Source: Methylobacillus arboreus (GTDB lineage: Bacteria; Pseudomonadota; Gammaproteobacteria; Burkholderiales; Methylophilaceae). From it: 64,000 nt of DNA. The DNA is taken from the NCBI RefSeq assembly GCF_020532725.1, contig NZ_JAJAVC010000007.1, positions 136,274 through 200,273 of the forward strand. The letters are read 5' to 3'. The notes below the pieces were generated by a model. That model saw nothing but the letters and a program-made list of their open reading frames with translations, did no database searches and was not told where the DNA came from. This document shows positions 1 to 64,000 of the stretch, in pieces (within the stretch, counting starts at the first letter, position 1; the number at the start of each line of letters is the position of its first letter). Made by a program: the position numbers and the translations under genes.

Positions 1-903
1 ACATGGTCTGTCCGCTATATCAATCTTCCTGGATTGCCGAAAGTCGCGGTGGCGAGTGCCATAGAAACTGCCCTGGACCAGGTGGTGCAGCAAATGAGTA
101 CTTGGTTGCAGGGATCGGTCATCAACCAGTTCAATCATGCCGAACCTGGGACAGTCTTGCCTGTGCCGTGGGAATTTTCGGCAGTGTTGTCCAAGGCGCT
201 TGCAGTGGCGTCCCAGACAGATGGCTGTTTTGATCCGACAGTGGGCACCCTGGTTGACCTGTGGGGATTTGGGCCACAGCAAGGCCGGGAGTTGCCGCCT
301 GCACCCGAAAGTGTGGAAGCTGCTCTGCTGGATAGCGGCTGGAAGAAGCTGCAATTTGATCCTGTCCGCAGTGAGCTGAAGCAGTCAGGACGGCTGACCC
401 TGGATTTTTCCGGCATTGCCAAGGGCTTTGGCGTGGACCAGGTTGCCGCCGCCTTGCGCCAATCTGGCTTGCAGCATTACCTGGTGGAAGTGGGCGGGGA
501 GTTCTACGGTTATGGCGTCAAGCCGGATGGGCAGCCCTGGTGGGTTGCGCTGGAGCGGACGCCGGACGCGGCTATGCTGGATGAGTATATTGTGGCCGCC
601 CATGGCCTGGGGCTGGCAACTTCAGGGGACTATCGCCGTTATTTCGAGCATGAAGGCCGGCACTATGCGCATACCATCAACCCGGCGACAGGCTGGCCGG
701 TGGCTGAGGCGCCTGTTTCAGTTAGCGTGCTGGCTTCAAGCTGCATGGAGGCCGATGCTTTTGCCACGGCCTTGACTGTAATGGGACTGGAGCGCGGGCT
801 GGCTTTTGCCAGAACCCATGAATTGGCTGCCTTGTTCACGGTGCATGCGCAGGACGAATTAGTCCAACGCGCTTCTCCCAGGCTGCAGGAAATGCTGCAG
901 TGA
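1..903 (+). CDS. apbE: FAD:protein FMN transferase (ApbE family), 5' truncated
   Basis: ApbE enzymes use FAD to attach FMN covalently to threonine of exported redox proteins, and usually act in the periplasm. The reading frame is open from the first base of the window (TWSVRYINLPG...), matching the start of the ApbE fold, so the true start and any signal peptide lie upstream. A TTG at 34 is probably not the start. Visible family features are a central LDFSGIAKGFGVD segment and the C-terminal SCMEADAFATALTVMG region, which in this family helps bind metal and FAD. The stop overlaps the GTG start of the next gene, so the two are co-transcribed and probably translationally coupled. A flavoprotein reductase next to apbE suggests an electron-transfer module whose flavinylated partner lies upstream, outside the window. 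Confidence 0.88.
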   Translation, partial: TWSVRYINLPGLPKVAVASAIETALDQVVQQMSTWLQGSVINQFNHAEPGTVLPVPWEFSAVLSKALAVASQTDGCFDPTVGTLVDLWGFGPQQGRELPPAPESVEAALLDSGWKKLQFDPVRSELKQSGRLTLDFSGIAKGFGVDQVAAALRQSGLQHYLVEVGGEFYGYGVKPDGQPWWVALERTPDAAMLDEYIVAAHGLGLATSGDYRRYFEHEGRHYAHTINPATGWPVAEAPVSVSVLASSCMEADAFATALTVMGLERGLAFARTHELAALFTVHAQDELVQRASPRLQEMLQ

Positions 904-2477
904 GCAGGTTGTATGCGCTGACGCTCAGTTTGTTATTAAGTAGTGAGGCGCAGGCTGCGGTCAATCATCCCGCTTTCAACCGCACCATGCTGGCGTTGGC
1001 TGTGTGCGTGGCCTATCTGTTGTTTTGCATCTGGATATTCAGGCGTCACCGGCGGCCATCGCGCATCGCTTTGCCAGTGGCGGGAGACGGTGTCGATGCC
1101 GTGCTGGTCGGCTATGCCAGCCAGACCGGCTATGCGCGTGAATTGGCGCTGAAGACCGCACAATCCTTGCGGGAGGCCGGATTGGCAACACGGTGCCTGG
1201 CGCTGGATGAAATAGACCTGCCTATATTGGAAAAGGCCAGCCGCGCCATGTTTGTCGTCAGCACGACAGGTGAAGGCGATGCGCCTGACAATGCGCGTGG
1301 ATTTGTGCAGAAGGTGATGCCTGCGGCATCGTCACTTGAGGGTTTGCAATATGGCATATTGGCGCTTGGCGACAGCAGCTATGCCAATTTCTGCGGGTTT
1401 GGCCACCAATTGGATGGCTGGCTCCAGCATGTGCATGCGCTCCCCTTGTTTGATCTTGTACCGGTAGATGCAGGCGACGCGGGCGCATTGCGGCATTGGC
1501 AATACCAGCTGGGATTGCTGGCAGGGAGCACGGAAATGCCGGATTGGCAGGCGCCGCAGTACCAGTTCTGGCGAATGGCCATGCGCAGGCAACTCAATGC
1601 TGGCAGTGCAGGTGCGCCGGTTTATCACCTGGCGCTGCGCCCTGATGAGGAGGGCATGCAGTGGCAGGCCGGTGATATTGCTGAAATCGGGCCGCGCAAT
1701 CCCCGGCATGAAGTGGACAAGCTGTTGTCGCAACTGGCATTGGACCCGGATGTCGTGCTGGATGACAAGACCTTGGCCGCGTGGCTGGAAGAGCGCCTGC
1801 TACCCCATGGCGAAGCTGAAATCGCTGCCTTGCAGGGCTTGTCGCCGGAAAGGTTGTTGCAGCTGCTGCGTCCATTGCCGCATCGTGAATATTCGATTGC
1901 GTCCCTGCCTGGCGACGGGCAGGTGGAGTTGCTGGTGCGGCAGGCATCCTATGCGGATGGCAGGCTGGGGCTGGGTTCAGGCTGGCTCACGCAATATGCT
2001 GAGCTTGGCGCCGCAGTGGCACTGCGTATCCGCGAGAATGCGGCATTTCATCCGCCTGCAGAAAACCTGCCATTGATTCTGATTGGCAATGGCACCGGGA
2101 TTGCCGGCTTGCGCGCGCATTTGAAAGCGCGGGCAGTCAGTTCCCAGGCAGCTAATTGGCTGTTGTTTGGTGAGCGTAACGCTGCCCATGATTTTCATTT
2201 CATGGATGAGATGGTTGCCTGGCAGGCCAGTGGCGTGCTGGCCAGGCTGGACACGGCTTTCTCGCGTGACCAGGCTGGCAGGGAGTATGTACAGCATATC
2301 TTGGCACGCCATGCCGCATTGGTCAGCGAGTGGGTGAAGCAGGGGGCGGCCATCTATGTCTGCGGCAGTGCAAACGGCATGGCGCAAGAGGTGCATGCCG
2401 TGCTGCTGCAGGCCTTGGGCGAGGATATATTGACCGAACTGGCATCCAATGGCAGGTACCGGCGGGATGTTTATTAA
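900..2477 (+). CDS. Membrane-anchored CysJ-like flavodoxin/ferredoxin-reductase protein
   Basis: A 525-residue protein with an N-terminal hydrophobic region (possible signal to about residue 20, then a transmembrane helix about 28-46 followed by RRHRR). It continues with a flavodoxin domain (VLVGYASQTGYARELA; STTGEGDAPDNARGF; LGDSSYANFCGFG) and a C-terminal ferredoxin-NADP reductase half (REYSIASLP for FAD, IGNGTGIAGLR and YVCGSANGMAQEV for NADPH). This is the architecture of sulfite reductase alpha or nitric oxide synthase reductases, but anchored in the membrane. It starts with GTG in a 4-bp overlap with apbE. A likely role is to pass NADPH electrons across or into the membrane, for example in iron or quinone reduction next to a flavinylated protein. 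A sulfite reductase role is unlikely because no cysI is adjacent. Confidence 0.85.
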   Translation: MSRLYALTLSLLLSSEAQAAVNHPAFNRTMLALAVCVAYLLFCIWIFRRHRRPSRIALPVAGDGVDAVLVGYASQTGYARELALKTAQSLREAGLATRCLALDEIDLPILEKASRAMFVVSTTGEGDAPDNARGFVQKVMPAASSLEGLQYGILALGDSSYANFCGFGHQLDGWLQHVHALPLFDLVPVDAGDAGALRHWQYQLGLLAGSTEMPDWQAPQYQFWRMAMRRQLNAGSAGAPVYHLALRPDEEGMQWQAGDIAEIGPRNPRHEVDKLLSQLALDPDVVLDDKTLAAWLEERLLPHGEAEIAALQGLSPERLLQLLRPLPHREYSIASLPGDGQVELLVRQASYADGRLGLGSGWLTQYAELGAAVALRIRENAAFHPPAENLPLILIGNGTGIAGLRAHLKARAVSSQAANWLLFGERNAAHDFHFMDEMVAWQASGVLARLDTAFSRDQAGREYVQHILARHAALVSEWVKQGAAIYVCGSANGMAQEVHAVLLQALGEDILTELASNGRYRRDVY

Positions 2478-2591
2478 AAGCGGCTAACAACACTTTCCTG
2501 GCGTTGTTGCTCCGCCTTGCCGTACTCCGTGTATGGTCTGCGGCAGAGTGTCTAGCCAGGATCGCTTCACTGAGTTTTGTTAGCCAGTCTA
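2477..2591. repeat. Small MITE-like repeat, family A, copy 1
   Basis: About 115 bp sharing most of its sequence with 40450-40558. The ends are imperfect inverted repeats (GCGGCTAACAACAC at the left, GTTTTGTTAGCCAGTCT at the right). There is an inner inverted pair, TCCTGGC and GCCAGGA. It directly follows the stop codon of the flavoprotein gene. No coding frame is convincing, so it is probably a non-autonomous mobile repeat or a REP-like hairpin. Confidence 0.75.
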
Positions 2592-2664
2592 AGTCCCGCT
2601 GCCGGGGGAATAAAAAAGCATACCTGGAAAACGGGGGGTGGACGGACACCAGGCATGCGTAAGA

Positions 2665-4080
2665 CTATTGATGTGGCATTATTTCCGGAGGGAATAGGGA
2701 TTTACTCCAGGATAAATTGTGCGCCAGGTCCTCATGGCGGACGATGCGATTTCTCCCCATGCTTTTTGCTGTATACAAGGCCAGGTCCGCCTGCACCAGC
2801 AGTTCACTGATGGAGCGGTTCTCATAAGGCGCATTCCAGGTGGCATGGCCGATGCTGACAGTGACTTGCCGGTGCGTACGGGCCGGTATCTTGAGCTTGT
2901 TGATCGCGGCATGTAGTTTCATTGCTACGGTATGACAGCCTTCTGGCGTGCTGTTGGGCAATAGCACCACGAACTCCTCACCGCCAAAGCGGGCAACGAA
3001 ATCTCCGGGCCGCTGCATGTTGGCTTGCAGTGTCTGGGCAATGTTCTTCAGGCATTTATCGCCCTTCAGGTGGCCATATTGGTCGTTGTATTCCTTGAAG
3101 TAATCAATATCCAGCATGATGATGGAGAGCGCCTTGCCTGTACGCTGGGCGCGGCGCCACTCCATGGCTGCGGTTTCATCGAAGTAACCGCGGTTGTATA
3201 TGCCGGTGAGGCCATCCTTGTTGGCTTTTTCTGCCAGTTCCGAATGTGAGCGGGCAAGGTCGCGGGTGAACTGGCTCAGTTGCAGGATCAGGATCGCAAG
3301 CAGGGTGGTGGATGAAAACAGGCTGAGCAATTGCGCCATATACCAGTTGGCGCTGAACGGTGTGTTGTCTACCAGGAGATGGGATACCTGGCACAGGTGC
3401 GACAGCGCTGCCACTGACAGGAATGTTGTTACGAATTTGTTGTCGCCGCCTATGCAGCGTACCAGCGCAAAGGTAACAGCTGAGATAGCCCAGCTGGCCC
3501 AGCCAAGTTGCTCGGTGGCAGCTTGAGTAGCGCTGCTGTACATCAGTGAAGAAAACAGGCTGCCCGAGTTGAGGGCGAGCATGTAGAGAATAATGCCGAT
3601 GAGCGGCGTCAGCATGAACGGTACAGTATTCTTGCCTAGGCTGATGCGGTTGAGCTGTGGGAATGAATCCGCAATCTTGCGGAACAACAGCGCAATGATA
3701 ATAAAACCACAATAACCGAAGTGCCAGTACGATCCCCAGCTTGTCATGGTGTTGGATGTGACTGGGAGCGTATTGGTGGAAGCGGCATGCATGGCAAACA
3801 GCCCGGTTGCTGCGGCCAGTGCGTAGATGGCATAGGCGCCTGCCAGGGGTACCAGGAAGAATTGCTTCTGGATCCTGAATTGCACCAGCAGGAGCAGGGC
3901 GGTTGTTGTGGTGCTCAGTACGACGATGATGGCAACGGTGGGAGCGAATGCTGCCAGCTGCGGCCACGGTTGTGCCGTATGCAGCATGGACAGCAGGCTT
4001 GCCGCGACAAGTAACAACATCAGCAGGCGTGTCATCCAGCGTAACCTGGATGAGATCACCTCATTCAGGACGGCATCCAT
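2665..4080 (-). CDS. Membrane diguanylate cyclase (GGDEF domain)
   Basis: Predicted to make cyclic di-GMP from two GTP. The first 280 or so residues form several hydrophobic helices, an integral-membrane sensor region resembling MASE-type domains. The C-terminal GGDEF domain carries the active-site motif GGEEF at about residues 366-370. A product-inhibition I-site RPGD sits five residues upstream, so the enzyme should be active and feedback-inhibited. A purine-rich sequence precedes the ATG at 4080. It lies downstream of the CHASE2 kinase gene on the same strand, 111 bp away, and may belong to that signalling cluster. The 4081-4191 gap shows no other gene. The ligand of the membrane region is unknown. 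Confidence 0.92.
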   Translation of the reverse strand: MDAVLNEVISSRLRWMTRLLMLLLVAASLLSMLHTAQPWPQLAAFAPTVAIIVVLSTTTTALLLLVQFRIQKQFFLVPLAGAYAIYALAAATGLFAMHAASTNTLPVTSNTMTSWGSYWHFGYCGFIIIALLFRKIADSFPQLNRISLGKNTVPFMLTPLIGIILYMLALNSGSLFSSLMYSSATQAATEQLGWASWAISAVTFALVRCIGGDNKFVTTFLSVAALSHLCQVSHLLVDNTPFSANWYMAQLLSLFSSTTLLAILILQLSQFTRDLARSHSELAEKANKDGLTGIYNRGYFDETAAMEWRRAQRTGKALSIIMLDIDYFKEYNDQYGHLKGDKCLKNIAQTLQANMQRPGDFVARFGGEEFVVLLPNSTPEGCHTVAMKLHAAINKLKIPARTHRQVTVSIGHATWNAPYENRSISELLVQADLALYTAKSMGRNRIVRHEDLAHNLSWSKSLFPPEIMPHQ

Positions 4081-4191
4081 TGCCTCCTCCCCCTTTGATT
4101 AATCTGCCCCTATCTTGCAGTAGCTACTTGTCTTGTCATAGCGATCTGACAATTGTTGACATTTGGCCGCTCCAGGCGGGGATGTGGGGTG

Positions 4192-6465
4192 TTATTGCTG
4201 TATGGGGACGAGAAGATGAAAGGTGCTGCCTGCGCCTGGTACGCTGGTGACGCGTACTTCACCCTGGTGGCGGGCTGCAACGGCGTGGACAAAGGCCAGG
4301 CCCAGGCCTGTGCCTTCGATGTGCGGATGGCTTTGCTGGTGGATGCGGCTGAAGGACTGGAAGAGTTGTGATTGTGCCTCCGGCGAGATGCCGATACCGG
4401 AATCCTTCACGGCGATGCTCCAGTATTGTCCTTCTGCGGCAATACTGCATGTGATTGTGGCGTGGTCCGGGCTGAACTTGATGGCATTGCTCAGCAGGTT
4501 GGCAATGGCGCGCTTGAACAGGGTGCGGTCCACGCGGGCATGGACTTCCGGCGGTGCGTCTGTCAACGCTATCGTGATGTCGCGTGAGTATGCCTGAATC
4601 CAGGCATCATCAATGGCTTCATGCAGCAGATCCTCGAGGTTGATGTCATTGAGCTGGTAATGGCCGGATTTGGCGCGGGTCAGCTGCACAAAGTCATCTG
4701 CCAGTGCCAAGGCGTTATCGGCGTGTTTTTCTATCATGCCGAGCCAACGCTCTTCAATTTTATCCGGCGTGAGCTTTTGCAGTTCCACGAGGGAAATGAT
4801 GGATGACAAGGGCGCTCGGATATCGTGCGTGATAAAGCGGAATGCTTCGTCGCGGTCACGCTCGGCCTGCCATAGCTTGGAAACGTCGATAATGCTCAAT
4901 ATCCAGCCGATATGATGGCCTGACGCGTCTTTGCAGGGGGCGAACTTGATCAGCAGTTCACGCTGTTTGCCATCCCGTGCTTCAACTTCGATTTCCACCG
5001 GCGCCTGTAATAACTGTGCATTGATGACTGGTTGATTGGCCTGGTGTTCGTGAATGTCGCTCACGAGCGGGATCAGTGGTTGCTGGAGCAGGATCGCAGT
5101 TGAGTGAACGCCAAAGTAGCGTGCGGCGGCCTGGTTGGCGATGCGGATAATGCCGTGCGGATCGCAGACCAGGGTGGGGTCGGGCAGCCCGTTGACACTG
5201 TCGCTGATGAAACGGTGCATGCCCTGGAGCTGGCTGGTGGCTTCGTGTAGGGCGTTGATGCGCCGGTCAAGGAAGTCGTTGAATGCGGTATTGTGCAGTG
5301 GCGTCGACAGCATGGGGAATTCGCGCTTGAAAGACTCGAACTCCGAGGCTAGGAAGCGGGCGGCAGTATCCAGGCGGTGCCAGCTCCAGAGAGGATAAAT
5401 CAGCATCAGCCCCAGTCCGCCTGCAGATGGTGCCAGCAGGATGCCGCAGGAGAGAGCAATAATATAGGTGACAAGCAGTAAGAGTAACAGCAGGGAAAAG
5501 CTCAAGAGTAGTGCCCAGAGCGGGCTGAGCAGCATAAAGCCGAGCAATGCCAGGGCGACAAAAGTCAGGTTGAGCAGAATGTTCTGCCAGGGGCTGGCTG
5601 GAGTGAGTAGGTGGCCACTCAACTGGCTTTCCAGGATATTGGCGAGGATTTCCACACCGGGCATCAACTGCCCATCACGAGACACGGGCGTGGCATATTG
5701 GTCGCCAATGCCGGTTGCGGTTGCGCCTACCAGTACCAGCTTGTCCTTGAAAACATCATCGGGAATCCTGCCTTCAATCACGTCCCGGTAGGAGATGCGC
5801 GGAAAGTATCCTGCGTTGCCGGCATAGGGAATCAGTTGGGTTTGTGTTTTCGGTGAAGGCGTGGCTACGCCTGGGTGGTTTGCCGCATCCAGGGTTGCCT
5901 GGCTGAAGTGCGGATGATGCTTGCCGTCTGCATCCTGCTGCATATGGATGGAGCGCACAACGCCGTCATAGTCCACCTTGATGTGCACATGCCCCATGCC
6001 GGCAGCGTGGCGTGACAGGAGTGGATGCGGTACCTGCACGTGCTGGAGTCTGCCAGTCTCGCTAAACACGACAGGCAGTATGACCACGCCACTTTTCTCC
6101 ATCGCTGCTGCCAGTAGCTGATCGTCTTCGGGATGTTGCAGGTCCGCCTCGCTGAAGAGAATATCCAGGCCGATGGCAGCCGGGTGCTGCTCACTAATGC
6201 GATTGAGCAGTTCAGCATGCAGGCTGCGGCGCCAGGGCCAGCGGCCAAACGTGGCAATGCTGTCATCGTCGATTGCCACAATGATCACTTTGCCGGTCAG
6301 CGCATGCTGCTGGCTGGCGATGGTGAAGTCCTGTATCAGGTCATCGGCGATGATGAGCGTGCGCTGTTGTGACAGCAAGGCTACCAGCGCGAGAATGGTG
6401 CCCGAAATCAGCAGCCAGAGCAGTTTGCTACGCGAGGGTGCTGAAGATAGGTGGGACAAAGTCAT
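4192..6465 (-). CDS. CHASE2-domain sensor histidine kinase
   Basis: A 757-residue kinase. An N-terminal membrane helix is followed by an extracytoplasmic CHASE2 domain (about 40-330, including IDDDSIATFGRWPW and GLDILFSE). Closely spaced transmembrane helices follow (about 330-410), then a PAS domain (about 430-530), HisKA with phospho-acceptor His547 in FRFITHDIRAPLSS, and a HATPase domain (N-box NLLSNAIKFSPD, G-boxes DSGIGIS and GTGLGLAF). CHASE2 senses unknown extracytoplasmic signals. It begins 17 bp after the stop of the LysM/FecR gene, so the two form an operon. The OmpR-type regulator encoded just upstream (8418-9131, same strand) is the probable partner, although a repeat element separates it from this pair. 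Confidence 0.93.
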   Translation of the reverse strand: MTLSHLSSAPSRSKLLWLLISGTILALVALLSQQRTLIIADDLIQDFTIASQQHALTGKVIIVAIDDDSIATFGRWPWRRSLHAELLNRISEQHPAAIGLDILFSEADLQHPEDDQLLAAAMEKSGVVILPVVFSETGRLQHVQVPHPLLSRHAAGMGHVHIKVDYDGVVRSIHMQQDADGKHHPHFSQATLDAANHPGVATPSPKTQTQLIPYAGNAGYFPRISYRDVIEGRIPDDVFKDKLVLVGATATGIGDQYATPVSRDGQLMPGVEILANILESQLSGHLLTPASPWQNILLNLTFVALALLGFMLLSPLWALLLSFSLLLLLLLVTYIIALSCGILLAPSAGGLGLMLIYPLWSWHRLDTAARFLASEFESFKREFPMLSTPLHNTAFNDFLDRRINALHEATSQLQGMHRFISDSVNGLPDPTLVCDPHGIIRIANQAAARYFGVHSTAILLQQPLIPLVSDIHEHQANQPVINAQLLQAPVEIEVEARDGKQRELLIKFAPCKDASGHHIGWILSIIDVSKLWQAERDRDEAFRFITHDIRAPLSSIISLVELQKLTPDKIEERWLGMIEKHADNALALADDFVQLTRAKSGHYQLNDINLEDLLHEAIDDAWIQAYSRDITIALTDAPPEVHARVDRTLFKRAIANLLSNAIKFSPDHATITCSIAAEGQYWSIAVKDSGIGISPEAQSQLFQSFSRIHQQSHPHIEGTGLGLAFVHAVAARHQGEVRVTSVPGAGSTFHLLVPIQQ

Positions 6466-6482
6466 GCAGCGCGAAGCAATGG

Positions 6483-8114
6483 TCAGGATTTGGGTTTGTC
6501 AAACCAGGTACGGTCAAACCCATCGTCCTGCTGCTCGATTTCAATGATGCGCGCATCCGAGAATGGACCAGTGCCGTTTTCCAACTGGGTTGCCAGCCTG
6601 ATGTAATAGCGTCCCGCAGGGAATGATTGGATATCGATGGTTGGACTGTCAAGCAATTGCTCCGCCTCCACTGGCTCGAACTGCGGATTGCGGCTGATTT
6701 GCGCCAGGTAGCGGATATTCTGCTGTCCGCTGATCCAGTAAGCCTGGCCCGGGTTGGCCCGGGATATGCCGGCATCCTCGCTGATAACCAGCGGACTGGG
6801 CAAGCTGTAAGGCCCTTGTTGCAGGTTGCCGGCGGTATCTGGCGCAATGGTGGCTACTCGCCAGTAATATTCGCCCTGGGCCAGCGATGCTGGCTGGTAT
6901 TGGCAGCTTTCCAACTGATCGGCATCCGCAATAATTTGCTCAAACTTGTTATCACTGGCAATTTGCAGATGGTAGCCATGGGCGCCTTCCACGGGCGTGC
7001 AAAGCAATTCGGTACTGCTGCCAGTGGCTTGTCCGGCCTGTGGTGCCAGCAGCCAGGGGCTGGAGGGGTGGCTGCGGATACTGAATTGGTGCTGCGACTC
7101 ATATCCTGCAATACCGTGAGCGTCGAGTGCCCTTACCGCTAGACGGTAGTCTCCATCATCCAGGCCCGGCAGCGTTGCGTTTGCCGATGTCGAGGCTTCA
7201 TTCCAGATGACCTGCTCCATGCTTTCGTCCCGGGCAATGCGGTATTGATACTCGCTGCTGTCGGTCAGTGCGGGCCAGCTGAATTGCAGCAGTTCCTGCT
7301 CGGCAAGGCTGGCTGGCAACTGACTCAGATTGGGGGCCGGCAACAGTGTTTGAACCTGCCCCAGGCCATTTGCCGTCGCGGCTATGCCCTGGCCAGCCTG
7401 CAAGGTAGTGCCTGCTTTGCGTTTGGCTGCCTGGCCTTGCTGCATTTCCACCTGGCCTTGTGTCACGCTGCTGGTGGTCGATGCTTCTCCAGTCCCTACC
7501 ATGAAGCGGGTGCCGCGCACTGCTGCAACTGCCTGTGGCGTGATGACCTTGAAGTGTTGTTGCTTGCGTTTGGGCGCTGGTGTCGCGGAAACATCCACAT
7601 CGCCCTGCTCGAGATAGATGACGCGCTGGCCTTGTGGCATCAGGCTGCCTTCCTTGATGCGGTCAAGGCGGATGCTGGTGTTGGCAAGGATGCGTGCAAC
7701 GGTTTTATCTGCAAACTCCAGCGACAAGTAGCTGTTGTTACCGGTACGTACGGTGCTGCCCTCAGCCAGCTGTTCGCCGTATGCAATGGCCTTGATTGAC
7801 TGTCCCGTATTATCGAGCAGCATGACTTCGCCATGAACGAAACTTGCTGTGACGGTACTGCTGATGCGGGGAATGACGAGGGTGGAGCCAGGCTTGAGCC
7901 GATGGGGGTTGGCAATGCGGTTGAGTTTCTGGATATCAGGCCAGGCATTGGGATCGCCCAGATAGTGCGCAGCAAGATTATGCAGGTTATCCCCGGGTTC
8001 CACAGTATGGTTGAGCGTGTCTGCCTGTGCCGGGTGATTGGCAGCCAGTGCAAACCCCAGGATGCAGACGGGCTGCCAGAGCGCTCGCCACGGCGAGTTT
8101 CCGTAATTCCACAT
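6483..8114 (-). CDS. LysM and FecR domain periplasmic protein
   Basis: 543 residues with a signal peptide (cleavage near NHPAQA-DT). A LysM domain (about 35-80, TVEPGDNLHNLAAHYLG) is typical of peptidoglycan binding. A FecR domain follows (about 115-225, VRTGNNSYLSLEFADKT and AAVRGTRFMVGTGE). The rest holds repeated beta-rich segments resembling fibronectin type III modules. A good Shine-Dalgarno (AAGGGGAAT) precedes the ATG at 8114. LysM-FecR proteins are often encoded beside CHASE2 proteins, as here, suggesting a shared envelope-sensing unit. There is no TonB receptor or ECF sigma factor nearby, so iron-citrate sensing as in classical FecR is not supported. Confidence 0.88.
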   Translation of the reverse strand: MWNYGNSPWRALWQPVCILGFALAANHPAQADTLNHTVEPGDNLHNLAAHYLGDPNAWPDIQKLNRIANPHRLKPGSTLVIPRISSTVTASFVHGEVMLLDNTGQSIKAIAYGEQLAEGSTVRTGNNSYLSLEFADKTVARILANTSIRLDRIKEGSLMPQGQRVIYLEQGDVDVSATPAPKRKQQHFKVITPQAVAAVRGTRFMVGTGEASTTSSVTQGQVEMQQGQAAKRKAGTTLQAGQGIAATANGLGQVQTLLPAPNLSQLPASLAEQELLQFSWPALTDSSEYQYRIARDESMEQVIWNEASTSANATLPGLDDGDYRLAVRALDAHGIAGYESQHQFSIRSHPSSPWLLAPQAGQATGSSTELLCTPVEGAHGYHLQIASDNKFEQIIADADQLESCQYQPASLAQGEYYWRVATIAPDTAGNLQQGPYSLPSPLVISEDAGISRANPGQAYWISGQQNIRYLAQISRNPQFEPVEAEQLLDSPTIDIQSFPAGRYYIRLATQLENGTGPFSDARIIEIEQQDDGFDRTWFDKPKS

Positions 8115-8137
8115 TGCTTGATTCCCCTTGTATATTA

Positions 8138-8417
8138 GAGCCTGTTGATGATCATTTCATGAGATACGCATGGCTTCAGATTTAGTTTCACCCCTTTGTC
8201 CGATCAAGGCGCAGTCCGCAGGTAATGCTCATTGCCTTGCCAAGGACTGCAACGCAGAGCGGGCGCGTTTTGGGGCCATGCCCTTTGGGTTGCCCCGGCA
8301 GCGCAGCCGCTGCTGCGTTGCAAATCCTCGCCGGGCAATCAGCCCGTCTGCGGTTGCGCCTTGCTTCGCCTATCCTGCCGGGTCAACGTACCCCATGAAA
8401 TGATCATCAACAGGCTC
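8138..8417. repeat. MITE-like element, family B, copy 1 (280 bp, perfect 24-bp terminal inverted repeats)
   Basis: The left end 8138-8161 begins GAGCCTGTTGATGATCATTT and is the exact reverse complement of 8394-8417. Both flanks show TTA, a possible 3-bp target duplication. The interior shares a long block with 24136-24331 in opposite orientation, including GCAGGTAATGCTCATTGCC and TTTTGGGGCCATGCCC. This copy has about 85 extra bp near its right end. No transposase is encoded. It separates the regulator gene (stop codon directly abutting at 8418) from the LysM/FecR-CHASE2 pair. Confidence 0.88.
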
Positions 8418-9131
8418 TTAAGTATTTTCTTCCACTAACGGCATAAGTGTATCGCTTTCCAGCCGGTAACCCATGCCGTAAACCGCTGTGAGCTTATAGC
8501 CATTGTTTGGATGCAGTTTCAGCTTGGAACGTATGGCGGAAATATGGGTATCCAGCGTACGGGTTTGCAGGTCCACCGACTGCATGCCCCATATCTGCTC
8601 CTGAATATGCTGTCGCGATAGCAGGCGGCCCTGGTTCTGGAACAGGAGCAGCGCCAGCTCGAATTCCTTGTTCTTGAGTGCCACAGGCACACCGTGATGC
8701 TCAAAGCGTTGTTGCGCGACATTGCACGTGTAGTTTCCCCATACGAATTCCTGCTGGGTTTGCTGAGGATACAAGCGTCGCAACAAGGCGTTGATGCGCG
8801 CATGCAGCTCACGCACACGCACAGGCTTGCTCATGAAGTCGTCAGCGCCACAGGTCAGGCCATGCACCACATCGCGCTCATCACTGCGGTTGGTGATCAT
8901 AAGCACAGGAACGGCCTCCTTGATGTTGGCGCGAACCCATTGCACGATTTCCGGGCCGGAGGTATCCGGCAGCTCCCAATCCAGGATCAGGAAGTCGAAA
9001 GTCTCATGCTGCAACGTGCGAAGCAAGGATTTGCCATCAGTAAAAGTATGGCAATCGTGTCCCAGCGAGACGACGGTTTTCTGGATGAGTTCCAGTTCTG
9101 AGTTGTTGTCATCCAAGGCAGCAAAACGCAT
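8418..9131 (-). CDS. OmpR/PhoB-type response regulator
   Basis: 237 residues: an N-terminal receiver domain (acidic pair Asp7/Asp8, predicted phosphorylation site Asp51 in FLILDWELPD, conserved Lys in FMSKPVRVREL) and a C-terminal winged-helix DNA-binding domain (about 135-225, LDTHISAIRSKLKLHP and YGMGYRLE). The start at 9131 is chosen because it gives a normal receiver N terminus (MRFAALDDNN) and has AGGAAAG upstream; a longer frame to 9197 would add an unlikely extension. The probable partner is the CHASE2 kinase encoded downstream. The stop codon directly abuts the family B repeat, so the 3' end of the transcript may be shaped by that element. Confidence 0.92.
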   Translation of the reverse strand: MRFAALDDNNSELELIQKTVVSLGHDCHTFTDGKSLLRTLQHETFDFLILDWELPDTSGPEIVQWVRANIKEAVPVLMITNRSDERDVVHGLTCGADDFMSKPVRVRELHARINALLRRLYPQQTQQEFVWGNYTCNVAQQRFEHHGVPVALKNKEFELALLLFQNQGRLLSRQHIQEQIWGMQSVDLQTRTLDTHISAIRSKLKLHPNNGYKLTAVYGMGYRLESDTLMPLVEENT

Positions 9132-9284
9132 TTCTTTTCTTTCCTTTTTTGCATTATAGGCATACGCAACCGAAACGTGCCAAGCCATTGCTGGCAATAT
9201 CGCGCACCGCCCTAGCCAATCTTATACCTTCGTCTGTAAGAGACATTGTCAACAAATGTTAACCATCCCGCTTGTATGACCGTT

Positions 9285-9319
9285 CGCACATTATTGGTGC
9301 GTTGATCGTTTTTGGTGCA
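9285..9319 (+). promoter_or_regulatory. NtrC-like binding sites upstream of glnK-amtB
   Basis: CGCACATTATTGGTGCG (9285-9301) fits the 17-bp NtrC dyad (TGCAC-N5-TGGTGC type). A weaker second site with a good right half (TTTTTGGTGCA) follows at 9303-9319. They lie about 75-110 bp upstream of a sigma-54 promoter, with an AT-rich stretch between that could bend. This is the usual enhancer layout of nitrogen-regulated promoters. Confidence 0.7.
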
Positions 9320-9392
9320 TTAAAAACGGAGTGATCAATGAGGTGGGGAATTGGTTTTTTTATATATATTTGAAAAATAAGGAAAATTAATG

Positions 9393-9409
9393 CTGGCACA
9401 AGAGTTGCT
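9393..9409 (+). promoter_or_regulatory. Sigma-54 (-24/-12) promoter of glnK-amtB
   Basis: CTGGCACAAGAGTTGCT has the invariant GG (9395-9396) and GC (9407-9408) separated by 10 bp and matches TGGCAC-N5-TTGCT. It lies about 80 bp before the glnK start. Confidence 0.85.
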
Positions 9410-9460
9410 GAACATCGCCTGTTCCAAGTGAAATAAATGGATGGGCCAGGACTCTGGTGA

Positions 9461-9829
<369 letters not shown>

Positions 9830-9840
9830 GGGAGGAAGCC

Positions 9841-11148
9841 ATGAAGCGATTCTTATCTATATCCACCTTGCTGGGTGGCATGCTGGCCGTAACAGGCTCC
9901 TGTATGGCGGAAGAAGTAGCAGCAGAAGCACCAGCAGTCTTGAATAGCGGCGATACTGCCTGGATGATTGTGGCCACGGTACTCGTCATTATTATGGCAG
10001 TTCCTGGGCTGGCGATTTTTTACGGCGGTATGGCGCGTGCCAAGAACATACTTTCGGTATTGATGCAGGTCATGGTGACATTCTCTCTGCTATCCGTACT
10101 GTGGGCAGTCTATGGCTACAGCTTGGTCTTTACAGAAGGCAATGCCTTCATCGGTGGTCTCAGCAAGGCTTTCCTGTCTGGTATTACCCCGGATAGCCTG
10201 GAGGGTACGATTCCTGAACTGTTGTTCGTTACGTTCCAGATGACGTTTGCTGCCATTACCCCGGCGCTGATCGTGGGCGGTTTTGCCGAGCGCATCAAGT
10301 TCTCCGCAGTCCTGTTGTTTATGGTCTTGTGGATGACCTTCTCCTACCTGCCAATGGCGCATATGGTCTGGGGCGGCGGCTGGATCGGCGAAATGGGCGC
10401 AGCTGACTTCGCTGGCGGTACCGTGGTGCATATGAACGCCGGTATTGCCGCACTGGTCGGTGCCCTGGTACTGGGCAAGCGTATCGGTTACGGCAAGGAA
10501 GCCATGCCTCCGCACAACCTGGTCCTGACCATGATCGGCGGCTCCCTGCTGTGGGCTGGCTGGTTCGGCTTCAACGTCGGCAGCGAACTCGCAGCTGACG
10601 GCATGGCCGGCCTGGCTGTGGTCAACACACAACTGGCAACCGCCGCCGCTGTTGTCGGCTGGGTCGTGACTGAATGGCTGATTAAGGGCAAGCCTTCCAT
10701 GCTGGGCGCTGTTTCTGGCGCGATTGCCGGCCTGGTCGCCATCACCCCGGCTTGCGGCTTCGTTGGCCCGATGGGTGCGATTGTCCTCGGCTTCATTGCC
10801 AGCATCATCAGCCTCTGGTCTGTCACCAAGCTCAAGAATGCCCTGGGCTACGATGACACTATGGATGTATTCGGTGTCCACGGTGTTGCCGGTATCATTG
10901 GCGCGCTGGGCACAGGCATCTTCATGGCGCCATCCCTGGGCGGCGTGGGCTACGAAGAAGGCGTGACCATGGGTGAGCAATTCTACATCCAAGCGGTATC
11001 CGTCGGCTTCACCGTAGTCTATGTCGGTATCGTCAGCTACATCCTGTTCAAGATCGTCGATCTGGTAGTTGGTCTGCGCGTCTCTGAAGAAGATGAGCGT
11101 GAAGGCCTGGATACTGCCTCCCACGGTGAGCGCGCTTATCACAACTAA
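9841..11148 (+). CDS. amtB: Ammonium transporter AmtB
   Basis: 435-residue inner-membrane ammonium channel with a signal peptide (cleavage near CMAEE) and eleven expected transmembrane helices. It shows the family motifs FYGGMARAKNILS, AGGTVVHMNAGIAALVGALVLG with the first pore histidine and DVFGVHGVAGIIGALGTGIF with the second. The ATG at 9841 has GGGAGGAAGCC upstream. It is co-transcribed with glnK. For a methylotroph that frees ammonium from methylated amines and amides this is the uptake and recapture route. A strong terminator follows. Confidence 0.97.
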   Translation: MKRFLSISTLLGGMLAVTGSCMAEEVAAEAPAVLNSGDTAWMIVATVLVIIMAVPGLAIFYGGMARAKNILSVLMQVMVTFSLLSVLWAVYGYSLVFTEGNAFIGGLSKAFLSGITPDSLEGTIPELLFVTFQMTFAAITPALIVGGFAERIKFSAVLLFMVLWMTFSYLPMAHMVWGGGWIGEMGAADFAGGTVVHMNAGIAALVGALVLGKRIGYGKEAMPPHNLVLTMIGGSLLWAGWFGFNVGSELAADGMAGLAVVNTQLATAAAVVGWVVTEWLIKGKPSMLGAVSGAIAGLVAITPACGFVGPMGAIVLGFIASIISLWSVTKLKNALGYDDTMDVFGVHGVAGIIGALGTGIFMAPSLGGVGYEEGVTMGEQFYIQAVSVGFTVVYVGIVSYILFKIVDLVVGLRVSEEDEREGLDTASHGERAYHN

Positions 11149-11175
11149 AATAGTCTGGTAGTTTCAGGCTTAAAG

Positions 11176-11205
11176 AAAACCCGGCGAATGCCGGGTTTTT
11201 TTATT
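11176..11205 (+). terminator. Rho-independent terminator of glnK-amtB
   Basis: ACCCGGC and GCCGGGT pair across a GAAT loop and are followed by a run of seven T, 28 bp after the amtB stop. Confidence 0.9.
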
Positions 11206-11325
11206 TTGTTCACTAAATGCTTCTGACTTGCTTGATATTTAGAATGTTAATGACACCCAGATTTTTGAGAGGCGATGATCAATAGGTTCGATACTGGGTC
11301 TCATTAAACTGTAGTAATACAATGT

Positions 11326-11373
11326 TTGACAATCATAAGCCTCTATGACACTATCGTACAACATTGTTGTACG
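11326..11373 (+). promoter_or_regulatory. Promoter region and palindromic operator of the toxin-antitoxin pair
   Basis: TTGACA at 11326-11331 is a good -35; the -10 is less clear (around 11345-11354). A perfect 19-bp palindrome CGTACAACATTGTTGTACG (11355-11373) lies immediately before the Shine-Dalgarno, its last bases running into GGAGG. This is a likely site for autorepression by the antitoxin, as is usual for MazE/AbrB-type systems. Confidence 0.72.
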
Positions 11374-11381
11374 GAGGTTCT

Positions 11382-11642
11382 ATGGAAACCGTTGTAAAAA
11401 AATCTGGAAATAGTGCCGCGATATTTTTACCTACCAACTTGATCAAGCCTAGAAACATTACGGCCGGGGCCTTGGTTGAAATTCAGGAACGCGAGGCCGA
11501 TTTGGTCATTATTGTGCGTGGCAATGCAAGGAAAAAGCCTACCTTGGCCGAGTTGATTGCGAAATGTGATCTTTCTGCGCCCATGCCTGATGTGCTGGTG
11601 GAAGTGGAAAACGCGCCGTCTGTAGGCCAGGAGTTTGTGTAG
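11382..11642 (+). CDS. chpS: Antitoxin of MazE/ChpS type (AbrB-fold)
   Basis: 86 residues. The N-terminal swapped-hairpin AbrB/MazE DNA-binding fold is visible as METVVKKSGNSAAIFLPTNL, followed by ITAGALVEIQEREADLVI. The acidic C-terminal part (LAELIAKCDLSAP..., VEVEN) would wrap the toxin. The start at 11382 follows ACGGAGGTTCT. The stop codon is directly followed by the toxin ATG. It should neutralise the toxin and, with it, repress the promoter through the palindrome just upstream. The LAELIAKCD element resembles ChpS more than classical MazE. Confidence 0.87.
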   Translation: METVVKKSGNSAAIFLPTNLIKPRNITAGALVEIQEREADLVIIVRGNARKKPTLAELIAKCDLSAPMPDVLVEVENAPSVGQEFV

Positions 11643-11999
11643 ATGGTCTTTAATAAAGGGGATATTGTCCGGACTAGTTTCAACCCCGTTGCTGGAAAAG
11701 AGTTGCAAGGCGAAGCGCGGCCTGCACTCGTGATTACGCCAAAAGCCTTTAACCAGGTGGGTTTGAGCTGGATTGTCCCGATAAGCCAGGGCGGAGTGCA
11801 TGCGCGTGTTGAGGGGTTTGCTGTTTCCTTGGCCGGGACAGGCCTTGAGACTCAAGGCGTGGTACTTTGCAATGGAATCCGCAACCTTGATCTAAATGCA
11901 AGGAGTGCTACCTTTGTTGAAAAGGCGCCTGGCTATATTGTCGAAGAAGTAATGGACATCATCACTGCCATCCTTGATGCAGAAACACCTGCAACCTGA
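11643..11999 (+). CDS. chpB: Endoribonuclease toxin of ChpB/PemK/MazF family
   Basis: 118 residues of PemK/MazF type. MVFNKGDIVRTSFNP is the usual first strand, GEARPALVITPKAFNQVG carries the conserved Arg-Pro of the active site, and ISQGG and GVVLCNGIRNLDL are typical. Members cleave mRNA at short sequences. The sequence is closest in layout to E. coli ChpB (FNQ-G, PI-QGG, LHAR-like LNAR). It starts directly after the antitoxin stop, so translation is coupled. No sign of damage is seen, so the pair is probably functional. Confidence 0.9.
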   Translation: MVFNKGDIVRTSFNPVAGKELQGEARPALVITPKAFNQVGLSWIVPISQGGVHARVEGFAVSLAGTGLETQGVVLCNGIRNLDLNARSATFVEKAPGYIVEEVMDIITAILDAETPAT

Positions 12000-12083
12000 C
12001 AATAAAATGCGATCGGAGCGGGAGTTGGATAGATGCATCAGTAACACATTTGGCATGTGAGTAACCAATAAAACGCGACAAGC

Positions 12084-12108
12084 AAGCCCGGCATGAGCCG
12101 GGCTTTTT
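12084..12108. terminator. Terminator between the toxin gene and the convergent acyltransferase gene
   Basis: AGCCCGGC (12085-12092) pairs with GCCGGGCT (12097-12104) across ATGA and runs into TTTTT on the plus strand. The stem ends three bases before the stop codon of the minus-strand gene. Confidence 0.85.
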
Positions 12109-14081
12109 CATTTTGTATCAAGGCCCAGTTCCGGGTCGGTAATCACCTTTCTCGCACCCGCAAGGCTGAGGTGGTTATCGTCGAAATACAGGGCTTCGTC
12201 GTCAATCACTGCGGGACAATCGCCATTTACACATAGCGTTTCCAGCGGCTTGATGGCATGCAGCTTATTTCCATAAGTCAGGCTGTCCAGCTTCTCAAGC
12301 ATGTAGGCGTGGCGCGCAAGATAGAAATCCTGGCTGGTGATGCGGTCAAGATTGTGTGCTGAGGAGTCATTGAAGATGGAAAACGGCGTAATGGCCTTGG
12401 TAATGTCCATGGGCAGTTCCGGGATGGGGTACACCACATACACCTCCTTGCCTGCGGCAAGCAGACGGTCGACGATGGTTTTCAGGCTTAGCCAGTACTG
12501 TTCCCTGAGTTCTTCCGGGCTGAGGCTGGCATAGGCCGGAAGATATTTGTTGGCAGGGCTGTAGTCGGGGATGGACGGGTAGAGGTGGCCCAGGTCGCCG
12601 AACAGGAAGCGGGTGTAGCTGAAGCCGACCAATACGTGGCGGATGTCGTCGCGTTGCTCCAGGTGGGCGACGGCTTCGCGCAGCCAGGCGCTGCAACCGG
12701 GCTGCTTGGCTTCAAACAGCAGGCCGGGCGGGCAGCCGCTGAAGCTGAGGTGCAATACGCCCTGATCCTGTTTTTGCAGCTTTTCCCCGAGCGCGTAAGC
12801 CAGTTCCACGGTGTGGCTGTCGCCCAACGTGGCCCAGGTGGTCTGCTTGCCGAAATATTCGCAGGCATCTTGCGGCTTGAGGTAATCGGTGCCGCTGGTA
12901 TGGCAGCGCTCACGCATCGGGCTAGCGGTGGCGCTGGCCATCAGTTCCGCTTGTTTGAACCGGCCGGGCAAGCCGTCGCCTTGCATGCCGATTGCACCCA
13001 GGAGCAGCATGACAGCCAGGGACGCGGCGGAAAGCTGGAAGATGCTGTGCCTGGAATAGCGGCGCTTGTCGCGAAAGGGTTGTTCGACATAAAAATAACT
13101 CAGGATTGCCAGCGCGAAAGCAGCCACAATGGCGGCGGCAAACATCATGACCGTAGGCGGGTATGCGGTTTTCATGCGCAGGAAGGCAAACAGGGGTTGG
13201 TGCCAGAGGTAAAGCGAATAGGAGATTAATCCAATGCCTACCATCAAGCGGCTGGAAAGCAGTTTGCCAGTTGTGCTGCCGGCATCGCAGAACGTGATCA
13301 CCAGGCAGGCGCCCATGACTGGGAGCAGTGCATATAAGCCCGGAAATGGTGTTTTATGGTCAAGCAGGAACACCGCGCCGACAATCAGCAGCAATCCTAT
13401 CGATGCTAACCATGCCCGTGCGCGTTGGCCAATGAACGACCAGCTTTCGGGCCTAACCAGGGCGAGCAGTGAACCCGCCAGCAGTTCCCATGCGCGGCTG
13501 AAGATCAGGTAGAAATTGGCGTCAATTGCTTTTTGCCGCAAGAGGTATTCCGAAGTCAGCAGAGAAATGGCGGCCAGGCCCAGCAGGAGCCATGCGATTC
13601 CTGCGCGCCGCAAGAACCATAGCCCTGCGAGCAGCAATGGGAACAGCAGGTAATACTGCTCCTCCACGGCCAGGCTCCAGGTGTGCAGAAGGGGTTTTTC
13701 ATCGGAGGCAGTGGAGAAATAGCCGCTGCTCAGGTAGAAGAAGACGTTGGAGCAGAATGCGGCTACCGAGGCCAGGCTTTGCGCATATCCGCTGAGCAGC
13801 GATGGCGGCATGAGGAGAAAGGCCGCCACACTGGTGGCGAGCAAGACCACGGTGAGTGCGGGCAGGATGCGGCGCGCGCGCCGCTCGTAGAAGTTGACGA
13901 TGGAAAAGCGCTGGCCTTCCAGCTCGGCGAGCAGGATGGAAGTAATGAGGTAGCCGCTGATGACGAAGAAGACATCCACCCCGACATAGCCGCCACTGAA
14001 ACCAGATAAGCCGGCATGGAAAAACACCACCGCCAGCACTGCAACCGCACGCAAACCATCCACTTCTCGCCTGTATTTCAA
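12108..14081 (-). CDS. Membrane acyltransferase (acyltransferase 3 family) with C-terminal SGNH domain
   Basis: 657 residues. The N-terminal half is an OafA/YrhL-type acyltransferase 3 domain of about ten membrane helices. It begins YRREVDGLRAVAVLAVVFFH with the conserved Arg and His, and includes GYVGVDVFFVISGYLIT and LLHTWSLAVEEQYYLLFPLL. A C-terminal extracytoplasmic SGNH domain (about 390-650) has GDSH as the nucleophile block and DDNHLS as the Asp-His block. Proteins of this type O-acetylate surface polysaccharides such as O-antigen or peptidoglycan. No polysaccharide cluster is adjacent, so the substrate is unknown. It stands alone between two unrelated transcription units. Confidence 0.9.
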   Translation of the reverse strand: MKYRREVDGLRAVAVLAVVFFHAGLSGFSGGYVGVDVFFVISGYLITSILLAELEGQRFSIVNFYERRARRILPALTVVLLATSVAAFLLMPPSLLSGYAQSLASVAAFCSNVFFYLSSGYFSTASDEKPLLHTWSLAVEEQYYLLFPLLLAGLWFLRRAGIAWLLLGLAAISLLTSEYLLRQKAIDANFYLIFSRAWELLAGSLLALVRPESWSFIGQRARAWLASIGLLLIVGAVFLLDHKTPFPGLYALLPVMGACLVITFCDAGSTTGKLLSSRLMVGIGLISYSLYLWHQPLFAFLRMKTAYPPTVMMFAAAIVAAFALAILSYFYVEQPFRDKRRYSRHSIFQLSAASLAVMLLLGAIGMQGDGLPGRFKQAELMASATASPMRERCHTSGTDYLKPQDACEYFGKQTTWATLGDSHTVELAYALGEKLQKQDQGVLHLSFSGCPPGLLFEAKQPGCSAWLREAVAHLEQRDDIRHVLVGFSYTRFLFGDLGHLYPSIPDYSPANKYLPAYASLSPEELREQYWLSLKTIVDRLLAAGKEVYVVYPIPELPMDITKAITPFSIFNDSSAHNLDRITSQDFYLARHAYMLEKLDSLTYGNKLHAIKPLETLCVNGDCPAVIDDEALYFDDNHLSLAGARKVITDPELGLDTK

Positions 14082-14171
14082 ACTGCCCCTTTCTATCCAC
14101 CTTCGTTATTGTTGCAGGGTGTGACAGTGGGATAGGCCTGAAATTCAGCCAGAGCCGTAAGGCAATGCAGG

Positions 14172-14633
14172 CTAGAGCAAGATATTGCGCGCCTGCAAGC
14201 GCGTGGTGTTCCAGCCGAGGTGGTCGTAATAGGCGATGGCGGGCTGGTTGTCCATATCCACCAATAGCTGCGCGCGGGTGGCGCCTTGTGCCTTGGCCCA
14301 GGCGAGGACGTCGTCAAGCAGGCGCCGCCCCAGGCCCTGGCTGCGCCATTGCTTGTCTATCACCATGTCTTCTATCCAGGCTGCCGGGCTGCCCTGGGCG
14401 GTGGAGATCACCAACTGCGCGCTCACCATGCCGACCACTTTGCCTTCTGTATTTTGCGCTACCAGGATGGCGCCTTGTTTGGGATTTGCGAGCAGCAGTT
14501 GCAACCCCGTTGCTTGCCTGGCAGAGTCGGGCGTGAAGTCCTGTTCTATACTGAATAATTGCTGCAATAGATTGCATAATGCCGGGATATCGGCTGCCTG
14601 CGCTGGGCGAATGATGGCGCTGGCGTCATTCAT
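14172..14633 (-). CDS. GNAT-family N-acetyltransferase
   Basis: 153 residues of the GCN5-related fold: an N-terminal IRPAQAADIPALCNLL strand-helix, the acetyl-CoA loop KQWRSQGLGRRLLDDV (Q/RxxGxG/A motif) and a C-terminal VDMDNQPAIAYYDHLGW. The ATG at 14633 overlaps the last bases of the upstream regulator gene by 8 bp, so translation is coupled. A longer frame to 14723 runs inside that regulator and is not needed. The linkage with the XRE-cupin regulator and the divergent dimethylamine operon hints at an amine or amino-acid substrate, but the fold alone does not tell. Confidence 0.85.
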   Translation of the reverse strand: MNDASAIIRPAQAADIPALCNLLQQLFSIEQDFTPDSARQATGLQLLLANPKQGAILVAQNTEGKVVGMVSAQLVISTAQGSPAAWIEDMVIDKQWRSQGLGRRLLDDVLAWAKAQGATRAQLLVDMDNQPAIAYYDHLGWNTTRLQARNILL

Positions 14634-15264
14634 GTTCGGCCGGTTCCTCCGTATCGTAATGAATGATGGCGAGAAAGCGTATCGGCAGCTTGGCGTGGAT
14701 TTCCGGGCGGTGTGGGATTTCACCGCGGAAGGTCAGGGAATCGCCCGGCTCCAGCATATAGACTTCCTCGCCTACCCGGTAGCCAAGCTCGCCTTCAAGC
14801 ATATAAAGAAATTCGGTGCCGCCATGTTCGAAAGACGGAAATTCCTCGCCCGGGTCTTCAAGCGTGATCAGGAAGGGTTCAAACAGTTTCTTGGGACCTT
14901 GGTCGTAGGCTAGCAGGTGATAAGTGTGTCCATTCCGTGTGCCTCTGCGTACCACTTCCATGCCTTGGCCTTTTTTCACGAGCTGTGCGCCGCCTGTCGG
15001 CTGGTTATAGCCCTGGAACAGCCGTGATATGGTAACGCCGAGGCTGTTGGCGAGCTGTTCCAATGTGTCCAGGCTGGTGGACACCAGGCCGTTCTCGATC
15101 TTGCTTAGCATGCCACGGCTGATATTGGCGCGCTCCGCGACCTCGGCAATGGTGAGCCCGTGTTGCTGGCGGATGTCCTTGATGACATTGCCCAGGTGCT
15201 TGCCCAAGGGCTTGGTGTCGGTATCGGTGCCTATTGCTCCATTTTTTTTCACATTGTCCGCCAT
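14626..15264 (-). CDS. XRE-family transcriptional regulator with cupin domain
   Basis: About 212 residues: an N-terminal HTH (about 22-77, LTIAEVAERANISRGMLSKIENG) and a C-terminal cupin (about 120-205, FPSFEHGGTEFLYMLEGELG, MLEPGDSLTFRGEIPHRPE). Such regulators sense amines, amino acids or related small molecules. The start is uncertain: 15264 (MADNVKK) is preferred because longer frames to 15294 or 15333 would run into the putative promoter; GAGGAAA is upstream but rather far. It is divergent from the glutamine amidotransferase and dimethylamine monooxygenase genes, and a 30-bp sequence found in this intergenic region recurs at the NMG promoter. It is therefore the best candidate for a shared regulator of both pathways. 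That role is inferred from position only. Confidence 0.88.
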   Translation of the reverse strand: MADNVKKNGAIGTDTDTKPLGKHLGNVIKDIRQQHGLTIAEVAERANISRGMLSKIENGLVSTSLDTLEQLANSLGVTISRLFQGYNQPTGGAQLVKKGQGMEVVRRGTRNGHTYHLLAYDQGPKKLFEPFLITLEDPGEEFPSFEHGGTEFLYMLEGELGYRVGEEVYMLEPGDSLTFRGEIPHRPEIHAKLPIRFLAIIHYDTEEPAEHE

Positions 15265-15346
15265 GTCGTGTTGGTTTTCCTCAGCGTATTTCATCCGAAT
15301 GTTACGTGGAGCCGCCTTGACATATGAATACATCAGATGGCAATGT

Positions 15347-15376
15347 AAGTTTCATAATAATAAAAAAAGTTTATTT
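15347..15376 (+). promoter_or_regulatory. Candidate operator shared with the NMG promoter (copy 1)
   Basis: AAGTTTC, a short spacer, then AAAAAAAGTTTATTT. Twenty-six of 30 positions match 27390-27419, and the two GTTT cores are 20 bp apart in both copies. It lies in the divergent region between the XRE-cupin regulator gene and the glutamine amidotransferase gene, 30 bp downstream of a TTGACA (15317-15322). At the NMG promoter the same offset is 36 bp. Confidence 0.65.
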
Positions 15377-15456
15377 ATAATATTGCATAGGTGCCGGAGC
15401 AGCAAGGGGGAAACAAGCTTGCAACGGTTTTGCAATTTTAAATCTAGGATGAAATC

Positions 15457-16182
15457 ATGAAACCCATCATTATCGTGCAATTTACCGCTTCCGAAGGGCC
15501 TGGCTATCTTGCGGATTTTTTAGCGCGCCAGAATATCCCATTCCAGGTGTTGAGAATAGACCTGGGCGATGCATTGCCTGTGCATATTGATGGCTATGCC
15601 GGCCTTGCGATGATGGGCGGCCCCATGAGCGTCAATGATGACTTGCCGTGGATACCGCGGCTTCTGGCATTGATAGTTGATGCCGTGCAGCAGCGGGTGC
15701 CGGTGATTGGCCATTGCCTTGGCGGACAGATGCTGGCCAGGGCAATGGGCGGAGAGATTACTGATAGCCCTTTTACGGAAATTGGCTGGGCGAAAGGTTA
15801 CCCGACATCTGCGCCGCAAGCTGCCGAGTGGTTGGGTAGCCAGTCCGAGCTGACCCTGTTCCAATGGCATTACCAAACTTTTTCGATCCCGCCAGGCGGG
15901 GTGCATATCCTGCGCAGCCAGCACTGTGCAAACCAGGCCTATGTGCTGGATGACCTGCATATAGGGTTCCAGTGCCATATCGAAATGCAGTCAGGCATGG
16001 TCAATGAATGGTGCCGTATGTCTTCAGAAGAACTCAAGGGCGGCACAGAGGCTGATCCGGCACAGCCTGCAATTCAGTCTACCGAAGAGATACTGGATGG
16101 GTTGGATGCGCGGATACTGCATCTCAATCAATTGGCCGAGCATGTATACGAGCGTTGGGTCCAAGGCTTGAAGCGTGCCTGA
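15457..16182 (+). CDS. Class I glutamine amidotransferase-like protein
   Basis: 241 residues with the triad-type amidotransferase fold. The nucleophile is Cys87 in the elbow VPVIGHCLGGQMLARAMGG; the oxyanion strand is MMGGPMSVNDDL; the His-Glu pair is likely in GFQCHIEMQ. The domain would free ammonia from glutamine or hydrolyse a gamma-glutamyl compound. It is first in the plus-strand set that continues with the dimethylamine monooxygenase genes (110 bp gap) and is divergent from the XRE-cupin regulator. In this setting the natural substrate could be a gamma-glutamyl amine rather than GMP-synthase ammonia, but this is inference; related PuuD-type hydrolases act on gamma-glutamyl amines. Confidence 0.82.
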   Translation: MKPIIIVQFTASEGPGYLADFLARQNIPFQVLRIDLGDALPVHIDGYAGLAMMGGPMSVNDDLPWIPRLLALIVDAVQQRVPVIGHCLGGQMLARAMGGEITDSPFTEIGWAKGYPTSAPQAAEWLGSQSELTLFQWHYQTFSIPPGGVHILRSQHCANQAYVLDDLHIGFQCHIEMQSGMVNEWCRMSSEELKGGTEADPAQPAIQSTEEILDGLDARILHLNQLAEHVYERWVQGLKRA

Positions 16183-16291
16183 TGCAGGCCGGCAGCACAT
16201 ACCACCTTTGAAGTACACCTTCGAGAGAATTTTCCATTGATGCCATTTTGACTATCGTTAGCCTTGAAATCACCATTTTAAGGATATGCGC

Positions 16292-17410
16292 ATGTCAAGG
16301 AACTCAATTCTGAATGAACGCCACCGTGCCCTGGGCTCCAAGCTGGACGGAGAGACATGGAACGGGATGCCTATCCCATGGAGTTATGATTCGGACGTGC
16401 ATGATGAAGTGGTGGCAGTACGCTCCAAGGCCGGCCTCTATGATGTTTCCGCGCTGAATATTGTCAATGTCAGCGGCCCCGATGCGGAAAAAGTGGTGGA
16501 TCAGCTGGTGGCCAGGGATATTTCCCGGCTCAAGGCCGGCAGTTCATTGCTGGCCGCTGAACTGAATGAGGCCGGCGCCATCTGCGACGACATTATGGTG
16601 ATCCGTGATTCAGCGACGGAATTCCGCCTGTCCCACGGTAGCGGCAAGACCCCGGAGAACCTTGCCAAACTGGCCGCTGGCCTCAACGTCAAGGTGGAGC
16701 CGGACCTGGGCTCGCATATCCTCTCGCTGCAGGGGCCCAAGTCGCTGGAAGTGCTCAATCCCTTGCTGAATTTTGATCTGGGCCAGCTGGAATATTTCCA
16801 GCACAGGGCCACCCAGATATTCGGCAAGAATGTCTATATCGCGCGTGGAGGGTATTCGGGCGAGCTCGGGTACGAAGTATATTGCCGCGCGGAAGACGCC
16901 GTCCTGATCTGGGATGAAATCCTCAAGGCGGGTGCCCCGCTCGGCGTGATTCCAGCCTCGTGGAACTCGCTGGAACTGACACGGATAGAGGCCGCGTTGC
17001 TGTTCTTCCCGTTTGAAATGATCGAAGGCGATACCACACCATGGGAGGTGAATATGGGCTGGGGCGTGGATACTGACAAGCCTGGCGACTATATCGGCAA
17101 GGCTGCCGTGCTGGCGCTGAAGGGCAAGGAGCGTTTGCGCCAGGTCGGGCTGATCTGCCGTTCCCCGGTGGCGGTGCAGGCCGGTGCCGAGATTATCCGT
17201 GAAGGCAAAAAGGTAGGCGTAGTCACTAGCGCTTCTTACAGCCGTTATCTCATGCAATCCCTTGCGCTTGCGCATATTGCACCGGAGTTTGCCGCCAATG
17301 GCACCGAGGTGGAAATCAAGGGCAAGACGACGAGTTGCAGGGCCTATGTCGCCCCAATCCCATTCTACGACCCACTGCGCCTGCGTACCCATCCCCGTGC
17401 CGGAGCCTAA
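16292..17410 (+). CDS. dmmD: GcvT-like tetrahydrofolate aminomethyltransferase, DmmD type
   Basis: 372 residues of the GcvT/DmdA folate-binding family (VRSKAGLYDVSALNIVNVSGPDAEK near the N terminus; SLQGPKSLEVL; YSGELGYEVY; MGWGVDTDKPGDYIGKAAVL). In the dimethylamine monooxygenase clusters (dmmDABC) such a protein precedes the enzyme genes and is thought to pass the released formaldehyde unit to tetrahydrofolate. The start 16292 is preferred over an in-frame ATG six bases upstream because AAGGA then has normal spacing. dmmA follows after two bases. The assignment rests on family plus context. Confidence 0.85.
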   Translation: MSRNSILNERHRALGSKLDGETWNGMPIPWSYDSDVHDEVVAVRSKAGLYDVSALNIVNVSGPDAEKVVDQLVARDISRLKAGSSLLAAELNEAGAICDDIMVIRDSATEFRLSHGSGKTPENLAKLAAGLNVKVEPDLGSHILSLQGPKSLEVLNPLLNFDLGQLEYFQHRATQIFGKNVYIARGGYSGELGYEVYCRAEDAVLIWDEILKAGAPLGVIPASWNSLELTRIEAALLFFPFEMIEGDTTPWEVNMGWGVDTDKPGDYIGKAAVLALKGKERLRQVGLICRSPVAVQAGAEIIREGKKVGVVTSASYSRYLMQSLALAHIAPEFAANGTEVEIKGKTTSCRAYVAPIPFYDPLRLRTHPRAGA

Positions 17411-17412
17411 CC

Positions 17413-18009
17413 ATGCAGCATGGATACTGGATCAGGAGCAAGCCCATCTATCACAGCCTTGCCTGGCAATACAAGGCGCAGGCTCATGTGCTGCTTGCCA
17501 GCGGTGAGGGAGGGCGCTCCGTCTTGCGTTTGTATCAGCAGCGTTTGCCCGACCAGCCGGTCACCGTGCTCTATCTTCCCGCAGAAAATGAGGATTACAG
17601 TGCGCCACTGGTGACGGTGGTTGGCACCAGTCTGCAGGTGTTTCCGGATGCAAGGGAATTGTGGCAGCGTTTTGACCAGGTCCTGCAACAGTCGCGCATG
17701 GGTACGCGCCTCTATGCCGCCGGCACGGAGAGTTTCCTCTGGCAGGCGACGACGCTGGCAGTCAAGCATGGCGTGCTGAATGCCGACGTCATGCGCGAGC
17801 AGCCTGCGTCGCTGGCACGCCCGGTCTACTGTGTGCACTGCAAGACCACGACCCATGGCGTGACTACCAATATCGCAGTGTGCGCAGGTTGCCAGCGCCA
17901 CCTGTTTGTACGCGATCACTTCTCGCGGCGGCTAGGTGCCTACATGGGCCTGATGATAGATGCCGAGGATCCCGGCAATGTGCCCGATGCCGAGGAGGTC
18001 TATCCATGA
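17413..18009 (+). CDS. dmmA: Dimethylamine monooxygenase subunit, DmmA type
   Basis: 198 residues. It shows no common enzyme motif at the N terminus, and a C-terminal zinc-ribbon-like segment with CVHC and CAGC pairs followed by HLFVRDHFSRRLGAYMGL. This small subunit is characteristic of dimethylamine monooxygenases and is always found with a flavodoxin-reductase-like and a DUF3445 subunit, as here. The start at 17413 directly follows the dmmD stop; the end overlaps the dmmB ATG by 4 bp (ATGA). The enzyme converts dimethylamine plus O2 and NADPH to methylamine and formaldehyde. Confidence 0.83.
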   Translation: MQHGYWIRSKPIYHSLAWQYKAQAHVLLASGEGGRSVLRLYQQRLPDQPVTVLYLPAENEDYSAPLVTVVGTSLQVFPDARELWQRFDQVLQQSRMGTRLYAAGTESFLWQATTLAVKHGVLNADVMREQPASLARPVYCVHCKTTTHGVTTNIAVCAGCQRHLFVRDHFSRRLGAYMGLMIDAEDPGNVPDAEEVYP

Positions 18010-18959
18010 GCGCGCTCAACGTCATTGTCTCCAACATAGAGCTGGTAGCGGACGGCATACGTCATTTCACGTTCATCGCAGCCGATGGCGGCGAACTGCC
18101 CGGGTTTTCCGGCGGCAGCCATGTGGTGGTGTCCATGCCTGCGGGTAATCGTACCTACCGCAATGCCTATTCGCTCCTGAGCTCGCCCGCGGACCGCAGC
18201 AATTACCAGATTGCCGTGCGCTTGCAGGAGCAGTCGCGCGGCGGTTCCAGGTTCATGCATGAACAGGTCAAGGTGGGCACCAGGCTGGATATTTCCTGGC
18301 CGGTCAACCTGTTCCCGATTTCACGGGTAGGGCATCAACATATCCTCGTGGCCGGCGGCATAGGCATTACGCCGTTCATGTCGCAGGTGCACGACCTGCT
18401 GCGCACAGGGGCCGGGTTTGAACTGCATTACGCCTTCCGCTCTCCCCGGCATGCGGGCTTTATCGACCAGCTCAAGCAGTTGCTGGGTAATAAGCTGGTT
18501 TGCCACGACCAGAGCCAGGGCCAGATTCTTGATCTGCATGCTCTGCTCAGCAGGCAGCCGCTAGGTACCCATGTGTATGTCTGCGGCCCGGACGGTATGG
18601 TGGATGCGCTGATTGCTACCGCTCATGAGCTAGGCTGGCCCGATGCGCATATCCACAACGAGGAATTCCTGGCGCCGCCAGTGGGCGAGCCTTTCACCAT
18701 AAGGCTCAGGCAGTCGCAGAAGAATGTGGATGTGGGCGCTGAAGTCAGCATGCTAGAAGCCATGGAGGCCGCCGGGGTAGACGTGCCCTACCTCTGCCGT
18801 GGCGGTGCCTGCGGACGTTGCGAACTGGAAGTACTGGCGACTGACGGCGTGATCGAGCATCACGACCATTACCTGTCCGATGCCGAAAAGGGTGCGGGCA
18901 AGAAGATCATGCCCTGCGTCTCAAGAGCCAAGTGCTCTTTCATTGAACTCAATCTTTGA
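18006..18959 (+). CDS. dmmB: Dimethylamine monooxygenase reductase subunit, DmmB type (PDR/VanB family)
   Basis: 317 residues: a flavin-binding reductase domain (TYRNAYSLLSSP), an NAD(P)-binding domain (ILVAGGIGITPFMSQ; HVYVCGPDGMVDAL) and a C-terminal plant-type [2Fe-2S] ferredoxin with CRGGACGRC and a distal Cys in IMPCVSRA. This is the phthalate-dioxygenase-reductase layout. It would pass NAD(P)H electrons to the oxygenase subunit. It overlaps dmmA by 4 bp and is 8 bp from dmmC, so the three subunits are co-translated. Confidence 0.92.
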   Translation: MSALNVIVSNIELVADGIRHFTFIAADGGELPGFSGGSHVVVSMPAGNRTYRNAYSLLSSPADRSNYQIAVRLQEQSRGGSRFMHEQVKVGTRLDISWPVNLFPISRVGHQHILVAGGIGITPFMSQVHDLLRTGAGFELHYAFRSPRHAGFIDQLKQLLGNKLVCHDQSQGQILDLHALLSRQPLGTHVYVCGPDGMVDALIATAHELGWPDAHIHNEEFLAPPVGEPFTIRLRQSQKNVDVGAEVSMLEAMEAAGVDVPYLCRGGACGRCELEVLATDGVIEHHDHYLSDAEKGAGKKIMPCVSRAKCSFIELNL

Positions 18960-18967
18960 GGTGAATC

Positions 18968-20011
18968 ATGAATAACCTTGCATACAAGCACGAAACCTTC
19001 CGCGACGATTACACCTACCGCAATTCTCCTGATGCCATCAGGCGCTTTCCGTTCCCGTTTGCCGAGGATCACTACATGTACTCGGTCAATATCGAGCAAC
19101 ACCAGCCCGGCGCCAAGGGTTCCATCGTGGAGCATGCGTTTGATATAGACGAGCATTATGTCTCGGAATGCGAGGACAAGCTGATTACCCTAGGCCAGGA
19201 TAAGGGCCGCTATGCGGCATTGCCGCACATGATGGATGCGCAATGGGATTTTCTCGAACTCAGCATGGAAAGCCTGTCGCGCGATTATCCGCACCTGTTC
19301 ACCCTCACCAAGGACGGTGAGCGCTGGACATGGCGCAATGGCCCGCTGGGGATAGAGGACAGTTTTGTTTTTGGCGATGCCGCTACATTGCCGCTGGAGC
19401 CGTTCGAGTATATGGGGCGGCAGGTGCAAGGGGATTTTGTGCTGCTGGACCAGCGGGAAGGCACATTGTTTGCCGATGCCGGGTTCATCACCAGCCAGGC
19501 CGACTGGTCGCTGGCATTTGATGTCGGCATGTCCTGGCATGAATGGCATGGTCCGGTGCCGCAGGTGGAAAAAATGGGCATCATGGACAGAGCGCTCAAG
19601 TTCCTCATGAGCTTGCAGCAGGGCAACCCGGTCCGGCGGCTGAACTGGACCATGACGATTAACCCGCGCCTGGATACCTCCCCGGAGCATTTTCCTGAAT
19701 GGGGGCCGGACAAGCTTAAAGTCACGGCGCAGAATGCCGGCGAGAAAGCGCATTTGCGGGTGGAGCTGCAGACCATGTTCCGCTTGCCTCGCAGCAATGC
19801 CATCCTGTTTAGCATCCGCTGCTACCTGATCAGCCTGGAAGAGCTCGCGACCTATCCGCGCTGGGCCAAGCGTTTTCACCGCGTATTAAGAGATCTGCAT
19901 CCGGACCTGCTGGAATACAAGGGTATCAAGGTATATCACGAAGCCGTGCTGGCGTGGCTGTCCCAGCATGATGACGGGGCAGAGCTTGCATTGGGCGCCC
20001 ACCCTGAGTAA
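18968..20011 (+). CDS. dmmC: Heme-dependent oxidative N-demethylase subunit, DmmC type (DUF3445)
   Basis: 347 residues of the DUF3445 family, recognised from RFPFPFAEDHYMYSVNI near the N terminus, LDWxLAFDVGMSWHEWHGPVP-like middle (His-containing) and the RLNWTMTINPRLDTSPE and FRLPRSNAILFSIRCYL blocks. Family members bind heme and form the oxygenase part of dimethylamine monooxygenase. GAGGTGAATC precedes the ATG. It ends the operon and is convergent with a PAS protein gene. Confidence 0.9.
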   Translation: MNNLAYKHETFRDDYTYRNSPDAIRRFPFPFAEDHYMYSVNIEQHQPGAKGSIVEHAFDIDEHYVSECEDKLITLGQDKGRYAALPHMMDAQWDFLELSMESLSRDYPHLFTLTKDGERWTWRNGPLGIEDSFVFGDAATLPLEPFEYMGRQVQGDFVLLDQREGTLFADAGFITSQADWSLAFDVGMSWHEWHGPVPQVEKMGIMDRALKFLMSLQQGNPVRRLNWTMTINPRLDTSPEHFPEWGPDKLKVTAQNAGEKAHLRVELQTMFRLPRSNAILFSIRCYLISLEELATYPRWAKRFHRVLRDLHPDLLEYKGIKVYHEAVLAWLSQHDDGAELALGAHPE

Positions 20012-20044
20012 TGCAATGGCAAGTGGCTGACGGCCTTTAATTTT

Positions 20045-20068
20045 CAGGCGGCTCATGTGGGCCGCCTG
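20045..20068. terminator. Hairpin between convergent dmmC and PAS gene
   Basis: CAGGCGGC (20045-20052) pairs with GCCGCCTG (20061-20068) across an 8-nt loop. Only a weak T-rich stretch (AGTTGTT) follows on the plus strand, so termination is likely but not certain. Confidence 0.55.
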
Positions 20069-20083
20069 AGTTGTTAAGGGAAG

Positions 20084-21472
20084 TCACTCTTGGTGAGAAA
20101 TTTGCTGTTGCAGTTGGCTCAGGATATCTGCGCCGATAGTTGCATCGCTTTCGCGATCCAGGATCGCGATAAAGCCTTCCACTGCCAGCAGTTCGCCTGT
20201 GCTGGCATAGATGCCGGTGCCATGTTCCCATACCCATTGGTAAGTGCCGTTGCGTGAATAGAGACGATAGACGGCCTGAAGCTGTTGCTGTTGCATGAGT
20301 TTTTCATGGGCGGATTCCCAGGTCGGGCGGTCTTGCGGATGCAGCAGTTTCTTGAATGTCAGTGAGTGGTCGCTTATCAGCTCGTGCGCGCCATAGCCGG
20401 TGATATCGACACAGCCGTCGCTGACAAACTCGAAGTTGAGGCCGGCGTCGGCCTTGCGGCGATAAATCATGCAGGGCACATTGTTGAGCAGGCTGCTGAG
20501 GGAGTGCCGGTTGCTCTTGAGGCTGGCCTCGACCTGGCGCGCCTCGTTGATATCGGTAATGGTGCCGACCACGCTGGCTCCCTCGTTCTGCATGGTGGAG
20601 GAGCTTTTGGCGCGGATTTCCACCCAGCATGATTCGCCATTGCGCCTGATCAGCCGTATCTGCTCGTTGCAGCGCTGTCGCTTGCCTTTGGATATGGAGT
20701 CCAGCCTGGCAATGATGAGCGGCTGGTCTTCGGGGTGGACAAAGGTAATGAACGACTTGCCCAGGGACTCTTCAGGGGTATATTCGAGCAGGGTTTCCCA
20801 ACTGGGGTTGAGAAAGGCGATACGGTTGCCGCGTTGCAATTGGAATACCACTTCTTCCAGCCGGTTGATGAGCAGGTGGTAGTTGAACTGCTCGTTGAAG
20901 CTGATGCCGGTGGTGGGGCTGCTGGAGATCAGCGAGAATTGCAGCAGCAGCCTGTCGCTCATGGAGGAGCCGCTTATGGGCGAAAGCGAAAGCTTGGCCG
21001 GCAGTATGGTGCCGTCGACGCAGAGCAGGCGCAGGGTGGTATCCTCCTTGGCGGGTTCATCGAGATTGGCCAGCAATGCGGCCAGCAGCTTGTGATCGCC
21101 GGGGTATACTACATTGGTGAGCGGCATGCCGACGATCTGGTCCGACATGCCAGCCATGCCCAGGTCGTTAAGAAACGCCTTGTTGGCAAAGGTGACGGTA
21201 TGGCCCTCTATCACTGCCGCAGGTGCGGATAGGCGGGATGAAACTTCCATTTCCCAGTTCGGGGCATGCAAGCGGGACTGTATCTTGCCGAGCCGCTGGC
21301 GGGTCAGCACCGGCACCAGGGCGGCCATCAGCAATAGCGAGAGCAGTGTGCTGCCTGCAATCAGCATGCCGGTAAGGTGAGTGGCAAAAGGGGCGCTGGC
21401 TGTCCACCAGCTGTTGAACACCAGCAGGAATATCAGGCTAAGTATCATGGTGCTGAACAGGTATAGGCTCAT
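20084..21472 (-). CDS. Membrane protein with three PAS domains and no output domain
   Basis: 462 residues: two N-terminal transmembrane helices (about 5-24 and 32-55) followed by three PAS-type repeats (about 75-180, 190-310 and 320-455; typical turns LLEYTPEESLGKSFITFVHPEDQPLI and YQWVWEHGTGIY). The protein stops after the third PAS/PAC motif without a kinase, GGDEF, EAL or HTH domain. It is divergent, 27 bp apart, from the NarX-like kinase gene, so it may act as an accessory sensor of that kinase. A truncated diguanylate cyclase is another possibility, but no remnant of a downstream domain is visible. Confidence 0.85.
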   Translation of the reverse strand: MSLYLFSTMILSLIFLLVFNSWWTASAPFATHLTGMLIAGSTLLSLLLMAALVPVLTRQRLGKIQSRLHAPNWEMEVSSRLSAPAAVIEGHTVTFANKAFLNDLGMAGMSDQIVGMPLTNVVYPGDHKLLAALLANLDEPAKEDTTLRLLCVDGTILPAKLSLSPISGSSMSDRLLLQFSLISSSPTTGISFNEQFNYHLLINRLEEVVFQLQRGNRIAFLNPSWETLLEYTPEESLGKSFITFVHPEDQPLIIARLDSISKGKRQRCNEQIRLIRRNGESCWVEIRAKSSSTMQNEGASVVGTITDINEARQVEASLKSNRHSLSSLLNNVPCMIYRRKADAGLNFEFVSDGCVDITGYGAHELISDHSLTFKKLLHPQDRPTWESAHEKLMQQQQLQAVYRLYSRNGTYQWVWEHGTGIYASTGELLAVEGFIAILDRESDATIGADILSQLQQQISHQE

Positions 21473-21499
21473 GGCGCGCTCAGATAAAGGTTAGGAAAC

Positions 21500-23326
21500 T
21501 TGCTTGCTATAAAATTTTTTTTGGCTGGTATGCGTCAACAGTTCGCAGCGCTGGTGGAAAGGCTGTTGCGGCATACGCTATACCTGCGGCTGACCATGCT
21601 GCTTTCGTGTGTGGCCATCCTCAGCGTGATGATGCAGGTTGGCTCTTTCTTCCTGCTAGATTACATACCTGCCAGCCAATCTGCAATCCAGGAAGTCAGC
21701 CAGAGAAAGCTCGAATGGAGTCTGGTCTTCAGCAACGCCAGCCTGAGTGGGCAGTCATCCAAACAGCCATCGAAATGGAGCGCTTCCGCGCTCGCCGGGG
21801 GCAACGCGCTCTATGGCTGGTATGCCGAGCACCAAACAGGCAAGCTTGCCGCCCTGGTGGCGAAACTCAATGCCGATGAGCAAGCCTATCGCGGATTGCA
21901 GGAACAGGTGGCAGGGGAGCATCGGCTTGCCCAGCAAATTCTGGATGACCACGACGAGGTCATGAATGCCTTGCGCCGCGACGTCGAGGAGAAGCAGACC
22001 GTGCTGGCCATGCTGCAGCTGATGGGACTGGTCTTAGTGCTGCTCTGCCTGGTTTCCGCTGCCTATACGGCCAAGCAGGTATTGATCGACCGCGTGGCCA
22101 GCCTGGTGTCGATATTGCCCAGCGAAGGCGCGCAGCGGCAGGACAGGCGCAACATGGATGAGTTTTCCCTGCTGGAGAACATGGTGCACGAGCTGGCTGT
22201 CCAGAGCCAGGGGTTCAAGGCGGAAACCGAATGGTTCAACCGTACTAAGAGCGAGCTGTTGCGCCGCATGCTGCGGGCAAGGACCTTTCTGCACGGCTTG
22301 GTGTTGTCGCTGCAAGACAGCCAGCTCAACGAATCCACGATCAAGACTATCATCTACTCCATGGAAACCAGCTTGGACCTACGCAATGTGTCCATTCGCT
22401 TTGTATTGGGCGGTGTGGACTCGCAGGGGGAGAAGCTGCTGTTCTCGCAATATGAACCTGAGGCTTTTCCTGATGCGGTATTGCGCGACCTGGCAAACCA
22501 GCGTTCAGCCAAGTTCCGCTTTTCCAGCGGCACCGAGTGCATTGCCGCCACGTTTACCTGTCCGGGTGACAGTTTCGGACTGCTGATCCTGGAGGCCAAG
22601 CTGGGCCAGGAGTTTTATGAGTCCGACATCACACTGGCGGAAATCACTGCCCAGTTGCTATCCATGGTGATGGGCGCGCAAAGCCGCGAGGAGCAGGCGC
22701 GGCGCCTGGCCTTGTTTGAAGAGCGGGCGGCGATTGCGCGCGAGCTGCATGATTCGCTGGCGCAGTCGCTTTCCTTCATGAAAATCCAGATCGCCCGGCT
22801 GCAAACGCACAAGGATCTGCAGCAGGGTGAAACTAATGAAATCACCAGTGAATTGCGCGAAGGGCTGGATAACGCCTACCGCGAGTTGCGTGAACTGCTT
22901 TCGACCTTCCGCATGCATATGGATGTGCGCGGCCTAGGATTCGCCATCCAGGCCGCCATAGACGAATTTTCCAATCGTTCTGCCGTATCCATCACGCTCG
23001 ATAACCGTCTGGTGAACTGCCGACTGACCGTGAACGAAGAATTCCATATCCTGCATGTGATCCGCGAGGCCCTGTCCAATATCATCCGCCATGCAGGGGC
23101 GCAGAACGTGGTGGTGGCGCTGGCCTATACCCAGGGCAGCACCGTGGTGGTGACCATAGACGATGACGGCGTGGGCATGGCTGGCGCCAGTGGCGAGCAC
23201 GGGCATTACGGCCAGAGCATCATGCGTGACCGTGCCTACAGCCTGGGGGGCGAGATTACCGTGACCTCGAGAAGAAAGGGCGGCACGCGCGTCAGGCTCG
23301 TGTTCACGCCCAAGCTGATGCAGTAG
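21500..23326 (+). CDS. NarX-like sensor histidine kinase
   Basis: About 608 residues: a first membrane helix (about 27-55), an extracytoplasmic helical stretch, a second helix (about 172-190), a GAF-like region (about 270-400) and a HisKA_3/HATPase C terminus. The phospho-acceptor is His417 in ARELHDSLAQSLSF; the ATP-binding part shows REALSNIIRHA and DDDGVGM. The start is uncertain: TTG at 21500 with AGGA upstream, or ATG at 21530. A NarL-type regulator gene follows 84 bp later. The ligand region shows no NarX P-box, so nitrate sensing is not indicated. Confidence 0.9.
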   Translation: MLAIKFFLAGMRQQFAALVERLLRHTLYLRLTMLLSCVAILSVMMQVGSFFLLDYIPASQSAIQEVSQRKLEWSLVFSNASLSGQSSKQPSKWSASALAGGNALYGWYAEHQTGKLAALVAKLNADEQAYRGLQEQVAGEHRLAQQILDDHDEVMNALRRDVEEKQTVLAMLQLMGLVLVLLCLVSAAYTAKQVLIDRVASLVSILPSEGAQRQDRRNMDEFSLLENMVHELAVQSQGFKAETEWFNRTKSELLRRMLRARTFLHGLVLSLQDSQLNESTIKTIIYSMETSLDLRNVSIRFVLGGVDSQGEKLLFSQYEPEAFPDAVLRDLANQRSAKFRFSSGTECIAATFTCPGDSFGLLILEAKLGQEFYESDITLAEITAQLLSMVMGAQSREEQARRLALFEERAAIARELHDSLAQSLSFMKIQIARLQTHKDLQQGETNEITSELREGLDNAYRELRELLSTFRMHMDVRGLGFAIQAAIDEFSNRSAVSITLDNRLVNCRLTVNEEFHILHVIREALSNIIRHAGAQNVVVALAYTQGSTVVVTIDDDGVGMAGASGEHGHYGQSIMRDRAYSLGGEITVTSRRKGGTRVRLVFTPKLMQ

Positions 23327-23410
23327 AGAATGGACTCGTTGGATACAGGCGGCAAAATCCCGCCAGTTCTTCCAAGGCATAATTGATGAATATATAGATG
23401 GGAACAACAA

Positions 23411-24058
23411 GTGGACAAGAAATTCAAAGTATTCCTGATTGACGACCATGCCTTGTTTCGCAAGGGAGTCAGCCAGATGATAAGCTCAGACCCTGAATTT
23501 GAAGTGGTGGGCGAGGCTTCATCGGGACTGGAAGGCCTTGCGCTTGCCCCTCAGCTTGCGCCCGACATTGTCCTCATCGACCTCAACATGAAAGAGGTCG
23601 ACGGGCTTGAAACCTTGCGCCGCTTCAAGGGTAGCGGCCTGGCGGCGCGGTTTGTGGTGCTGACCGTGTCAGACGCCGAGGATGATTTGCTGGAAGCCCT
23701 GCGTGCTGGGGCCGATGGCTACCTGCTGAAGGACATGGACCCGGCACAGCTCTGCACCAGTCTCAAGAAAATTCTTGGCGGCGTGACGGTGATCCAGGAC
23801 AGGCTGACCGAAGTCCTCAAGCAGGCATTGCAGGAGCTTTCCGTCAAGCCCGCGCCGGTGACGCCCGACCAGGTTTCCCTGACTGACCGGGAGCAGGAAA
23901 TCCTGCAATGCCTGGCTGATGGATTGAGCAACAAGGCCATCGCCCGCAAGCTGGGCATCTCCGATACCACGGTCAAGGTGCATGTGAAACACCTGCTGAG
24001 CAAGCTGAGGCTCACCAGCCGGCTTGAGGCGGCCGTATGGGCGCACCGGCAGAAGTAA
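23411..24058 (+). CDS. NarL/FixJ-type response regulator
   Basis: 215 residues: receiver domain with phosphorylation Asp57 (IVLIDLNMKEVDGLE) and Lys in GYLLKDMDP, and a C-terminal LuxR-type HTH (LTDREQEILQCLADGLSNKAIARKLG, TVKVHVKHLLSKL). It starts with GTG at 23411 after GGGAAC. It is the cognate regulator of the preceding kinase. No target is evident; the permease gene downstream, beyond the repeat element, is one candidate. Confidence 0.93.
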   Translation: MDKKFKVFLIDDHALFRKGVSQMISSDPEFEVVGEASSGLEGLALAPQLAPDIVLIDLNMKEVDGLETLRRFKGSGLAARFVVLTVSDAEDDLLEALRAGADGYLLKDMDPAQLCTSLKKILGGVTVIQDRLTEVLKQALQELSVKPAPVTPDQVSLTDREQEILQCLADGLSNKAIARKLGISDTTVKVHVKHLLSKLRLTSRLEAAVWAHRQK

Positions 24059-24135
24059 GTGCTCATACCCATAAAGAAGTAATCCGTAGTGGGAATTGTG
24101 GCAGCCAGCCCATCCGTTATCCAATGGAGTCCTGT

Positions 24136-24331
24136 GAGCCTGTTGATGATCTTTTCATGAGGTGCGTTGCCCCGGCTGCGCTGCCGAGACAACCCGGAGG
24201 GCATGGCCCCAAAACGAGCCCATTCCGCGTTGCAGTCCTTGGCAAGGCAATGAGCATTACCTGCGGACTGTGCCTTGACTGGACGCGTTTTGAAGCTATG
24301 CGCACCCCATGAAAAGATCATCAACAGGCTC
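24136..24331. repeat. MITE-like element, family B, copy 2 (196 bp, perfect 24-bp terminal inverted repeats)
   Basis: The left end 24136-24159 (GAGCCTGTTGATGATCTTTT...) is the exact reverse complement of 24308-24331. The interior is the inverted and shorter version of the element at 8138-8417 (shared block around GGCAATGAGCATTACCTGC). It lies between the response regulator gene and the APC permease gene and shows no clear target duplication. Confidence 0.88.
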
Positions 24332-24383
24332 TGAGAGATGGATGCCGTCCGCATCCAAGTCATTATTTTCAGGAGACTCCAAA

Positions 24384-26078
24384 TTGAGCACGACCCCATC
24401 GTTAGATGCCACGGCTGTCAATATTCCGGTCACTGATCAATCCACACGCGGCAGCCTGCATCGCAAGATAGGGTGGCAGGGTGCGTTCTGGGTTGCCAGC
24501 GGTGTACCGGCCCTGGTGCTGTTTTCCATAGGCGCGATCGCCTCCACCGTCGGCAAGCCCGCCTGGCTGGCCTGGATGCTGTCGATTACGTTCGGTTTCA
24601 TCCAGGCCTTCACTTATGCCGAGATCGCCGGTATGTTTCCGCACAAGTCTGGCGGCGCCTCGGTCTATGGCGCGATTGCCTGGGTGCGGTACAGCAAGTT
24701 CATTGCCCCGATTTCGGTCTGGTGTAACTGGCTGGCCTGGACGCCGGTGCTGGCGATAGGTTCGGGCCTGGCGGCAGGCTACATTCTGCTTGCGTCTTTC
24801 CCCGCCGACGCCGTCATCAATACCTGGCAGATCACCTTGATGGACCTGGGCTTCATCAAGTCAGGGCTGAGCCTGCGTATCGACGCTACCTTCATCCTCG
24901 GGGCGGCGGTGCTGCTCGCGGTTTTCGGCATCCAGCATGGCGGCATTTTGCGCTCCTCGCGCGTGACTATGATCCTGGGCCTGGCGGCGCTGATCCCGCT
25001 CATGCTGATCGGCATCGTGCCTGTGCTGACCGGGGATATTTCCGCTGCCAATTTCCTGCCCATTGCGCCGCTGGCCTATGACGAGGCCGGCAACGTGGTC
25101 AACGGCGTGTGGGATATCGAAGGCTGGAAGCTGATGGCGGGCGGCATGTTCATTGCGGCCTGGTCCACTTACGCATTCGAGACTTCGGTGTGCTACACCC
25201 GCGAGTTCCGCAATCCCAAGACCGACACCTTCAAGGCGATTTTCTACTCCGGCCTATTGTGCCTTGCGGTTTTTACCCTGGTGCCTATCGCTTTCCAGGC
25301 CGACCTGGGGTTGGGCCACCTGGTAACGCCTGCTGTGCTGGATGCCGCAGGCAATGAAATCAGCCCTGCCGTTTATGACGGCATGCTGGCGCCGGATATC
25401 TACAGCGGCATGGGTGTTGCCGGCGCGCTTGCCGCCATGCTGGGCGGCAGCCAGCAGATCGGCAACGTGATCGTGATCATGCTGGTGCTGGCCCTGCTGC
25501 TTTCCATTATGACTTCCATGGCGGGTTCTTCCCGCACGCTGTACCAGGGCGCAGTGGACGGCTGGCTGCCCAAATACCTTTCACATGCCAACGAGCATGG
25601 CGCACCTACCCGCGCCATGTGGACTGACCTCTGCTTCAACCTGGGGTTGCTGCTGATGTCGGACTATGTGTTTGTGCTGGCGGTGTCCAACGTCTGCTAT
25701 ATCATGTTCAACTTCCTCAACCTCAATGCAGGCTGGATCCACCGCATGGACCGCCCCAACTGGGAGCGCCCCTACAAGGCGCCGGTGATTCTGCTGGTGC
25801 TCGGCACTATCCTCAGTTTCGTCAACGTGGCCTTGATGGGACTGGGAGCCAATATCTGGGGAGAGGGCACGCTCTGGTCGGGTGTTATCTGCGCCTCGCT
25901 GATCCTGCCGGTATTCCTGTTCCGCCATTATGTGCAGGACAAGGGCGTGTTTCCCAAGGCTATGGTGGAGCATATGCATATCGGCGATGAGGAGGGCGTG
26001 AAAACCCGTGCGGGTATCCTGCCGTTCGTGGCGATCGGGGTGGCTATCTTCATCGTGGTCTATATGCAGCAGTTGTAA
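24384..26078 (+). CDS. APC-superfamily amino acid/amine permease
   Basis: 564 residues with about twelve membrane helices. Family signs are the N-terminal SGVPALVLFSIGAIASTVG, EIAGMFPHKSGGASVYGAIAWVRY in helices 2-3, and the SSRTLYQGAVDGWLPK and HANEHGAPTRA loop. The start is placed at TTG 24384, preceded by AGGAGACTCCAAA; the open frame extends to 24309 inside the repeat element, where there is no ribosome site. It may import amino acids or amines such as glutamate or polyamines. Position between a two-component system and the NMG operon gives no firm substrate. Confidence 0.88.
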   Translation: MSTTPSLDATAVNIPVTDQSTRGSLHRKIGWQGAFWVASGVPALVLFSIGAIASTVGKPAWLAWMLSITFGFIQAFTYAEIAGMFPHKSGGASVYGAIAWVRYSKFIAPISVWCNWLAWTPVLAIGSGLAAGYILLASFPADAVINTWQITLMDLGFIKSGLSLRIDATFILGAAVLLAVFGIQHGGILRSSRVTMILGLAALIPLMLIGIVPVLTGDISAANFLPIAPLAYDEAGNVVNGVWDIEGWKLMAGGMFIAAWSTYAFETSVCYTREFRNPKTDTFKAIFYSGLLCLAVFTLVPIAFQADLGLGHLVTPAVLDAAGNEISPAVYDGMLAPDIYSGMGVAGALAAMLGGSQQIGNVIVIMLVLALLLSIMTSMAGSSRTLYQGAVDGWLPKYLSHANEHGAPTRAMWTDLCFNLGLLLMSDYVFVLAVSNVCYIMFNFLNLNAGWIHRMDRPNWERPYKAPVILLVLGTILSFVNVALMGLGANIWGEGTLWSGVICASLILPVFLFRHYVQDKGVFPKAMVEHMHIGDEEGVKTRAGILPFVAIGVAIFIVVYMQQL

Positions 26079-26098
26079 AGGCTGTAACGCTGCATGAT

Positions 26099-26128
26099 AA
26101 AAAGGCCTCACATTTGTGAGGCCTTTTG
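26099..26128 (+). terminator. Terminator between the permease gene and marC
   Basis: AAAAGGCCTCAC and GTGAGGCCTTTT pair across ATTT. The A-tract and T-tract make it usable from both sides, fitting the two convergent genes. Confidence 0.9.
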
Positions 26129-26147
26129 CTTAAGACTCAAAACATGC

Positions 26148-26807
26148 CTACATCTTGGCAAACTCGATGTAAAAGTCCCTTATTCCAGAGGCCAGGAATT
26201 GCACAGCAACACATGTCAGCAGGAACCCCATGATTTTGGTCACTGCCTGCATGCCGTGCTCGCCCAGGAATTTTTCAATATAGCTTGCTGAAGAAAGCGC
26301 CAGGTAGGCGATGCCGATGGTGATGGCAATCCCGGTGATGACGATGGCATCTCCCAGGATATGCGAGCCTTCCGGAATCTGGGAACCGAACCCCATGATC
26401 ACCGCGATGGAACCTGGTCCTGCCAAACTGGGCATGGCCAAAGGCGAGAACGAGTAATCCAGGTTGGCATGCTTGATTTCATCAGGCTCGGTATCCACGC
26501 TCGAGGATGAGTCCAGCCCGGAAAAGATCATGCGCAATGCCAGGATCAGGATGATAAGGCCGCCGGCAACGCGGATGCCCGGCATGGAAATGCCAAACAG
26601 GCTGATGATGCCATTCCCTAGAAGCAGGAATATGGTCAGGATGCAAAACGCATACAGGCATGCCTTCCTGGCTTGCCGCTGCCTGGTCTCGGCGGTCATC
26701 TTCTGTGTCAGTGCCATGTAGAGCGGAATGGTGGTGAGCGGGTTCATGATAGGCAGCAGGCCGATCACCACGATTGAGATGTATTTGATGAATTCCAGTA
26801 TGGTCAA
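26148..26807 (-). CDS. MarC-family integral membrane protein
   Basis: 219 residues with six expected membrane helices of the MarC (UPF0056) family: IGLLPIMNPLTTIPLYMALT, GIRVAGGLIILILALRMI, PLAMPSLAGPGSIAVIMGF and a C-terminal FLLTCVAVQFLASGIRDF. Function is unsettled in the family. The start is a TTG at 26807 with AAGGATAATGCA upstream; no better in-frame ATG exists. It stands alone, convergent with the permease gene. Confidence 0.9.
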   Translation of the reverse strand: MTILEFIKYISIVVIGLLPIMNPLTTIPLYMALTQKMTAETRQRQARKACLYAFCILTIFLLLGNGIISLFGISMPGIRVAGGLIILILALRMIFSGLDSSSSVDTEPDEIKHANLDYSFSPLAMPSLAGPGSIAVIMGFGSQIPEGSHILGDAIVITGIAITIGIAYLALSSASYIEKFLGEHGMQAVTKIMGFLLTCVAVQFLASGIRDFYIEFAKM

Positions 26808-26846
26808 TGCATTATCCTTTTCGTCTTCCCCTGTATCCCATCTGCA

Positions 26847-27116
26847 TTAATCCGCAAGATTCAATGGCGTGGGGTGGGCTTTGTCTGTTTTTTCTATGAT
26901 CGCAAGCTTATCAACATTTTCCGCTTCATATGGCAAAGATAATTTCTGGCCAGGCACCAATCCGAAGCAGGCTTCCACCAATGCTCCATTCTGGTGCGTA
27001 TGTTGACCGCAGATATCGTACTTGAATTCCTGCTTGTCAGCTTGGCCTTTCCTCTCGATTACATGTGCTCCCCAGTCTCTCTGCCATTCCCGGCTGTATC
27101 TCGCTACCTCTTGGCA
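26847..27116 (-). pseudogene. Possible gene remnant or unrecognised small gene
   Basis: An open frame of 89 codons on the minus strand reads like real protein (QEFKYDICGQHTHQNGALVE, GLVPGQKLSLPYEAENVDKL) with normal codon choice, ends in TAA at 26847, and is bounded upstream by TGA at 27117-27119. It has no ATG, and the only alternative starts (TTG/GTG) come midway. I do not recognise the protein. It may be the 3' end of a decayed gene or be out of frame with its start through a frameshift. The flank 27117-27300 holds nothing else that I can support. Confidence 0.4.
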
Positions 27117-27353
27117 TCAGGCAATTTTTCCCCAGCGCTATTTTAAGGTTGATTGGTACGAGCCCTGCTTGTTTTCAATGGCAGTGCAAGGCGTGAAAGG
27201 CACCCGGTGTGGATTTTTATTTATCCGCGTAGTGGGGAAATACATACCTTAAATATTCTCTTTCAGGACGCTATGAAACCCGGCAATTACTCCCTTGGAA
27301 GTATTGACATTCTGATAGTGTTTCTTGATATGAAAAAAAGTTTCATAAAACTG

Positions 27354-27382
27354 TTGACACTGATTTTGGCACTCGGTATAAA
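27354..27382 (+). promoter_or_regulatory. Sigma-70 promoter of the NMG operon
   Basis: TTGACA (27354-27359), 17-bp spacer, TATAAA (27377-27382): near-consensus. Transcription would start about 27389, some 79 bp before the mgdA start. A further AAAAAAAGTTTCATAAAA sequence (27333-27350) lies just upstream of the -35. Confidence 0.85.
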
Positions 27383-27389
27383 TACGCTT

Positions 27390-27419
27390 AAGTTTCTTGT
27401 TAAGAAAAAAAGTTTATTT
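27390..27419 (+). promoter_or_regulatory. Candidate operator shared with the dimethylamine region (copy 2)
   Basis: AAGTTTC, a spacer, then AAAAAAAGTTTATTT, 26/30 identical to 15347-15376. It covers the expected first 30 transcribed bases, a position suited to a repressor that blocks initiation or elongation. A related half-element lies upstream of the -35 box. Confidence 0.65.
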
Positions 27420-27467
27420 TTGATTCAATCGCTGGATGTTTGAACCAATCCATTGGAGCCACCATAG

Positions 27468-28709
27468 ATGCCGTTAAGACTGCTCAAATACGCGTTAAGC
27501 AAAGACTATCCGGGAACGAGGTTTTTCAAGGCGCATGAGACCCCAAAGAAGTCTTATGACGTGGTGATCATCGGCGGTGGCGGCCATGGGCTGGCAGCGG
27601 CCTATTACCTGGCCAAAGAACATGGCATCACCAATGTGGCGGTACTGGAAAAGGGCTACATCGGCGGTGGCAATACCGGACGCAACACCACCATCGTGCG
27701 CTCCAATTACCTGACGCCTGAAGGCGTAAAGTTCTACGACGCCAGCGTCAAGATCTATGAGGGTTTGTCAGAAGAGCTGGACCTCAACCTGTTCTACTCC
27801 ACACGCGGCCATTTCACGCTGGCGCATACCGAATCCGCCATGCGCACCATGCGCTGGCGTGCCGAGGTCAACAAGCATGTCGGCGTTGAAAGCTATGTGG
27901 TTGGTCCCGAGGAAATCTCCAAAGCCTGTCCCCAGCTCGATATGAGCTGTAGCGGCCAGGCGCCCATCCTCGGCGCGCTGTATCACGCGCCTGGCTCTGT
28001 CGCCCGCCATGACGGCGTGGCCTGGGGCTATGCCCGCGGCGCGGACCGCCTCGGTGTGGAGATTTTCCAGAATACCGAAGTGCTGGGCATCGATGTCCAA
28101 GGCGGCAAAGTGGCAGGGGTCAAGACCAGCAAGGGCTATATTGCCACTACCAAGGTGTTGTCAGCGGTAGCGGGCTTTACCCCGCGCATTTGCGAGATGG
28201 TGGGGCTGGATACGCCGATTGTCATCCATCCATTGCAGGCCTGCGTCACCGAGCCGATGAAGCCTTGGCTGGATACCATCCTGGTTTCCGGCAGCCTGCA
28301 TGTATATGTCAGCCAGTCTTCGCGCGGCGAACTGGTCATGGGGTCTTCGCTGGACCCTTATGAAGTGCATTCCACCCGTTCCACCCTGGATTTTGTCGAG
28401 GGCCTCACTTCGCACATGCTGGACATGTTCCCTTTTCTTTCCAATATCAAGGTGGTGCGCCAGTGGGCCGGCATGGCGGACATGACGCCGGATTTCGCGC
28501 CCATCATGGGCAAGACGCCAATAGAGGGTTTCTACCTGGATGCCGGCTGGGGCACCTGGGGTTTCAAGGCCACGCCCATCAGCGGCAAGACCATGGCGGA
28601 AACCATCGCGCGCGACCATGCGCCAGACCTTATCCATTCCTTCCGCCTGTCACGCTTTGAGGATTACGAGCTCACGGGTGAAAAAGGCGCGGCGTCGGTC
28701 GGCCATTAA
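27468..28709 (+). CDS. mgdA: N-methylglutamate dehydrogenase subunit MgdA (SoxB-like)
   Basis: 413 residues, related to the beta subunit of heterotetrameric sarcosine oxidase. The FAD Rossmann motif VVIIGGGGHGLAAAYYLAKE is near residue 33, with LEKGYIGGGNTGRNTTIVRSNY after it. The C-terminal GFYLDAGWGTWGFKATPISGK is typical. It oxidises N-methylglutamate to glutamate and formaldehyde together with MgdB, C and D. The ATG follows GGAGCCACCATAG. It is first in an eight-gene operon that encodes the whole NMG pathway of methylamine oxidation. The neighbouring gmaS and mgs genes, not the domains alone, decide for N-methylglutamate rather than sarcosine. Confidence 0.94.
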   Translation: MPLRLLKYALSKDYPGTRFFKAHETPKKSYDVVIIGGGGHGLAAAYYLAKEHGITNVAVLEKGYIGGGNTGRNTTIVRSNYLTPEGVKFYDASVKIYEGLSEELDLNLFYSTRGHFTLAHTESAMRTMRWRAEVNKHVGVESYVVGPEEISKACPQLDMSCSGQAPILGALYHAPGSVARHDGVAWGYARGADRLGVEIFQNTEVLGIDVQGGKVAGVKTSKGYIATTKVLSAVAGFTPRICEMVGLDTPIVIHPLQACVTEPMKPWLDTILVSGSLHVYVSQSSRGELVMGSSLDPYEVHSTRSTLDFVEGLTSHMLDMFPFLSNIKVVRQWAGMADMTPDFAPIMGKTPIEGFYLDAGWGTWGFKATPISGKTMAETIARDHAPDLIHSFRLSRFEDYELTGEKGAASVGH

Positions 28710-28722
28710 GAGGACAAGCACC

Positions 28723-28983
28723 ATGAAACTACTGACATGCCCAGTGAATGGCACCAGGCCTTTGAGCGAATTTGTGTTTGGCGGCGAGTGCCGCGTGCCT
28801 CCCGCCGCGGATTGCAGTGACAAGGTATGGGCCGATTACGTGCACAACCGTCACGGCGCCCCCGGCATCAAGCAGGAGTGGTGGTACCACGCGCCCAGCG
28901 GCACCTGGTTTATCGCCGAGCGCAATACATTAACCGATCAAGTGATACGTACATTTCTGAAAGGCCAGGAGGGCAAGCAATGA
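28723..28983 (+). CDS. mgdB: N-methylglutamate dehydrogenase subunit MgdB (SoxD-like)
   Basis: 86 residues, similar to the small delta subunit of sarcosine oxidase. The zinc-binding type N terminus LLTCPVNGTRPLSEFVFGGEC, a middle VWADYVHNRHGAPGIKQEWWYH and APSGTWFIAERNT are characteristic. It is a structural subunit. Start at 28723 follows AAGAGGACAAGCACC. The stop overlaps the mgdC ATG by 4 bp. Confidence 0.92.
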   Translation: MKLLTCPVNGTRPLSEFVFGGECRVPPAADCSDKVWADYVHNRHGAPGIKQEWWYHAPSGTWFIAERNTLTDQVIRTFLKGQEGKQ

Positions 28984-31871
28984 GCGCGCGTTTAGCCAGG
29001 CAAAAGGGCGAATGGGTCAACCGTGCCTCAACCATCAAGTTCAGCTTTGAAGGCAAGGAGTTCAGCGGCTTTGAAGGTGACTCGATTACCAGCGCCCTCT
29101 GGGCCAGTGGCGAGCAAGTGCTGGGCCGCAGCTTCAAGTACCATCGCCCGCGCGGCATCCTGAGCCTTGCCAACCATGACATCAACGTGATGGTGACCGA
29201 CGGCATGGACACCAATATCCGCGGCGATGTGGTGCCTGTGGCAGCAGGCATGGCATTGGCAGCGGTGAACACTGACGGTGGCGTGAAGAAGGACCGCAGC
29301 CGGCTGATAGACTCCATCTCGCCATTACTGCCGGTAGGCTTCTATTACAAGGCTTTCCATACGCCGAAGAAGATGTTTCCGTTCTGGGAGAACATCATCC
29401 GCAAGGCAGCCGGACTTGGTGTCGTCAACTTCAACTATCCACGCATTCTCAAGCGCAAGCTTCATGCCCACTGCGATGTTTTGGTGATCGGCGGCGGGGC
29501 TACAGGCCTTTCCGCGGCCTATGAGGCAGGCAAGAGCGGCTTGCGCGTGGTGCTGGTGGACGAGAATGCCCAACTTGGCGGCAGCCTCGGGTTCGACTGG
29601 GGCGGCAGCCAGGAGTCGGCCAATCTATTGCAGGAATTACTGGCCAAGCTCGAGAGCCTGCCGAATGTCAGCCTGATAGCCGGGGCTTATGCCGCTGGCT
29701 ACTATCCTGACCACTTGATTCCGGTGGTGACGCGTGAGGGTATCACCAAGGTGCGCGCCGGTTCGGTCATCATGGCAAGCGGCGCATTTGAGCAGCCGCC
29801 GGTGTTCCGCAACAATGACATTCCCGGCGTGATGCTGGGTTCGGCCGCCCAGCGCCTGCTGCACCGCTACAGCGTCAAGCCGTTCAGCAATGGCGTGGTA
29901 TTTACCGCCAACGATTACGGCTACCGCGTCGCGCAGGATTTGCTGGAAGCCGGAATCAAGCTGGCGGCGGTGGTGGATTTGCGCAGCGATGCCAAGGATG
30001 GCCCGCTGGCTGCGCAGCTTGCGCGCCGTGGCGTCAAGACCATTGCTGGCAGCTGTATCTATGAAGTACAGGCCAATGCGGACAAGACCGGCGTCAAGTC
30101 CGTGACTGTCACCGAATATGACGAAAAAACCAATGAAGCGCTGACCCGCGACAAGGTCACCCTGGAATGTGACGGGGTTGCCATGTGCGCCGGGTGGGCG
30201 CCTGCCGCCAACCTGTTGTACCAAGCCGGCACCGCCATGCGCTACGACTATGGCGTGCACCAGTTCGTGCCCAACAGGCTGCCTGCTGGCATTTTCGCCG
30301 CTGGACGTGTCAATGGGGTGTATGAGCTGGCTCAAAAAGTCCAGGATGGTGCGCGTGCGGCTGCACAAGCCTTGCTTCACATTGGCCTTGATGTGCCTGA
30401 GCTGCCATCCGTACAGCCTTCTACCCGCGCCCAAAGCCATGCCTATCCTATTGTGCCGCACCCCAAGGGCAAGAATTTCGTCGACTTCGACGAGGATATC
30501 CAGGTCAAGGATTTCATCAATGCCGCCAAAGAGGGCTTTGACAATATTGAGTTGATGAAGCGCTTCACCACGGTCGGCATGGGCCCCAGCCAGGGCAAGC
30601 ATTCCAACATGAACGCCATCCGCATCTTGGCGCGCGTGCGCGGCGTGCCGGTAGAGCAGATCGGCACCACGACATCGCGCCCGTTCTTCCACCCAACACC
30701 GATAGGCCATCTGGGCGGCCGCGGTTTCCATCCGCATCGCCTCACGCCATTGCATGACGTGAACCATAAGCTTGGCGCCGTATTTACCGATGTCGGCGCC
30801 TGGAAGCGCGCGGCTTATTACAAGGTGGCAGGTCTCGGCGTGGCGGACACCGTGCTGGCCGAAGTCGAGGCGGTTAGGACCAAGGCAGGCATCATCGACA
30901 GCAGCTCCTTCGGCAAGATCGAAGTGCACGGCCCGGATGCTGCATTGTTCCTGGAGCGCTTCTTCACTGGCAATTACATCCCTCAGGCAGTCGGCTCCTC
31001 CCGTTACACCATGCTGCTGGACGAGTCCGGCGTGGTGGTGGACGACGGCCTGGCGCACTGCCTGGCAGAAGATTTGTTCTACCTGTCTTCCGGCACATCC
31101 AATGCAGCCGCGGTTTACCGCGAGATGCAGCGCTGGCAGCAGATATGGCAGCTGGATATCGGGTTGGTCAATGTCACCGGCGCCTATGCGGCCATCAATG
31201 TCGCCGGGCCGCTCGCCAGGCAGGTCTTGTCCGGGCTGGTCAATATCAGCCTGGATGACAGCGCACTGCCCGCCCAGAGCATACGCGAGACTGAAATTGC
31301 CGGCGTGCCGGTACGCCTGATACGCGTGGCTTTTGTCTCGGATTCTACTTACGAATTGCATATCCCCACGCCGCAGGCAGCCTTTGTCTGGGAGCGCGTG
31401 ATGGGGGCAGGCCAGGCATTGGGGCTAAAGCCTTTCGGTACCGATGCGCAGCGATTGTTGCGCCTGGAAATGGGCCACGCCATGCCTGGCATTGATACCG
31501 ACGGCCTGACCAACCCCTACGAGATCAGCGCCGAGCATGCGATCAGCCTGGACAAGCCTGACTTCATCGGTAAGCGCAGCCTGCAGATTATCGCCAAGCG
31601 CCCAGTGAAGAAAACTCTGGTGGCGTTTGAGCTGGATGCAGGCTATGCCGGCGAGATGCCGTTTGAATGCAACCTGGTGATACGCCAAGGTGAAATCGAA
31701 GGCCGCGTGACCAGTATCGCCTACTCCAGGACGATAGGCCGTGTGATCGGTTTTGCCTACGTGGCGCCTGAACATAGCGCGCTGGGATCACGATTCCAGA
31801 TTCGTGCCGACAGTGGGGCGCTGGTCAATGCCACAGTGGTTTCTTCCCAATTTCTTGCAATGCAAAAGTGA
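28980..31871 (+). CDS. mgdC: N-methylglutamate dehydrogenase subunit MgdC (SoxA-like)
   Basis: 963 residues, similar to sarcosine oxidase alpha. An N-terminal ferredoxin-like region (about 1-110, FKYHRPRGILSLANHD) is followed by an FAD/NAD-binding domain (VLVIGGGATGLSAAYEAGKS about residue 170) and a C-terminal GcvT-like folate-binding domain (about 590-960, HDVNHKLGAVFTDVGAWKRA; IIDSSSFGKIEVHGPDAALFLERF). Family knowledge places product formaldehyde handling and the second nucleotide site here. It begins in a 4-bp overlap with mgdB and overlaps mgdD by 4 bp. The start at 28980 is chosen for that overlap; a longer upstream frame merely runs through mgdB. Confidence 0.94.
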   Translation: MSARLARQKGEWVNRASTIKFSFEGKEFSGFEGDSITSALWASGEQVLGRSFKYHRPRGILSLANHDINVMVTDGMDTNIRGDVVPVAAGMALAAVNTDGGVKKDRSRLIDSISPLLPVGFYYKAFHTPKKMFPFWENIIRKAAGLGVVNFNYPRILKRKLHAHCDVLVIGGGATGLSAAYEAGKSGLRVVLVDENAQLGGSLGFDWGGSQESANLLQELLAKLESLPNVSLIAGAYAAGYYPDHLIPVVTREGITKVRAGSVIMASGAFEQPPVFRNNDIPGVMLGSAAQRLLHRYSVKPFSNGVVFTANDYGYRVAQDLLEAGIKLAAVVDLRSDAKDGPLAAQLARRGVKTIAGSCIYEVQANADKTGVKSVTVTEYDEKTNEALTRDKVTLECDGVAMCAGWAPAANLLYQAGTAMRYDYGVHQFVPNRLPAGIFAAGRVNGVYELAQKVQDGARAAAQALLHIGLDVPELPSVQPSTRAQSHAYPIVPHPKGKNFVDFDEDIQVKDFINAAKEGFDNIELMKRFTTVGMGPSQGKHSNMNAIRILARVRGVPVEQIGTTTSRPFFHPTPIGHLGGRGFHPHRLTPLHDVNHKLGAVFTDVGAWKRAAYYKVAGLGVADTVLAEVEAVRTKAGIIDSSSFGKIEVHGPDAALFLERFFTGNYIPQAVGSSRYTMLLDESGVVVDDGLAHCLAEDLFYLSSGTSNAAAVYREMQRWQQIWQLDIGLVNVTGAYAAINVAGPLARQVLSGLVNISLDDSALPAQSIRETEIAGVPVRLIRVAFVSDSTYELHIPTPQAAFVWERVMGAGQALGLKPFGTDAQRLLRLEMGHAMPGIDTDGLTNPYEISAEHAISLDKPDFIGKRSLQIIAKRPVKKTLVAFELDAGYAGEMPFECNLVIRQGEIEGRVTSIAYSRTIGRVIGFAYVAPEHSALGSRFQIRADSGALVNATVVSSQFLAMQK

Positions 31872-32551
31872 GCGTCGCCATGCAGACAGAAAAATTAATC
31901 ACCCCGATTGCCCATGCTTTTCCGGTTGGATCAGTTGCATGGGGTGTCATCAACGGCATGCAGGTGGTGACACGGTTTGTGGGTAGTGATGAGGAAGAAG
32001 CCAGGAAAGAGTTTTTGGGAATTGCCGACGCCAGTTTTCTTGGCAAGTTTGGCGTAAAGGGACGTAACGCAGCGCAGTGGTTGCAAGACCAGGGCATTGT
32101 TGTTCCCGAGCAGCCTAACAGCTGGGCTGGTAACGCCGATGGCAGCCTGGTGTTGCGGCTGGGCGGCAGTGAATTCCTGATCGAGAATGCGCCGGGCGGC
32201 AATCTTTGCGAAAAGCTGCTTAAAGCAGATGCAAAGCCGGCAGGTGTATACCTGGTACCACATGTTGAAGCGTCGTTTGTGTTGAGCGGCAACGCGGTAC
32301 AGGAGTTGTTTGCGGAAGTATGTTCAATTGATTTAACTCGCGCTGCCCTGGGCGTACAAGAAGTCGTCATGACTCAATTTGCCGGGGTAAGCGTAGTCCT
32401 GATGCACCAGGACCTGGAGGGGGAGGCCCGCTACAGGGTGTGGTGCGATAGTTCGTACGGTCCATATTTGTGGGAAGTGATGGCAGGCATAGCTAACGAG
32501 CACAGTGGCGGACCAATTGGGATAGGCAACTATTTCAGTGCCTATAAATGA
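31868..32551 (+). CDS. mgdD: N-methylglutamate dehydrogenase subunit MgdD (SoxG-like)
   Basis: About 227 residues, similar to the gamma subunit of sarcosine oxidase (short GcvT-like fold; [46 protein letters not shown]). It completes the four-subunit dehydrogenase. A GTG at 31868 overlaps the mgdC stop; an ATG at 31880 (MQTEKLITP) is an equally possible start. The end overlaps a possible upstream start of gmaS (ATGA at 32548). Confidence 0.88.
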
Positions 32552-32574
32552 ATAAATCGGACTCGGAGAGTTAT

Positions 32575-33954
32575 ATGAAAACAGTAGACGGAAAGTTCAC
32601 ATACCAACCAAGCACTCCTGCCCAGGAGCTGGCTGAAGCAGAGCAGTTCCTGGCGGAAAACAATGTGAAATACGTGCTGGCGCAGTTTGTGGACATTCAC
32701 GGCGTAGCCAAGGTGAAGTCGGTGCCTGCCGCCCATTTGCGTTCCATCCTCAAGGGAGGCGCGGGTTTTGCCGGCGGTGCCATCTGGGGCATGGGCATAT
32801 TGCCCAACGGCCCCGACTATATGGCAGTGGGCGACCTGTCCACCCTCAGCCTGATTCCATGGCAGCCGGGATACGCGCGCATCATTTGCGACGGCCATGT
32901 GGAAGACAAGCCTTACGAGTACGACTCGCGCGTGGTGCTGAAAAAACAGATCGAGCGCCTGAGCGCGAACGGGTGGACGCTGTACACCGGCCTAGAGCCT
33001 GAATTCTCCCTGCTTAAGAAGGACGAGAAGGGCGGCATTCATCCCTGTGACGATAGCGACACCTTGCAGAAGCCCTGTTATGACTACAAGGGCATGACGC
33101 GGCAGGCGGAATTTCTTGAGCGCCTGACTGAGGCCTTGATCGCGGCGGGCCTCGATGTGTACCAGATAGACCATGAAGACGCCAACGGCCAGTTCGAGAT
33201 CAATTACACCTATGCGGACTGCCTGCGCAGCGCGGACGACTACATCCTGTTCAAGATGGCGGCCAGCCACATCGCCAATGAGATGGGCATGATCTGCTCA
33301 TTCATGCCCAAGCCCTTCGGCAACCGCCCCGGCAACGGCATGCACATGCATATGTCTATAGGCGACGGCAAAAAGAGCTTGTTCCAGGACGACGCGGACA
33401 AGACCGGCCACGGGCTTTCGCAGCTGGCCTATCACTTCCTGGGCGGCATCCTGCACCACGCCCCGGCACTGACCGCGCTGGCGGCACCCACCGTCAACTC
33501 GTACAAGCGCCTGGTGGTGAGCCAGTCGCTCACCGGATCCACCTGGGCGCCTGCTTATATTTCCTACGGCAACAACAACCGCTCGACCATGGTGCGCATC
33601 CCTTATGGCCGCCTGGAACTGCGTTTGCCGGATGGCAGCTGTAACCCTTACCTGACCACGGCTGCGGTGATCGCAGCCGGCCTGGATGGCGTCAAGCGCG
33701 AGCTTGACCCCGGCGCGGGGCACTCCATCAACCTGTTCGACCTGTCATTCGCGGAAATGAAGCAGCATGGTATCGGCATCCTGCCGCAAAACCTCAACGA
33801 GTCGCTGGATAAGCTTGAAAACAACCAGGTGCTGCGCGATGCCTTGGGCAATTCCCTTACCGAGGAATTCATCAAGCTCAAGCGCGCCGAGTGGATCGAC
33901 TATCAACGACATGTATCGGATTGGGAAATCAACCGCTACATCGAGTTTTTCTAA
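32575..33954 (+). CDS. gmaS: Gamma-glutamylmethylamide synthetase
   Basis: 459 residues of the glutamine synthetase superfamily, used in the NMG pathway to join methylamine to glutamate with ATP. Visible signatures are [45 protein letters not shown] for the ATP site and [21 protein letters not shown] for the glutamate site. The N-terminal [21 protein letters not shown] is a beta-grasp of the GlnT/GmaS type. The start 32575 has a well-spaced GGAG; an in-frame ATG at 32548 overlaps mgdD and is an alternative. Context (mgd upstream, mgs downstream) separates it from ordinary GlnA. Confidence 0.93.
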
Positions 33955-33980
33955 AAATTTGGATTCTGAAGGAGAACATC

Positions 33981-34877
33981 ATGTGTGGAATCGTTGGATT
34001 GCTGGTAAAGAACCAGAAAATGCGGGCCAATATTGGCGAACTGATGCTGCCTATGTTGATCGGCATGACCGAACGCGGCCCTGATTCCGCCGGCCTGGCG
34101 ATTTTCGGCGCGCCCGTGGACAACAGCGAGCGCAAGTTCAGCCTGTATTGCGCCTCCCCCGAATTCGACTGGGCCAAGCTCAGTGTCGACCTCAACAACG
34201 GCCTCAAGGCCGATGCCAAGGTGGAAGTGAAGGTCAACCACGCCGTGGTGACGACCAACACCAGCCCAGAGAGCGTCAAGGCCTGGCTCAAGGAACATTA
34301 TCCGCAGGTACACCTGCTGTCCGTGGGCCAGCTCATGGACATCTACAAGGACACCGGCACCCCGGCCCAGGTGGCCAGCCGCTATGACTTCTCCAAGCTG
34401 TCAGGCAGCCACCTGGTGGGCCATACCCGCATGGCGACCGAGTCCGCGATCACCCCGTCGCATGCCCACCCGTTCACCGCGGGCGAGGACTGGTGCCTGG
34501 TGCACAACGGCTCCCTTTCCAATGCGCACAGTATCCGCCGCAAACTCGAGCACGAAGGCATCTCGTTCGAGACCGACAACGACACTGAGGCTGCCTGCCG
34601 CTTCCTGCAATGGCGCATGCGCGAGGGCGACGACCTTAAGACCGCGCTTGAGCATGGCTTTGAAGAGCTGGACGGTTTCTACACCCTGCTGATGGGCACC
34701 AAGGACCAACTGGCGCTGGTGCGCGACCCATTCGCCTGCAAGCCCGCGATTGTGGCCGAGCACGACGACTATGTCGCGATCGCGTCCGAGTTCCGCTCGC
34801 TGGCCCACTTGCCCGATATCAAGAACGCCAAGGTATTCGAGCCTGCACCAAAGGAGATGTACGTATGGAAGCTGTAA
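33981..34877 (+). CDS. mgsA: N-methylglutamate synthase subunit MgsA (class II glutamine amidotransferase type)
   Basis: 298 residues of the Ntn-type amidotransferase fold. Cys2 in MCGIVGLLV is the expected nucleophile after removal of the first Met. HTRMATESAITPSHAHPF and WCLVHNGSLSNAHSIRRKLE are conserved. With MgsB and MgsC it turns methylamine (via gamma-glutamylmethylamide) and glutamate into N-methylglutamate. GAAGGAGAACATC precedes the ATG at 33981; a longer frame from 33891 lies inside gmaS. It overlaps mgsB by 13 bp. Confidence 0.94.
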   Translation: MCGIVGLLVKNQKMRANIGELMLPMLIGMTERGPDSAGLAIFGAPVDNSERKFSLYCASPEFDWAKLSVDLNNGLKADAKVEVKVNHAVVTTNTSPESVKAWLKEHYPQVHLLSVGQLMDIYKDTGTPAQVASRYDFSKLSGSHLVGHTRMATESAITPSHAHPFTAGEDWCLVHNGSLSNAHSIRRKLEHEGISFETDNDTEAACRFLQWRMREGDDLKTALEHGFEELDGFYTLLMGTKDQLALVRDPFACKPAIVAEHDDYVAIASEFRSLAHLPDIKNAKVFEPAPKEMYVWKL

Positions 34878-35557
34878 CATTTGACCTGGAAAAAACCCCG
34901 CTGCGCGAGGTGAACCAGTACCTGCACAGCGATGCTGCCGAGCTTGATGGCAAGACGGTCACCATCACCAACCCAGGCGGCACACACAACATTGCCGTCG
35001 GCCTCAAGGCTGATGTCGATGTGGTGATCGACGGGCACGCAGGCTATTACGCCGCCGGCATGAACCAGGTCGCCAACGTGGTGATCGAGGGCAGCGCCGG
35101 GACCGGCGTGGCCGAGAACATGATGTCCGGCCGCGTGCATGTGAAAGGCTTTGCCTCCAATGCGGCAGGTGCCACTGCACAGGGCGGCCTGCTGGTCATC
35201 GACGGCGATGCGGGTTTGCGCTGCGGCATTTCCATGAAGGGCGTCGATATTGTTGTCGGCGGCTCTGTCGGCAGTTTCTCAGCTTTCATGGCGCAGGCAG
35301 GCAACTTGGTGATCCTGGGCGATGCCGGCGAAGCGCTGGGCGACTCCCTCTACGAAGCCCGCATCTTCGTGCGCGGCAATATCCAGAGCCTGGGGGCCGA
35401 CTGCGAGGTCAAGCCCATGGATGAAGAGGCACGCCAGATACTGGTCAAGCTGTTGAAAGAATCAGGCCATGCCGATGTCGACCCTGACAGCTTCACGCTG
35501 TTGGGCTCCGCCCGCACGCTGTACAACTTCCACGTAGATAACGCAGGAGCCTATTAA
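34865..35557 (+). CDS. mgsB: N-methylglutamate synthase subunit MgsB (GltB C-terminal-like)
   Basis: 230 residues made of the repeated right-handed beta-helix of the glutamate synthase alpha C-terminal domain (GXXG repeats such as GGLLVIDGDAGLRCGISMKG and GNLVILGDAGEALGDSLYEA). It is a scaffold between the amidotransferase and FMN subunits. An AAAGGAG precedes the ATG inside the mgsA end. The next gene starts two bases after its stop. Confidence 0.94.
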   Translation: MEAVTFDLEKTPLREVNQYLHSDAAELDGKTVTITNPGGTHNIAVGLKADVDVVIDGHAGYYAAGMNQVANVVIEGSAGTGVAENMMSGRVHVKGFASNAAGATAQGGLLVIDGDAGLRCGISMKGVDIVVGGSVGSFSAFMAQAGNLVILGDAGEALGDSLYEARIFVRGNIQSLGADCEVKPMDEEARQILVKLLKESGHADVDPDSFTLLGSARTLYNFHVDNAGAY

Positions 35558-35559
35558 TC

Positions 35560-36894
35560 ATGAGCGACGCACCAAAAATCCCGCAAACCGAGCCGCGCTA
35601 CTCCGCGACTTTCGACAAGAACACCGCGTCTGAAATCCGCCGTGCCGCTGCTACGGGTATTTATGACATTCGCGGCGCAGGTGCCAAGCGCAAGCTGCCG
35701 CACTTTGACGACCTCCTGTTCCTTGGCGCCTCCATCAGCCGCTACCCGCTTGAAGGCTACCGTGAAAAATGCGGCACGGACGTGATCCTGGGCAACCGCT
35801 TTGCCAAGAAGCCCATTCACCTGAAAACCCCGGTGACGATTGCCGGCATGAGCTTCGGCGCATTGTCCGGCCCGGCCAAGGAAGCATTGGGCCGTGGCGC
35901 AAGCGCCGTCGGCACCAGCACCACCACCGGCGACGGCGGCATGACGCCGGAAGAGCGCGGACAGTCATCCATCCTGGTCTATCAATATTTGCCTTCCCGC
36001 TATGGCATGAACCCGGACGACCTGCGCAAGGCCGACGCGATTGAAGTGGTGATCGGCCAGGGCGCCAAGCCGGGCGGCGGCGGCATGCTGCTGGGCCAGA
36101 AGATCAGCGACCGCGTCGCCAAGATGCGCTGCCTGCCCAAGGGCGTAGACCAGCGTTCTGCCTGTCGTCACCCTGACTGGACCGGCCCGGACGACCTGGA
36201 AATCAAGATTGCCGAAATCCGCGAGATCACCGATTGGGAGAAACCTATCTACGTCAAGGTCGGCGCGACCCGCCCTTACTTCGACGTAGCGCTGGCCGTG
36301 AAAGCCGGTGCCGACGTCGTGGTGCTGGACGGCATGCAGGGCGGTACCGCAGCGACGCAGGAAGTGTTCATCGAGCACGTGGGCATTCCCATCCTCGCGG
36401 CAATCCGTCCCGCAGTGCAGGCGCTGCAGGATCTGGGCATGCACCGCAAGGTGCAGCTCATCGTCTCCGGTGGCATTCGCAACGGCGCTGATGTGGCTAA
36501 GGCGCTGGCGCTGGGCGCGGATGCCGTGGCAATTGGCACGGCCGCATTGATCGCGCTGGGCGACAACGATCCCCACCTGGAAGAAGAGTACAACAAGCTA
36601 GGCACCACTGCTGGCGCATATGACGATTGGCATGAAGGCAAGGACCCGGCTGGCATCACCACCCAGGATCCTGAGCTGATGAAGCGCCTGGATCCGGTCA
36701 AGGCCGGCCGCCGCCTTGCCAACTACCTCTCGGTGCTGACCATGGAGGCCCAGGTGATTGCGCGCGCCTGCGGCAAGTCGCACCTGCATAACCTGGAGCC
36801 GGAAGACCTGGTTGCGCTTACCTTAGAGGCTTCGGCCATGGCCAAGGTGCCGCTGGCGGGTACCAACTGGATTCCTGGAGTAAGCCAGTTTTAG
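35560..36894 (+). CDS. mgsC: N-methylglutamate synthase subunit MgsC (FMN-binding glutamate synthase type)
   Basis: 444 residues similar to the FMN and synthase domain of glutamate synthase: PVTIAGMSFGALSGPAKEALG, GTSTTTGDGGMTPEERG, QGAKPGGGGMLLGQKI and IVSGGIRNGADVAKALALGADAV. Cysteines that might bind an Fe-S cluster occur around AKMRCLPKGVDQRSACRHP. It is the last gene of the NMG operon. No other gene lies in the following 460 bp, where only an inverted repeat is seen. Confidence 0.94.
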   Translation: MSDAPKIPQTEPRYSATFDKNTASEIRRAAATGIYDIRGAGAKRKLPHFDDLLFLGASISRYPLEGYREKCGTDVILGNRFAKKPIHLKTPVTIAGMSFGALSGPAKEALGRGASAVGTSTTTGDGGMTPEERGQSSILVYQYLPSRYGMNPDDLRKADAIEVVIGQGAKPGGGGMLLGQKISDRVAKMRCLPKGVDQRSACRHPDWTGPDDLEIKIAEIREITDWEKPIYVKVGATRPYFDVALAVKAGADVVVLDGMQGGTAATQEVFIEHVGIPILAAIRPAVQALQDLGMHRKVQLIVSGGIRNGADVAKALALGADAVAIGTAALIALGDNDPHLEEEYNKLGTTAGAYDDWHEGKDPAGITTQDPELMKRLDPVKAGRRLANYLSVLTMEAQVIARACGKSHLHNLEPEDLVALTLEASAMAKVPLAGTNWIPGVSQF

Positions 36895-36930
36895 TTGTAT
36901 TTGTTGTACTGACGTTGTTGGGTTGTCCTA

Positions 36931-37015
36931 GGTACATGCAAGGTAAGTATTCCACTGTCGAGTCTGCCGGGTTTTCCTCCTGGTAGTTTGATTGGCGCGT
37001 TGCTTTGCATGTACC
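36931..37015. repeat. Inverted repeat downstream of mgsC; otherwise empty 36895-37357
   Basis: GGTACATGCAA (36931-36941) is the exact reverse complement of 37005-37015, 63 bp apart, and is followed by C and ATTTTTTT. It could be a long-loop terminator for the NMG operon or the ends of a small decayed element. The rest of 36895-37357 shows no gene, RNA or promoter that I can support. Confidence 0.5.
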
Positions 37016-37357
37016 CATTTTTTTCAGGTAAAACCGGGTGGCTTCTCATACAATCGTGCCGTTGTGGCTAGGCTGCCATAGGGTATCGCCAAGTTTTATC
37101 TCCAATACTCACCATCTTCCACCCAGTACCAGCTCCTGACCGAGGAGGGCTACTTCTTTGGTTGTAATTCTTGAGGGTAATAGCCTGTTTGCTGGTAGTG
37201 GCTGACAATAATCAGGCTTTTATTAGCGATGCCTGCTTCATGTTCATCATATGGAGTATTGGAAAGAGCCGCATCCGGAGCAAGCCTTTGCTCAGATGTG
37301 CCTCCTTCATTTTTTCACGAACGATAGAGTGCTCTCATGCGGGATGCCAGCAAAAAC

Positions 37358-37975
37358 TCAGCTGGATAAAATGCCATCGGCATGGATGATGGCGCGGGCG
37401 ATTTCTTCTATGGTGGTTCGCTTCAGCATCGCTTGCTCGCGCATCACCTTGTAGGCTTCGGTGATGCTGATGTTGCGCGTACGCACCAAGATGGCCTGGG
37501 CGGCGCTGATCTGGTTTGCGGCCTGCAGTTTTTGCTCCAGGCGCTGGTTGCGCTTGGTGAGCGTCTTGATCTCCTGGAAATGATGGATCGCCAGGATCAG
37601 CGTGGCGAGGATGCCGCTGGCATGGATGGGACTTACCAGGATGCCGTGGCTGCCCAGGCTCGTGGCAGTGTCGAGGGTAGTGGGGTTTTCATATTCGACA
37701 ATGCCGATCAGCGGAATGGGGGAGGATGGGCCCAGCCACGCAGGTTTTTTCTTGGCGCTGGCTTCGGCATTGAGCAGGAAAAACACGATATCGGTATTTT
37801 CCGGCAGTTCCGCGAGCGGCGGCCACATGGTGAGGGCCTGGCAACCAATGCGCTGCAATTGCTGCACCAGCGTGTCGCGGTTTTCGTCCTTGGGATGGAA
37901 AATCATGATGCGCGCATTGCGCAGGCCGCGGAACAGGTCCAGCGTAGAGCGCTGGCTTTTGCCGGGGCTAGCCAT
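37358..37975 (-). CDS. amiR: AmiR-type transcription antiterminator (ANTAR domain)
   Basis: 205 residues: an N-terminal receiver-like domain without the acidic phosphorylation set (IMIFHPKDENRDTLVQQLQRIG), a coiled coil (about 130-150, EIKTLTKRNQRLEQKLQ) and a C-terminal ANTAR three-helix RNA-binding domain (AQAILVRTRNISITEAYKVMREQAMLKRTTIEEIARAII). In Pseudomonas, AmiR binds the ami leader RNA and stops termination; AmiC holds it inactive until an amide binds. The same trio is encoded here, with a matching leader upstream of amiE. The start overlaps the amiC stop by 8 bp. Confidence 0.94.
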   Translation of the reverse strand: MASPGKSQRSTLDLFRGLRNARIMIFHPKDENRDTLVQQLQRIGCQALTMWPPLAELPENTDIVFFLLNAEASAKKKPAWLGPSSPIPLIGIVEYENPTTLDTATSLGSHGILVSPIHASGILATLILAIHHFQEIKTLTKRNQRLEQKLQAANQISAAQAILVRTRNISITEAYKVMREQAMLKRTTIEEIARAIIHADGILSS

Positions 37976-39134
37976 ACAGGGCCTCCGGCGGACGCTGCAA
38001 TAGATTCCATTCTTCCCCGGTATGGGTTACCAGATAAGGGTCGGGTTCCACGCCGCTGGGTGCCGATTCGGCAATGATGTCAAAGTTGCCTTCCTGGTTG
38101 ACGCGGCCCAGGCGCGGGTTAAGGCGGGTGTGGTGGTTGGCCGGATTGATCGCGATCTTGCCTTGCAAGGCGTGGTATTCGCGGCCCAACAGGTGCGGCA
38201 GCAATGCATCATAGGCATCGTCGCCCGCTTCGCGCATGGCCTCGGCGAACAGGTGAGTCTGGAAATAGGCGGCTTCCCAGCACATATTGGGTTCGATTTC
38301 CTCACCGAATTGCTGGTGGAAACGGGCCAGGCAGGCCTGGTTGTGCTCGCTCGCAATCGACTGGAAGTAGGGGGCGGACGTAATGTGCCCGGCCGCGATC
38401 CTGAGGCCCATTTCGGCAATCTCCGCCTCGCAGGTGGTCAGGCTCGCAATCGGCGTTTTCGAGGCGTCAATCCCGATGTCGGCATAGGCTTGGTAGAGCA
38501 TGCGCGTGGCTTTGCCCACGACGGTGGAGAACACGAAATCCGGCGCCTTGGCCTTGATGTCCTTGACGATGCCGATAAAGTCCTTTTCGCTCGCATCCAG
38601 CGGCACATAGCGTTCCGCCAGCTTCTTGCCTCCGGGCACCTCCAGGATGAAGTCGCTCATGATGCGGTTGGATTCGTAAGGATAGATGTAATCGCTGCCG
38701 ATCAGGTAGATGCGCGCGCCGTAATGCCGGGTCATGTAATCGGCTAGCTGGGCGCTGTTCTGGTTGGGAGCGGCACCGGTGTAGATCACGTGGGGCGAGA
38801 ATTCGAAGCCCTCGTAAGGCGTGGGGTAGAGCAGCAGCCTGCGCCATTTTTCCACCACGGGAATCACCGCCTTGCGGGTGCTCGACATGTAGCAGCCGAA
38901 GATCACATTGACACAGTCGTCCCGAATCATGCGCTCGGCGAATGCCTGGTATTGCTTGGGAATGCCCTGGGGGTCGTAATAGATCGGCACCAGCTCACGT
39001 CCATTGATGCCGCCTGCCGCATTGATCTCGCCGATGGCGAAGAAGGTGGCAAATGCCTGCGAGCGTTCAATGGTCGCCGTGGTCCCGCTGGTCGAAAACA
39101 AGACGCCAACATGGATAGGATCGGAGTTCGCCAT
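37968..39134 (-). CDS. amiC: AmiC-type amide sensor (negative regulator of AmiR)
   Basis: 388 residues of the periplasmic-binding-protein type I fold (HVGVLFSTSGTTATIERSQ; GGINGRELVPIYYDPQG; VIFGCYMSSTRKAVIPVVEK; YIYPYESNRIMSDF) but without a signal peptide, so cytoplasmic, as AmiC is. It binds short amides and releases AmiR. It sits between amiE and amiR in one minus-strand operon (55 bp after amiE). The lack of a signal separates it from the exported binding protein at 41229-42527. Confidence 0.93.
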   Translation of the reverse strand: MANSDPIHVGVLFSTSGTTATIERSQAFATFFAIGEINAAGGINGRELVPIYYDPQGIPKQYQAFAERMIRDDCVNVIFGCYMSSTRKAVIPVVEKWRRLLLYPTPYEGFEFSPHVIYTGAAPNQNSAQLADYMTRHYGARIYLIGSDYIYPYESNRIMSDFILEVPGGKKLAERYVPLDASEKDFIGIVKDIKAKAPDFVFSTVVGKATRMLYQAYADIGIDASKTPIASLTTCEAEIAEMGLRIAAGHITSAPYFQSIASEHNQACLARFHQQFGEEIEPNMCWEAAYFQTHLFAEAMREAGDDAYDALLPHLLGREYHALQGKIAINPANHHTRLNPRLGRVNQEGNFDIIAESAPSGVEPDPYLVTHTGEEWNLLQRPPEALYG

Positions 39135-39188
39135 TGCTTACTTTCATGCTGCGCCCCGGCTGGGCCGGGGCTGGTTGCTGGACAGGCC

Positions 39189-40208
39189 CTAGTTAGGCAA
39201 CCCCTCGATCGGTGCTTCCTTGGTGCCCAGGGTAGTGCGTGTAAACGACTCTACCACTTCACGCGCGCCTTGTGGATCCTGCACCCATTTTGCATAGAAG
39301 CTGTAAGGGCATTCCGCCACGCCGTGTTCGCCGTCCTTGGAGTTGAGTACGCCGGTGTAGCCGCGGTGCAACAGCTTGAACAGGTGATTCTCGGACTGGC
39401 CATGTTGGCGGAAGTCGCGGATCAGGTGCTTGCTCAATGCGGCATATTGCACGCCGTTTTCCTCTTCGCCGCATTCGCCCAGTGTGCGGCCGTCAAAGCC
39501 GACGATGGCGGAGTGCCCGAAGTAGGAATACACGCCGTCAAAGCCCGCGGCATTGGCGACGGCGACATAGGTGTTGTTGGCGAATGCCATGGCTTTGCTG
39601 ATGAGGATTTGCTGTTCCTTGGCGGGGTACATATAGCCCTGGCAGCGGACGATGAGTTCAGCGCCCTTCATCGCGCAATCACGCCAGATTTCCGGGTAGT
39701 TGCCGTCATCACAGATGATCAGGCTGACCTTCAGTCCCTTGGGCCCCTCGCTGACAAAGGTTTCCTTGCCGGGATACCAGCCCTCGATCGGCACCCATGG
39801 CATGATCTTGCGGTATTTCTGCACAATCTCGCCCTGGTCGTTCATCAGGATTAATGTGTTGTAGGGTGCCTTGTTCGGGTGTTCCTCGTGCTGTTCGCCG
39901 GTGAGCGAGAATACGCCCCAGACCTTGGCCTTGCGGCAGGCCTCGGCAAAAATCGCAGTTTCCGGGCCGGGTATGGTGGTGGCGTTGTCGTACATCTCCT
40001 GGCCGTCGTACATGATGCCGTGCGTGCTGTATTCGGGAAAGATCACCAGGTCCATGCCTGGCAGTCCGGCCTTCATGTTGACCACCATGTCCGCGATCTT
40101 CTTGCAGTTGTCGAGAATCTCGGCCTTTGTGTGCAGGCGCGGCATCTTGTAATTGACTACTGCGACGCCGACGGTATCGTTACTGCTGGAAATATCACCA
40201 TGTATCAT
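39189..40208 (-). CDS. amiE: Aliphatic amidase AmiE
   Basis: 339 residues of the nitrilase superfamily, cytoplasmic, hydrolysing short amides to acid and ammonium. The catalytic set is visible: Glu in VIFPEYS (about residue 59), Lys in YRKIMPWVP (about 134) and Cys in [12 protein letters not shown] (about 166). The sequence [20 protein letters not shown] is almost that of Pseudomonas AmiE, whose known substrates include acetamide, propionamide and formamide. The start at 40208 is set by AAGGAGCAAGAAA; a longer frame to 40256 adds an unlikely tail. Formamide use would suit a methylotroph. Expression is controlled by the leader at 40271-40379. Confidence 0.95.
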
Positions 40209-40270
40209 TTTCTTGCTCCTTGAGTAAATTGATTCGTAAAAATCCAGGCTTCCCACGCTAGCGACAGGCG

Positions 40271-40316
40271 AAAAAAAAGCTCGCCAACCGTGTTGAAACG
40301 GTTGGCGAGCTTTTTT
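40271..40316 (-). terminator. Leader terminator upstream of amiE
   Basis: On the minus strand GCTCGCCAACCG pairs with CGGTTGGCGAGC across an 8-nt loop and ends in eight T. It lies between the amiE promoter and the gene, 63 bp before the start, and so would stop transcription unless antiterminated. Confidence 0.9.
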
Positions 40317-40327
40317 GCTCTGACCAT

Positions 40328-40379
40328 TACCAGCGCTGTTGCTGGTATGGAAAAAATGTCAGGACGCCGCTGTTGGCAT
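40328..40379 (-). promoter_or_regulatory. Tandem hexaloop hairpins: candidate AmiR (ANTAR) target in the amiE leader
   Basis: Reading the minus strand, a first hairpin ATGCC-AACAGC-GGCGT (40379-40364) and a second TACCAGC-AACAGC-GCTGGTA (40347-40328) carry identical six-base loops. They lie between the promoter and the leader terminator. Paired hexaloop hairpins before a terminator are the known ANTAR target. The loop AACAGC starts with A and has its G at position 5 as drawn; the published consensus, as I recall, places it at 4. Confidence 0.72.
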
Positions 40380-40397
40380 GAGTAATCCTTGGGTGGA

Positions 40398-40426
40398 AAT
40401 GTAGTCCTCTTTTTTGCAGCCGTCAA
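40398..40426 (-). promoter_or_regulatory. Promoter of the amiECR operon
   Basis: On the minus strand TTGACG (40426-40421), 17-bp spacer, TACATT (40403-40398). Start of transcription near 40391, just before the first leader hairpin. Confidence 0.72.
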
Positions 40427-40449
40427 CAGGCATGGTGTTGATCGCTTTA

Positions 40450-40558
40450 AGAACGGCTAACAAAACCCTCCTGGCGTTGTTGCCTTGCCGTACTACTTGT
40501 ACTGCCTGCGGCAAAGCGTCTAGCCAGGATCGCTTCGCTGAGTTTTGTTAGCCGTTCT
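40450..40558. repeat. Small MITE-like repeat, family A, copy 2
   Basis: 109 bp with perfect 17-bp inverted ends AGAACGGCTAACAAAAC (40450-40466) and its reverse complement (40542-40558), plus inner TCCTGGC and GCCAGGA. It shares most of its sequence with 2477-2591. It lies just upstream of the amiE promoter and directly after the stop of the next minus-strand gene (40563). Confidence 0.82.
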
Positions 40559-40562
40559 AAGT

Positions 40563-40988
40563 TTACTTGCGCAGTTTCTCGATGTGATTGTAGAAACGTG
40601 CCGGATCAAACTGTTTCAACCCGGGATGTTCATTGGCGCCTTGAATCCCTGCCAGGCGGGCTGAGTCTGGCAGCGTCAGCTCGTTGGAAAGGTTTAGGTG
40701 AGGGTATGTCCCCCGAATGTCGGGATGAATCTCCGCCGCCACGATGATGTCGCCATACATCACCAATGCCCCACCCCATGCGCGTATCAGGCCGCGTTGG
40801 CTGACTGGAACCTCGCGCACTCCAGCCGTCTTGATTTGCGCGTCCAGCCAGGCATAAGCGATTCTGATGCAATCGTTGTTCTGATGCACGGGAACAAAGC
40901 CCGCGTAATTTGCCCTTGCCTTGGCAAGTGCAATGGTTTCGTCCGATAGCATGGTTTGTTCTTTTTTTTCGATGGCCCATTCTGCCAT
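40563..40988 (-). CDS. Small protein of unknown function
   Basis: Up to 141 residues; the start is uncertain (40988, or 40952 giving MLSDETIALAKARANYAGF). It reads as a folded, probably cytoplasmic protein without signal peptide or membrane helix (IRIAYAWLDAQIKTAG, GGALVMYGDIIVAAEIHPDI, YPHLNLSNELTLPDSARL). I do not recognise the family. It sits between the amidase operon and the divergent amide-transport/DMFase operon, so a role in amide metabolism is possible. It does not resemble the DMFase small subunit. Confidence 0.7.
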   Translation of the reverse strand: MAEWAIEKKEQTMLSDETIALAKARANYAGFVPVHQNNDCIRIAYAWLDAQIKTAGVREVPVSQRGLIRAWGGALVMYGDIIVAAEIHPDIRGTYPHLNLSNELTLPDSARLAGIQGANEHPGLKQFDPARFYNHIEKLRK

Positions 40989-41138
40989 AGTTCAAGCGCT
41001 TGCTCCAATTGGCAGGTATTCCAGTCTTTTATGAATATGGCCGGCCTCGGGTGATCTGTTGCATCCCCAGTCATGCGGATCATCATCCGCATGACTGCAT
41101 TCATCAGCCGAATCGCCATTTTTTGTGTATTTCCGCCC

Positions 41139-41220
41139 AAAAACCGTACATTTGAACGGTGTTTTTCTGATTTTCCCCTCGCTAGACTTTGACTCATCTC
41201 ATTTCAAGTCACCAGCGAGG
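41139..41220 (+). promoter_or_regulatory. Two inverted repeats in the 5' region of the amide-transport operon
   Basis: The first, AAAAACCGT (41139-41147) with ACGGTGTTTTT (41156-41166), may be a regulator site. The second pairs CCTCGCT (41177-41183) and GACTT (41185-41189) with AAGTC (41206-41210) and AGCGAGG (41214-41220). Its 3' arm contains the GAGG Shine-Dalgarno of the binding-protein gene, so translation could be controlled. Confidence 0.55.
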
Positions 41221-41228
41221 AAATCAGT

Positions 41229-42527
41229 ATGGATACGAATTTTGAGCGCAGGAATATCATGAAGGTTTTGGCAGCGGCTTCTGCCGCCGCTGCAGCCCCT
41301 CTCAGCACGCTTGCCGCTGCGGCTGATGGCAGTCCGCCGAAGAAACCCTCCGGCAAGCCTATCGTACTTGGCCTGACTATTTCGACAACGGCAGCGGCTG
41401 GGGTTGCGGACCATGCCGACCATATGAATGGCTCGATTCTCGCGCAGGAAGAGATCAATGCCAATGGCGGGATTCTCGGCCGTCCGTTGGAGCTGCGGCC
41501 GATTGATGTCGACCTCCTGTCGGCAGAAAGCTGCCAAGCCTCTGTCCGCAAGCTGGTGGACTTGAAAGTGCATGCGATCAGCTCGCCTTTCCTGTTTGTG
41601 CCAATTCCTGCAATGGATGCTTCGGCCAATTACAAGTGTCCTTATGTCAATGGCAATACCCAGCGTGCGGCGACTGATCTGGTCGCCAAGTATCCCGAAA
41701 AGTACAACCACATCTTCCAGATGGATCCTTCCGAGGTGTTCTACGGGGAGACCTTTCCGGTGTTTCTTGAAAGCCTGGAAGCCAGTGGCAGCTGGAAGCC
41801 GAAGAACAACAAGGTGCATATCGTTCAGGAGCAGATTGCCTATTGTCAAACCATCTCTCGTTCTTGCCAGGAGGCGCTCAAGAAGAGTCGTTTCGAGCTC
41901 GCCAAGGTGACGGATATCCAGTATCCGGTGCAGGACTGGGGCAGCGTGATCCGGGAGATCAAGAAGACGGGCGCCGGTACGGTGATGATGGATCACTGGG
42001 TGGCTGCCGAGTATGCCGCATTCTGTAAACAGTTCCGGGCAAACCCGCTCAAGGGGACGTTGATTTACTTGCAATATGGTCCGTCGCAGCCTGAGTTTCT
42101 GGAGCTGACAGGGAGCGCGGCTGAAGGCTTTGTCTGGAGTACGGTGCTGGGGGTTTACGCGGATAAGAAAGGGCAGGCTTTCCGCGGCAAGTATCAGAAG
42201 CGCTTCCCGGCCAAGACGATGGGGCTGTGCTACACGGGCGGCGGCTACGACATCGTCAATATGCTGGCCCAGGCCTGGAATGCCGTGGGCTCTCCCGATG
42301 ATTTCAAGGCCGTGAACGACTATCTCCGCAAGACCGCATTCCGGGGCGTCTGCGGCTGGTCCTACATGGGGAATGCTAGGCAGGAAGCGCGGCATTTCCC
42401 GGTTGGCACACAGAGTATCGATAGCGGCATGAGCCAGCTTTACTTCCAGGTCCAGGGCGGCAAACACAAGATTATTTACCCGCCGCAACTCAAGGAAGTC
42501 GATTTCAAGCCCGCCCCCTGGATGTAA
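41229..42527 (+). CDS. Tat-type exported substrate-binding protein of an amide/urea-like ABC transporter
   Basis: 432 residues with an N-terminal twin-arginine-like signal (FERRNIMKVLAAASAAAAAP) and the type I periplasmic-binding fold of the leucine/urea/amide group (GLTISTTAAAGVADHADH; QEEINANGGILGRPLEL). It would capture an amide, possibly N,N-dimethylformamide, in the periplasm. It heads an operon of two ATPases, two permeases, a porin and the DMFase large subunit, comparable to the fmd short-chain amide transport genes of Methylophilus. The Shine-Dalgarno lies within a hairpin stem. Confidence 0.88.
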   Translation: MDTNFERRNIMKVLAAASAAAAAPLSTLAAAADGSPPKKPSGKPIVLGLTISTTAAAGVADHADHMNGSILAQEEINANGGILGRPLELRPIDVDLLSAESCQASVRKLVDLKVHAISSPFLFVPIPAMDASANYKCPYVNGNTQRAATDLVAKYPEKYNHIFQMDPSEVFYGETFPVFLESLEASGSWKPKNNKVHIVQEQIAYCQTISRSCQEALKKSRFELAKVTDIQYPVQDWGSVIREIKKTGAGTVMMDHWVAAEYAAFCKQFRANPLKGTLIYLQYGPSQPEFLELTGSAAEGFVWSTVLGVYADKKGQAFRGKYQKRFPAKTMGLCYTGGGYDIVNMLAQAWNAVGSPDDFKAVNDYLRKTAFRGVCGWSYMGNARQEARHFPVGTQSIDSGMSQLYFQVQGGKHKIIYPPQLKEVDFKPAPWM

Positions 42528-42565
42528 CCCAGGCTTCCATACAACGATTCTATTGGGTTTGGGTG

Positions 42566-43282
42566 ATGACAGTTCTATTTGAAGGCAGGGATATCAAGCT
42601 GGAGCTCGGCGGACGGGAGATCCTGAAAGGCATTTCGCTTTCCGTGGAAACGGGCGAAGTGATGGGGATCATAGGCCCGAATGGCGCGGGAAAAACCAGC
42701 CTGTTTGAAGTATTGAGCGGCCGGATTTTCCCCAAGAGCGGCCAGGTGTTGTTCAAGGGGCAGGACGTGACATCCATGCCGCTTTTCAAGCGGGCGCGGC
42801 TGGGGATCGGGCGCACGTACCAGACGCCGCTGGTTCCGGATGAGCTCCGGGTCGGTGAAGTATTGAAGGCAGCACGCCAGGCTTATCTCCCATATCTCAC
42901 CAGCCATGATGCCGAGTGGGGCCTGGATCTGGTGAATCTGCAGGTGGATTTTGACCAGTATGCCCGGGAGCTGGAAACGCTGAACCGGCGCAAATTGCTA
43001 TTGGCATGCCTGCTTATGAGGCGCCCGCCGCTGTTGCTGCTGGATGAGCCGGCGGCAGGCCTGATCAATTCCGAAGTGGATGAGCTGGATCACCTGATAC
43101 GCCTGCTTTCGAAGGAAATGGGCGTCTCCATCATCATTGTGGAGCACCGCATGGAGTTGCTGGAAATGATTGCGGACCGGGTCATGGTGATGGATGCGGG
43201 AGAGCCGATTGCCGAGGGCTCCCTGGCCAGCGTCCTGGCAAATCCGCAAGTGCATGCAGCCTATTTCGAGAACGTCGAGTAA
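42566..43282 (+). CDS. ABC transporter ATPase, LivG-like, with degenerate signature motif
   Basis: 238 residues: Walker A GPNGAGKTS, Q-loop GRTYQTP, Walker B LLLLDEPAAGL and switch His in IIVEHRMELL. The ABC signature, normally LSxGQ, reads TLNRRKLLLA here, so one composite ATP site should be weak or dead. Its partner (43330-44055) has a normal LSGGE. Start is ATG 42566 (or GTG 42563); the Shine-Dalgarno is weak. It is the ATPase of the amide-type transporter. Confidence 0.88.
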   Translation: MTVLFEGRDIKLELGGREILKGISLSVETGEVMGIIGPNGAGKTSLFEVLSGRIFPKSGQVLFKGQDVTSMPLFKRARLGIGRTYQTPLVPDELRVGEVLKAARQAYLPYLTSHDAEWGLDLVNLQVDFDQYARELETLNRRKLLLACLLMRRPPLLLLDEPAAGLINSEVDELDHLIRLLSKEMGVSIIIVEHRMELLEMIADRVMVMDAGEPIAEGSLASVLANPQVHAAYFENVE

Positions 43283-43329
43283 AGACATGGGGAAGATGAT
43301 GAGGGATGGCATTCAATGGGGGATCTGCT

Positions 43330-44055
43330 GTGAGTGAGCGAAGAGAAATCCTCAATATCAATGGGCTTTCTGCCGGGTGGGGGCCTATGCGTGTCATTCA
43401 TGACCTGGATCTGGTTGTTTACGCCGGTGAGCGCATCGGCATCGTGGGCTTGAACGGCCATGGCAAATCCACCCTGTTTTCCGCGATTGCGGGCATGACG
43501 GACTGGCAGCGCGGCTCCATCAAGCTTAACGGCAAGGAAGTAGGGGGAACCCGCAGCCAGGGCCCCGGCCGCTATACGCACCTGGTGGTGAGGCAGGGGT
43601 TAGCCCTGATGCCGCAGGGCGATGAGATTTTTACAGGCCTGACGGTGGAGGAGCATCTGGATAGCGGCGCTTTTACTCCTGCCGCATGGCGTGATCGCAA
43701 GGCGCGCAAGGAAAAGATCCTGGAGATATTTCCCCCGCTGCGGAAGTTGATGAGTACTCCGGTCGGGCGCTTGTCAGGCGGCGAGCGGCGCATGGTGTCG
43801 CTAGGGCGGGGCTTGATGTCGGATGCCTCACTTCTGTTGGTGGACGAACCCTCACTGGGGCTGGCGCCGAAGATTGGCAAGGGCGTCATGAAGGCGTTGA
43901 TGGAAATCCAGTTAGGCAATTCCGCGATGATCATTGCGGAGCAGAACATGGCCTTGCTTGAGGGGCAGGTGGATCGGGTGATTGGCATGCATGTGGGGAA
44001 ACTGAAAGGCGAGGCATCCACTTCGCTTGCCCATGAATCAAGAAGGGAGGTATAG
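43330..44055 (+). CDS. ABC transporter ATPase, LivF-like
   Basis: 241 residues: Walker A GLNGHGKST, signature RLSGGERRMVSLGR, Walker B LLLVDEPSLGLAP, switch His replaced by Gln in IIAEQNMALLE, as is common in LivF. GTG 43330 is preferred because GGGGGA lies six bases before it; ATG 43306 is also in frame but has poor spacing. It forms a dimer with the preceding ATPase. The last codons run close to the LivH-type permease start (44060). Confidence 0.9.
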   Translation: MSERREILNINGLSAGWGPMRVIHDLDLVVYAGERIGIVGLNGHGKSTLFSAIAGMTDWQRGSIKLNGKEVGGTRSQGPGRYTHLVVRQGLALMPQGDEIFTGLTVEEHLDSGAFTPAAWRDRKARKEKILEIFPPLRKLMSTPVGRLSGGERRMVSLGRGLMSDASLLLVDEPSLGLAPKIGKGVMKALMEIQLGNSAMIIAEQNMALLEGQVDRVIGMHVGKLKGEASTSLAHESRREV

Positions 44056-44059
44056 GGCC

Positions 44060-44947
44060 ATGGATATTGATATCGGTTTTGTTGCCATCACGGCGGTCAC
44101 TCTGGCCTGTATATACGGCACCCTGGCAATCGGGGTGTCGATCACCTGGTCCAGCCTCGGCCTGATCAATATGAGTTACGGGTTTACCTTTGCGACATCA
44201 GGTTATGGGGCCTGGCTGGTCAGTGAATATATTTCCTCATCGGGGCCGGTCGTGATTCTGGGAGGAATCCTCACCGGTGCGCTGGTCGGCGTGCTGGTAT
44301 GTGCCGTGGCCTTCATCCCCATCCACGATAAACCCAACTTCACGGTGCGCGGGCTGATTGCATCGCTGGCGTTGAGCCTGATCGGCACACAGGCATTGCT
44401 TTATTTCTTTGGGCCGCAATCGAAAACGCTGCCTCCATTGTTTGGGGACTGGGAGCTTGAGCTCGGCGAGGTGGTGCTGACTGCCGACAAGGGCGGGGCG
44501 ATCCTGACCTCCATCCTGATGCTCACCCTGGCTTTGTGGTGGATGCGTTCCAGCCGTCGCGGGCTTGAAATCCGGGCCATGATGATGAATCCGCATGCTG
44601 CCTCGCTGGTGGGAATCGGTGTCCGCCGTACTGGGTTCTATGTCATGGCCTTGACCGGGGGGCTTGCCGGCCTGGCATCCGTGTTGCTGTCACAGACTTA
44701 CTTTGTCAGCCCTTTTTCCGGTGTCACGCCTTTGATCAAGGGATTGAGCGTGGCCTTGTGCGGCGGGCTGGGCAGTGTCGGGGGAGCGATGATTGCCGCC
44801 GTCATGATTGGCGTCAATGAGGCGCTGACGGCCGACATCCTCGGCGGGCAATACATCCTGATTACGCAGTTCCTGCTGATCATCTTGGTCCTCATTATCC
44901 GTCCGCGCGGTATCGCCGGCATTCTCGATAAACAACGCGAGGCGTAA
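44060..44947 (+). CDS. ABC transporter permease, LivH-like
   Basis: 295 residues with about eight membrane helices of the branched-chain/urea permease family: ACIYGTLAIGVSITWSSLGLINMSYG near the N terminus, VRGLIASLALSLIGTQ, GLEIRAMMMNPHAASLVGIGVRRTGF and GGLGSVGGAMIAAVMIGVNE. GGGAGGTATAGGGCC precedes the ATG 44060. It is directly followed (two bases) by the second permease. Confidence 0.92.
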   Translation: MDIDIGFVAITAVTLACIYGTLAIGVSITWSSLGLINMSYGFTFATSGYGAWLVSEYISSSGPVVILGGILTGALVGVLVCAVAFIPIHDKPNFTVRGLIASLALSLIGTQALLYFFGPQSKTLPPLFGDWELELGEVVLTADKGGAILTSILMLTLALWWMRSSRRGLEIRAMMMNPHAASLVGIGVRRTGFYVMALTGGLAGLASVLLSQTYFVSPFSGVTPLIKGLSVALCGGLGSVGGAMIAAVMIGVNEALTADILGGQYILITQFLLIILVLIIRPRGIAGILDKQREA

Positions 44948-44949
44948 TC

Positions 44950-46587
44950 ATGGCAAATCTCTGGAAAAATCCCATCGCCAACTGGGGCGTCAAGGAAGAG
45001 GTGGACAATGCGCCGACCATTCCATGGACCTCTCCCATCAAGCCCTGGATTGAGACGGTCAAGGCGAAACAGAAGCTGTATAAGGTAGGGCGCCTGCGCT
45101 ACTACTATAAATTCCCCGGACACGGGGCCAGGACCTGGCACCGGTGGCGCTATCCCTTCACGCGCCGGCGTATCCTGAATATTCGCGGCGAGTACAACGC
45201 CAAGAGCCTGCGCCGGGAAAAGACCATTCTTGACCGACGCCCGGTGTACTGGGTGCTGAGTTTCCTCGCCATGCTGATGGCACCCTTGTTCATGCCGGTC
45301 AGTTTTGAAAGCACATTGCTCAATGCGGGCGCGGTGTTCTTTATTTATGCCGCCATTAACTTGTGCTGGACATTGGTGATCGGTACGGCAGGCATTTTCT
45401 CGCTGGCCTCCATGGCCATCGTCGGGGCAGGTGCCTATGGCGCTGCATATCTATCCCTCACACATGGACTGCCGTGGTGGTCACTGCCGATGGTGGGGTC
45501 TGTGATTGGCCTTGTCTTCGGCATCCTGATCGCATTGCCGGCAACGCGGCTGGAAGGTTTTTATTACGCGCTGCTCACTTTGGGGCTGGTCGAGCTGTGC
45601 CGGGTGTATGTGATCCAGTCGCGCACTTTCGGCTCCGCAACCGGCGGCGTCTATGGAGCGGACAGTTATTTGCCTGACGGCATCAGCGAACTCAGCGAAC
45701 TGACCATCAGCTACTACGTGTGCTTTGTCGTCATGTTGGTGGTGCTGTTCATGTTCCGTTTCATTCAAGGCAAGCGCCTGGGCCGCATCCTGCGCATGGC
45801 GCCTGAAAAGCGCGAGGCGTTTGCCGAAGCGACAGGTGTGAACTACCGCTGGGCGCGTATCCAGGTCTTCATCATTACTTCAGTCGTATTGGGCGCGCTG
45901 GGCGGGGTATACGCCAGCCATTTCCACGGCGCGTCTCCTTCGCTGTTTTCCATGGATGCGGTCCTGCTCGGACTGGCGATGCTGGTGATTGGGGGAATCG
46001 GGCGCTCTGAAGGGGCCGTGTTCGGAACATTGGTAGTGGTGATCATCGACAAGGTCTTTATCGAATGGGGGCCACTGCGATTGATCCTCATCGGCCTGAT
46101 CATGCTGCTGGTGGTGTTATTCCTGAAAGGCGGGGTTTTCGGGATCAAGCAGCAGTTTCGCGCCTGGCGCAACAAGAAGAAAAGTGAAAACCGTTCAACT
46201 CGTGCAGAAAAAGGTGGGGAAATGTTACCTGAAGAAGCTACAGAAACACATGACAAGGACCAGATATTCATGCGCCGCTTTGACAAGATGCAGCGCGACT
46301 ACCTGAAGACGCTGGTGACTGAGGAAATCATTGAAGAGCACAAGCGCAGCCCGCTGGGGCAGCACAGCGAACCACTGGAGCGCCTGCTCACTTATTTCCG
46401 CAGGCAACCGCAAAGCGACAAATACGCCATCGTGGCAATCGAGCTCTACAAGTCCTACCGCATCATTGCGATGTCAGGGCAGCGTGGAGTGCCGCCCCGC
46501 GTGGTGGAAGACAAGATCTATACATCAGAAACAGAAGCCTATCACGCTGTGTTCATGCGTCGTGTACAGGACTTATTGGAGAGTTAA
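44950..46587 (+). CDS. LivM-like permease fused to a DMFase small-subunit-like domain
   Basis: 545 residues, well above the usual 300-430 of LivM. An N-terminal basic cytosolic extension (about 1-95, rich in Arg/Lys/Tyr/Trp) is followed by about nine helices of LivM type (about 97-400; GTAGIFSLASMAIVGAGAYG; FYYALLTLGLVELCRVYV; VIGGIGRSEGAVFGTLVVV). A polar linker (401-440) leads to a C-terminal domain (about 441-545). From memory, EEIIEEHKRSPLGQH, LLTYFRRQPQSDKY and EAYHAVFMRRVQDLL align with the DMFase small subunit of Alcaligenes/Paracoccus. No separate small-subunit gene is seen, though the large subunit gene lies 1.3 kb downstream. An internal ATG (codon 425) may also make the domain alone. 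No frameshift is needed. Confidence 0.78.
   Translation: MANLWKNPIANWGVKEEVDNAPTIPWTSPIKPWIETVKAKQKLYKVGRLRYYYKFPGHGARTWHRWRYPFTRRRILNIRGEYNAKSLRREKTILDRRPVYWVLSFLAMLMAPLFMPVSFESTLLNAGAVFFIYAAINLCWTLVIGTAGIFSLASMAIVGAGAYGAAYLSLTHGLPWWSLPMVGSVIGLVFGILIALPATRLEGFYYALLTLGLVELCRVYVIQSRTFGSATGGVYGADSYLPDGISELSELTISYYVCFVVMLVVLFMFRFIQGKRLGRILRMAPEKREAFAEATGVNYRWARIQVFIITSVVLGALGGVYASHFHGASPSLFSMDAVLLGLAMLVIGGIGRSEGAVFGTLVVVIIDKVFIEWGPLRLILIGLIMLLVVLFLKGGVFGIKQQFRAWRNKKKSENRSTRAEKGGEMLPEEATETHDKDQIFMRRFDKMQRDYLKTLVTEEIIEEHKRSPLGQHSEPLERLLTYFRRQPQSDKYAIVAIELYKSYRIIAMSGQRGVPPRVVEDKIYTSETEAYHAVFMRRVQDLLES
46222..46587 (+). other. Possible internal start giving a free DMFase small-subunit-like protein
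   Basis: ATG at 46222 is in frame within the permease gene and preceded by AAGGTGGGGA (46211-46220). The product would be 121 residues, close to the roughly 130 of known DMFase small subunits. This would let one gene make both the fused and the free forms. It is a prediction from sequence only. Confidence 0.5.
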
Positions 46588-46640
46588 TGCCTAAAACAAA
46601 ATCTGCGAATCAACCACGTTAATTTTTTAAGGATTTTGTG

Positions 46641-47789
46641 ATGAAGAACAGGCTTAGAAACAACCTTTTACCATCCATGATGCTGGCCTGTAGTGTGGGC
46701 CTGGCTTCCACTGCGCAAGCAGGCGGGACCATCAATTTTGGTGAAGACAAATGGGTGTCGCTGGGATTTGGCATACGTACAGCATTTACCAGTACGGAGG
46801 ATGCTGCACCTAATGAACATTCCAGAAGCAAGGATTTTGATCTGGATATTGCCCGTATTTATCTATCGGCATCCTTGAATCAATACATCAAGGGAACCGT
46901 GACCCTGGACAAAATGGGGGAAGACTCACTCAAGGTCATTGATGCATACGGGCGCCTGGAGTTCATGCCGGAATTCAACATCTGGTTTGGGCTGCTGCTG
47001 CCGCCTTCCGACCGCGTCAATATGGATGGGCATTTCTTCATGAACGGCTGGAGCTTCCCTGGCGTGGTCTCGCAATACCAGAACAAGCAAACAGGGCGTG
47101 ATAACGGCATCTTGTTCTGGGGGAAGCTGCTGGACAAGCGGCTGGTGTATTCCGCCGGCATCTATGAAGGCAACCAGGCTTCAGCATTCGCGGGCAACAA
47201 TGCACTGGACCCCAACCGCCGTGACAGCCTTATGTATGCAGGACGCCTGCAATATGACTTCTGGGAGGCTGACCTGGACCCAGGGTTCTACACCAGCAGC
47301 GTCTATTTCGGCAAGGACGTACTTTCCCTCGGGCTTTCCGGCCGTTACCAGAAGGATGCTGTCGGCAGTGTGTTCGCCAAGGATGATTACCTGGGCTACA
47401 ACGTGGATTTCCTGCTGGAAAAGGTATTGCCCGGCGGTGTGCTGGATATCGAGGCGGCGGCATACCGATATGACTTCGATAACGATGCGGTGCTGGCGGG
47501 AGCGGATATCAATGGCATTAGCCGGGTGCAGGCAGGCAAGGCCTACCTTGGCGTCGTGTCCTGGATGTTTCCCCAGACAGTGGGATGGGGGAAGTTCCAG
47601 CCTTACACACGCTATCAGAAGTTTTCTGCCGACGGAAATGCCAGCTTGGATGTCAGGGAATACGACATCGGCCTGAACTACATCATCGACGGCCACAACG
47701 CACGTATCAGCGGTGTTTACACCAAAAACAAGACGGAAAATCAGGATAGCTACGACAAGTTTGTCGTTGGCCTTCAGCTGCAATTCTAA
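46641..47789 (+). CDS. Outer-membrane porin, FmdC-like
   Basis: 382 residues with a signal peptide (cleavage near ASTAQA-GG) and alternating beta strands ending in a terminal Phe (VVGLQLQF), as in outer-membrane barrels. It resembles phosphate-selective-type porins (LDIARIYLSASLNQYIKGTV; FGLLLPPSDRVNMDG). A porin accompanies the amide transporter genes of Methylophilus (fmdC), so this one likely lets the amide through the outer membrane. ATG 46641 is preferred over GTG 46638. Confidence 0.85.
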   Translation: MKNRLRNNLLPSMMLACSVGLASTAQAGGTINFGEDKWVSLGFGIRTAFTSTEDAAPNEHSRSKDFDLDIARIYLSASLNQYIKGTVTLDKMGEDSLKVIDAYGRLEFMPEFNIWFGLLLPPSDRVNMDGHFFMNGWSFPGVVSQYQNKQTGRDNGILFWGKLLDKRLVYSAGIYEGNQASAFAGNNALDPNRRDSLMYAGRLQYDFWEADLDPGFYTSSVYFGKDVLSLGLSGRYQKDAVGSVFAKDDYLGYNVDFLLEKVLPGGVLDIEAAAYRYDFDNDAVLAGADINGISRVQAGKAYLGVVSWMFPQTVGWGKFQPYTRYQKFSADGNASLDVREYDIGLNYIIDGHNARISGVYTKNKTENQDSYDKFVVGLQLQF

Positions 47790-47871
47790 CTACCCAGCCT
47801 GGGGTCATCGATGATGGTTCCAGGCTGCATGGTTGGCGGGTTTAAACGCTTTTTTCAGTCAGGAAATATGT

Positions 47872-50205
47872 ATGTCTCAAATCAAGATATTCGGCTATAC
47901 CGACAAAATCTCAGTTAAGCCTGGTGACGATATCGGATTCCATGTGAGTGTTGATGGTACGAAAAAAGTTGCTGCGCAATTGGTCCGTCTGATTCATGGT
48001 GACGGTCATCCGGATGGGCCCGGTTTCATTGAGCAAGAAATGCCTTGCCCTGTGAATGGCGAATGGGATGTGCAAAAGCAGTTTACCCAGGTGGGGTCAT
48101 TCCTTAAGGTTGCCGATCCGGGTAATAAACTGGCACACAACGGAAGCTTTACGCTCTATGCCTATATCTGGCCGACGCTTCCTGACGTCGGCTTGAGGCA
48201 GGCACTGCTGGGGCGCTGGGATTGTTACAACAACCAGGGTTATTGTCTTGGTATCAATAAACAGGGGCTGCTGGAATTCTGGCTTGGCGATGGCAAAGAA
48301 GTGGATTATGTCGCAGCGGAAGTGCCTCTTGTTGCTAAGATGTGGTACTTCGTAGCGGTGAGCTATGATGCTTCGACCGGCAGGGCAACGTTGTATCAGG
48401 AAAGCGTTGCCAACCGCTATAACAGCCTGCTCGGCAAGGTCTCCCCGCTGGATTACCGTTCGCATGTGCGGGAAACCATGCGCTTCAAGGCCAACAATAT
48501 CCCGGAAGTTCCCTTCCTCATGGCGGGCTCCCAGGACTGGCACGAACTCAGGGGACATTTTGTCAGCCAGGCCTATTGCGGGAAAATTGACCGTCCCGGT
48601 ATGTATGGGCGGGCGCTTTCACGTGAAGAGCTGGACCAGCTCAAGTCAGGTAAACCGCCATCCCCAGATGGATTGCTTGCCCACTGGGATACCACCGCAG
48701 GCTATACCGACAATGGCATTGGGGACAAGGTCGTGGATGTGTCCGGCAATGATTTGCATGCGTACGGTTATAACCGGCCGGTACGCGCGCAGACTGGCTG
48801 GAACTGGAACGGCCGCAATGACAGCTTCCGGCTGGCGCCGCAGGAATATGGCGGGGTTGAGTTCCATGCCGATGCCATGATCGACTGCAACTGGAAACAA
48901 ACCAAGAAGTTACGCATTCCCGATGATTTGCGCAGTGGGGTGTATGCCATCCGTTTGCGTGCGGACAACAGCAAACAGACAACGCAGGAACTGGATGAAG
49001 AGTACGTCGTGTTCTTTGTGCGCGCGAAACAGCCCAAGAGTGCGCTGGCATTGCTGATTCCCACTGGCAGTTATCTCGCCTATGCCAATGAGCACTTGAG
49101 TTTTGACGCCCAAATCATTCAGCCCATGAGCGGGCAGCCGCCTATCGTCTCGGCAGTTGATATCGAAATGTACCAGAATCCCGAATTCGGCCTCTCGACC
49201 TATGACAGCTACATGGATGGCGCAGGGGTTTGCTTCAGTTCCTATCACCGTCCCATCGTCAATATGCGGCCCAAGTTCCGGATATCCAGCATGGGCTCAA
49301 CTTGGCAGTTCCCTGCCGATTTATCGATAGTCGGCTGGCTGGAGCACATGAAGTATGACTATGAAGTCCTCACTGAGGAAGACATCCACTTGGAAGGCCT
49401 GTCTGCCATGGCGCCCTACAAATGCATCATGACGGGCACCCATCCTGAATATATCTCGGAACGCATTCTTGATGCGCATGAAGATTTTGTCGAGCAGGGT
49501 GGCCGTCTCATTTACATGGGAGGCAATGGCTATTACTGGAATGTGGCGTATCGCGATGATGAACCATGGGTCATGGAAGTGAGGAAACTGGATTCAGGCA
49601 TGCGTGCCTGGGCAGCCAGGCCCGGCGAGCATTATTTGCAGACGACCGGCCAGAAAAGCGGCATCTGGAAAAATCTTGGCCGGGCTCCGCAAAAACTGCT
49701 GGGTGTTGGATTCATTGGCGAAGGTTTTGAAACCGGTCGTCCATTCCGGCGCATGCCGGACAGCTACCACAGGACGGTATCCTGGATTACAGAAGGGATA
49801 GAAGGCGAAATCCTGGGGGACTTCGGCCTGGCACATGGCGGTGCTGCAGGTGTGGAGCTTGACCGCTACGACCTGAGCCTGGGTACGCCGCCACATGCCA
49901 AGATCATTGCCTCATCGGGCGGCCATACAGACAATTACTGCCTGTCGACGGAAGAGTTGTTGTATGCTCACCCTGGCGTGGGCGGCACCCAGGACTACAG
50001 GATCAGGGCGGATATCGTGTTTTTCACCGCACCCAACCACGGCGGCGTATTCTCGACTGGCTCCATCGCGTTCGGCCAGGCCTTGCCCGCCTATAATTTT
50101 GACAACAATATCTCCAAGCTCCTGGCCAATGTGGTCAATGCCTTCATCAAGCCGGGGCCGCTTCCCGGAGGCCATTGGATATCCAACGAAAAACAATGGC
50201 GCTGA
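47872..50205 (+). CDS. dmfA2: N,N-dimethylformamidase large (catalytic) subunit
   Basis: 777 residues, cytoplasmic (no signal), similar to the DMFase beta subunit of about 760. The N-terminal part has a LamG/concanavalin-like jelly roll (about 70-265, SFTLYAYIWPTLPDVG; MWYFVAVSYDASTGRATLYQ). The C-terminal part includes LSTYDSYMDGAGVCFSS, GTHPEYISERILDAHEDF and GGRLIYMGGNGYYWNVAY. The known enzyme has a mononuclear iron bound by two tyrosines and a glutamate; plausible equivalents are Tyr401 or Tyr404, Tyr444 and Glu526. It would hydrolyse N,N-dimethylformamide to formate and dimethylamine. AGGAAATATGT precedes the ATG 47872. A terminator follows. Confidence 0.9.
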   Translation: MSQIKIFGYTDKISVKPGDDIGFHVSVDGTKKVAAQLVRLIHGDGHPDGPGFIEQEMPCPVNGEWDVQKQFTQVGSFLKVADPGNKLAHNGSFTLYAYIWPTLPDVGLRQALLGRWDCYNNQGYCLGINKQGLLEFWLGDGKEVDYVAAEVPLVAKMWYFVAVSYDASTGRATLYQESVANRYNSLLGKVSPLDYRSHVRETMRFKANNIPEVPFLMAGSQDWHELRGHFVSQAYCGKIDRPGMYGRALSREELDQLKSGKPPSPDGLLAHWDTTAGYTDNGIGDKVVDVSGNDLHAYGYNRPVRAQTGWNWNGRNDSFRLAPQEYGGVEFHADAMIDCNWKQTKKLRIPDDLRSGVYAIRLRADNSKQTTQELDEEYVVFFVRAKQPKSALALLIPTGSYLAYANEHLSFDAQIIQPMSGQPPIVSAVDIEMYQNPEFGLSTYDSYMDGAGVCFSSYHRPIVNMRPKFRISSMGSTWQFPADLSIVGWLEHMKYDYEVLTEEDIHLEGLSAMAPYKCIMTGTHPEYISERILDAHEDFVEQGGRLIYMGGNGYYWNVAYRDDEPWVMEVRKLDSGMRAWAARPGEHYLQTTGQKSGIWKNLGRAPQKLLGVGFIGEGFETGRPFRRMPDSYHRTVSWITEGIEGEILGDFGLAHGGAAGVELDRYDLSLGTPPHAKIIASSGGHTDNYCLSTEELLYAHPGVGGTQDYRIRADIVFFTAPNHGGVFSTGSIAFGQALPAYNFDNNISKLLANVVNAFIKPGPLPGGHWISNEKQWR

Positions 50206-50254
50206 CGGGATCCAACCTGGATTAGCCTCTTCAAATTCAACCATCCTCCCCCTC

Positions 50255-50290
50255 GCCAGCTATCGCTTCCAGCATAGCTGGCTTTTTTTG
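50255..50290 (+). terminator. Terminator of the amide-transport/DMFase operon
   Basis: GCCAGCTAT (50255-50263) pairs exactly with ATAGCTGGC (50274-50282) and is followed by TTTTTTT. The region 50291-50569 holds no gene that I can support. Confidence 0.88.
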
Positions 50291-50569
50291 TCTCTGAATT
50301 TAGATCAGCAAGTTATCTGTAAGTATCTATTTGATTTGAATTGGTTTTGGCATCCAAATTGCTTATTTACCTATTGAAAAGCCAATCTAGTGCAATCGTT
50401 GATGAAGAAACACCATGAAAATAATTAACCTATTGTTTTAATAGAAATTAAATTTATTTTTAGCAAATGCCTTGGCGGACACTCCATAGTAGGTGACCCA
50501 AGATTGTGCGGGGTTGCCCCAATTCGATGACATGGATTTCTGCCGGGATATTGCAAGGAGTGCTAAGCC

Positions 50570-51673
50570 ATGAGCCGTAGCGTTGAGGCATTCAGTAAAG
50601 TATTGCTCAAGTTGCATGATATCGCCGAGTTTGCACCTATTGACCGCTATCAGGAGCTTGCGTTGGACGCCGTGCAGGAAATTCTGCCTTTTGATACGGC
50701 ATGGTGGGGCATCATGTCGCCAAACGAAGTGAGTTTCCGCTTGCATGGTTCCCATTTGCACAATTTGCCGGATTCTTTCGTCCCCATGTGGGAGGAGCTC
50801 AAATATGATGATGCCCTGGCAAAAGCGGTAGAGGTCAAGCCTGCCCAGACCGTCTATTTCGACCAACCTGCCTTTGACGAAGCGCCTGGCCTGGCAACAC
50901 TAATGGGCGAACATGCTGTCACCCAGGCTTTCTGTACTTCGCACTACCTGCCTTCGGAAAACGCTTTTGTCTTCTTGTCCTTGTACCGCGAGGATGGTTC
51001 TCCGCGGTTCAATATGAAAGAGTGCCTTATCAATAAGTATCTGATGCCCCATCTCTGCGCATTCTGGGAAAGCAATAGAATGCGCTACAGCGAGCAATAC
51101 AAGGGGAAATTGAATGACGCTTCAACGTATCTGGCAATTGTCGACCGGCAATACCAGATTTTTGATGCGGATACCGCTTTTTTTGACGTCCTGCGGCTTG
51201 AATGGCCTACCCTTAACAGCACTACGCTGCCGTTGGGCTTTGTCACTAAAATAAACCGCTCTGAAAAAAGCGGGGAACTCAAGCTTTCCAAGATCATTGC
51301 TCATTACGAGTTTATTGGTGACTTTTGCATCCTGGCTATCAGAGAAAGGCAGCGAATAGACTTGCTTACCAAGCGTGAACTCATGGTTGCCAACGCCTTC
51401 TCTACCGGTGCAAGTTATAAGGAAATTGCCAGGTCGGCCAACCTTTCCCCGACCACAATTCGGTATTACCTGCGTGTCATTTACGAGAAGCTGGATGTGA
51501 ACGACAAGGCGGAAATGGCGGCTATCATATGTAATACCAGCTTGTCGGCATCACAGAAAACCTGGATACAATCCTATCGGGTGAACAATATCCTGGCGAG
51601 TAATGTTCCCAGCAAGCAAGGCAATGGTAAACAAGAGCCAGGTCTATGCCTGGCTCTTGAAGAGGTGGCTTAA
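50570..51673 (+). CDS. LuxR-type transcriptional regulator, likely of the DMFase operon
   Basis: 367 residues. The N-terminal two thirds (about 1-260) form an unrecognised, GAF-like sensory region. The C-terminal LuxR HTH (about 265-325) reads LTKRELMVANAFSTGASYKEIARSANLS and TIRYYLRVIYEKLDV. DMFase gene clusters elsewhere include a LuxR-type gene (dmfR), and this gene lies directly after dmfA2, so it is the best candidate to control it. AAGGAGTGCTAAGCC precedes the ATG. It overlaps the stop of the convergent YegP-like gene by 4 bp. Confidence 0.85.
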   Translation: MSRSVEAFSKVLLKLHDIAEFAPIDRYQELALDAVQEILPFDTAWWGIMSPNEVSFRLHGSHLHNLPDSFVPMWEELKYDDALAKAVEVKPAQTVYFDQPAFDEAPGLATLMGEHAVTQAFCTSHYLPSENAFVFLSLYREDGSPRFNMKECLINKYLMPHLCAFWESNRMRYSEQYKGKLNDASTYLAIVDRQYQIFDADTAFFDVLRLEWPTLNSTTLPLGFVTKINRSEKSGELKLSKIIAHYEFIGDFCILAIRERQRIDLLTKRELMVANAFSTGASYKEIARSANLSPTTIRYYLRVIYEKLDVNDKAEMAAIICNTSLSASQKTWIQSYRVNNILASNVPSKQGNGKQEPGLCLALEEVA

Positions 51674-52005
51674 GTATTGTCCTTGACTGTTTCAGTTGAA
51701 CCGTTTGTCTTCACGGATTCAATCCCTTTATCCCGGCTATCAGCGGAGGCATATAGCTGGCTGGTCCCAATCACTTGCCCATTGGAGGCCTTAAGGTTGA
51801 AGTAGGGCTTGCCGTTGGACGCCGTCAGTTTTTCGTAGCGTGCATCATTGGGGCTATTGGTCCTCACTGACTCTATGCCGTTCTCGGCAGATGCTTTAGC
51901 TACATATTGCTCGCTTGTCAGGATAACCTCGGCATTCCCAGCTTTTAGAACAAAGCTGTATTGACCGTTCTTGTCGCTCTTTTTGATTTCAAACCATCCA
52001 GCCAT
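51670..52005 (-). CDS. YegP-family protein (two DUF1508 repeats)
   Basis: 111 residues of two tandem DUF1508 modules: GWFEIKKSDKNGQYSFVLKA... ILTSEQY and ASNGKPYFNLKASNGQVIGTSQLYAS...GIESVKTN. Each is a small beta-alpha unit of unknown function in the YegP family. Start 52005 has AAGGAGGATAGA upstream; a longer frame from 52053 is less likely. Its stop overlaps that of the LuxR-type gene. Confidence 0.92.
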   Translation of the reverse strand: MAGWFEIKKSDKNGQYSFVLKAGNAEVILTSEQYVAKASAENGIESVRTNSPNDARYEKLTASNGKPYFNLKASNGQVIGTSQLYASADSRDKGIESVKTNGSTETVKDNT

Positions 52006-52118
52006 TCTATCCTCCTTGAACACAGAAAAAGTTTTAAATGAACTACTTACCACGATTCAGTATATTACACCTACACCATTGATAAAGTGTGGCTGTCATA
52101 TTGCTAAAAACCTGGTAT

Positions 52119-52667
52119 TCAAACTTTATGCTGTGAGGGGACGCCATGAGTTGCATTTTGCTCTAGCTTTCCATAATTCAGGTGCTTATATATGGCATGC
52201 AAGTGCTGTAAATCATTTGAATACTGCAACTCGAAACAAGGGAAAGGGGAATGATAAAACCGTCTCTCTCTTGTCAGCTGGTCAAGGTCGTCATGGTGCA
52301 CTCCATTAAAAATACTGAATTTGTTTTCCGTGAAATCACGAATTGCAGTAATCCTGTTCATGCCATCCAGTAACCATCCCGTCATTGGCTTCACTCCACT
52401 TGTTCGCCATTGTGGTGCGTGGATCACGTAATACCCAATGGGAACCCCCAGGAAAATGTTTTCTATGAACCGTGCTTGCCGATCCCGGTTCCAGTCGGTT
52501 TCCTGGCTCCAGGGCGGAAGAACAAAGTTCACCAGTGTTTTTTCACTATCCAGGCAGGGGTGTTGGGGAGAGATTGCGAAGATGTGCTCAATGGGGTGAT
52601 CGTGTGGCACACCATGCAACAAGCGATCCGGGAGCAATGGAGATTTGTGGTGTGGAACATCGGTCAT
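52119..52667 (-). CDS. Short DUF262/ParB-like domain protein
   Basis: 182 residues. The DUF262 core is visible as VNFVLPPWSQETDWNRDRQARFIENIFLGVPIGYYVIH followed by WLLDGMNRITAIRDFTENKFSIFNG, where DGMNR stands in place of the usual DGxQR. DUF262 proteins are normally longer and often serve in restriction or phage defence (GmrSD). Here the domain stands alone and its role is unclear. AAGGGAAGACTACT precedes the ATG. The 52668-52941 gap is AT-rich and shows no gene. Confidence 0.75.
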   Translation of the reverse strand: MTDVPHHKSPLLPDRLLHGVPHDHPIEHIFAISPQHPCLDSEKTLVNFVLPPWSQETDWNRDRQARFIENIFLGVPIGYYVIHAPQWRTSGVKPMTGWLLDGMNRITAIRDFTENKFSIFNGVHHDDLDQLTRERRFYHSPFPCFELQYSNDLQHLHAIYKHLNYGKLEQNATHGVPSQHKV

Positions 52668-52941
52668 AGTAGTCTTCCCTTTCTTGCTTATATGCCTGGT
52701 ATCAATGCGTTATTTTAATTTCGGATAATTTCAAGCACCAATAGTTCCTATTGGCTACTGTTAATTGTTCCAACCGCAAGCGGCATTAACTACATGCTTA
52801 TTAACTACTAAACCGAAATTAAGAGCATTGAGCGCCTCCTTATATTCTCCTACAGAATATTTGTCCATATCCCTACACCACTTTTAAATATATAACCCTA
52901 CAGTGAACGTAATGCCACCAAACAAAATAAGGGTATACGTC

Positions 52942-55080
52942 ATGAAGAACGATACGGAGAAAGAAAAAAGCCAGTTAGCAGGCACAGCGGCTTTAGACAA
53001 GAAAAACACCAGTCCTAAGACGCGCGATCTTGAGCAATACAAATCAGATGCGACTGGCCAGGCGTTAAGAACAAACCAGGGCGTCAAGATTGCGGATAAC
53101 AAGAATTCCCTCCGGATTGGCGCACGCGGCCCATCCTTACTCGAGGATTTCATCCTCAGGGAAAAAATAACCCATTTCGACCACGAGCGCATCCCGGAAA
53201 GAATTGTACATGCACGAGGAGTCGGCGCTCATGGTTACTTTGAATCCTATGCCGATCACTCCTCGCTTACTAAAGCGGGATTCCTGAGCGAAAAAGGCAA
53301 GCAGACCCCGATTTTCGTGAGGTTTTCAACAGTTCAAGGCCCCAGGGGTTCTGCCGACACAGTGCGTGACGTGCGTGGTTTTGCCCTGAAGTTTTATACG
53401 GACGAAGGCAACTTTGACTTGGTGGGAAACGACATCCCGGTATTTTTCATACAAGATGCCATCAAGTTTCCCGACTTCGTCCATGCGGTCAAACCCGAAC
53501 CCCATAATGAAATCCCGACCGGCGCCAGTGCCCACGACACCTTCTGGGATTTCGTCTCGCTGCAACCAGAATCAGCGCATGCGGTTATTTGGGCAATGTC
53601 GGACCGTGGCATCCCTAAAAGCTTACGCACCATACAGGGGTTCGGCGTTCATACTTTCAGGCTCATCAATGCTGAAGGAGTTTCAAAGTTCGTCAAGTTC
53701 ATCTGGACCCCGAAGCAAGGCGTGCTTTCATTGGTTTGGGACGAGGCGCAAAAGATCGCCGGCAAGGACCCCGATTTCCATCGGCGGGATTTGAGCGAAT
53801 CCATCGAGCTTGGCAATTATCCGGAGTGGGAATTCGGCGTGCAGATTATCGATGAGAAAGACGAGCACAACTTCGACTTCGACATCCTTGACCCCACCAA
53901 GATCATCCCTGAGGAACTGGTCCCTATCACGCCATTGGGCAAATTGGTATTGAACCGTAATCCGGATAATTTCTTTGCTGAAACAGAGCAAATCGCTTTT
54001 TGTCCCGGCCACATTGTCCCGGGCTTGGACTTCAGTAACGACCCGCTGCTGCAAGGACGGCTATTCTCCTATACCGATACGCAATTGAGCAGGTTGGGAG
54101 GCCCCAACTTTCATGAAATCCCGATCAACAAACCGGTGTGCCCTTTCCACAATAACCAGAGGGACGCGTCGCATAGGACGACTATCAATAAAGGACAAGC
54201 CTCTTACGAGCCGAACTCAATCGACGGAGGATGGCCGCAAGAAACGCCGCCAGCGGCAAAAGACGGAGGTTTTGAAAGCTACTACGAACGCATCGACGCC
54301 CACAAAGTCAGGGAAAGGTCGGAGTCGTTCAAAGACCATTTCTCCCAACCCAGGCTTTTTTATCACAGCTTGAGCGCGCCGGAGCAAAGCCATGTGGCAG
54401 ACGCTTACAGCTTCGAGCTCGGCAAGGTGAAAAGGAAATATATCCGGGAAAGAGTCGTGAATGAGATTCTCTCCAATATAGACCTGGATCTGGCCAGTAC
54501 CGTTGCGCAGAAATTAGGCATTCCCCCTCCCAAAGGGCCCAGCATCAAAGTGCCTGAGTTTAAATTCAAGCAGTCTCCGGCATTGAGCCAACTGAAACAG
54601 CCCCCCAATGACCTGAAAGGCAAGAAAATTGCAGCTTTGGTGTTTGATGGCGTTTCCAGTAAAGCCATTCAACCCATCATTGCCTGGGCGGATAAGCACA
54701 ACATTACGTTACAACTTCTCGGGCCGTCCTCTGCGCCAATTAAAACCAGCGACGGAAAATCAATAGAAGTAGACGGGTCGATCAAAGGAGAGCCTTCGAT
54801 TCTATTTGATGCGGTAGTGGTTCCGGACATCCCAGCAGATCACTCAGGATTGTTGAGCAATGGGGAAGCGGTGCATTTCATCCTCGAGACATTCAAGCAT
54901 TTAAAACCGGTGGTATTGACAGGAAATGACGCCAGCCTGACGGAGGCGCTCAATTTGAATGCAGATGAAGGCCTGTTGCAAGCTAAAGATTTCAGTTCAG
55001 TACAGGACCGTTTCGCGGAAGCCTTGCTTGCCCATCGTGTATGGGACAGGGAGAAGAGGATTGATCACATCCCTGTGTAG
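52942..55080 (+). CDS. katE: Large-subunit catalase (KatE/HPII type)
   Basis: 712 residues. The catalase core (about 60-520) has the catalytic His in [31 protein letters not shown], the Asn in [14 protein letters not shown] and the heme Tyr in [18 protein letters not shown]. The C-terminal glutamine-amidotransferase-like (DJ-1 fold) domain of large catalases follows (about 570-705, [15 protein letters not shown]). It breaks down hydrogen peroxide in the cytoplasm. Start 52942 (MKNDTEKEK) is preferred with AAGGG upstream; a frame from 52903 is longer. It stands alone with its own terminator. Confidence 0.95.
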
Positions 55081-55102
55081 CGAATTTGATTAAATAATAC
55101 TG

Positions 55103-55137
55103 AAAAGGCCTGTTTCCTTTTGGAAATAGGCCTTTTT
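55103..55137 (+). terminator. Terminator between katE and tRNA-Arg
   Basis: AAAAGGCCT-G-TTTCC pairs with GGAAA-T-AGGCCTTTTT across TTTT, 23 bp after the katE stop. Confidence 0.88.
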
Positions 55138-55144
55138 ATAACTA

Positions 55145-55221
55145 TGGTGCGCCCGACAGGAGTCGAACCTGTGACCTTTGGCTTCGGAAACCAACACTCT
55201 ATCCAACTGAGCTACGGGCGC
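55145..55221 (-). tRNA. tRNA-Arg (CCG anticodon)
   Basis: Minus strand, 77 nt with CCA encoded. Acceptor GCGCCCG pairs with CGGGCGC; D-arm GCTC-AGTTGGATA-GAGT; anticodon stem TTGGT/GCCAA around loop TTCCGAA, anticodon CCG; T-arm CAGG-TTCGACT-CCTG. Reads CGG arginine codons. Confidence 0.95.
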
Positions 55222-55342
55222 ATCTAGAGCAGGGACGGATTATAGCAAATGAATAAATGCTTGTCCTTGCTATAACCTTTTCTCCGTCACGGGTTATTGA
55301 GTATAATCGTCAAAATTTCCCTGTATCAAGGATGTGGTTGGT

Positions 55343-55612
55343 ATGAGCGCGCACGAGTACGATTTCCCAAAAACAACGAAAACACAATTTATTCTGGCTA
55401 CTTTAGGTGCGTTGTTCGCGCCGCTGTTGGTACTCTTTTTGGTGGCGCGTTTGTTTCTTGGGATCCAGGCCAGCCATATTGATGATCCTGATGTGCCGCA
55501 GAAGCCTCCTGCGGAGGCAGCCAAGCCTGCTGATGCCGGTGCCAGTGATGATGAAAATGCCGCCGATGAGCCTGCTGCAGACGCCCAGGCGGATAATGAA
55601 GAGAACGAGTAA
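55343..55612 (+). CDS. Small membrane protein with acidic Ala-rich tail
   Basis: 89 residues: one transmembrane helix (about 17-40, FILATLGALFAPLLVLFLVARL) and a low-complexity acidic C terminus (PAEAAKPADAGASDDENAAD...). Similar small proteins are found in Betaproteobacteria without known function. Start 55343 (MSAHEYDF) is preferred to an ATG three codons earlier. It precedes apaH by 50 bp, so they may be co-transcribed. Confidence 0.72.
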   Translation: MSAHEYDFPKTTKTQFILATLGALFAPLLVLFLVARLFLGIQASHIDDPDVPQKPPAEAAKPADAGASDDENAADEPAADAQADNEENE

Positions 55613-55662
55613 ACGCTTCTCTTGCGCGTTTCCAAGATTCTTTAATTTCAAATAGCAGCCCC

Positions 55663-56496
55663 ATGGCCACATATGCAATAGGCGACATTCAGGGCTGTTA
55701 CCACTCTTTTCTCTCCTTGCTGGATGCCATCCAGTTTGATCCTGCGAACGATAAGCTCTGGCTGGTTGGCGACCTGATCAATCGCGGTTCAGGCTCTTTG
55801 GAAACGCTACGCTGGGCCAAGGCCCATGAGGCTAGCCTTGTCATGGTGCTGGGTAATCATGACCTGCACGCGCTTGCGGTGGCCGAAGGTTATGTCCGGG
55901 CGCATCGTAGTGATACCTTGCAGCCTATTTTTGATGCGCCGGACCGCAAAGAGTTGCTGGAATGGTTGCGCTTCCGTCCCATGGTGCATGCGGATGGTGG
56001 GCTGGTTATGGTGCATGCGGGTTTGCTGCCGCAATGGGATGGCGGGCAGGCGCTGGAGCTGGGGCAGGAGGTGGAGAAGGCATTGCGTGGTGATCAATAC
56101 CAGGATTTCCTGGCGCATATGTATGGTAATTATCCATTGCGCTGGAATGCTTCATTGCAGGGTATGGACCGCTTGCGCATGATTACCAATGCCATGACCC
56201 GTTTGCGCGTATGTACGCCAGAGGGGGATATGGATTTCCAGTTCAAGGGAGCATTGGCAGATATGCCTGCCGGCACCTTGCCTTGGTTTGATGTGCCATC
56301 GCGCCGCTCGGCTGATGCGACGGTAATTTTTGGACATTGGTCTGCCCTTGGCCTGCAGCAACGCGATAATCTCTATGCCCTGGATACAGGGTGTTTGTGG
56401 GGTGGCAAGTTGACGGCATTGCGCCTGGAGGATCGCAAGACCTTCCAGGTGCCATGCCATCCTGCCGATGGCCCGCGCCATCTCAAGGCTGGCTGA
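55663..56496 (+). CDS. apaH: Bis(5'-nucleosyl)-tetraphosphatase, symmetrical (ApaH)
   Basis: 277 residues of the metallophosphatase family: GDIQGCYHS, GDLINRGSGS, LGNHDLHALA and VMVHAGLLPQW are the metal-binding motifs. It splits Ap4A to two ADP and may also decap Np4-RNA. The ATG at 55663 is the only sensible start; GCAGCC upstream is a weak ribosome site. It is convergent with the acyltransferase gene. Confidence 0.95.
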   Translation: MATYAIGDIQGCYHSFLSLLDAIQFDPANDKLWLVGDLINRGSGSLETLRWAKAHEASLVMVLGNHDLHALAVAEGYVRAHRSDTLQPIFDAPDRKELLEWLRFRPMVHADGGLVMVHAGLLPQWDGGQALELGQEVEKALRGDQYQDFLAHMYGNYPLRWNASLQGMDRLRMITNAMTRLRVCTPEGDMDFQFKGALADMPAGTLPWFDVPSRRSADATVIFGHWSALGLQQRDNLYALDTGCLWGGKLTALRLEDRKTFQVPCHPADGPRHLKAG

Positions 56497-56521
56497 CCGT
56501 TTTTGGGCGCATGCCGAGTTG

Positions 56522-57322
56522 TTAATCCAGGTCCAGCCTGGCGGCAATGGATTGCCTCGCCATCAGGCATAACCCGCGCCTTTCATGTCCTGCACTGGCA
56601 ATCGGTGCTGCGAAATCCAATTCCACTACCGGGTTTTGTTGTGCCAGTACTCTGCGTAATGATTGCCACAGCGTTGTCTCACCATGGTAGGCCATTGCAA
56701 TATTGGCGCTGCCTTTTGTATTGGGATAGCGGATCGAGAATGGACGTATTTCCGTATTCGTATCAATGACTGCCTGCATGAGGCTGCCCTTGAATGGCCT
56801 CAACTCCGTGCCATCTGTCGTCGTGCCTTCAGGGAAATAACACAGGCAGTCACCAGCAAGGATGCTTTCTGCTGCCGTTTCCACCATGCGGCTGGCATCT
56901 TGTCGTTTGTCGCGTTCAATGAACAAGGTATTGGCTTGTGCCACCAACCAGCCGATGACTGGCCATGCACGGATGTCTGACTTGGCGATAAAGCGGACGG
57001 TGCGGATGCTGTTAAGGGCATGAATGTCCAGCCAGGAGATATGGTTGGCAACGAACATGGTGCCGCGCACATCCTCGTCTGGCGTATGGCCTTTGGCCAA
57101 CACCCGGATATTGAGAATATTAAGAAACTGCCTGCTCCAGCGGCGGATGATACGTTCGCGCTGCAATGTATTGACGCTGGGTAAAATGGTGGCCGCTACG
57201 GCTGCGCCATAGAGTGTGTGCAGTCCAAGACGCGTCAGACGAAAAAGTTGTATGGCTAAGGGCGTCTTTTTGTCAGGCAAGCAGGTATTGGCAGACAGCT
57301 TATTTGAAAAAGTGAGCTGCAT
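56522..57322 (-). CDS. olsA: 1-acyl-glycerol-3-phosphate-type acyltransferase, OlsA-like
   Basis: 266 residues of the PlsC family: HX4D motif in FVANHISWLDI, and the glycerol-phosphate motif FPEGTTTDGTEL. A hydrophobic N-terminal helix anchors it to the membrane. The ATG 57322 overlaps the olsB stop by 23 bp, so translation is coupled. In ornithine lipid synthesis OlsA adds the second acyl chain to the lyso-lipid made by OlsB. A general PlsC role is the alternative. Confidence 0.85.
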   Translation of the reverse strand: MQLTFSNKLSANTCLPDKKTPLAIQLFRLTRLGLHTLYGAAVAATILPSVNTLQRERIIRRWSRQFLNILNIRVLAKGHTPDEDVRGTMFVANHISWLDIHALNSIRTVRFIAKSDIRAWPVIGWLVAQANTLFIERDKRQDASRMVETAAESILAGDCLCYFPEGTTTDGTELRPFKGSLMQAVIDTNTEIRPFSIRYPNTKGSANIAMAYHGETTLWQSLRRVLAQQNPVVELDFAAPIASAGHERRGLCLMARQSIAARLDLD

Positions 57323-58049
57323 AACGTTTGTTGAGTCTCGACAATGGTAGCATAACCAGCATATCCGCGGTGTTGAAGTCAGGGTCCCAGGCGGGTGCGC
57401 CGCAAATATAGGCACCCAGCCGCAGGTAGCCTTTGATCAATGGCGGGCAACTCACTTCCAGGTCATGGCGTAGCGCCTCCAGCGGCAATGGGCAGTTGGG
57501 GAATACGCGGTATTCGGCTGGCGAGAGGTGGTCTTTGTGCAGTTGGTGATACAGGCTGGCGGCCATATGGCCACCATCTGCCATGCCGATGCTGCCGCAA
57601 CCGATCATGTATTCGTAGCGGTGCACTTTCATGTAGTTGGCTAGCCCAGCCCATAGCAAGGTAATGGTGCCGCCCATGCGGTAATCCTTGTGAACGCAGG
57701 CACGGCCAACTTCTACCATGCTGGGGGCGAGATGACGAAGCCGTGATAAATCGAATTCTCCCGCTGAATAATAGCCGCCAGCTTCATTTGCCATGGCTGG
57801 ACTCAGGATACGGTAGGTGCCGACTACTTCGCCAGTTTCATGGTTGCGTACCAGTAGGTGGTCGCAAAATGCATCGAAACCATCTTGATCCAGGCCATTA
57901 TTACTGGAAAGATTGGCGCCCATTTCTTCTGCAAATACCTGGTAGCGCAAGCGTTGAGCTTCGGCAATTTCTGATGTGTTGCGGGCAAGGCTGACATATA
58001 ACTGACTGGCACCCGCCTTGGTGCCGAGGGAAGACTGCCGGTCAAGCAT
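57300..58049 (-). CDS. olsB: L-ornithine N-alpha-acyltransferase, OlsB-like
   Basis: 249 residues of the GNAT-related acyl-[ACP] acyltransferase family (AEAQRLRYQVFAEEMGA; GEVVGTYRILSP; EVGRACVHKDYRMGGTITLLWAGLANY). It adds a 3-hydroxyacyl chain to ornithine. GTCAGGAAAGCCCC precedes the ATG 58049. Next to and overlapping olsA on the same strand, as in known ornithine lipid operons. A hemolysin-like acyltransferase is the less likely alternative. Confidence 0.87.
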   Translation of the reverse strand: MLDRQSSLGTKAGASQLYVSLARNTSEIAEAQRLRYQVFAEEMGANLSSNNGLDQDGFDAFCDHLLVRNHETGEVVGTYRILSPAMANEAGGYYSAGEFDLSRLRHLAPSMVEVGRACVHKDYRMGGTITLLWAGLANYMKVHRYEYMIGCGSIGMADGGHMAASLYHQLHKDHLSPAEYRVFPNCPLPLEALRHDLEVSCPPLIKGYLRLGAYICGAPAWDPDFNTADMLVMLPLSRLNKRYAAHFFK

Positions 58050-58180
58050 GGGGCTTTCCTGACTGTTTAGATAGCCCACACTCTAAAAGTGCCAGATGAC
58101 GGAAAAGTTAAAAGAAGTTTAAGCTTTTGTGAAAATGCCAGGCAGAGCCCGGCATTGCATGAAGGTAAATTGAGGAAAGC

Positions 58181-58633
58181 TTAGTGAGTGACGCGTGTCA
58201 CGCCGCCACTTTCCACGAGACGAACCTGGTCGCCCGGGCTGAATTGCGTATCGGCTTCCTGTACCACGGCGATCAGGCTGCCGCTTTCAAGTTTGACAGT
58301 AATTTCCAGGCCATCCTTGCGAGTGACGCCTTCTTCAGCAGCAGCACCGGCAAGGCCACCGACCAAGGCGCCCAGTACCGTGGCAATGGCTTGTCCCTTA
58401 CCGCCGCCAACCGAACTGCCGGCAATACCGCCTACGACTGCGCCAGCGCCACCACCAATCGGGGTCTTGGTACCCTCAAGCTTGACATTACGCACACTCT
58501 CTACCACACCCAGGCGCACGGTTTGCGTTTTGCGTGCCTCATCCCGGCTGTATACATCGCCGGATTTTGAGCCCATGCAACCGCTGAGGGTGAGTAAGAT
58601 GCTAGCTGCTGCCACCAATGTAGTAATGCGCAT
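58181..58633 (-). CDS. slyB: Glycine-zipper outer-membrane lipoprotein (SlyB/Pcp family)
   Basis: 150 residues with a lipoprotein signal (LTLSGC, Cys19), a glycine-zipper 2TM region (about 60-100, GGGAGAVVGGIAGSSVGGGKG, VLGALVGGLAGAAAEE) and a C-terminal beta-rich domain (FSPGDQVRLVESGG). SlyB-type proteins support the outer membrane. AAGGAGCATAAAT precedes the ATG. The gap to the kinase upstream is 11 bp, so the two are co-transcribed. Confidence 0.93.
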   Translation of the reverse strand: MRITTLVAAASILLTLSGCMGSKSGDVYSRDEARKTQTVRLGVVESVRNVKLEGTKTPIGGGAGAVVGGIAGSSVGGGKGQAIATVLGALVGGLAGAAAEEGVTRKDGLEITVKLESGSLIAVVQEADTQFSPGDQVRLVESGGVTRVTH

Positions 58634-58644
58634 ATTTATGCTCC

Positions 58645-59607
58645 TTAAGCATTTGCCTCTTCAGTATGTTGTGACAATGTCTCATTAACCAGCACTTGGC
58701 TATAAATATGCTGGATTTCCTCGCGTGTAACCTTGTGGTTTTGCGCACCGCGGCTGGCAATCTTGATGGAACCCATCACGGATGCCAGGCGGCCAGATAC
58801 TGTCCAATCCCAACCTTGCGAAATGCCATACAGCAAACCGGCGCGGTATGCATCGCCACAGCCGGTGGGGTCTAGTATTTCCTCTGCTTCCACAGGAGGG
58901 ATTTCATACAATTGTCCATCGGCATAAATCGTGGAACCTTGAGCGCCCTTGGTCACAATGAGTGCTTTTACCTTTTCCGCGATCTGTTCCAGTGTAAGAC
59001 CAGTCATCTCCTGCAATAGTTGCGCTTCGTAGTCATTGACTGCGACATAAGTAGCCAGTTCGATGAAAAACAGCAGTTCCTCGCCGTTGAACATCGGCAA
59101 ACCCTGGCCCGGGTCAAACATGAAAGGGATACCTTTCTCGTGACATTCCCTTGCATGCTGAAACATGCCTTCACGGCCATCCGGCGCGATGATGGCAAGA
59201 CCGATATCCTGGGCATCATGCACACTATTCTGGTGACATTCGCTCATGGCGCCAGGGTGAAAAGCAGTGATCTGGTTATCGTCTTGGTCGGTGGTGATGT
59301 ATGCCTGGGGCGTGAAGGTGCCGGGAATTTGCTTGATATGGGTGGTTTCAAGCTGATGCTGGTTCAGCCATTCGGTATAGCCTGCAAAGTCGTCGCCTAC
59401 CGTGGCCATGATCACGGGTTCGCCTGCCAGCAGCTTGAGGTTATAGGCGATATTGCCGGCCGTGCCGCCAAACTCGCGGCGCATTTCCGGTACCAGGAAG
59501 CATATATTCAGCATGTGGATTTTGTCTGGCAGGATATGGTTCCTGAACTTGTCGCCAAACACCATGATGGTGTCAAATGCCATGGAGCCACAAATTAATA
59601 TACGCAT
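58645..59607 (-). CDS. PfkB-family carbohydrate/nucleoside kinase
   Basis: 320 residues of the ribokinase fold: RILICGSMAFDTIMVFGD, GGTAGNIAYNLKLLAG, and the anion-hole motif DPTGCGDAYRAGLL near the C terminus. It resembles adenosine or ribose kinases of this family. The ATG 59607 follows AGGGTTAG; a longer frame to 59673 is not needed. Substrate cannot be told from sequence. Confidence 0.9.
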   Translation of the reverse strand: MRILICGSMAFDTIMVFGDKFRNHILPDKIHMLNICFLVPEMRREFGGTAGNIAYNLKLLAGEPVIMATVGDDFAGYTEWLNQHQLETTHIKQIPGTFTPQAYITTDQDDNQITAFHPGAMSECHQNSVHDAQDIGLAIIAPDGREGMFQHARECHEKGIPFMFDPGQGLPMFNGEELLFFIELATYVAVNDYEAQLLQEMTGLTLEQIAEKVKALIVTKGAQGSTIYADGQLYEIPPVEAEEILDPTGCGDAYRAGLLYGISQGWDWTVSGRLASVMGSIKIASRGAQNHKVTREEIQHIYSQVLVNETLSQHTEEANA

Positions 59608-59674
59608 GTCTAACCCTATTGCAATCGTGTGTAAATCGGCATTATCTAGGGCCTGCCTGCCTACTGCAAGCATG

Positions 59675-59706
59675 AAAAAGCCCGCAGTATCATGTGCGGG
59701 CTTTTT
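59675..59706. terminator. Terminator downstream of the TetR gene
   Basis: AAAAAGCCCGCA pairs with TGCGGGCTTTTT across an 8-nt loop. The T-run serves the minus-strand TetR gene, which ends at 59733; the reverse works too. Confidence 0.88.
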
Positions 59707-59732
59707 GCTGAGAGCTTAAGGTCTGCCCAGGA

Positions 59733-60305
59733 TCAGGCGGCCTGCTTCTCAAGAGAGTTTTCAATTAGGATCTTGGCTGCCTTTTTTGCATACTTGACTG
59801 CGCCGGAACCGCGTTTGATCTGCTCTGCCTGGATCGCGCCTTCAATCAGGATGGAAAGCTGCAATGCCAGGCTGTCCGGGTCGCGAGCGCCGGCATCGGC
59901 GGCGAGTTCAGCCAAAAACTGGCGAAACTGGCGGGATTGCTCTGCGGAAAGGCGGTGTACCGGGTTTTCCTCATTGGGGAATTCTGCGGAAGCCTTGAGG
60001 AAGGCCATGCCGCGGAATTCAGGCGCAGTGACCCATTCCTCAATGAAATCAAATAATTTCTGCAGGCGTTCGGAAGGTTTCCTAGTGTTCTTGTTAAGGC
60101 TCTGGCTCAGCCAGTCGGTAAAGTCGGAATGGCCTTTCTGCAGCACTTCCAGAATCAGGTCTTCCTTGCTGCGGAAATACTTGTATAGCGTCATCTTGGT
60201 AGTGCCAGCTACCGCAACAATGGTATCGACCCCGGTGGAGTTGATACCACGCGTCTGGAAAAGATCAGACGCAACATGGAGTATTTTTTCCCGTAGCACG
60301 GACAT
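59733..60305 (-). CDS. TetR/AcrR-family transcriptional regulator
   Basis: 190 residues: HTH at the N terminus (ILHVASDLFQTRGINSTGVDTIVAVAGTTKMTLYKYFRSKEDL) and a helical ligand domain. The C-terminal ALQLSILIEGAIQAEQIKRG with GSGAVKYAKKAAKIL resembles the middle of the membrane protein at 60691-61485. A perfect palindrome lies in its promoter (60347-60366), so it is likely autoregulated. Target and ligand are unknown. Confidence 0.93.
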   Translation of the reverse strand: MSVLREKILHVASDLFQTRGINSTGVDTIVAVAGTTKMTLYKYFRSKEDLILEVLQKGHSDFTDWLSQSLNKNTRKPSERLQKLFDFIEEWVTAPEFRGMAFLKASAEFPNEENPVHRLSAEQSRQFRQFLAELAADAGARDPDSLALQLSILIEGAIQAEQIKRGSGAVKYAKKAAKILIENSLEKQAA

Positions 60306-60346
60306 AGTGTGGTTCCTTATTGGAGGTACGTTTCCGTAGCAATTTT

Positions 60347-60366
60347 TATATACTAACCAGTATATA
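60347..60366. promoter_or_regulatory. Palindromic operator upstream of the TetR gene
   Basis: TATATACTAACCAGTATATA, 8-bp perfect arms, 41 bp before the TetR start. The rest of 60306-60642 has no gene that I can support. Confidence 0.75.
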
Positions 60367-60642
60367 CATATTCATGCCAGAACAGGTGAATATCAGACTA
60401 ACAATCTGCTATTTCCAATTAATGTCCGAGTATAAGTCCTGCCTATGAATCCTGCTTGGCTTAAGTGTAAACAAAGTGTTACAAAAGTATAAAAAAGTGT
60501 AAATCTGGGATGGCTGCAAATGTAGGAAGAAACAAGCCTGCTGTTTACAGGAAGGTATGTATGCACGAGCTTTTATCTTTGGTATCGGGCAGGCTGTTTG
60601 CCGTAGTGGGAGGCCAGTCTGCATAAGTACCGCTGAAAAAAC

Positions 60643-60668
60643 AAAAAAGCCGGAATTCCGGCTTTTTT
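60643..60668. terminator. Terminator downstream of the minus-strand operon
   Basis: AAAAAAGCCGGAA and TTCCGGCTTTTTT form a perfect palindrome, 22 bp past the stop of the membrane-protein gene. Confidence 0.9.
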
Positions 60669-60690
60669 GTTTTCTTATATTGAGGCAATT

Positions 60691-61485
60691 TTAGGATCGT
60701 TGTACCGGTTTTTTCACGGTAACTGCAGGAACCGTGAGCTTTGCCTTGATGTAAGCCTGCTCGGATTCAGACAGCATGGTGAGCGGTTTGTACTCGCAAC
60801 TGACTTTCTTTAGCAACTGGGTTGCCAGGTGGATTTCTTCCGCATGGCTGGAAAGATTGCCAGCCACAATATTGCTTAAGAATACGCCACGCTCGGATTC
60901 GCCCAGCATCAATGCCTGGGGAAAGTGGCATGTACCTTGGCGCATACGCTCAAGCGCACTATAAAGCTCGGCAACATGGTGAGGGCTTGCCGGATTTTCC
61001 TGGGCGACCATATTCCACAGCTGATGGCTGGAGGATGATTTATGGATGGGTGGCGCGTCCCGCAAGATGTACCACGACAGAAATATGGTGATGCCAAGCA
61101 GGCTGATGAAGCTTGCGCTCATGCCGAAATCCTGCAGTTTGCGCCAGCTGCCGTCGCACTGGGCATGGATTAAGGCATCAGTGGCTGTGCGTGCGTGCCG
61201 CACGGCTTGGCTCCCAGGCTGCTGTAGCTCTTGTTTCAAGGCGTTTTCCAGCATGATGACAATCTGCTGGGCAAGCACTTCGGGGAGTTGCGCGCCGCTG
61301 GCCTTGGCTTGCTTGCTGAGAAAGCGCCTCAGGCTGGTTTTGTGCTGATGTAGCTCTTGCTCAAGTTCTCGCAGGGAACGAGCGGGCATAAGCATCAAGT
61401 CGAAAATCTTCAATAAGCGCAATTGCGGCTTGTTTTTGTCTGCCTTCAGGGATTGCATCAGCCATGAGTGGTTTCGATTGAACAT
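60691..61485 (-). CDS. Membrane protein with a TetR-C-terminal-like cytosolic domain
   Basis: 264 residues: a cytosolic N-terminal helical part (1-115), one transmembrane helix (about 121-140, FGMSASFISLLGITIFLSWYIL) and an extracytoplasmic part (about 145-264). The stretch LAQQIVIMLENALKQELQQP and GSQAVRHARTATDALI is strikingly like the C terminus of the TetR regulator encoded 1 kb away, yet no HTH is present. I do not recognise the family. AGGATCTGACT precedes the ATG. It ends an operon with hemJ and tlpA. Confidence 0.78.
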   Translation of the reverse strand: MFNRNHSWLMQSLKADKNKPQLRLLKIFDLMLMPARSLRELEQELHQHKTSLRRFLSKQAKASGAQLPEVLAQQIVIMLENALKQELQQPGSQAVRHARTATDALIHAQCDGSWRKLQDFGMSASFISLLGITIFLSWYILRDAPPIHKSSSSHQLWNMVAQENPASPHHVAELYSALERMRQGTCHFPQALMLGESERGVFLSNIVAGNLSSHAEEIHLATQLLKKVSCEYKPLTMLSESEQAYIKAKLTVPAVTVKKPVQRS

Positions 61486-61498
61486 AGTCAGATCCTGG

Positions 61499-61912
61499 CT
61501 AGAAAGGTTTGACGACCACCAATATGATTACTGCGATCAAAATAACCACCGGCAATTCGTTTAGCCAGCGGTAATAAACGTGACCGTGGCGGTTGCGATC
61601 ATGTTTGAAGTCGAACAATAGTTTGCCGCAATAGATGTGGTAGGCGATCAGCAAAGCCACCAGCGTCAGCTTGGCATGCAGCCATGCGCCGGAAATGCCG
61701 TAGCCATGCCACAACCATAGGCCGAAAATAATGGTGAATATTGCTCCAGGCGTCATGATGCCAAAGAATAACTTGCGTTCCATGATCTTGAAGCGCTCGC
61801 TGCCTGCGTTGTCCTGCGTCTGCGCATGATAGACAAACAGGCGCGGCAGGTAGAACAGCCCTGCGAACCAGGTTACCATGAAGACGATATGCCAAGCCTT
61901 GATCCAGAGCAT
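61499..61912 (-). CDS. hemJ: Protoporphyrinogen oxidase HemJ
   Basis: 137 residues with four membrane helices of the HemJ (UPF0093) family: AWHIVFMVTWFAGLFYLPRLFVYHA, LWLWHGYGISGAWLHAKLTLV and a C-terminal RWLNELPVVILIAVIILV. The conserved histidine (residue 8, IKAWHIV) and Lys in LHAKLTL are present. It oxidises protoporphyrinogen IX in heme synthesis. It starts one base after the tlpA stop, so they form one operon. Confidence 0.92.
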   Translation of the reverse strand: MLWIKAWHIVFMVTWFAGLFYLPRLFVYHAQTQDNAGSERFKIMERKLFFGIMTPGAIFTIIFGLWLWHGYGISGAWLHAKLTLVALLIAYHIYCGKLLFDFKHDRNRHGHVYYRWLNELPVVILIAVIILVVVKPF

Positions 61913-61913
61913 C

Positions 61914-62420
61914 TCAGCTTACCCTTCCTAGTTGTTTGTCGAGCAATTGGCGCAAGGAGGTGAAGTCCAGCTCGCCAATGAGCTTCTGGATGATGCGGCC
62001 CTGCTTGTCGATGATGAATGAGGTGGGCGTGACGCGCACCTCATTGAATTGCTGAGCCGCTTCACCGTTGCTGTCATGGCTGACCGGGAAGGGCAGGGCG
62101 TTGTTCTGTGAGTAGTTGATTACCTGCTGAATGCCATCATACGACATGGCGACTGCAATGACTTCAAACCCTTTGTCTTTATATTGTTGGTAAGTCTGTA
62201 TCAGCCCCGGCATTTCTGCGATGCAGCCCGGGCAGTCTGTCGCCCAGAAATTGACCAACACCAGCTTGCCCTGCAATGAGGACAAGGGGATGGTTTTGCC
62301 TTCCAGTGTCACGAAATTGATGTCGGGAGCTTGTGGCTTTTGCGTCAGGGAAAAACCAAGAAAGGCCAGCAAGCCAATGATGGCAAGCGGAATCAATACT
62401 TTGCGTAGTTTTTGCGACAT
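61914..62420 (-). CDS. TlpA-like thiol-disulfide reductase
   Basis: 168 residues: an N-terminal membrane anchor (about 7-25, VLIPLAIIGLLAFLGFSL) and a thioredoxin domain with redox-active CPGC (FWATDCPGCIAEMPG) and cis-Pro in VRVTPTSFIIDKQG. It works in the periplasm, perhaps in cytochrome c maturation, which suits its pairing with hemJ. ATG 62420 is preferred; a TTG 62435 is also in frame. Confidence 0.9.
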   Translation of the reverse strand: MSQKLRKVLIPLAIIGLLAFLGFSLTQKPQAPDINFVTLEGKTIPLSSLQGKLVLVNFWATDCPGCIAEMPGLIQTYQQYKDKGFEVIAVAMSYDGIQQVINYSQNNALPFPVSHDSNGEAAQQFNEVRVTPTSFIIDKQGRIIQKLIGELDFTSLRQLLDKQLGRVS

Positions 62421-62621
62421 GGTGTAGACAGCCAATCCGACATCTATATATCCGTATTGTCATTGTGGTGCTTTTTGCGCGCTTTGTCATCAGGATTACA
62501 TGGGATTGTGCAGTTTCAGTAACAATTCTCATTCTCTTGAAAGCCGCGCCAGCACTGCATCTGAGCTTATTTTTGCTGCTATCTCCATGATATAATTGTG
62601 CCTTTAGCCGCGATTATCAGC

Positions 62622-64000
62622 ATGACTGCCCGCTTACGCGAAATCCCCTACAACTACACCTCCTTTTCTGACCGTGAAATTGTCATCCGCTTTCTTGGCG
62701 AGGAGGTCTGGCATGTGCTCAATGAGCTGCGATCAGAGCGCAAGACTGGCCGCTCTGCGCGCATGTTGTTCGAGGTGCTGGGAGATTTGTGGGTAGTATC
62801 GCGCAACCCCTATTTGCAGGATGACCTGCTTGCCAACAAGAAGCGGCGCAAGGCGCTGATTGATGCGCTGGCTCACCGTATCAAGGCTATTGATGAGCGA
62901 AGCGCGGGCAACGCCAAGGTGCTCAAGCTGGTGGTGGCCGCACGCAAGGCGGTAGATGCGTTCGCGCAGGAGTTTCGTGACATCGAAATTTTGCGCAAGC
63001 AGGCATTGGGCAAGCTCTCACGCCATACGCGCAAGGACAACATCCGCTTTGACGGCTTGTCGCGCGTGTCTCATGTGACCGATGCCACCGATTGGCGCGT
63101 GGAATATCCATTCGTGGTTCTTACACCAGATAGCGAAGAAGAAATTGCCGCGCTGGTGCGCGTCTGCATCGAGCTCGGCCTGACGATCATTCCTCGTGGC
63201 GGCGGTACTGGCTATACCGGCGGCGCGGTGCCGCTCACCAAGCTTTCTGCTGTCATCAATACCGAGAAGCTGGATCAATATTCAGCGGTGAACTATACCC
63301 AGCTACCGGGGCTGGCAGAAAAAGTACCCGTGATTCATTGCGGGGCTGGTGTTGTGACGCGTCGCGTGATGGAGGCTGCAAGCAGTGCCGGGCTGGAATT
63401 TGCAGTTGACCCGACGTCTGCCGATGCCTCATGCATCGGCGGCAATGTCGCCATGAACGCTGGCGGCAAGAAGGCCGTGCTTTGGGGTACAGCGCTTGAT
63501 AACCTGGCTTCCTGGCGCATGGTGACGCCGGATGCGCAATGGCTGTTCATCGAGCGCCTGGATCATAACCTGGGCAAGATTCATGACGTGGATGTAGCGC
63601 GTTTCCGCATTACGCGCTATGAGGAAGATGGCAAAACAGTGGCCGGCGAGCCCGCGTTGCTGGAAATCCCCGGCCCGAGCTTCCGCACCGTCGGCTTGGG
63701 CAAGGATGTCACAGATAAATTCCTCTCCGGCTTGCCCGGCATCCAGAAGGAAGGTTGCGACGGCCTGATCACTTCGGCTACGTTCATCCTGCACCGCATG
63801 CCCAAGCATGTGCGCACCGTGTGCCTGGAGTTCTTCGGCCATGTGGCGCTAGCCGTGCCTTCCATTGTCGAGGTCAAGGATTACCTGGACACGCATCCGA
63901 ATACTATATTGGCTGGACTGGAACACCTGGACGAGCGCTACCTGCGCGCGGTGGGTTATGCCACCAAGGCCAACCGCAGCGAGCGGCCCAAAATGGTGCT
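62622..64000 (+). CDS. FAD-linked oxidase with N-terminal DUF3683 region, 3' truncated
   Basis: At least 459 residues, running off the window. The N-terminal 165 or so residues ([42 protein letters not shown]) match the DUF3683-type extension. A PCMH-type FAD-binding domain follows ([52 protein letters not shown]). Large proteins of this kind in Betaproteobacteria add Fe-S domains and resemble D-lactate or glycolate dehydrogenases. Substrate is unknown. ATG 62622; TATAAT lies 26 bp before it. Confidence 0.87.

Follow-up and report, generated by a model that had tools for sequence, protein, structure and literature searches.

Why is the small (alpha) subunit of a dimethylformamidase (DMFase) encoded as the tail of a membrane transporter, and do ribosomes also start directly at that tail? 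The question is raised by a gene of Methylobacillus arboreus that lies in the window, i.e. the whole stretch of 64,000 nucleotides analysed here. We read the locus as an operon for amide import and hydrolysis in which alpha is encoded only as the tail of a LivM-type permease and in which one gene would yield both tethered and free alpha; we put the probability of this reading at roughly three in four.

The fused permease gene and its operon

All genes of the operon point in one direction, running from the binding protein through two ATPases and LivH to the fusion, the porin-like protein, dmfA2 and the LuxR-type regulator (Table 1). The earlier note, made from the letters of the DNA, had described the fifth of these genes as a LivM-like permease with an extra C-terminal domain. 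This description holds: the 545-aa frame is open and carries a PF02653 domain upstream of the tail, although the small-subunit part, put at about 105 residues in that note, comprises 121 aa when counted from the internal ATG at 46222. The permease part scores far under the curated cut-offs for LivM, UrtB, UrtC and LivH (65.3 bits against 366 for LivM, NF008450; 53.7 bits against 296.2 for UrtC, TIGR03408), and its identification as a LIV-type ABC permease comes from PF02653 together with an operon that provides a binding protein, a second permease and two ATPases. When residues 1-103 were used as the query, all 26 matching plasmid records were also fusion records, and 12 of the 13 matching Hyphomicrobiales genomes (397 searched) hold a fusion; the thirteenth is a marginal match (E 9.5e-4) with one internal stop. 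The N-terminal extension may offer a second contact for the enzyme or for the ATPases.

Table 1. Features of the operon and of the fused gene, in window positions
Feature	Position	Strand	Basis or remark
Periplasmic binding protein of importer	41229..42527	+	PF13458, 4.2e-27
First ABC ATPase	42563..43282	+	PF00005, 7.3e-23; GTG start as listed, start uncertain
Second ABC ATPase	43306..44055	+	PF00005, 1.8e-26
LivH-type permease	44060..44947	+	PF02653, 1.5e-26 (searched from 44063)
LivM permease fused to DMFase alpha subunit, 545 aa	44950..46587	+	Open frame, homology, model
N-terminal extension, residues 1-95	44950..45234	+	Found almost only with the fusion
Membrane domain, residues 125-389	45322..46116	+	PF02653, 8e-26
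Linker, residues 397-424, ends in EKGGE	46138..46221	+	9 basic and 3 acidic residues
Shine-Dalgarno-like AAAGGTGGGG	46210..46219	+	-7.7 kcal/mol; many relatives have AAAGGAGG
Nested alpha-subunit frame, 121 aa from internal ATG	46222..46587	+	Homology, conserved start
Porin-like outer membrane protein, between fusion and dmfA2	46638..47789	+	PF07396 0.006, NF040900 1.9e-19, both under curated cut-offs
DMFase large subunit DmfA2	47872..50205	+	PF20254, 2.3e-86; 6lvb_A, 2.6e-182
LuxR-type regulator adjoining operon	50570..51673	+	GerE, 2e-11

The likeness of the tail to DmfA1, which the earlier note had drawn from short motifs, is significant in sequence and recurs in the predicted fold. A phmmer search with the C-terminal 121 aa found the small subunit of Paracoccus DMFase (6lvb_B) at E 4.5e-12 and 49.4 bits, with an alignment that spans residues 11-118 and with the next match only at E 0.78. 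Identity to dmfA1 of P. aminophilus is 34.5%, and the residues that are invariant across fused and free alphas are retained. No Pfam or NCBIfam model was reported for these 121 aa in profile searches of the ORF, which helps explain why annotation misses the tail. An AlphaFold2 model of the fusion, built from 33 fusions (mean pLDDT 76.8), contains a permease core, a low-confidence hinge at 416-422 and an alpha part with block pLDDT values of 72-89. The modelled alpha domain has four helices and two strands (H436-455, H458-466, H474-485, E490-498, E502-509, H527-544), in keeping with PMC7686228, which describes the small subunit as having just these elements, the helices at the N and C termini being long. 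The best Foldseek matches of the model were 6lvv_B and 6lvb_B (TM 0.78-0.79 by target), while VIA aligned model residues 431-545 with 6lvb_B (Z 12.7, 113 residues, 2.4 A) and residues 65-392 with the ABC importer 1l7v_A, the BtuCD permease (Z 13.6). Chance similarity of the tail is ruled out by the phmmer, Foldseek and VIA matches, and sequence and predicted fold together support the C-terminal domain as a DmfA1 homologue.

The large-subunit gene stands in the same operon, as the earlier note had it, starting at the 47872 ATG with one gene between it and the fusion. In our alignment Y405, Y445 and E527 of DmfA2 match the Paracoccus Fe ligands Y399, Y440 and E521, and H525 and N553 match H519 and N547, which are also named in PMC7686228 (the correspondence is by our own count and in query numbering, residues being one less when numbered from the 47872 ATG). 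The protein combines homology to the large subunit with its iron site of two tyrosines and one glutamate and its catalytic histidine. PMC7686228 also reports that the Paracoccus large subunit is inactive without the small one.

Which alpha is available to this DmfA2? Queried with the window's alpha at E up to 10, the genome of the organism itself (17 contigs, completeness 100) gave one alpha match, so that a separate dmfA1 elsewhere was rejected at that threshold and the claim that the operon has no rival alpha candidate extends to the genome. There is likewise one DMFA2_C match, and with one match of each kind the tail or its product is the only candidate alpha found.

Distribution of the fusion and its unfused neighbours

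The alpha domain, used as the query, found matches in 2 of 61 genomes of close relatives (own genome counted), 8 of 399 genomes in the same order, 52 of 397 in the order of Hansschlegelia and 5 of 398 in the phylum, as well as 35 loci in the species collection and 42 plasmid records; in viral_contigs no relative was confirmed with the alpha query. By our own reading 15 of those 52 genomes hold a fusion and the rest have stand-alone, mostly distant alphas. One of the five other genomes of the genus holds the fusion, in an open frame. After collapsing copies identical over the last 150 residues, and leaving out about 20 near-identical Agrobacterium and Rhizobium plasmid matches, we retained 57 distinct fusions; two further loci, L039 and L080, were excluded since their cut permease (74.7 bits) falls below the 80-bit threshold. 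These numbers, with the open frame in the same genus, rule out a sequencing error or frameshift that joined two genes. To judge from its sequence relatives, the fused gene is conserved in Hyphomicrobiales and Burkholderiales, and two actinobacterial MAGs hold distant relatives of it. It has probably been overlooked because it is annotated as 'branched-chain amino acid ABC transporter permease', the name borne by the fusions whose annotation we saw. The open-licence literature that we searched held no account of it; it may be described in other papers. L050, considered as another kind of fusion, was read as a stand-alone alpha overlain by an artefactual open frame.

In all 53 fusions with enough sequence dmfA2 lies downstream, the other 4 of 57 having 0-136 bases beyond the gene. 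This constancy bears on a reading of the tail as a regulatory domain of the transporter, one that senses amide or the level of DmfA2, for instance, and gates import. ABC importers with regulatory domains at the C terminus are known, and the tail remains part of the permease also in loci that have a free alpha. Yet a regulatory tail would leave the window's DmfA2 with no alpha that we could find in its genome, and it sits poorly with the fixed company of dmfA2 and with the retention of residues shared by fused and free alphas; we regard it as very improbable and keep to a tail that is an enzyme subunit.

The fusions fall into classes by gene order. Class B (n = 35, not actinobacterial) has the fusion and then dmfA2, with no separate alpha in the operon, and includes one locus with two dmfA2 genes (L052). 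Class aB (n = 11) has the fusion, a separate alpha and dmfA2; class BaB (n = 5) the fusion, dmfA2, a separate alpha and a second dmfA2. Two actinobacterial loci (fusion, then dmfA2) make up a class of their own, and the four loci with 0-136 bases downstream are unclassified. A point against our main reading is that many genomes in which the fusion is the only alpha at the locus carry further alphas at other places, most of them distant. The class aB locus L042 is labelled Oceanobacillus, a name from the Bacillota; the label is taken as given.

Unfused neighbours occur in two genomes, G667 (L093, L150) and G682 (L095), in which LivM and alpha are separate genes, either 4 nt apart or overlapping by 11 nt; the order in L150 is binding protein, two ATPases, LivH, LivM, alpha, dmfA2. 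The fusion could have arisen from such an operon by the loss of one stop codon, an origin that would have left alpha's ribosome site inside the fusion. The LivM proteins of the unfused loci are distant from that of the window (36-37 bits), which makes an independent association also possible.

Might the fused product then be mere tolerated read-through of overlapping genes, with a soluble alpha2beta2 enzyme made from free alpha and no role for the tail on the permease? The existence of an unfused LivM-alpha-dmfA2 operon and the conservation of an internal start (see below) would suit this explanation, as would the fact that stand-alone alphas work in Paracoccus. What makes it distinctly improbable is that the frame is fused in all 57 loci, including 16 with an adjoining separate alpha where the tail would be dispensable, that the linker peptide is nearly invariant and that the N-terminal extension of the permease is tied to the fusion.

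The internal start and the codons of the linker

The in-frame ATG at 46222 follows GCAGAAAAAGGTGGGGAA, as the earlier note had observed. The site, AAAGGTGGGG AA ATG, has a calculated strength of -7.7 kcal/mol, against -5.9 for the permease's own start and -4.3 for that of dmfA2, and only 6 of the 198 internal in-frame ATGs in 25 listed window genes, this one counted, attain such a value. As a Shine-Dalgarno (SD) site it is moderate and does not surpass what synonymous recodings of its peptide give (p 0.47), so that the case at this locus is carried by the conserved ATG and by kinship with loci under selection.

Across the family the pattern is far clearer. A start codon with an SD-like site stands behind the linker in 35 of 35 class B loci: an ATG directly after the linker in 25, and a start one codon later in 10 (4 ATG, 4 GTG, 2 TTG). 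We scanned all 520 alignment columns for a start codon at the column or the next, behind an SD-like site of -7 kcal/mol or lower. In class B only column 425 reaches 35/35, and columns outside the linker reach at most 3/35; in class aB column 425 reaches 2/11. Where a separate alpha adjoins, the site fades: ATG is absent from it in 11 of 11 class aB loci, three of which have GTG or TTG, while class BaB keeps ATG in four of five and has no start in the fifth. Four loci without usable downstream sequence are mixed, with ATG in L024, GTC-ATG in L094 and no start in L037 and L051. The predicted free product in class B is 120-122 aa long, similar to stand-alone alphas of 119 aa (CDS 7986-8345 of L056) and 121 aa (7935-8300 of L057).

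Tested locus by locus against a synonymous null, the SD site has p < 0.05 in 11 of 35 class B, 0 of 11 class aB and 0 of 5 class BaB loci; note that the linker peptide by itself encodes G-rich RNA. A Mann-Whitney value of 5.5e-6 from the SD analysis treats related loci as independent, and we take no probability from it. Since the synonymous comparison is weak for single loci, we rely instead on the ranks of columns and on the contrast between classes.

The peptide EKGGE is nearly invariant in fusions outside Actinobacteria, so that the other conserved columns of these sequences, being equal in ancestry and codon usage, can serve as the yardstick for its codons. AAA encodes Lys421 in 89% of class B loci, the highest share among 8 conserved Lys columns (mean 25%, the runner-up 43%); in the same class GGA stands at Gly422 in 49% and at Gly423 in 29%, the two highest shares among 37 conserved Gly columns (mean 9%, next 17%), and GGC makes up just 6% at Gly422 (mean 64%). 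In class aB, AAA at Lys421 drops to 18%, GGA is found at neither glycine (0/11) and Gly422 is GGC in 11/11; in class BaB both AAA and GGA are absent (0/5) and Gly422 is GGC in 5/5. Thus the peptide is kept and GGA is gone (0/16) where a separate alpha gene is the neighbour. Five genomes (G442, G444, G445, G447, G450) contain one class B copy and at least one aB or BaB copy, and in these the class B copy has the start codon in 5/5 and the stronger SD site in 4/5, the exception being G442 (-7.1 versus -7.5 in the other copy); among the non-B copies, L032 and L034 keep ATG and L044 has TTG. By these ranks and class contrasts, the AAA-GGA codons of the class B linker appear clearly selected. A programmed frameshift at the AAAGGAGG site was rejected, as there is no class-specific stop: most loci, whichever the class, have a +1 stop about 31-34 codons beyond the site, and the -1 stop is variable.

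Taken together, retention of the start in all class B loci, the codon ranks and decay beside a free alpha point, at the level of the family, to an in-frame internal start that is functional, and the comparison favours a selected start that would give a free subunit besides the fusion. This has to be weighed against a simpler account in which the tail serves as alpha, all of the enzyme is tethered, and the internal ATG with its SD-like codons goes unused. Both actinobacterial fusions speak for it, having neither SD site, internal start nor adjoining free alpha, and G456, one of the two genomes, has no other alpha match; free alpha is therefore not always needed. The failure of the window's own SD site to beat the synonymous null is also in line with exclusive tethering. 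Still, a start codon that is kept in every class B locus even as its place shifts by one codon, selection on AAA-GGA and the decay of the site next to a free alpha gene make this account unlikely. Dual output thus appears most likely for the gene: the earlier suggestion that it makes fused and free subunits is supported by the comparison of the 57 fusions, though not by the window's SD site taken singly. The small subunit, known as a separate polypeptide of about 15 kDa, is here encoded inside the permease ORF, with a 121-aa product predicted from the conserved start.

How did the site come to decay? In the fusion tree (n = 55; L036 and L116 were too short to include) class aB forms one clade (100/99), class BaB falls into a second group (99/98) with L052 of class B and the unclassified L037, and class B is scattered over the remainder. 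The alpha tree has few columns and weak forks; in it the free alphas of class aB group with the fused alphas of the same class (93), and free BaB alphas lie inside a clade of fused class B and BaB alphas (99), joining no particular fused copy. The simplest reading of these trees is that the fused alpha was twice, and separately, duplicated into a gene of its own, and that after each event the internal SD site decayed and so did the start, more completely in class aB. Note that the losses rest on about two lineages and are not 16 independent events.

Tethered and free alpha: proposed mechanism and known relatives

On our preferred reading, translation from 44950 would produce the permease, then a linker that is presumably cytoplasmic, judging by its excess of basic residues, and then the alpha tail. 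The tail would bind DmfA2 and keep the enzyme at the importer's inner opening; such docking, which in the view of the earlier note may let the amide be hydrolysed on entry, is plausible. Translation from 46222 would in addition supply this organism with free 121-aa alpha for a soluble alpha2beta2 enzyme. A transporter has one LivM and hence would have one tethered alpha, so that an enzyme with two alphas would need a second, free one. This suggests an importer with a built-in enzyme socket, in which the permease's alpha would seat the hydrolase at the cytoplasmic exit, internal ribosome entry would meter free alpha for the second half of alpha2beta2 and for a soluble pool, and the double duty would have been split by duplication of alpha in two lineages, after which the internal start decayed. 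On this more elaborate picture as a whole we are evenly divided.

The nearest known system is DmfA1/DmfA2 of Paracoccus (6lvb; plasmid pAMI2), in which both subunits are homologous to those of the window, alpha has the same fold and a LuxR-type regulator adjoins dmfA1-dmfA2, as at the window operon. It differs in that alpha is a separate gene directly before dmfA2, whereas the window's alpha is a LivM tail with a nested start, and in that no ABC importer is annotated in 11.7 kb around the pair. The importer itself resembles LivHMGF and UrtABCDE, with a binding protein, two ATPases and two PF02653 permeases in one operon, and FmdDEF of Methylophilus, a short-chain amide ABC importer; unlike LivHMGF and UrtABCDE, it adds an N-terminal extension and an enzyme subunit to a permease. 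Genes that yield two products from in-frame internal starts include cheA (CheA long and short) and those of IF2 and ClpB, which likewise have one reading frame, two starts and a nested C-terminal product; here, however, the products would be part of a membrane transporter and a soluble enzyme subunit. Helicobacter urease is held at the urea channel UreI by a non-covalent contact and would offer the same principle of a hydrolase stationed at the channel through which its substrate enters, except that here the enzyme subunit is covalently part of the permease.

Physical coupling of importers and enzymes is often proposed and seldom hard-wired, and the covalent link of this family, with natural variants in which the internal start is kept or split off after duplication, makes the idea directly testable. 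There are practical consequences as well. Routine annotation leaves alpha unnamed because it sits within the gene of a transporter, and genome searches for the degradation of DMF or N-methylamides that rely on a separate dmfA1 would miss it. Recombinant DmfA2 prepared without the tail may be inactive, by analogy with the lone Paracoccus large subunit (PMC7686228).

The substrate would be a small N-methylated formamide, DMF or N-methylformamide. A table in PMC7686228 lists DMF, formamide, N-methylformamide and N-ethylformamide for the Paracoccus enzyme, and shows the highest catalytic efficiency for N-methylformamide. The amine released would feed the methylamine genes of the same window. The window encodes a haem-dependent N-demethylase alpha-like protein, AmiR-AmiC-AmiE-like genes, one protein that exceeds the TMAO permease cut-off and genes read as the N-methylglutamate pathway, a neighbourhood that fits a source of dimethylamine or methylamine.

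An N-terminal extension that goes with the fusion

Ahead of its membrane part, the fusion of LivM-type permease and dimethylformamidase (DMFase) alpha subunit carries a basic N-terminal extension. When 397 genomes were searched, the extension matched in 13, 12 of which also have the alpha fusion, and all of the plasmid records that match it are likewise fusion records (26/26). In these sequence matches, the extension is almost confined to proteins with the alpha fusion.

Arrangement of the fusion loci

In the window a porin-like gene lies in the gap between the fusion and the large-subunit gene dmfA2; G004, a genome of the same genus, has a gap of equal size there (1281 and 1282 nt). In the remaining fusions with context, dmfA2 or a free alpha gene follows close behind. 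On plasmid pMDW2 of Aminobacter sp. MDW-2 the fusion is followed by two consecutive dmfA2 genes, and AAAGGAGG and an ATG are present at its linker. Another fusion, of the class in which a separate alpha gene stands between the fusion and dmfA2 (class aB; L042), sits on a contig labelled Oceanobacillus (Bacillota) and clusters with alphaproteobacterial copies in the tree; the contig may reflect contamination or transfer.

Stand-alone alpha subunits

A distant family of alphas encoded by their own genes (L012-L016, L096, L098-L108 and L110-L112; ~28-41% to the alpha of the window) is found in Hyphomicrobiales and some Burkholderiales, and the fetched stretch of every member contains a dmfA2-like gene. 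Plasmid 2 of the archaeon Halalkalicoccus jeotgali (L055) encodes a stand-alone alpha in which no permease part was detected and which is annotated 'inner-membrane translocator', a name perhaps carried over from the fusion. In Rhodococcus sp. USK13 (L057), an AmiS/UreI-family transporter gene adjoins the stand-alone alpha and dmfA2, possibly representing another amide importer paired with DMFase.

Genes in the window

Features of the window
Feature	Position	Strand	Basis or remark
Haem-dependent oxidative N-demethylase alpha-like protein	18968-20011		PF11927, 4e-73
Trimethylamine N-oxide permease match	24309-26078		NF053774, above cut-off
Sarcosine oxidase subunit-like, type III glutamine synthetase relative, glutamate synthase parts	27468-36894		sequence resemblance
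AmiR-like, AmiC/UrtA-like, aliphatic amidase genes	37358-40256	minus	amidase: NF009802, above cut-off
141-aa ORF	40563-40988	minus	between the two amide systems
N-terminal extension of fusion, basic	44950-45234		~95 residues, ahead of membrane part
Porin-like gene	46638-47789		separates fusion from dmfA2

The AmiR-like, AmiC/UrtA-like and amidase genes make up a second system for amides, which diverges from the operon of DMFase; Pfam and NCBIfam searches with the 141-aa ORF gave no match. We read the sarcosine oxidase-like, glutamine synthetase-related and glutamate synthase-like genes as an N-methylglutamate (methylamine) pathway. With its genes for an N-demethylase alpha-like protein and a putative trimethylamine N-oxide permease, the window has the look of an island for methylated amines.
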